Notes under the pieces: model-generated | The model's input: the letters and a program-made list of their open reading frames with translations, nothing else | Database searches by the model: none | What the model was told of the DNA's origin: nothing | Program-made: the position numbers and the translations under genes | Source: a virus | DNA length: 23,867 nucleotides | Reading direction: 5' to 3' (one strand) | Virus record (IMG/VR): IMGVR_UViG_3300010354_000657 | Span: 1 to 23,867 of that record | In this document: piece after piece, positions 1 to 23,867 of the stretch | Layout of the letters: the number at the start of each line of letters is the position of its first letter | Numbering within the stretch: the first letter of the stretch is position 1

Positions 1-3000
1 CACTTCAGCGATATAGTATGTTTGTCCTGCTGTGATATCAGTTGGAACATTTCCAGTAAATCTTACTGGCATTCCTACAGTAAAGCCAACTGTCGAACCT
101 GATGGGAAACTGTCTCCGGGTGATGAGGTGAACGATAATACGAGTTTATTGCCCACGATCTGAGTTATTCTTCTGCCGTCTGGACCCGGACCCGATGACC
201 ATTCTAACTGTCTATCATTGATTACAGATTGTATTGGGAATACAGTACCTTCTGCGCTAGATAAAATATTGTTGATATCTGGTTGTACGCTAGCGAGACT
301 TATGTTGCTGCTTGCTTCTTGTGTGTAGTAACCAACAAACTCACCTGAATAGAATGTGTTTGGTGTCCAATCTTTAACTTGTGTATCATAAGAAGTTCTA
401 TCAAACTTGATAGTGATGTTGTTTTCTCTGACTGGACTACTGTTTGGTATGGCTAACGCTCTTGCACCTAATTCAAACTTTTGTGTGCCTGTACCATGTG
501 ATAATAACTTCACACGATTTGTATCGTTCAATGCATCTGCGTCAGTACTGTATAGGGCTATGATCGTTGTAGGACTTGAATCCAGCACGTTGATATAGTA
601 CCACTTATTATCCTGTAATCCACCTACGTTTGTAGTACCCTTGACATACTTGACTAGATCACCTGTAGCGAGTTCTGGTGCATAGATTTCTATAGTATTA
701 TTGATGACGCTAACATTTGCTGTATCAAATTCATAGATATATGCAGAATCGATGACGATCTGAGGAGTTACCACATATCCACTACCTGGATCTGTGACGA
801 TGATTGATGAAATAGAATCACCTGACATCTGTGCTTCAAATGTGGCTTCAACTCTAGGCTCTGGATAACCTTCTGGTATCGTTGCTATAATTCTAGGTGG
901 GTCGCTATAACCCTTACCGCCATCAAGCAATATCACCGGAGGTAGATCCATGACGATCTGAGTGTTTGGTAGATGGTTAGCAGGTGTAGTACCTTGCAAT
1001 CCACGTGATAATCCGCCGATCACGTTGGTCGATCTATCTACGTAACTATAGCCAACCACTTCATAAACTGAACTGTCAGACAAGTCGTAAATCTTAAACG
1101 TTCCATTGATCGGAAAACCTTGAGCATTGTCAACAACGATAGTATCTGTCAACACAGTCATGTATGACTTAAGTTTGGCTATAGGATAATCTGTCTCTCC
1201 TACTAGTGTATCACCGAGATACTGACCTATACCTATACCGAAATTATTATACCACTCTTTATATTTTTCAGTTTGCCATATAGCAGAGTTTGCTGAATAT
1301 TCATAAGGAGTTACTGCTGTATCGTACACTAATTGTGGGCTGACGAATTTATCGATAGTAGTATTAAACTCAGAAGGTAAATCAAAGTCAGTTATCGTAC
1401 CGGGGTATACGTCTCCGCCAGTATACTCAAATAAGAATTCTTTCACGACAACGTGATATGGTTTAACTTCGTTGACATAACCACTTAAAAATTCTTGGTT
1501 GTCAGACAAATAATTCTGCAATGGTCTCAATTCACGGATCTTATGTGAAACATCTATCAATGATGTCTTGTTTAACCATGGCAGATAATTTTGATTTTCT
1601 ACTGTTTCTTCTTGGATGTATTCAAATAATAGTATCAAACTCTTGTTACGATGTATCAACAAATCATCAGTATAAATTTGTTCAGTCAATGCACGAATTA
1701 TCCAGCGTGTTTCTTCGCTTGGATATAAGTCATATGAATCTGTGTCGTAGAATGTACCTGCGAAACCATATCCAGCGGCTTCGTAATCATATAACTTGCT
1801 GCTGAATTCAATAGTACCATTCTCTAAACCTATGCGTGTCCATGTCGCTTGATCATTGATCAGACCATCATAACGATAAGTCTCAGCATTACCTGCTGTC
1901 AATGATGTTTGTCCTTCGCTGACAGTAACGATTGTACCTACTGGAACATTTAATGCTGATAGGTCTGCATAGATCGGTACCTGTAATGCTGCCTTAGTAT
2001 TGTTGTCGTATCCTAGTGCCCACCAATTTACACGCTCCCAATACATTGTAGTATCAAAATATTCTCCTGATTGTTGCAGGAATCCTGTAACTGCGTTTTC
2101 ACGTAATTCAACTATAGGATACAATGCCATAATTCCATTGGCATATTGTATATAATTCTTTAATGCTTCATATCTGTTATAGAAGAAACTCTGTCTTGGT
2201 CTTGCTAATACACCTGACTGAACAGCCTTAGGCAAGAATGGGTTAGGTACTACGGCACCCTGTTCATCTACACCTGACAATGAATCAAGCATTCTATCAT
2301 ATAATGATTCAGGTACTAGATAATCTCCGGTACCAGGTAATCCAGGCAAGAAGTCATCAGCATAATCTTGTCTGATCAAAGTAAATTCTTGGTGAGCAGG
2401 ATTATCTTCGATGCCGTTGCTGTAACCTATGTGCAATACTGTATCGTTAGCATTGATGAAAGGTTTGCAATTATAGATCGCTACTGCATCACTTGCTAAA
2501 GGCGCTAGATAACTGATCCCTGAAGTCTGTGGGTTTGCGATATAACTTGCGATGTTGATGTCGGCTATAGTTTTACCCCTTTCTCTGAAAATCAATCCAG
2601 AATCTCTGACCCAGAAATAGTATACAGGTTGTATTGTGTTGCTGCTGTTGAGTACTGTTTGTACCGTGTAATTCGTGATGTCTTTAGGTATTCCTGTACC
2701 TGTGTATGACGCAGGAGGGACTGTGCTTCCTATCCAAGAGTATACCGCAACGTCACTTCCAGGGAACAATTGTCCCCAGTATTTGGCATTATATGCATTA
2801 TCATTTTGATGATAATTCATATATCTGATGTTTGTAGTATCTAACCAAACTGTTCCGACCTGCGCTTCGCCCCAAACTATTCCACCAGTACCGCTGGTGC
2901 TGTTGTTGTAACTTGCAGGATCAGCGTTTGATATCACATCGATATTAGTGCGTACCGCACCTAATAACTTACCTTGCAACGGGTCGATATAATCAAGATT

Positions 3001-6000
3001 TACAAGTGTGTTATTTGTCTCTGCGCTAAACAATTGCAAGTTTTGTATTCTATCGATATCAACGATCTCGCTAGATTGTCTCAATACGTGCCAGTTATCT
3101 ACGCCAGTCTCATTTACATAGATTACTACCTGTCCATCAATGCTCTCAGGTAAAAAGTCTGGTGCACCTACAACGATCTTGTTATCAATCCAATCGATTG
3201 CGCTACCGTATCTTGGGCTTGCACCATTCACTAATGACTTAGAGTTGACGCTTTGAGCATATGTATATGCTCCTATATTATTCAACGATTCATTGTAATT
3301 TGATAGGTAATCAAATATGTATACTGCTCCTGCGTTTCTAAATGTGTCTATGAACTGTGTTGAATTGTTATCAAATACAGTATCATTATCTAGGTTCTCG
3401 TCATCGCTGAAATCAAATGTTGTTTGTGAGAATCTTGTTCCAACCGGGGCACTTATCGCTACTGAGTTATGCTCGTTGAACTTAACGACAGTACCGAATT
3501 GTGTGGCTCCCTGCTCATGTGGGCACAATATTACTTGAGTTGGACTATAGATTTGAATTCCTAATTCTGTCAATGTTACTGGATCGTTTACCGTCAATAC
3601 TAATTTAGATTCAGCAGTAGACAGGTCTTGATCTATCACAGATAATATTAATATTCCGTTGTTTTCGCTAGCGACAACATTCAGTATTTTTGCAGTATTG
3701 ATTGCTGTTGCTACAGCGACAGCATCACCGGCTGGTATGTTGACTAAGAAACCATTTATTAGTATCTGTCTTGTAGCAGTCGTGTCTACAGGCTGTGTAC
3801 CTGTTATCACACCGAATCTTGAACCTGCATCAGTAAATCTATATCCAGCACCTTCTTGATTATTAGAACTCAATGCGAAAGGCGCGCCGACAACGACTTC
3901 AGTACCATGAGTATTATTATCTACGCTAGTACCAAAGCCCACGCCTATTCTTGGAGTTTCTCCTGTCTCTAATATTTGTACGTTTACGAACTCGTTACCA
4001 CTTATGTTAAGTATATCACCGATAGTGAATACGCCGGTATAAGTCAATACGTTTCCTACAATGGTGTAATTAGAATCTGATACTGTTGTACCGTTCTTAG
4101 TTACAGAGAATGGTTGTCCTGCTACAGGATTCCATGCTAATGTGTATGATGGGGGTAGTACAGAGTTGTACTCAGTATTCATTAATATATTCTGAGTCAA
4201 TCTGTTATAGACATATGTTCGGCCCCAGTTCTCTAATACAGGGCTGATCAATTCGTAATCTTCGTTTGGCGCACCTACGAATACCGAAGTACCGTAATAG
4301 TTTGTAGAGATAGAATGTCCGAACTTGTCATCATCGACTGATCCTGAAGTCAATGTTGCTATGTATTCGTAATCACATTGTATTGCTTTACCTGTGCCGG
4401 TACCGGCGGTTGTGGCAACGAAATATATTCCTACTTCGTTAGTCACAGCACCGGATGATTTGAATTGAGGATTATTTCCTAGTTCTTTGATCTGATAAAC
4501 CATGCCAGGGATATATCCACCTGGTGCCTGTTCAAGATTGTTCTTACGATATACATGAACATTGTTGCGTGTATCATTGAAATCACTTATAAACAAGAAA
4601 TTAGTGTCACCGGACATTGCCATAGCCTGTCCGAAATTAGTAGATCCAGGCACAGCATTGATAGTCTGATAAGGTATGATGTCATCGCTGACAGCCGTAT
4701 CATTTACTACATACAATTCTACCTTAGGAGTACCAGTAGGTTGTGATATAGCAAATATGTTCTGTTCGTGTACGATAGTGGTACCGAAACTAGTAGAACC
4801 TGTCAAAGTCTGATCTTGTACGTATGCTTTTTCTAACTCGTCATATTGATATCGATAGACTTCGCCCTTGTCAGGATCACCGAACAAATAATCTGACAAT
4901 TTAGTATATGCTACGCTAGCACCAAATCTTATGCTGTTATCTTTGTCGAATGTTCTGTCATACTGGTAACTAATATCTTTGCGATACACAGCCCAATTAC
5001 CATCAGTATTTTCATCTACCCATACTGTATTCTTCACAAATTCGTTGGTCAGTAATGGTAGGTTTTGTATGTCGCTAGGTTGTTCTACGCGCTGTGAATT
5101 GAACTTCATAGCGATACCATTACCGGTCAATGATCTTGTCTGAGCAGGCAATGCTAGATTGATCAATACTTCTCTAGGACCTCTGACATTGGTCACGACA
5201 TAATATCCGTTTACCAATGCATCGAAATTAATTATAGCAAATATGTCATATTGGCTTAGGTTGTGATCTGCTGCGAATGTCACCGTGCAAGTATTATTCA
5301 AGTTGGCTCTGACTTGGACTACTTGTCCTGTACTATCAGGAGTCAATACTCTCCAACCTGCTCTGTAATTTGCCAACCAAACATAGTCACCCACATACAA
5401 ATTATCGATAGGTACTATGATACCGTTCTTGTTTACAGCAGAAGGTAAGTTGCTGTAATAGTATGCTGACATCTTGACATCATTGATGTTGACATAACCG
5501 GCATCGGGGAAATATGCGCTCTGTCTATCGTATGTTAATGGTAATACGTTAGGTGAACTGATAGGATAACCATAGTTGAACAATGAGTATATAGGTACTA
5601 ATTGTTGTGCATCATCTACATAGTTACCATTGCTCAATCCTATAATAGCAGGGTTTCCAGTCAATGACTTTTCGCTCAACTTGAATTCTATAAAGTTGTT
5701 ATTTAATAAACCACCGTATGAACCTTGCTGTATAGCCCAGTTTTCATAGATATCGTAGTCGATTCCGCCTTGTGGTAAGTTTGCGCCCTTAAATGCTTTC
5801 AATGCATTTAACGTACCTTTATCCTTGATCAAGTTTTTATAAACGTTTACCTGTGTGATATCTGTCAAGTCTGCGCTTACCATGTAATCTCTAGGTCTGA
5901 AACCAATCAAACTGAAACTTAACTGATCAGCATCGCTTTCTAAGTTGGCTTTATTTGAATTATAATACAATGCGGATTCATAACTGCGTGTGCTGCTATT

Positions 6001-9000
6001 AGGTAACAAACCTTTCTGTATCTCATCGTAGTCAGTTATCTTCCATTCGTTTTCGATGAATTTCGCATTTGGTTGTACAATACTTAGAGCGGCATAGTAC
6101 TTGTTTTTGTATGTGACTATGGCACCCTTAGTATATTTGACTCCCGGTTTCCACTCTTGGATATTATCTTGATTATAGATAAATCCGCTAGCGAACATAG
6201 TACCATCCCAATCGGCGCTCTTTGTTCCACGAACATAGATGCGATTCTGTTTCAATCCAGACGCTAAGTTGTAAACAACATCACCGAACAATGTAATGTT
6301 GTTGAACACGATACCATGTTCGATGTTGCTTAGATTAAATTGTCCATATGATAATACGTCACCTTCGTTCATAGGTTTGACGCTAAATTGTGTACCATCT
6401 CTGAATACACAAAGATCCTTTGTTTGTATAGGATATAGGTTATTATTTAAGATGAAATTATTGTTAGTATAAGTCAATGGTTGAACGATTAAACTTTCCT
6501 TATCGATAACAATATTATCAGCAGCAGGATTCAATGTTAGTACGCTGTTTGGTGACCATCCTGACTGAGCCCAGTACAAGAATTCTTGTATCATCACAGG
6601 CCAAGTCACAGTCAAACCTTGTAACATGTACTCAAACTTCATTCCTTGTGTTTCTAGATATCTTCCATAACTCATCAAGAACTGTGATACGTCTTGCTCA
6701 GTATAAAATACTGTTCCATATGGTACCACTAGTAATTTGTTAGAGTATGTGTCGGCTATAGAAACTGTAGCATCCTGAACTATGATCTCTGTCTTGCTAC
6801 CATTCATTTCTGGTTTCAATACTCGGAAATATGCTGAGGTTTGGTTGTTGCCGTATACTGCATATCCATCTATCGTTTTTTGAATCACTACGCCTGAGTA
6901 AACAATCTTATCGCTAGGTTGATTCTCATATAACAATACTTGATAACTCTCATCTGGAATCATCAATGATGGATTTGGTGTTGTAGGGCTACCCTTCTCG
7001 ACAAAGAAGCGTAGTAGATTCTTATCGCTAAATCCTGCTAGGCGATACACTAATCTTACATCTAGATTAGTCAATAACTTTTTGATCTTTTCGGTAGCAT
7101 CTACCCCTAATTGTTTTTGATAATCAACGATCCAGTTGATATATGATGTCTTGGCTGTGCCATTACCATATATCTCTATGTTACTAGGTACTAAGTGTGT
7201 TCTACCGTTAACTAAGAATTGGTCGAACTCAGGACTATACTTATAGTTGTCTAGATCGCTGCCTAGATTATAGAATAGTGCTGGCTTGATCAATGCCTGC
7301 AATCTCATTAAATCGAATGGGTACGTTGAACTCTTGCGATATGAATATTCAGCAGGAGCATCATCACCGACCATCCACTTTCTCTGGAAAGTCAAACTGT
7401 TGTAATTTGCTATGACAGCATCTAATGGTTGTCTTAATTCACCCGCTGAATCGACGGGCAATATGTTCATCAATCCGGGACGCTTGAATATGTCTATGTT
7501 TTCATTAGTGCCGAAATCATATCCATTTTCCATATCTTCCCATAGTATCAAGTTATCACTCGTATATGGGGCAGGGCCGTATCGTGTTTCCCACCAATCA
7601 GGTTTGTTGGCATAACCAATCATTTCCCATGGTGTAGTGTCTGGAGTGGATGTATCGTATAGATATGTGTATATACCTCTCCAGTTACCCTGCATCACAG
7701 CAGAGCCGTCTAACTTAAATCTTGAACCTCTATAATTATAAGTATACGGATCATTAGTCAAGAACAATTGAGTTTTGTAATCGATTCTATTTTGTCCAAC
7801 CCAATCTAAGAAGTTAGTGCTGTATACTTCAGTATATTGCTCATAAGATAATGGGGTCTGTCTGAAATATCCCGGTATGATGGCGGCGGGTACTATAGGT
7901 AGTACTCTGCTTAATTTTAAGTTGTTGTATACTCTAGTTTCATATTCAAGCAATACCTGATCTCTGAAATCTACAGGCATACCTAATTCTTCATTATACT
8001 CACCATACATCTTATTATATGAACCATCATGACCTTGAATGAAATACGTAGGCTCTACATAAGATTCGTCATATACAATGCTAGGTATATATGCAGGATA
8101 CAATCCTAATTTAGTCGGAGTATTAGGGACATATGAACCATAAGTCTTGTTATATTCTTTGATGATTACCCTATCACCATTCAACAAGTCTTTAGTAAGT
8201 ATGACGCTAGGGCTGTCTGTGCTTACTAGATAATCGATGCCTCTCAACAACTGCTTAATGACCTGCACACCCTGAACTTTTCTCTGTAAGTATACTAATA
8301 CACCATCATAGTTTGCTGTATTAAAATCATAAATCTTACTTAATGGGAATATAGATGTGTCTTGATCGTTCGCAAAACTATAAACGTTAGTGATGAATGC
8401 CGCCTTGCTTGGTAGCATATCTGACCAGAAGAAAGGTTGTTCTTGGCTCTTGACTGAGGTAATTTCATCTACTGCTAAGTCTAACAACGTTGAAGGATCA
8501 TATTTCTGATCATAAGCAATTCTATTGACTGTATCAATCAGTAATGTCTTGAACTTGATATACTCTCTGCTATTAAACAACAATGAGTCGAACAAGTTAG
8601 TGCTTGGGTCGCGCAAGAATGCACCGGGCAATACAAGGCTTGCGCTATTTTGTATGATACGATTACCCCATGGTACTAAGTTACCAAGATCACGATAGTT
8701 ATTTGGTCCGAACATCTGTCCGGATGTGTTAGGATTATTAGTAAATATGGTTTGATATTGACCACGTATATCACCGATGTCGATTGTTTCTGGATTTACG
8801 TTGAATGGGTTATTAGATAAGTTTACAGGTATAGAATAATAAGACTTATTGCTTACGCTATCGCTCAATATCAATACTTGTATAGGTGTATCAATATCTT
8901 CGTAAATCTTAACTGTGATTTTTGTCTCAGTAGTTGTGTTTATGACTGTATAATCGGTACCCTTTACTAAAATATTATTGTTGTTGAACACTTCTAGGCT

Positions 9001-12000
9001 TGGCCATACCGTCGATGCTTCACTTGCTTGAGGCACATCACAAGTGACTGTAAATTCTATGAATTCATCCGCAGATAATACTACCGGTATTTCATTAGCG
9101 TAGTATTCAAATTCAAATACCTGATATTGCTGGCTAGGTGCAGCGCAAGTCTGCCAACCGGTTAATCTCTTGTAGTCGATTCGATCTATATAATCGTAAA
9201 CAAAACCGTTGCTCACTTTAGAAGTGACTGCACCGCTATCGCTAACATAATTAAATTCATCTGTGTATAATGACACTTCAAAAGAAATATCACCTACGTT
9301 GTTTATCGAACTGAAACTGATAGGGAAGCCCAATACCGCATCGTTGGCCCCCGCTCCTGATTTATAATTGAATAATTTACAACCATTAAAAGTAGAAGAT
9401 GGATATACCGAAGAATCTCCGTAACTTATTCCATTTTCATCAAATAGATCGAATAACGGTGCTTCATTGACCGTCATCTTTTGTTGTGCTTGTATATAGA
9501 AAGATCCGTTAAAATAATAACTATGACCTGTATGGTTATAACCTTTCTGTACTGGGAACTGATCGTCTTCTAGTACCTGACTATCTTCTGCTTCTGTTAA
9601 TGTAATAACCGGATATAATTCAGAACCCGTATTGCTAAAGTTTACGACATAAATCTTGTTTCTGATACTTTCATTTACATCGCCGGCAAATACGATTCTG
9701 CTACCAGCAAATAGATTCAAGTCGGCATTATCCTCATCATTGATGGCAAAACTTGCACCGCTATTAGTTACTAACGGATTATATGTATGTCCGATAATAT
9801 CTTGCGGTAAAGTCCAATATACTTCAATGTTATAATTTGAACCTATCGTAGAAATGTCTAGAATTCTAGTGCCTGCAGGTAGTCTACTTTCTTGTCCTAA
9901 GATCATATCATTGATCCATTGACCTATCTGTAGATGACCTACTACTGCGTCTACCGGAACCTGTACAGTAGTGATACTCTTGTTCTTTAATACTGCACTA
10001 CCTTGATATACAGTACCTGTGCCTACTGATGTTATCACATCACCAAAATTAAACCCTGGAACATTTGCTGCGAAAGTTGCACCTACTGTAGGTGTACCTA
10101 CAAAACCTAAATCAGTCCATTGTGTAGTACCTAGACTTACGATTGTATATTCTAATCCTTGTCTTATTCTGTTGGATGATATAATGCCACTTTGTACGGG
10201 CTTGAATATAGTGGCTATCGCCGCACCAGTACCTCCTGCTGCACCCTCTGGTCCTGGATTGATACAAGTGAATACCGTACCTTTAGTATAAACTCCCGGG
10301 CCACCTATAGTAGTCCATGGAGTAGTACCTAACTGTGTAATGATGTATTGCACTCCAACTTCAAAGTCGCCGCTGTTGACAACAGTTGCGCCCATATCAG
10401 TCCAAGTATAAATGTTTGTTTCGGGATTAACGCCGTTATCTAAATCTTCAATCTGATACCATTGACCTGCCAATACATTAGTCATATTGACTGTATAATT
10501 GGCTAGTATCGTTCCTTTGTATTCTGTATAAGTCTGTACATCAGGATAGTATGATTGCTGACTCTCAACGAAATCAAATGCGTTTGACGTTCTAAAATCT
10601 ATGAAATCAACGTCATTCTTAGCAATAGTTCCTGAATTGAATAACTTCAAATTAGGATAGAATTGTAAGATAGGACGCTTTGCCTTATTATCAGCCGTAG
10701 CGTATGTGGTCAATATCTCTGCATTATTGTTGTATGCGGCTGTATTTTCTATGACCTGTATATGGAACCAGCGATTGCTACGTGACCATGCATTACGATT
10801 AATACTGTTTCTTGCTATAGTAATATAATCTTGCTCTGTTGGAATGTTCAATCCAGCATCATAAGGACCTATATCATATGGCAACGCATCGTATGGTGAT
10901 GTAGTACTTGTAGTGAAGGGTTCTGGAGTTACTAGCAAATCAGTACTGATCAACTCAATACCCTTTTCAGTACCTACGCCTTCTACATAATACTGTCCAG
11001 TCAAATAACTACGGGGGAATACGTCCCCATCGAACTCAACTTTGAGTCCGTTAGTGAAAATCACACCATTAGTTGATGTATAATTTTTCTTACCTATGAT
11101 GTCAAGATTGACATCGATAGTATTTGTCTCGTTACTTTCGATTAATTTAATGACACCGAAACTATTTGGATTAGTTCCATCTTGATAATATAAAGTATCT
11201 AATGGTGCGCTGATGTATGGTAGTTGTATGATGGCTCCAGTCGCTGCACTTTTAATGAAGTGTAAGCCAACAAACTTTTCACCATATTGCGGTGTTATTT
11301 TTTGCTCTAGCGGTATAGGTATAGATGGCACCAGTCTCAATACTGGGTCATCGTTTTCGCCTAAGAATTGAATAGTATAGAAATAATTGTTGACTTCGGT
11401 GTAGAGTCCTTCTTCGTATAATCCTGAGTTATAACGGGCTCTCATCAATCCTGTACCTGATGTAGTGATGAAAGTAGGTCCGTTTAATGTTAAACTTACT
11501 TTTATAGTGTTAGTAGAAGGATCGATTGCAGTAACATAATATATTACAGGGTTATATAAACCAACAAATCCATTGCCTACTGTAGGTACAGAGGCGCATA
11601 CGAATATCTTTCCAACTTGAATATCAAAAACGCTCATGTTTGTCAATGATACATTTTGATTAATGTTCACCGTGTAAGTTGGCTTGCCGTTATTTGCGCT
11701 TGCTATCATGTCGTAGCCAGTTATGATCGTGCCATTGGCGACACCGGCTCCAACTAGTGTTTGACCTATACTAAAACCACCAGATATAACATTGTCGATT
11801 ATTAATTGATTACCATCTATCTCGGCATTGATGACAGCATTGCTTGTCACACCTGCTGCTACCCAATCAGTATCACCTAGATCGCTGATGTAATAAGTTT
11901 TTCCAACAACCATATCAGTTGCAGGAGTTACGCTAGCAGGATCTGTTTGGTAAGATTGTAAACCACCTATGCTCGGGCCTAATAGGATAAGAGTTCCACC

Positions 12001-13038
12001 TATAGTCAATGGTGCGGTCGTGTTTACTTTGATAGTACCGTCAGCAAATGTTTGAGTGATGTTTACCTGTCTAGGTCCTACTAATGTTCCTAGATTAGTA
12101 TCATAATTTGATTCATCATAGAAAACCGAACTATAAGCGATCTCGTTTTCTACACCGGTATCATAGAACATCACAGTTCTACCGTTCAATGCGGTAACAC
12201 CGTCAATACTACCGATATCCGCTAATCTAGCGCCGTTTACTTGGCTATAAGGTAGTGTAGAAACAACTGCTACCTGATTGTTTCCTGGATAGTTGAATTC
12301 ATTCTGTGCATCTTTTTCTGGTACATTGAATGTCACAACCCCTACTTCAGCGCCGTTATTGGTCACACCATAGATGTCTCTAGTGTAAAGATTGTTTTGT
12401 ATTGGGCTAAAACCAGTAACACCGGGCTCTCCCTGTATCCAGAACTTTGTGTTTTGATCTACGATGAAATTATATGTGCCTCCGCGTAACAACGTCAACG
12501 TAGGATTGATAGATCCGGCGCCGGCACCAACTGTTCTTATGTTATAACCGCCTGATGTTGCACGAACAATATAATCGTTCGTATTGAACACAGTAGATGC
12601 GGCTACTGTGACCGGCGGAGGGCCTTCAGGCAACCAATAATATTGGTTATAGTTGATGATCGGATCTAGGCTACAGAAACTATCGAAACTATAGATGTCG
12701 CTATTGAAAAGATTATTGTTATTATTCGTGACACTATTTTGCAATTTTAGACTATCGATTATACCAGGATAACTGATGAAGTCTTTAGCAGTAGTCTCAT
12801 TGTCTTTTAAAAATACAACGCCCGGCTCTAATTGATAATCTGTTCTTACCTTAGTTGGCTCTGTGACATAGTAATCTCTAGCATCGATGCCATATCCTAC
12901 TTTGCTGCCTACATAACCTTGTATGATTTTAGTAGAAGGAGGATTTACAAGTTGATCAAGAGTGGCACCGAGGAATTGACTATTTGTTGTAGTCTGAAAG
13001 ATTGATGGTAAGAATTCAAGTGTGCGTATTCTAGTCAT
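1..13038 (-). CDS. Giant phage baseplate/tail structural protein (3' end beyond window)
   Basis: The frame is open from an ATG at 13036-13038 to base 1, giving 4346 codons with no stop seen; the C-terminus lies outside the window. It starts one base after the gp6 stop (TAA-C-ATG) with only a weak GAAG ribosome site at 13049-13052, so translation probably depends on gp6. Read by eye, the N-terminus (MTRIRTLEFLPSIFQTTTNS), the middle (PTKLGLYPAYIPS, QGHDGS) and the C-terminal part (YWERVNWW, NEVKPYH) resemble very large structural proteins of marine T4-like phages. Residues about 2700-3312 hold seven FG-GAP-type motifs; four LGTT-type modules lie near residues 387, 903, 969 and 2853. The protein is rich in Asn, Tyr, Thr and Ser, has few Cys and shows no signal peptide, as expected of a beta-rich virion protein. 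Position after gp6 suggests a role like T4 gp7 (peripheral wedge), but I could not establish homology to gp7. The structural role is fairly sure; the exact name is not. Confidence 0.93.
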   Translation of the reverse strand, partial: MTRIRTLEFLPSIFQTTTNSQFLGATLDQLVNPPSTKIIQGYVGSKVGYGIDARDYYVTEPTKVRTDYQLEPGVVFLKDNETTAKDFISYPGIIDSLKLQNSVTNNNNNLFNSDIYSFDSFCSLDPIINYNQYYWLPEGPPPVTVAASTVFNTNDYIVRATSGGYNIRTVGAGAGSINPTLTLLRGGTYNFIVDQNTKFWIQGEPGVTGFSPIQNNLYTRDIYGVTNNGAEVGVVTFNVPEKDAQNEFNYPGNNQVAVVSTLPYSQVNGARLADIGSIDGVTALNGRTVMFYDTGVENEIAYSSVFYDESNYDTNLGTLVGPRQVNITQTFADGTIKVNTTAPLTIGGTLILLGPSIGGLQSYQTDPASVTPATDMVVGKTYYISDLGDTDWVAAGVTSNAVINAEIDGNQLIIDNVISGGFSIGQTLVGAGVANGTIITGYDMIASANNGKPTYTVNINQNVSLTNMSVFDIQVGKIFVCASVPTVGNGFVGLYNPVIYYVTAIDPSTNTIKVSLTLNGPTFITTSGTGLMRARYNSGLYEEGLYTEVNNYFYTIQFLGENDDPVLRLVPSIPIPLEQKITPQYGEKFVGLHFIKSAATGAIIQLPYISAPLDTLYYQDGTNPNSFGVIKLIESNETNTIDVNLDIIGKKNYTSTNGVIFTNGLKVEFDGDVFPRSYLTGQYYVEGVGTEKGIELISTDLLVTPEPFTTSTTSPYDALPYDIGPYDAGLNIPTEQDYITIARNSINRNAWSRSNRWFHIQVIENTAAYNNNAEILTTYATADNKAKRPILQFYPNLKLFNSGTIAKNDVDFIDFRTSNAFDFVESQQSYYPDVQTYTEYKGTILANYTVNMTNVLAGQWYQIEDLDNGVNPETNIYTWTDMGATVVNSGDFEVGVQYIITQLGTTPWTTIGGPGVYTKGTVFTCINPGPEGAAGGTGAAIATIFKPVQSGIISSNRIRQGLEYTIVSLGTTQWTDLGFVGTPTVGATFAANVPGFNFGDVITSVGTGTVYQGSAVLKNKSITTVQVPVDAVVGHLQIGQWINDMILGQESRLPAGTRILDISTIGSNYNIEVYWTLPQDIIGHTYNPLVTNSGASFAINDEDNADLNLFAGSRIVFAGDVNESIRNKIYVVNFSNTGSELYPVITLTEAEDSQVLEDDQFPVQKGYNHTGHSYYFNGSFYIQAQQKMTVNEAPLFDLFDENGISYGDSSVYPSSTFNGCKLFNYKSGAGANDAVLGFPISFSSINNVGDISFEVSLYTDEFNYVSDSGAVTSKVSNGFVYDYIDRIDYKRLTGWQTCAAPSQQYQVFEFEYYANEIPVVLSADEFIEFTVTCDVPQASEASTVWPSLEVFNNNNILVKGTDYTVINTTTETKITVKIYEDIDTPIQVLILSDSVSNKSYYSIPVNLSNNPFNVNPETIDIGDIRGQYQTIFTNNPNTSGQMFGPNNYRDLGNLVPWGNRIIQNSASLVLPGAFLRDPSTNLFDSLLFNSREYIKFKTLLIDTVNRIAYDQKYDPSTLLDLAVDEITSVKSQEQPFFWSDMLPSKAAFITNVYSFANDQDTSIFPLSKIYDFNTANYDGVLVYLQRKVQGVQVIKQLLRGIDYLVSTDSPSVILTKDLLNGDRVIIKEYNKTYGSYVPNTPTKLGLYPAYIPSIVYDESYVEPTYFIQGHDGSYNKMYGEYNEELGMPVDFRDQVLLEYETRVYNNLKLSRVLPIVPAAIIPGYFRQTPLSYEQYTEVYSTNFLDWVGQNRIDYKTQLFLTNDPYTYNYRGSRFKLDGSAVMQGNWRGIYTYLYDTSTPDTTPWEMIGYANKPDWWETRYGPAPYTSDNLILWEDMENGYDFGTNENIDIFKRPGLMNILPVDSAGELRQPLDAVIANYNSLTFQRKWMVGDDAPAEYSYRKSSTYPFDLMRLQALIKPALFYNLGSDLDNYKYSPEFDQFLVNGRTHLVPSNIEIYGNGTAKTSYINWIVDYQKQLGVDATEKIKKLLTNLDVRLVYRLAGFSDKNLLRFFVEKGSPTTPNPSLMIPDESYQVLLYENQPSDKIVYSGVVIQKTIDGYAVYGNNQTSAYFRVLKPEMNGSKTEIIVQDATVSIADTYSNKLLVVPYGTVFYTEQDVSQFLMSYGRYLETQGMKFEYMLQGLTVTWPVMIQEFLYWAQSGWSPNSVLTLNPAADNIVIDKESLIVQPLTYTNNNFILNNNLYPIQTKDLCVFRDGTQFSVKPMNEGDVLSYGQFNLSNIEHGIVFNNITLFGDVVYNLASGLKQNRIYVRGTKSADWDGTMFASGFIYNQDNIQEWKPGVKYTKGAIVTYKNKYYAALSIVQPNAKFIENEWKITDYDEIQKGLLPNSSTRSYESALYYNSNKANLESDADQLSFSLIGFRPRDYMVSADLTDITQVNVYKNLIKDKGTLNALKAFKGANLPQGGIDYDIYENWAIQQGSYGGLLNNNFIEFKLSEKSLTGNPAIIGLSNGNYVDDAQQLVPIYSLFNYGYPISSPNVLPLTYDRQSAYFPDAGYVNINDVKMSAYYYSNLPSAVNKNGIIVPIDNLYVGDYVWLANYRAGWRVLTPDSTGQVVQVRANLNNTCTVTFAADHNLSQYDIFAIINFDALVNGYYVVTNVRGPREVLINLALPAQTRSLTGNGIAMKFNSQRVEQPSDIQNLPLLTNEFVKNTVWVDENTDGNWAVYRKDISYQYDRTFDKDNSIRFGASVAYTKLSDYLFGDPDKGEVYRYQYDELEKAYVQDQTLTGSTSFGTTIVHEQNIFAISQPTGTPKVELYVVNDTAVSDDIIPYQTINAVPGSTNFGQAMAMSGDTNFLFISDFNDTRNNVHVYRKNNLEQAPGGYIPGMVYQIKELGNNPQFKSSGAVTNEVGIYFVATTAGTGTGKAIQCDYEYIATLTSGSVDDDKFGHSISTNYYGTSVFVGAPNEDYELISPVLENWGRTYVYNRLTQNILMNTEYNSVLPPSYTLAWNPVAGQPFSVTKNGTTVSDSNYTIVGNVLTYTGVFTIGDILNISGNEFVNVQILETGETPRIGVGFGTSVDNNTHGTEVVVGAPFALSSNNQEGAGYRFTDAGSRFGVITGTQPVDTTATRQILINGFLVNIPAGDAVAVATAINTAKILNVVASENNGILILSVIDQDLSTAESKLVLTVNDPVTLTELGIQIYSPTQVILCPHEQGATQFGTVVKFNEHNSVAISAPVGTRFSQTTFDFSDDENLDNDTVFDNNSTQFIDTFRNAGAVYIFDYLSNYNESLNNIGAYTYAQSVNSKSLVNGASPRYGSAIDWIDNKIVVGAPDFLPESIDGQVVIYVNETGVDNWHVLRQSSEIVDIDRIQNLQLFSAETNNTLVNLDYIDPLQGKLLGAVRTNIDVISNADPASYNNSTSGTGGIVWGEAQVGTVWLDTTNIRYMNYHQNDNAYNAKYWGQLFPGSDVAVYSWIGSTVPPASYTGTGIPKDITNYTVQTVLNSSNTIQPVYYFWVRDSGLIFRERGKTIADINIASYIANPQTSGISYLAPLASDAVAIYNCKPFINANDTVLHIGYSNGIEDNPAHQEFTLIRQDYADDFLPGLPGTGDYLVPESLYDRMLDSLSGVDEQGAVVPNPFLPKAVQSGVLARPRQSFFYNRYEALKNYIQYANGIMALYPIVELRENAVTGFLQQSGEYFDTTMYWERVNWWALGYDNNTKAALQVPIYADLSALNVPVGTIVTVSEGQTSLTAGNAETYRYDGLINDQATWTRIGLENGTIEFSSKLYDYEAAGYGFAGTFYDTDSYDLYPSEETRWIIRALTEQIYTDDLLIHRNKSLILLFEYIQEETVENQNYLPWLNKTSLIDVSHKIRELRPLQNYLSDNQEFLSGYVNEVKPYHVVVKEFLFEYTGGDVYPGTITDFDLPSEFNTTIDKFVSPQLVYDTAVTPYEYSANSAIWQTEKYKEWYNNFGIGIGQYLGDTLVGETDYPIAKLKSYMTVLTDTIVVDNAQGFPINGTFKIYDLSDSSVYEVVGYSYVDRSTNVIGGLSRGLQGTTPANHLPNTQIVMDLPPVILLDGGKGYSDPPRIIATIPEGYPEPRVEATFEAQMSGDSISSIIVTDPGSGYVVTPQIVIDSAYIYEFDTANVSVINNTIEIYAPELATGDLVKYVKGTTNVGGLQDNKWYYINVLDSSPTTIIALYSTDADALNDTNRVKLLSHGTGTQKFELGARALAIPNSSPVRENNITIKFDRTSYDTQVKDWTPNTFYSGEFVGYYTQEASSNISLASVQPDINNILSSAEGTVFPIQSVINDRQLEWSSGPGPDGRRITQIVGNKLVLSFTSSPGDSFPSGSTVGFTVGMPVRFTGNVPTDITAGQTYYIAEV
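475..663 (-). repeat. YYI-type module (residues 4126-4188)
   Basis: Contains GDLVKYVKGT, then DNKWYYINVLDS, then a Ser-Thr-Asp-Ala-Asp-Ala stretch and a closing SHGTGTQKFELG. The pattern (opening V-x-Y/F strand, W/T-YYI centre, GTGTQ close) recurs in phage structural proteins. A second copy starts at bases 1-75 (GMPVRFTGN ... GQTYYIAEV) and is cut by the window edge, so the protein ends in a repeat array of unknown length. Confidence 0.5.
760..960 (-). repeat. GxGY repeat pair (residues about 4027-4093)
   Basis: Two related motifs occur: DGGKGYSDPPRIIATIP and, after an SISSIIVTDPGSGY link, VVTPQIVIDSA. The G-x-GY-x-x-x-P pattern is common in phage tail and fibre proteins as short stacked beta repeats. 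It is followed at once by the YYI-type modules. Confidence 0.55.
1430..2050 (-). other. Conserved C-terminal-side block (residues 3664-3870)
   Basis: Begins near YWERVNWWALGYD and continues through a DGLINDQATWTRIGLENGTI stretch, RWIIRALTEQIYTDDLL and LPWLNKTSLIDVSHKIRELR to GYVNEVKPYHVVVKEF. I recall the YWE-x-V-x-W and EVKPY landmarks from large wedge/structural proteins of T4-like marine phages. It includes a likely helical segment (RALTEQIYTDDLLIHRNKS). The function is structural by inference. Confidence 0.5.
3103..4941 (-). other. Seven FG-GAP-type motifs: candidate beta-propeller (residues 2700-3312)
   Basis: Seven F/Y-G boxes start at residues 2705 (RFGASVAY), 2751 (SFGTTIV), 2802 (NFGQAMAMSGD), 2906 (KFGHSIS), 3035 (GFGTSVD), 3181 (QFGTVVKF) and 3277 (RYGSAIDW). 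Most are followed by a GAP-like box: SVFVGAPNED, EVVVGAPFAL, SVAISAPVG, KIVVGAPDFL; blades 2 and 3 have degenerate versions (IFAISQP, FLFISDF). Each ends in a V-x-x-Y strand (EVYRY, VELYV, VHVYRK, TYVYNRL, AVYIFDY, VVIYVNE). This is the pattern of integrin-alpha N-terminal propellers, where seven repeats close one ring. Spacing is 46-51 residues for the first three and 96-146 later, because extra domains are inserted. Classic DxDxDG calcium loops are not obvious. The role is probably binding to a receptor or a neighbouring virion protein, by inference. Confidence 0.7.
4378..4506 (-). repeat. LGTT-like module, copy D, inserted in the propeller (residues 2845-2887)
   Basis: Reads GMVYQIKELGNNPQFKSSG, then GIYFVATTAGTGTGKAIQ. 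It matches the outline of copies A-C (Y-x-I-x-x-LG, G-x-x-F, Gly/Thr close) but has lost the Trp. It lies between FG boxes 3 and 4, so it would decorate a propeller loop. Confidence 0.5.
7860..8118 (-). other. Conserved central block of the giant protein (residues 1641-1727)
   Basis: Contains PTKLGLYPAYIPS, then YVEPTYFIQGHDGSYNKMYG, then a charged stretch ending LLEYETRVYNN. I recognise this arrangement from large structural proteins of marine T4-like phages, where the QGHDGS stretch is a near-invariant landmark. No enzymatic motif is evident. A further recognisable block (RKWMVGDD...YRKSSTYPFDLMRLQ, residues about 1887-1927, bases about 7260-7380) follows. Confidence 0.55.
10003..10365 (-). 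repeat. Tandem LGTT-type modules, copies B and C (residues 892-1012)
   Basis: Two adjacent copies 66 residues apart. Copy B contains YIITQLGTTPWTTIG, then TKGTVFTC and a GAAGGTGAA end. Copy C contains YTIVSLGTTQWTDLG, then TVGATFAA and an SVGTGTVYQ end. The common order is Y-x-I-x-x-LGTT-x-W-T-x-x-G, then G-(T/A)-x-F, then a Gly/Thr-rich close. The protein similarity is clear while the DNA has diverged, which points to old duplication or repeated shuffling. Confidence 0.75.
11833..11913 (-). repeat. LGTT-type module, copy A (giant protein residues 376-402)
   Basis: Reads MVVGKTYYISDLGDTDWVAA followed by GVTSNAV. It shares the pattern (V/G)-x-x-Y-x-I-x-x-L-G-x-T-x-W-x-x-x-G with copies B and C. 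This short beta module recurs in phage virion proteins, but its function is unknown to me. Confidence 0.6.
12589..13038 (-). other. Conserved N-terminal domain of the giant protein
   Basis: Residues 1-150. Key stretches are ATLDQLVNPPSTKIIQGYVG, DYQLEPGVVFL, SYPGIIDSL and NYNQYYWLPEGPPPV. From memory, this block begins many giant structural proteins in marine T4-like phages, which supports the ATG at 13038 as the true start. A run of five Asn separates two parts of the block. By position it may be the part that docks on gp6/gp53 wedges; this is inference. Confidence 0.6.
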
Positions 13039-13039
13039 G

Positions 13040-16000
13040 TTATGCCGACTTCAATTGATCAGGTGTTAGTGCTGCGATAACCAATACGTTATCTGCTGTG
13101 GCTGCGTTTACAAATATTTCATAAGGTCTGCACTTAATTTCATATAATGTTCCAAACGGTTCACTTGGATCGTCTGGCACTAATACCGCTGAACTAATAA
13201 AACTACCTAAACGGCTATGCAGATATGCGCTCAATTCACTAAAGAAGAATGTCTCACCAAAATTCCAATTATTGATATCGAAATAATCATTCATCGCTGT
13301 TAATACAGCACTTCTGATTTCGCTATCGCTGGCAGTTGTGTCGCTAGTTTTAATCACTTTGATCGTCCCACGTAATGCTGGTGCAGCCTTATCTCCAAAC
13401 AATGGTTTGAAGATCACACTATTTAATACCACAGAATCGCTCAACATTTTGTAATCGTTTACCTGACCATATTCTGAACTCAATTCATTAATAGTAGGTC
13501 TGTTTGGTTCAGGTATAGTATTAGTCGTATCCTGTATATAATTCTGATATGCTGTGTAGTAAGCCTGTGTAACAACATACAAATCGATAATGTTAGTTGT
13601 AGCAGGATCGATACGTGTTGTGTTATTGCTGTTATGACGATACTGATAACTTATAGCCTGGCGTCCATATTTCATTGAATAATTATTTTGCTCTGTAAGA
13701 ATATAATTCTTAGTAGTGGTGCTAGTATCTTGTATTGTCTTGTAGAAAGTATTTTCATTATACGCATAGAATAATTGACCTACTGGATATGAATACTTTA
13801 CTGGTTCAATAGCACTCTTTGTTGCATATTGATAAAGTATGTCGCCTGCAGGGACAAGTTGTTGCCTAGTTAAATTGATAGCATCTTGTACTGTTTCAAA
13901 GAACACATAACGACCTATGTTTGTGCCTCCTGGTACGACACCGGTCAACTCACCAAAGAAATCTGGATTGATTATCAATAGTCTATCATTGACATCTGAA
14001 CTTGCGACTTCAACTTCAAAGTCATTCACATAACCATCACTTTGTACAGTTTGTCCTATGATATTGATCTTTGTGTCTGATCCTAATGCATTGCTTGAGT
14101 TAGGCTCACTATTGATTCCTAAAACATTGATGAAGTCTTGTAATATCTTACCACTAAATGGATCATATACCAATTCATTTACTGCATATGTGAATCTGTT
14201 TTCTGCAACGCTACCGAAATAATAACGCAATGATCTGAACTGTACGTTATATTTGTTGTCTGCTATATTGTCAAATTTAACGAACCAATTTGGTTCAGTA
14301 AATGGTCTGATAGACCAGCGTTCTTGATTCACTAACAAACTATTGTTGAATGTCAATGTGAAATCTTCTTGTAATTCCATCTTTATGATGGCTTCTTGTA
14401 TGATCGCCGTGCTTAATGAATTATCAAACACAGGTATGATCGTAGTGATTATAGCACCTTGTGGCACGAATCCATTGATAGTTACAGGACCATTGCCATT
14501 GCTGAAATTACCTTGACCTGTGTTGCTGCCGTCTCCCGCTACATTCATTATAGTAGTCCATAAGAATGTATTTTTATTAGCGGGAGGGATGCCCGGTTTC
14601 AATCTATAATCGTCATCAAAATAATAACCTGCAGGAGGGATGAATTTAATCATAGCACCCCTGGTTGCATACTTCATGTTAGTAGTGCTGTAAGTTCCAA
14701 TCATGATTGGAGTCTCAATCGTGTTATCTAACTGATAGAAATAACCGTTGATGCTGTTACCATTAACATTACTTGTGTTCCAGTATACAGTATTTGGGCC
14801 TATAACATCGAGGTTGAAACGTTTGTACCATGATTGGCTAGCATCTGCTGTAGCATCGACATAGTATTGTTCTGCTCTGTTTAATGCTAATACACCGGCG
14901 AGTCTATCAGTAAAGAAACTGATGATGCTACTGGTACTAGAAATAGTCAAATCTAATGTACCGTTAGTATAATCTTGCCATAATCCACCGTCACTACCTA
15001 TGCTATTAGTGCTGCTGTATTTGCCTGTTGGGTCGAGCAAATCTAAATTCTTGCTAACTCCGATTGAACTACGGTTGATAGCCTTTGATTTGATGATTGA
15101 ACTGTATAATGTATATGGGAAGTTATTATAGTCTTCGCCATTTACCATACGATTCTGTGTATAGTAACGTGTCGGTGCGCGTTGCTTGATGCTTGGTAGG
15201 CTCTCACGGGCTTGAGCATTGCTGACTGGTTGTGTTAGTTCTAATGATACAGTTAGTGTCTCACTTCTACCCTCTCTACTGATATAAGTGAACGCTACGG
15301 ATATACCATTCATCTCAGCAGGATCGATTGTATATGTCAAACCATTGCTGGCGCGAACATATGCTCTGAAGTTTCCAACTGGAACGTTGCTGAATACACC
15401 ATCACCGAAATTATAAGTGACTTGATCGTTAAATCTTGAACTTACGCTGAAGATATTCTTTTTGCTAGATTCTGTTTGCAGATATGCGTCTGCATAAACG
15501 TTATCTACTTTTCTCCATAATAAACGTGAATCATTGTTTACGTTTAACTGATATAACCAAGTGTCAGTATTATTGATACCTTGAATATTGATATCTACAG
15601 TTTGGTTACTAATTTGTTGCTGTAAAGTGAAGTCATAGTTATTCAATATGCCTTGCTTGAAATAGAAGAAATAACCTGTATTCGCGCTTGCAAATCCAAG
15701 TCTATCATTCTTATATAGCATATTAAACTTGCCGGTAGGGGCCGGTGGCAACTCGTAAAGATAATCTTCATCTACGCTTGTCACGCTGACTAATTCGAAA
15801 TTAGTGTTCGTACCGTTGATCGTGCTTGTGAATGGTACGATCGGTAACGTGTTCTGTGGTATGCTTAGGCTATATTCTGCTACTGTTACGCCTAATAGTT
15901 CAGAGATGTTACCTGGTTTGCCGACCTTTTGACTGCTGATCAATGCGGCATTGATGATAGTGTTGAATTGTTCGAACCAACTTGGGTTAGCAGGATCATT

Positions 16001-16432
16001 CCATAATATAGGAAGATTGCTTAGGTTGACTCCGTTCAAGTCTGTTATGTTTTGACTTGTCTGAATACCTACAACTTTCAATGTTCCCTCTGCGCAGAGA
16101 TTGCGCTTAGGTGTATAACTAACAAGATTGGCTAACTTAATTACGCTATCACGGCGTTCAGCAGTATCAATGAAGTTTTCTCTTGCGTTCAAGTCATTTC
16201 TAAATGCAAGACCCTGACCCATGAACGCCATGACATCAAGCAATGCGATAAATTCGCTAGATTCGATGTAGTCGTTGAACGTTTCTGGATAGTAGATGCG
16301 CAGGTAATCTATGAAACTCTTGCGTAGTGTTTCATAATCGTAACTACGAAAATCTGCCTCACGGAATGTCTGATAGATTGTTTTCCAATCATTCACTCCG
16401 AACAGCGCCGCTTGTCTAGAACTTTTAGCCAT
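13040..16432 (-). CDS. 6: Baseplate wedge protein gp6-like (P2 gpJ-type)
   Basis: gp6 forms the ring that joins baseplate wedges around the hub and transmits the contraction signal. The N-terminus (YQTFREADFRSYDYETLRKS, then YIESSEFIALLDVMAFMGQG, then LNARENFIDTAERRDSVIKL and SYTPKRN, residues about 20-112) is the characteristic gp6/J opening. The C-terminal domain, residues about 994-1120, has a helix-strand pattern typical of gp6/J (SEIRSAVLTAMNDYFDINNW, then GETFFFSELSAYLHSRLG). At 1130 residues it is much longer than T4 gp6 (about 660); the extra length is in a Tyr/Asn/Ser-rich middle. The ATG at 16430-16432 has a weak AGAG ribosome site. The gene lies 47 nt after gp25 and 1 nt before the giant gene, the expected order for contractile systems. 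Confidence 0.93.
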   Translation of the reverse strand: MAKSSRQAALFGVNDWKTIYQTFREADFRSYDYETLRKSFIDYLRIYYPETFNDYIESSEFIALLDVMAFMGQGLAFRNDLNARENFIDTAERRDSVIKLANLVSYTPKRNLCAEGTLKVVGIQTSQNITDLNGVNLSNLPILWNDPANPSWFEQFNTIINAALISSQKVGKPGNISELLGVTVAEYSLSIPQNTLPIVPFTSTINGTNTNFELVSVTSVDEDYLYELPPAPTGKFNMLYKNDRLGFASANTGYFFYFKQGILNNYDFTLQQQISNQTVDINIQGINNTDTWLYQLNVNNDSRLLWRKVDNVYADAYLQTESSKKNIFSVSSRFNDQVTYNFGDGVFSNVPVGNFRAYVRASNGLTYTIDPAEMNGISVAFTYISREGRSETLTVSLELTQPVSNAQARESLPSIKQRAPTRYYTQNRMVNGEDYNNFPYTLYSSIIKSKAINRSSIGVSKNLDLLDPTGKYSSTNSIGSDGGLWQDYTNGTLDLTISSTSSIISFFTDRLAGVLALNRAEQYYVDATADASQSWYKRFNLDVIGPNTVYWNTSNVNGNSINGYFYQLDNTIETPIMIGTYSTTNMKYATRGAMIKFIPPAGYYFDDDYRLKPGIPPANKNTFLWTTIMNVAGDGSNTGQGNFSNGNGPVTINGFVPQGAIITTIIPVFDNSLSTAIIQEAIIKMELQEDFTLTFNNSLLVNQERWSIRPFTEPNWFVKFDNIADNKYNVQFRSLRYYFGSVAENRFTYAVNELVYDPFSGKILQDFINVLGINSEPNSSNALGSDTKINIIGQTVQSDGYVNDFEVEVASSDVNDRLLIINPDFFGELTGVVPGGTNIGRYVFFETVQDAINLTRQQLVPAGDILYQYATKSAIEPVKYSYPVGQLFYAYNENTFYKTIQDTSTTTKNYILTEQNNYSMKYGRQAISYQYRHNSNNTTRIDPATTNIIDLYVVTQAYYTAYQNYIQDTTNTIPEPNRPTINELSSEYGQVNDYKMLSDSVVLNSVIFKPLFGDKAAPALRGTIKVIKTSDTTASDSEIRSAVLTAMNDYFDINNWNFGETFFFSELSAYLHSRLGSFISSAVLVPDDPSEPFGTLYEIKCRPYEIFVNAATADNVLVIAALTPDQLKSA

Positions 16433-16451
16433 AGTTTATCTCTGATTTTAT

Positions 16452-16459
16452 TATTTATC
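16452..16459 (-). promoter_or_regulatory. Possible T4-type late promoter upstream of gp6-like gene
   Basis: The minus strand reads GATAAATA here, seven of eight bases of the T4-like late consensus TATAAATA. It lies 19 bases before the gp6 ATG in the longest non-coding gap between genes. AT-rich gaps can produce this by chance, so the call is tentative. Confidence 0.3.
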
Positions 16460-16479
16460 AATCCGGAAAAACCGACTTT

Positions 16480-16932
16480 TTAACTTCGTGCTTGGGCTGT
16501 GTTAGTCGTGCTGTCGAAAAACACGCTGAGGATCATAGATTGATTGAATGGTAATACAGACGCTTGGACTTCCATCAATATGCCATTTTCTTTAGGATAT
16601 GCTTTAACAAACTCTATATTGAGTCTAGGATCCAATGCTCCGACTCTTCTTATCTCTGTTTCTAGCAAGAATTGCATATCTTGTGTGTTAGGTTCAAACA
16701 CAAAGTCCCATAATGTCGTACCATAGGCAGGTTGACCGACTTTTTCACCTTGTCTTATATTAAGCGCATTTATAAAGTCATTGATGACCAATTGCTGGTC
16801 TGTTATCTTAAACTTTCTACCTACTGATATGGGCTCTAATAAAGATCCAAATCCATTACCAGATCCAGCCACAGCATTCCTAGTAGGCGGTTTGCAAGAT
16901 TGTTGAGTGCTGAATCCTATATATTGTGGCAT
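16480..16932 (-). CDS. 25: Baseplate wedge protein gp25-like (lysozyme-like fold, sheath initiator)
   Basis: gp25 proteins (P2 gpW, T6SS TssE) sit at the inner wedge, bind gp6 and start sheath polymerisation. The 150-residue length fits the family (T4 gp25 is 132). Diagnostic stretches are DQQLVINDFINALNIRQGEK, GQPAYGTTLWDFVFEP (the Y-G-T-x-L-W/D-F core) and FLLETEIRRVGALDPRLNIE, followed by the C-terminal strand pair. Residues 1-40 are a Gly/Ser-rich extension typical of phage versions. The ATG at 16930-16932 is 17 nt after the spike stop codon, with an AAAGAA purine stretch just upstream. The family name 'lysozyme' is historical; no catalytic role is implied. Confidence 0.95.
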   Translation of the reverse strand: MPQYIGFSTQQSCKPPTRNAVAGSGNGFGSLLEPISVGRKFKITDQQLVINDFINALNIRQGEKVGQPAYGTTLWDFVFEPNTQDMQFLLETEIRRVGALDPRLNIEFVKAYPKENGILMEVQASVLPFNQSMILSVFFDSTTNTAQARS

Positions 16933-16949
16933 ATTCTTTATTTAGTGTG

Positions 16950-19900
16950 TTAAACTAACTGACTTGTACCCGTATAAGTCGGGGCGACATCCTTATATTC
17001 TTCATATAAAGCCCTTCTTTGTGCGACCAATGGGGTCGCTTGATCGACAACAGCGACAACCTTATCACGGGCTTCTTTGATTTTTGGATCACCTTCAGGT
17101 AATGTTTCTTGTAAAGTCAAATACTCATCATTTAACTCTTCATACTTCTTACGTAGTGCTACAATTTCTTTTGAAAGTGTAGTGTTCTTTTCAGTAAAGT
17201 CTTTCTTTCTAGTATCTATTTCACTTATTTTTCCTGCAGCGGCTTCATCTGCTTCTCCGAACTTAGGAGCAGGGATATCTGGATCACCTAATTGGCTCGT
17301 AGTTGCAGCCGCTATCGAACTTCTGTCTGTAGTATTTGTTGCTATACTTGGCGTCTTGATTCCACTTCCTGAACCTGCTACTGATGATAACGCACTTTGT
17401 AATTGCGATGCAGCACCTGCAGGTAGACCCTTTGTCAATAGTGAGTTCAATCCACCGGCTTGTTTTTGCAAGTCTCCTAATAACTTTTCTGCGCCACCGG
17501 TCAGCGTATTTGTTAGATCATTCATAGCACCGGCTGAAAGACCAGCCATTGCGCTCTTGAGGTCTCCTGTTCCGGGTAGATTAGGAACTGCGCCCTTTGC
17601 TAGGTTGGCCACAGCGCCGGCTGCTGATTGTCCTCCGGGTATAGCAGACAAACCGCTAGCAAGTGAGGATACCGCGCCCTTAGCAGAGCCAGCCATAGCC
17701 GCAACTGACGATAATCCTCCTGTTGCTTTAGCCAACGATGATCCGCTAGCGAATGCCATGGCAGCAGTACCTGCTGACGATGTAGCAGATGACAATGCCC
17801 CTACTACGCCCGTGACAGAACCAGCACTCTTACTTGCTTGTACTAGGCTATCAGCAACGCTGCCGGCGCTTGGTAATATCTTACCAACGGCACTAGTAGC
17901 ACCTTGGGCTAGTGATGATACGCTGCCTACTAATCCAGAAGGTTTTAGGCTCGCTGCTATACCACCTGCTGCATCAGATACTCCACCTGCTAAAGATTCG
18001 ACTGTCTGACTTAGTGGGTTTGTAGTGGCTGATACTGATAATTCTTCTACTTGTTCTGCTGCCTCTTTAGCCAATGCAGTTAAGTTTTGCGGTACTCCCG
18101 CTTGCATAGGTTTCAATGAAGCCTTGATTGCGCTAAACGCTCCTGCTGATATACCTTTAGCCTGATCGATCACGCTTGATAGGCTAGGTGATTTTGCTAC
18201 AGCACCTATAGAACTTTCAAGTCCTGATAATGCTCCACCTACACCTTCTGCTATACCCGCAGCAAAATTGCCGCCGGCTATATCTTTCATGACTCCATCA
18301 AGTTTGCCTGTATTGAATCCACCAGCAGAAGGTATTGAATTACCTACAGATTTAATAGCATCTAGTGTGCCACCTAATCCATTTTTTGCTGCTGACAATA
18401 CCATACCGCCTATCTGTGTAGGGCTTTCTAAACCTGTTATAGCACCTGCGCTTTGCAGTCCACCTTGTGCTAACTGTAGATTCTTAGTCATGGAATCTGC
18501 TTGTGATTGAACACTATTCACATATGAAGATAAATTACCTGTCGTGAATAATGGGCTAGCAAACGCTTGTTTGACGTTACCGGTGCTTGCTGCTAAACTG
18601 TTGACTAGTGCTGCCGAACCCGGTTTCAATACGCCTCCTGCCGCCATCATATTAGCAGACTGAGGTATCGCTGAGCCGGCTGCGGCTTGTATACCACTTG
18701 CTGTTTGTGCTATGGCTGTACCTGCCGTAGTTGCTGCTGCGAACGGACCTGATACTGCATCTGCTGCGGCTGCTGCTGTAATTGCCCCGGTTGCTTTTGC
18801 ATTAAGCGAGGCACTTGCTGCGCTAACTGGTGGAGCCGCTGAAACTACTGCTCCTGATACAGGATCTGTTAAAGATGACGCCGCTACTGAATTAGTATTT
18901 TGTACACTAGTGCTAGGTGCAGCCGGTAATGAACTACTTGCATTCAAGTCAGTCTTAACATCTACTCCTTGACCTGCGTTAGACCATGGTGCGTGGGCAG
19001 GTGCTCTGCTAGTAATACTCACTAACTTGGCAGGCGCTGCTAAAAAACCTTTTTCTTGATCAAATAAAGTATCAGTATGTAAAACTTTATCTATGGCAGG
19101 GACTTCTGCTGGTTTCGTACCTGTCTGACCGGTGTTTAGATTTACTTTACTACCGTTGACGTATGCAATGGCGCTGCTAGCCATACTAATGTCGCCGCCG
19201 CTTTCCATGCTCATAGGACCGTTAACTTTGGTCGTGTGCTTGCCGGTCGTAAAGTTGCTATAATCGCTTCCAACTCTTTGTTTAAATTCTTGTTCGCTGT
19301 TAATATGAATATTCTCGCCCTGTATGTTTAAATTCTTAGTAGCGTGAATATTAAGATTGTTGTCGGCGTGCAAATTTAAATCACCTTGTGTACGCAAGTT
19401 GATGCTGTTAGTGCTGTATATGTCAACCGTACCTTCTTTACCTAACTCAATATAACTTTGTCCATTGCTGTGAAGTATCATCAATGTCTGACCATCATCA
19501 CTCATCAATATCTGATGACCTAATGCTGTTCTGATTCTTATAAGTTGATCTCGACCAATGATGTCACCATCGTCCATGACGATTGTATGACCACCTCTTC
19601 TACTTACTACACGTAAATCTTTTGCTTTTTCACCAGTTAAATTCTGTGCTACGCTACTGTCATCGAAACCGCCTTCATATATAGGTCTACCAGGTGTGCT
19701 TACACCCCATCCAACTCTTGAAGGGCTCTCACGTTGTGAACTTGAACTGATAGGACCTCGAACAGGATCACGTAATACGCCCTGCTGGAACATGATGGTA
19801 GAACTGTAACTATGTACCGGCTTGGGTGCTGTCAAATATTCAGGACTATCCGCTACATCTTTATTATTTGTGTTGATGTTAGTGACTGGTAATCTTAATG

Positions 19901-20369
19901 CACCGCCGTAACTTCTTGCTTCACCTTCGTTTGGTATGATGTTATCTGTGGCACCAATAGCAGGAAGCATTTGCATGGCTTCGGGTTCCGGTACACATCC
20001 AACATAGAAGCCATAATTCATATCACCATCTACGAACAAGCACAATACTGTAGTACCTATGTCAGGCGGACTCATCCACATACCGTAACTACTAGGGTTG
20101 GCTTTGAAATCACCATAACCATCATCACCTGCATCTGGGCGAGTAGTACCAAAGAATGGACTTAAGAATCTAACAGGACGCCAGTTATCTCTGTTGTCAG
20201 GATCAAGACCGCTGTTATCTGTGATGTAAACAAATATTCTACCGGAACGTGTAGGGTCTACGTTATCTTTGACTATTCCCAATGCTGGTGCTAATCTTGG
20301 ATTAGCCCCACCTGCGTTAGGACTGCTACGTTTTGTAGGGCCTGTGGGTTTTTGTACGTCAATTGCCAT
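16950..20369 (-). CDS. 5: Central baseplate spike, gp5/VgrG-type, with long Ala/Gly/Ser tail
   Basis: This protein likely trimerises as the membrane-piercing spike under the hub. Residues about 25-130 form the gp5-type OB-fold (LGIVKDNVDPTRSGRIFVYI, then GMWMSPPDIGTTVLCLFVDG and YGFYVGCVP). Residues about 130-250 are a linker. Residues about 255-415 are beta-helix, opening with SRRGGHTIVMDDGD and HQILMSDDGQTLMILHSNGQ, then clear octad repeats at 315-362. Residues about 475-1035 are an Ala/Gly/Ser-rich low-complexity region, and residues 1040-1125 a charged coiled coil. T4 gp5 is 575 residues with a lysozyme domain between OB-fold and helix; no such domain is seen here. The start is fixed by GGAGG nine bases upstream and by the TAATG overlap with the hub gene. 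Confidence 0.92.
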   Translation of the reverse strand: MAIDVQKPTGPTKRSSPNAGGANPRLAPALGIVKDNVDPTRSGRIFVYITDNSGLDPDNRDNWRPVRFLSPFFGTTRPDAGDDGYGDFKANPSSYGMWMSPPDIGTTVLCLFVDGDMNYGFYVGCVPEPEAMQMLPAIGATDNIIPNEGEARSYGGALRLPVTNINTNNKDVADSPEYLTAPKPVHSYSSTIMFQQGVLRDPVRGPISSSSQRESPSRVGWGVSTPGRPIYEGGFDDSSVAQNLTGEKAKDLRVVSRRGGHTIVMDDGDIIGRDQLIRIRTALGHQILMSDDGQTLMILHSNGQSYIELGKEGTVDIYSTNSINLRTQGDLNLHADNNLNIHATKNLNIQGENIHINSEQEFKQRVGSDYSNFTTGKHTTKVNGPMSMESGGDISMASSAIAYVNGSKVNLNTGQTGTKPAEVPAIDKVLHTDTLFDQEKGFLAAPAKLVSITSRAPAHAPWSNAGQGVDVKTDLNASSSLPAAPSTSVQNTNSVAASSLTDPVSGAVVSAAPPVSAASASLNAKATGAITAAAAADAVSGPFAAATTAGTAIAQTASGIQAAAGSAIPQSANMMAAGGVLKPGSAALVNSLAASTGNVKQAFASPLFTTGNLSSYVNSVQSQADSMTKNLQLAQGGLQSAGAITGLESPTQIGGMVLSAAKNGLGGTLDAIKSVGNSIPSAGGFNTGKLDGVMKDIAGGNFAAGIAEGVGGALSGLESSIGAVAKSPSLSSVIDQAKGISAGAFSAIKASLKPMQAGVPQNLTALAKEAAEQVEELSVSATTNPLSQTVESLAGGVSDAAGGIAASLKPSGLVGSVSSLAQGATSAVGKILPSAGSVADSLVQASKSAGSVTGVVGALSSATSSAGTAAMAFASGSSLAKATGGLSSVAAMAGSAKGAVSSLASGLSAIPGGQSAAGAVANLAKGAVPNLPGTGDLKSAMAGLSAGAMNDLTNTLTGGAEKLLGDLQKQAGGLNSLLTKGLPAGAASQLQSALSSVAGSGSGIKTPSIATNTTDRSSIAAATTSQLGDPDIPAPKFGEADEAAAGKISEIDTRKKDFTEKNTTLSKEIVALRKKYEELNDEYLTLQETLPEGDPKIKEARDKVVAVVDQATPLVAQRRALYEEYKDVAPTYTGTSQLV
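16995..17252 (-). other. Predicted coiled coil at the spike C-terminus (residues 1040-1125)
   Basis: Highly charged Lys/Glu-rich helix: KISEIDTRKKDFTEK, then LSKEIVALRKKYEELNDEYL with hydrophobic residues in heptad-like spacing, an LPEGDPKI turn, then a second helix ending QRRALYEEYKD. It could fold as a hairpin or trimerise; composition differs sharply from the preceding region. Confidence 0.65.
17265..18947 (-). repeat. Ala/Gly/Ser-rich low-complexity region of the spike (residues 475-1035)
   Basis: About 560 residues composed largely of Ala, Gly, Ser, with Leu/Val spaced at three to four residues and Pro-Gly breaks. Recurrent short units include SSLASGLSAIPGG, VANLAKGAVPNLPG and VSSLAQGATSAVGK. 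This suggests short amphipathic helices separated by turns. The degenerate coding keeps the plus strand open for 310 codons at 17077-18009, which I treat as an antisense shadow. Confidence 0.8.
19284..19427 (-). repeat. Octad repeats of the spike beta-helix (residues 315-362)
   Basis: Six consecutive eight-residue units align: VDIYSTNS, INLRTQGD, LNLHADNN, LNIHATKN, LNIQGENI, HINSEQEF. Positions 1 and 3 are hydrophobic and position 2 is usually Asn or Asp. An eight-residue period is the signature of the intertwined triple-stranded beta-helix of T4 gp5C and VgrG proteins. His recurs at position 4 in two neighbouring units. Confidence 0.85.
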
Positions 20370-22753
20370 TAGTCTCTACCTCCATCTGTTTCACCTGTGG
20401 GCTGAGTTGATGCATCATCATCCGGCGTTGATCCAGACTGCGTTGCTACGGTCTGTTGTCTTGATGGTGGTTCAAATTTAGGGTCTTCTGTTACCATAGG
20501 ACCGCGCGGGTCTCCTATACCTGCGAATGAAGGAGCAAATAAATTTAGGGTCTGTTCAAATCTACCTGAACTGAAAGTGCTTTGCACATTTGCTACACCC
20601 CAAATGATCGCGCCTTGAGTCATCTCTTTTATATAAGGTGGATAGTTGATGAAAAATAATTCTTCATTGATGATCATAGTTCCTGTATTGTCACTATAGT
20701 CAACTGCTTCTTTAAATGCCACTTCAATAAATACCTGACCACCTTGTGCTGATACGGTATACCCATCACTATCATAAAATTTATTATAGAATTCTGTTAC
20801 GCTTGATGCTCCATCTCTTACTAAGAAATCCGGGTCTCCTATGATTCTCATAGTAGCATTAGCATAAGCATCTGGATCATTCAGATAGGTGGTCACACTA
20901 TTTTGTGCAGCCATTGCGATACCCAACGCACCAGTCTTATCACCCCCGGAATTCAATCCAGGGGTCACGCTAGTCATGCCGCCGGCTGCTGCTGTACCCG
21001 CACTATCATCTCCTGCACCCGGTGGCGGCGGATCACCTTTCAATCCTGTATTAGCACTTGTTGTTTTGCTGTTGCCTGGAGTGGCTCCACTACCCCCGCC
21101 CGATGTCTGTGCTTGACCTTCTCTTTCACCGCCAGGATTTTGTGCTGCTGTAGAATTAGCACTAGGCGGATTTTCAAGCCCTAGAACAGCGTTGTAATAT
21201 AAGCCGTTATAAGTTAGATTTAAATCTAATATCTCAGAATTTTTACCTGTGAACCAATAATCATAACGTTTATGCGGCCCATAATATCTGCTAGTATCTC
21301 TAGCATAAGGAGTCTCTATGCTAGGTATTTCATATAATTGTATGATGTAGTTTGTCTCGTATGCCCAGTCTTTGATCTTATCATCCCATTCTGCTTTAAC
21401 AACTTCTGCATTAACAGTATACCATGTTAACTTTGATGGATTTTCGCGCTGTATCTGTTCTTGATTTTTTTGTTTTGGATCGGGCTGTGTAGTATTAGAG
21501 TATGTAACATTCATAGCGTTGACCATGAATGCGCTTCTCTTTACTATCTGCTCTATCGCTTGTAGTATAGATGTATCATTTGATATAGTGACTAACCTAC
21601 TATTATTGTCAGGTGGTACCGAACTCTTAGCATCAGTAGATTCAGTAGTTGTTTTTGCGCCGCTACCTCCCCAGTTTGATTTCTGTACGTCAGCCTCAGT
21701 AACCATGGATGCATTACCTAAACGTTCAAAAGCATCTCCTAAATAAACAACATTATATTTGTTTGGTATTTTTAAACTAGGCGGTTCTTTTTGCGCCATA
21801 TCTTCTTGCTGTTTGTTCAATTTAGTGAATAAACCATTCTCACCTTGTAATGCTTCATCAACTGTGCTACCTCCTACTGTAGCACCAGTAGGTACTCTAC
21901 CTCTTTTAACACCTATCATAGTCTGACCGCTAACACTAGCAGCCTTTATAGCATATTGAACTGTTTTTCCATCTAATCTAAATTTAATTTCGTTTAATTG
22001 AATATCATAGAAGTTTTCAAATAATGCCTCACTACCTAATGGGTCTATCGGCTCGCCGTACAATTCTGATTGTGGCTTTACGATATTACCATCTATATCA
22101 TAACCATAAAATCTAATACCTAATACAAAAAATTGTTTATAGACTAATGCGTTTTCATATCCAGTATTACTTTGATTAACTATCATGGCAGCAGCCGCTT
22201 TTCTAAGATTGCTTACGAAACTAAATCCATATGGCTCTGTGATAGTGAAATCAAATTCACTTACTGCGCTGATAGAAGATTGACCTGTAGTTTTGGTGGC
22301 GGTCTCTGTAAAGAAACGTAAATTGTCGATGTAATAGTCTAACTCGAAACCCGGTGCTCTTCTTGATGTAGTATTGTTTATGCCGCCACTTTGTGCTATA
22401 AGATATGCGCCCTCTCCTAGACTTCCCCCCGGTCCTTCTGCGGTAGAAAATGCATCGATTTTTTGTCTGCCTGATTCTATGAATTTAGAATAAGCATTGG
22501 GAGTAATCATGTACAATGATATGTTATATGTGTAACTTGCTAGTTTAGATAATGGGTTATAGATTCTTCTGCCGGGCTTCATGCTGCCACCGAATCCACT
22601 AGGACCAGGATTGGCTACTGTGCCTGTCGCAGTTCCAGTACTAGAGATAGTAGTGGCTACTCCTGTACCTGTTGCTATAACATAATTGTTTTGGTTGAGT
22701 GATGATTTTGCTAGATTGTTTAAATCATCATCTACACGATTTTCTTTTATCAT
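20369..22753 (-). CDS. Baseplate hub structural protein candidate (794 residues)
   Basis: Located directly before the spike gene, where contractile systems usually keep the hub that carries the spike (T4 gp27, P2 gpD). Residues 60-280 form a recognisable block: GRRIYNPLSKLASYTYNISL, YLIAQSGGINNT, RRAPGFELDYYIDNLRF and FTITEPYGFSFVSNLRKA. Residues about 390-530 form a second block with WYTVNAEVVKAEWD and an RYDYWFTGKNSEILDLNLTY stretch. Residues about 525-605 are a Gly/Pro/Thr/Ser linker. Residues about 610-745 form a third block (ATMRIIGDPDFLVRDG, VFIEVAFKEAV, ANVQSTFSSGRFEQTLNLFA) like the closing part of hub proteins. It is about twice the size of T4 gp27 (391), and direct homology is not shown. 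The ATG overlaps the previous stop (ATGA); an AGG lies just upstream. The last A of its TAA is the first base of the spike ATG. Confidence 0.8.
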   Translation of the reverse strand: MIKENRVDDDLNNLAKSSLNQNNYVIATGTGVATTISSTGTATGTVANPGPSGFGGSMKPGRRIYNPLSKLASYTYNISLYMITPNAYSKFIESGRQKIDAFSTAEGPGGSLGEGAYLIAQSGGINNTTSRRAPGFELDYYIDNLRFFTETATKTTGQSSISAVSEFDFTITEPYGFSFVSNLRKAAAAMIVNQSNTGYENALVYKQFFVLGIRFYGYDIDGNIVKPQSELYGEPIDPLGSEALFENFYDIQLNEIKFRLDGKTVQYAIKAASVSGQTMIGVKRGRVPTGATVGGSTVDEALQGENGLFTKLNKQQEDMAQKEPPSLKIPNKYNVVYLGDAFERLGNASMVTEADVQKSNWGGSGAKTTTESTDAKSSVPPDNNSRLVTISNDTSILQAIEQIVKRSAFMVNAMNVTYSNTTQPDPKQKNQEQIQRENPSKLTWYTVNAEVVKAEWDDKIKDWAYETNYIIQLYEIPSIETPYARDTSRYYGPHKRYDYWFTGKNSEILDLNLTYNGLYYNAVLGLENPPSANSTAAQNPGGEREGQAQTSGGGSGATPGNSKTTSANTGLKGDPPPPGAGDDSAGTAAAGGMTSVTPGLNSGGDKTGALGIAMAAQNSVTTYLNDPDAYANATMRIIGDPDFLVRDGASSVTEFYNKFYDSDGYTVSAQGGQVFIEVAFKEAVDYSDNTGTMIINEELFFINYPPYIKEMTQGAIIWGVANVQSTFSSGRFEQTLNLFAPSFAGIGDPRGPMVTEDPKFEPPSRQQTVATQSGSTPDDDASTQPTGETDGGRD
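20379..20383 (-). promoter_or_regulatory. Strong ribosome binding site of the spike gene
   Basis: The minus strand reads GGAGG, separated by nine bases from the ATG at 20367-20369. It lies inside the last codons of the hub gene and confirms the start chosen at the TAATG junction. It is the clearest Shine-Dalgarno site in the window. Confidence 0.85.
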
Positions 22754-23064
22754 ATACCTAGCGTCTGTTTGAGCGTATCTAATTTAGGAATATAAAATTC
22801 AACACCAGTAACGAAATCAAAATACGGATCGAAGCCCAATCGATTAGGATTTCTCGCAGCGAATACCCACCACAATCTACTATCACCGTATAAGTCGTTT
22901 GCTAATAGATCAGGTCTATATTGATAAACAGCAGGCAACTGATATAACACATCGCTAGGTTGACTTGGGATAGGTCTGTTAACCATGAAGTCGAGGAACT
23001 TCTGATTGAACACTCCAGTATCTTTATACGGGCTGGTGCGAGGATATAACATATTGTTTGCCAT
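22750..23064 (-). CDS. 53: Baseplate wedge protein gp53-like
   Basis: gp53 clamps neighbouring gp6-gp7-gp25 wedges into a ring. The 104-residue protein carries the typical core PAVYQYRPDLLANDLYGDSR, then LWWVFAARNPNRLGFDPYFD and FVTGVEFYIPKLDTLKQTLG, a LysM-like pattern ending in the 'I-P' strand. T4 gp53 is 196 residues, so this is close to the minimal core with only a short N-terminal arm (TGVFNQKFLDFM). The ATG at 23062-23064 shares its first A with the TAA of the upstream gene, and its own TGA overlaps the hub ATG. Tight coupling on both sides suggests matched production. Confidence 0.88.
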   Translation of the reverse strand: MANNMLYPRTSPYKDTGVFNQKFLDFMVNRPIPSQPSDVLYQLPAVYQYRPDLLANDLYGDSRLWWVFAARNPNRLGFDPYFDFVTGVEFYIPKLDTLKQTLGI

Positions 23065-23867
23065 TACCAGTGTGCTCCTCTCTTGATCAACGCACCGTTG
23101 CTATAATTCTTAAGGCTAAATTCGTTACTGACATCATATCTACTTACGATCGGTACTGCGCTGATGCTAAAATTAATCTTTGTAGGAACATAAGTGGGTT
23201 CTTCTGTTCCAGGTGGTTGTAGTGAGTTGAACCCTTTATTAAGTCCCAAGTTGTTTGCACCTGTGATTCCGCCCCCGGGAATTAATCCACCTAATAAACC
23301 TGATGCTGTCGATCCTAATCCTTTTACTGCACCCTGTGCTAATCTGCCAACAGCGGTAGATAATAAACCCTTTAGTCCACCTGAAGTAGTATTCTTCTCT
23401 CCACCTGCACCTTGACCGCCAGATGTTTGTGTGGGGGCAGCAGGTATGCCTGCTCTGATATAGTCAACGTCAGGAGGCAAATTGTATGTGAAGTTAGTGA
23501 CTGCTAATGGGGCTCTATTGAACTGGAATTGTCCCAATCCGCTCAAGAAACATAATGGGGGAGGGGTTCCCGGTTTAGGATCTTCATCCTGCCCATAGAA
23601 CATCTTAGTGACAGATTTGAAAAATACGATTACTGCCAATAGGTAATTCGCTTCAAAGATATCTTGTGCTGTAAAGTCGCAGGTTATATTGATGCTGTCA
23701 ACATAACTGCTTTCATATTGAAAAATCTTGTAGTTGCTATGTACAGGAACCACACTATTGTAACTAGCACCATACGTGATGCTGATGTTAGGTGTGTAGG
23801 GGAATATGACCCCGTTGGTTAGATACAATGGATATAAGATCCAGTTGTCAGGATCATTGTAAAGATA
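23064..23867 (-). CDS. Baseplate/tail-tube-proximal structural protein, N-terminus beyond window
   Basis: The frame is open from the stop at 23064-23066 to the right edge (267 codons visible). A TTG at 23826-23828 could be taken as a start, but the frame continues upstream without a stop (YLYNDPDNWILYP) and has no in-frame ATG in the window, so the gene is most likely cut by the edge. Domain content, numbered from that TTG: residues 5-125 (GVIFPYTPNISITYGASYNS, INITCDFTAQDIFEANYLLA, FYGQDEDPKPGTPPPLCFL, NLPPDVDYI) and residues 213-254 (VPTKINFSISAVPIVSRYDV, then FSLKNYSNGALI). I recognise this pair of blocks from marine T4-like phage structural genes next to gp53. A hub-top role like T4 gp48/gp54 is possible but unproved. 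A Gly/Ala-rich insert separates the blocks. Confidence 0.82.
   Translation of the reverse strand, partial: YLYNDPDNWILYPLYLTNGVIFPYTPNISITYGASYNSVVPVHSNYKIFQYESSYVDSINITCDFTAQDIFEANYLLAVIVFFKSVTKMFYGQDEDPKPGTPPPLCFLSGLGQFQFNRAPLAVTNFTYNLPPDVDYIRAGIPAAPTQTSGGQGAGGEKNTTSGGLKGLLSTAVGRLAQGAVKGLGSTASGLLGGLIPGGGITGANNLGLNKGFNSLQPPGTEEPTYVPTKINFSISAVPIVSRYDVSNEFSLKNYSNGALIKRGAHW
23075..23082 (-). promoter_or_regulatory. Ribosome binding site of the gp53-like gene
   Basis: The minus strand reads GAGAGGAG, ten bases before the ATG at 23062-23064, inside the last codons of the upstream gene. It supports the chosen start. Confidence 0.75.
23196..23438 (-). other. Gly/Ala-rich insert in the partial structural protein
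   Basis: Residues 131-211 counted from the TTG at 23828. It consists of a Gly/Gln/Ser start (TSGGQGAGGEKNTTSGG), a small amphipathic stretch (LKGLLSTAVGRLAQGAVKGL) and a Gly/Pro-rich end. The composition resembles the spike tail at 17265-18947 and differs from both flanking blocks. Confidence 0.7.

Follow-up and report, generated by a model that had tools for sequence, protein, structure and literature searches.

Most of the FG-GAP rings described so far belong to integrins, to surface proteins of bacteria and to a small number of eukaryotic viruses. For one of the latter, MntV1, a role of the FG-GAP proteins in host attachment has been proposed, and the same work suggests that MntV1 is the first virus confirmed to carry such repeats (PMC11467894). 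In phage tails, gp131C of PhiKZ is a seven-bladed propeller at the edge of the baseplate, the receptor-binding protein of phi11 has a five-bladed propeller with a cavity that could hold GlcNAc (PMC4901313), and the nozzle propeller of SU10 is seven-bladed, with Ig-like domains between the blades and a loop that docks a fibre (PMC9509320).

Here we discuss a window (the whole stretch of DNA that was analysed, 23,867 bases of virus record IMGVR_UViG_3300010354_000657) whose source is an uncultured T4-like jumbo phage. In our view it is probable that an FG-GAP_2 propeller lies in a hairpin of a giant virion protein whose gene belongs to the baseplate cluster, and that it does so as an accessory, displayed domain. 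FG-GAP rings themselves are known; what is new is the setting, namely a giant virion protein at the gp7 position, together with the breadth of occurrence, the exact graft into a hairpin and the natural absence of the ring in some relatives. A literature search, outside which most subscription journals lay, found no work joining FG-GAP with a phage baseplate or a jumbo phage.

The giant protein and its gene neighbourhood

According to Pfam and PHROG profiles, the minus strand of the window encodes, in this order, a gp53-like baseplate wedge protein (22750..23064; PF11246, 27.7 bits, cut-off 21), an 'unknown virion' protein (20369-22753), a gp5-like baseplate hub protein (16950..20369; phrog_13211, E 1e-35), a gp25-like baseplate wedge protein (16480..16932; PF04965, 29.2 bits, cut-off 27.2), a gp6-like baseplate wedge protein (13040..16432; phrog_10646, E 1e-252, and phrog_219) and the giant protein itself (1..13038), whose open reading frame covers at least 4,346 amino acids and has its 3' end beyond the window. 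The giant protein matches phrog_10938, a 'virion structural protein' family, with an E-value of 2e-279, and in its homologues the open frame runs to 5,700-6,753 codons. Outside the ring, it is common to the isolated jumbo phages Phosso, Atu_ph07, SCTP-2, Vibrio 2.275, PA5oct-like phages, RaK2, XaC1 and CBB, with which it shares a conserved core upstream of the ring (residues 1381-2475; 5614..8898, minus strand) and a conserved segment downstream of it, which includes a DPxxG anchor (1378..3084, minus strand). In those isolates whose neighbourhood was read, gp6-type genes precede the giant gene, and gp25/gp6-type genes are found ahead of it in Phosso, phi30-2, XaC1 and phAPEC6 as well.

The homologue in coliphage phAPEC6, gp245, comprises 3,323 amino acids and is without the ring. 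Mass spectrometry of virions has detected it through 17 unique peptides at 382 kDa; it adjoins the baseplate wedge protein gp244 and is labelled hypothetical in that study (PMC7247149). On the basis of gene order and of the mass spectrometry of this ring-less homologue, we take the giant protein to belong to the virion, as part of the baseplate region. The initial annotation had called it a baseplate protein outright, and it is on these two lines of evidence, rather than on structure, that the term rests.

Could the giant protein be the orthologue of T4 gp7, grown by insertion of modules, such that the ring would sit on a gp7-type wedge arm? The gene order gp53-...-gp5-gp25-gp6-giant is that of T4, in which gp7 comes after gp6, and this argues for such an origin. 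Against it, sequence searches of the PDB match the giant protein to no solved gp7, and the AF2 model of the upstream core, built on an 18-row alignment, reaches a pLDDT of 47, which is too poor for a fold comparison with gp7; a PDB search with this model returned nothing at E 0.001. We regard the gp7 origin as an evenly balanced question. It concerns the host protein and fits alongside the explanation that we favour for the ring.

Several further features of these proteins deserve mention. The weak PDB matches of the poor core model (pLDDT 47) include chitin-binding folds, and residues 2295-2317 of the giant protein give a below-threshold match to the chitin-binding family CBM_5_12 (20.7 bits, cut-off 26.2). 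A small module, GxTYxIxxxGTTDFTxIGA..N.VG..F.ATGxGxGTG, is repeated in the giant protein (minus strand) at residues ~370-402, 858-985, 954-1017 and 2838-2890, and is found many times in other large open reading frames of related phages; it has the look of a mini-domain that moves between phage structural proteins. The giant proteins of G003:C1:34946-55204 (L116/L117) and G005 are very large among phage structural proteins and have a repeat-rich C-terminal part. Finally, the gp5-like hub protein (16950-20369, minus strand) contains a long Ala/Ser/Gly-rich region of low complexity and a C-terminal segment that resembles a coiled coil.

Sequence type and predicted fold of the ring

The initial annotation had placed seven FG boxes within window positions 3103-4941 (minus strand), that is, residues 2700-3312 of the open reading frame 1..13038. 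The ring domain is slightly wider, extending over about residues 2688-3315 (3094..4977, minus strand), as a predicted FG-GAP_2-type seven-bladed beta-propeller whose assignment comes from AF2, Foldseek against the PDB and Pfam, and whose boundary comes from the empty sites in the relatives L159 and L177. All seven boxes are present, on the minus strand, where they had been claimed: F2705 (blade 1, 4867..4926), F2751 (blade 2, 4729..4788), F2802 (blade 3, 4576..4635), F2906 (blade 4, 4264..4323), F3035 (blade 5, 3877..3936), F3181 (blade 6, 3439..3498) and Y3277 (blade 7, 3151..3210). The description of several of them as textbook VGAP boxes is apt for 2906, 3035 and 3277, where VGAP is indeed found; 3181 and 2751 read ISAP and ISQP, and the boxes at 2705 (FGDP) and 2802 (ISDF) are weaker. 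The FG/GAP periodicity, whose absence in homologues had been named beforehand as a refutation, is conserved across an alignment of 69 homologues: at each of the seven boxes, the G of the aromatic-G pair is kept in 63-69 of the 69 rows and the aromatic residue in 59-69. What is more, a strict FG...GAP pattern occurs five times in the 4,346 amino acids, always within the ring, whereas 1,000 shuffles give 0.10 occurrences on average and never more than 2. The boxes are spaced by 46, 51, 104, 129, 146 and 96 residues, the long spacings being due to inserted modules. In the compact relative L158, seven boxes fit into about 385 amino acids at more even spacings (46, 45, 52, 57, 56, 86).

A direct Pfam scan of the whole giant protein gives no FG-GAP match, and the family becomes visible only with the isolated stretch and its homologues. 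Namely, the isolated ring scores 20.2-22.3 bits (E 7e-4 at 20.2) against FG-GAP_2 (PF14312), just below the curated cut-off of 23. This family is matched in 18 of 21 homologues from uncultured viruses, the window included (best E 3.6e-11); seven of ten homologues scanned singly (L048, L061, L064, L098, L017, L029 and L033) exceed its cut-off, and the compact ring of L158 reaches 60.7 bits. The search against FG-GAP (PF01839) that had been proposed turned out negative, with 13.1 bits against a cut-off of 22.1 and no match in the window at E 0.001, so that PF14312 is the closer family. The integrin calcium motif, in the strict form DxD/NxD/NGxxD, is found in none of the 69 aligned homologues, and neither are RGD motifs. 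Judged by its sequence, then, the ring is of the FG-GAP_2 type (PF14312) and not of the calcium-binding type PF01839 of integrins.

A predicted toroid had been set beforehand as a test of the propeller claim, and a propeller is indeed what AlphaFold2 predicts from the 69-row alignment, with a pLDDT of 87, a pTM of 0.88 and 28 strands. In our own grouping, which follows strand order, the 28 modelled strands would form seven four-stranded blades. In a Foldseek search of the PDB, integrin alpha chains occupy each of the ranks 1-9 (E 3e-11 to 3e-9), with alpha-5, alpha-V and alpha-IIb as the best, and the target-normalised TM of the model to these nine chains is 0.42-0.57. For the WD40 protein CIAO1, a closed seven-blade ring, the corresponding values are 0.74-0.76. 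PhiKZ gp131C (4GBF) is absent among the top 50 PDB matches listed. FG-GAP proteins of large eukaryotic DNA viruses (for example MntV1 and relatives of Mimivirus) are also strong Foldseek matches. PDB profile searches by sequence likewise lead to beta-propeller proteins, integrin alpha-4 and alpha-M among them. Strand order, the Foldseek matches and the position of the ends together make the predicted closure into a seven-bladed toroid well supported. The integrin-alpha-like propeller of the initial annotation thus stands as concerns the predicted seven-bladed fold, but not as concerns the sequence, which is of the FG-GAP_2 type and carries the calcium motif in none of the 69 homologues.

In beta-propellers, where strands A to D are named from the centre, the C-D loops of consecutive blades sit on one face. 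Judging from the strand positions of the AF2 model, the ring carries inserts in the C-D loops of three such blades. Insert 1 (blade 3; 4372..4542, minus strand) contains a mini-module of the form GxxYxIxxxG..ATxGxGTG; in homologues, 5 to 119 amino acids lie between the bounding strands, with clusters near 7, 57, 90 and 113, and the insert is missing from about 20 of the 69. Insert 2 (blade 4; 4015..4182, minus strand) lies in a segment whose lengths cluster near 72, 157 and 212 amino acids. The segment of insert 3 (blade 5; 3550..3828, minus strand) is nearly constant at 98-99 amino acids, and in one homologue it gives a Flagellin_IN match. The C-D loops are the least conserved class of loops (1.91 bits, as compared to 2.28-2.38 for the others) and, given their common face, the variable modules would crowd one side of the ring. 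On the opposite face, as suggested by strand order and Foldseek matches, would lie the acidic B-C loop of blade 6, FDFSDDENLDNDTVFDNN (3328..3414, minus strand), which is conserved in the close clade and has low model confidence. The segment of this loop (FDFxDDENxDNDTIFDNN) is 37-39 amino acids long across the 69 rows, and its conservation is 2.92 bits, as compared to 1.9-2.4 for loop classes overall; in the wider clade, its motif, searched as a regular expression, occurs in only one of 33 rings, that of L158. As a separate observation, about 370 amino acids within insert 1, the blade-3 small module, of L015:3631-7278 match propeller families of the PQQ_2/SBBP type, and by our reading of the L015 sequence, on which the assignment of these Pfam matches depends, this appears to be a propeller nested in a propeller.

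Insertion site, absence and spread

The ring is bordered by the two strands of a hairpin of the host protein, WAVYRK on the N-terminal side (residues 2682-2687; 4978..4995, minus strand) and WHVLRQ on the C-terminal side (residues 3316-3321; 3076..3093, minus strand). The boundary was placed from L158, L159 and L177, the alignment of the empty junction in distant phages being too poor. In L159 and L177, which are without the ring, ...GWAVYTYN joins GSTWTRTRQQSPSVDI... directly, in other words GWAVYTYN runs into GS.W.RTRQQSPSVDI, while their close relative L158 reads ...GWGVYSFN-[ring]-TSWTLTRQQQPAVDI..., with the same flanks. From this exact empty site we conclude that the ring replaces the turn of a beta-hairpin, a place that suits its insertion because the ends of a propeller are adjacent, and the exactness of the natural absence means that the ring is optional. 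The two ring-less sequences come from different metagenomes, their frames run uninterrupted over the site, and no FG-GAP_2 was found on their contigs of 26-30 kb, although a separate ring may lie elsewhere in those genomes. By flank alignment, RaK2, XaC1, Vibrio 2.275 and phi30-2 are also without the ring.

Among 82 members, the gap at the ring site measures 143-258 amino acids where it is empty and ~600-1,580 where the ring is present, or else it holds 440 to 3,000 amino acids of other sequence. Pfam assigns no family to the sequence that SCTP-2 and Phosso carry at this site; in the giant protein of Salicola phage SCTP-2 (L112), the ~440 amino acids concerned (residues ~1935-2377) look LamG/concanavalin-like by eye only. 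It is possible, if somewhat doubtful, that jumbo phages keep this hairpin as a permanent exchange site on the tail tip, where lineages would acquire, lose or replace an adhesion head (an FG-GAP ring, an unrelated sequence or nothing), with modules plugged stepwise into one face of the ring. If true, a two-level modular system, consisting of the hairpin swap and the ring modules, would tune host contact outside the tail fibres.

When the presence of the ring is mapped on a quick, midpoint-rooted tree built from 78 rows of the downstream segment, two changes suffice, each of them required by starred branches, as compared to a mean of 18 upon shuffling. The ring-less pair L159/L177 is nested among ring-bearing rows, and its absence is for this reason best read as loss. 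Sequence change has been quicker in the ring than in the core upstream of it: mean pairwise identity over 18 loci is 0.51 for the ring segment and 0.64 for the core, the ring being lower in 153 of 153 pairs.

As for its spread, relatives of the ring segment are encoded in 464 viral-contig stretches, 80 of which were retrieved. Whereas MntV1 has been suggested as the first confirmed virus of this kind, the FG-GAP ring of the giant virion protein is encoded in hundreds of phage contig stretches. A tblastn search of isolated phages with the window ring gave no match, and in bacterial genome contigs no relative of the ring was confirmed; these searches consequently pointed to no donor and to no carrier in culture.

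Proposed role and comparison with known systems

In the explanation that we favour, residues ~2688-3315 would form a closed seven-bladed FG-GAP_2 beta-propeller, that is, the head of an integrin alpha chain without its calcium sites, seated in the turn of the hairpin WAVYRK / WHVLRQ of the giant virion protein. Its ends being adjacent, such a ring could be gained or lost at the hairpin with the host protein undisturbed. It would most likely be displayed outside the tail tip as an accessory domain, a rigid ring whose C-D loops of blades 3-5 bear variable modules on one face, with the conserved acidic loop on the other, and it would serve adhesion to the cell surface or decoration, not assembly of the baseplate. 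We take the ring to be an exposed accessory domain because it is optional, faster evolving and modular; as for exposure together with a role in adhesion or decoration, we would give it an even chance. Precedents for such a role are the propellers of PhiKZ gp131C, at the baseplate edge, and of the phi11 receptor-binding protein (PMC4901313). No ligand, lectin site or enzyme site was identified on the ring. Seen this way, the ring would be a clean example of how a module of the adhesion type is fitted onto a tail machine, at a fixed hairpin and with modules coming and going.

In the main rival reading, a further protein of the virion, such as a tail fibre, a whisker or a chaperone, would dock on the ring through the acidic loop of blade 6. 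Indeed, the near-constant length and the high conservation of this loop could reflect a fixed virion partner, which favours docking, its low model confidence is what one would see in a loop that becomes ordered on a partner, and a precedent exists in SU10, whose nozzle propeller docks the short tail fibre by a blade-1 loop (PMC9509320). That said, L159 and L177 are without both ring and loop and have their two flanks intact, the isolated relatives RaK2 and phi30-2 assemble without the ring, and any partner would have to be clade-specific, as the loop motif is found in just the one wider-clade ring. We therefore consider docking rather unlikely. The stronger form of this idea, which makes the ring a structural hub that the virion cannot do without, was downgraded for the same precise absence with both flanks kept, and the assembly hub that the initial annotation had offered as an option is disfavoured, as an essential one, with it.

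Unlikelier still, in our estimate, is that the ring binds or degrades glycans as a domain of the lectin or lyase type, in the manner of the phi11 receptor-binding propeller. The receptor-binding protein of phi11, together with PhiKZ gp131C, offers a precedent (PMC4901313), the weak PDB profile matches include gluconolactonase and paraoxonase propellers, and there is the sub-threshold CBM_5_12 match elsewhere in the giant protein; yet a catalytic signature was not found, the enzyme matches span only one or a few blades, and Foldseek favours integrins. Finally, the FG repeats could be genuine and yet build an open or irregular array of beta-repeats, but this is very improbable: although the inserts disrupt the FG spacing and the TM lies at just 0.42-0.57 for the nine best integrin chains, the pTM of 0.88, the similarity to closed CIAO1, the ends that meet at the hairpin in empty-site relatives and the compactness of L158 all speak against it.

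Returning to the accessory propeller that we favour, how does it compare with described systems? The giant proteins of RaK2, PA5oct, Phosso, Atu_ph07 and SCTP-2 (phrog_10938) are of the same family before and after the ring, but no FG-GAP ring is present at the site in those isolates that were checked; Phosso and Atu_ph07 have FG-GAP_2 repeats in other genes instead. In Sinorhizobium phage Phosso (L204, PV764938.1 48338-68978; PV764938.1 92124-94532), there are 42 FG-GAP_2 matches, most of them in two hypothetical proteins of more than 3,000 amino acids and some in two of ~390, and it is possible that this culturable phage makes multi-propeller proteins. In Atu_ph07, a 'hemagglutinin protein' (L203, MF403008.1 243018-244199) is FG-GAP_2 by Pfam and its fold resembles the ring, so that the label looks misleading.

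Other likenesses are found among further tail proteins and viruses. The propellers of PhiKZ gp131C and phi11 are, like the window ring, beta-propellers in phage tail devices, but they belong to other proteins, and the account of them, from whose description the likeness is drawn, names no FG-GAP repeats (PMC4901313). Those of the SU10 and T7 nozzles also lie within a tail protein, but that protein is the nozzle of a short-tailed phage, where the propeller is part of the conduit and not an optional insertion. The MntV1-type FG-GAP rings are likewise encoded by viruses, but the viruses and the proteins are different. With the integrin alpha head (PF01839) the window ring shares the seven-bladed fold, as predicted, but it has no DxDxDGxxD in 69 homologues, remains below the PF01839 cut-off and is only ~10% identical. 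There is also likeness with the FG-GAP_2 family (PF14312), whose repeat of ~50 amino acids, FG...(V/I)(G/S)A(P) without a calcium loop, is also that of the window ring; what differs is the setting of the latter within a giant virion protein, at a hairpin, and its modules in the C-D loops of three blades in succession.
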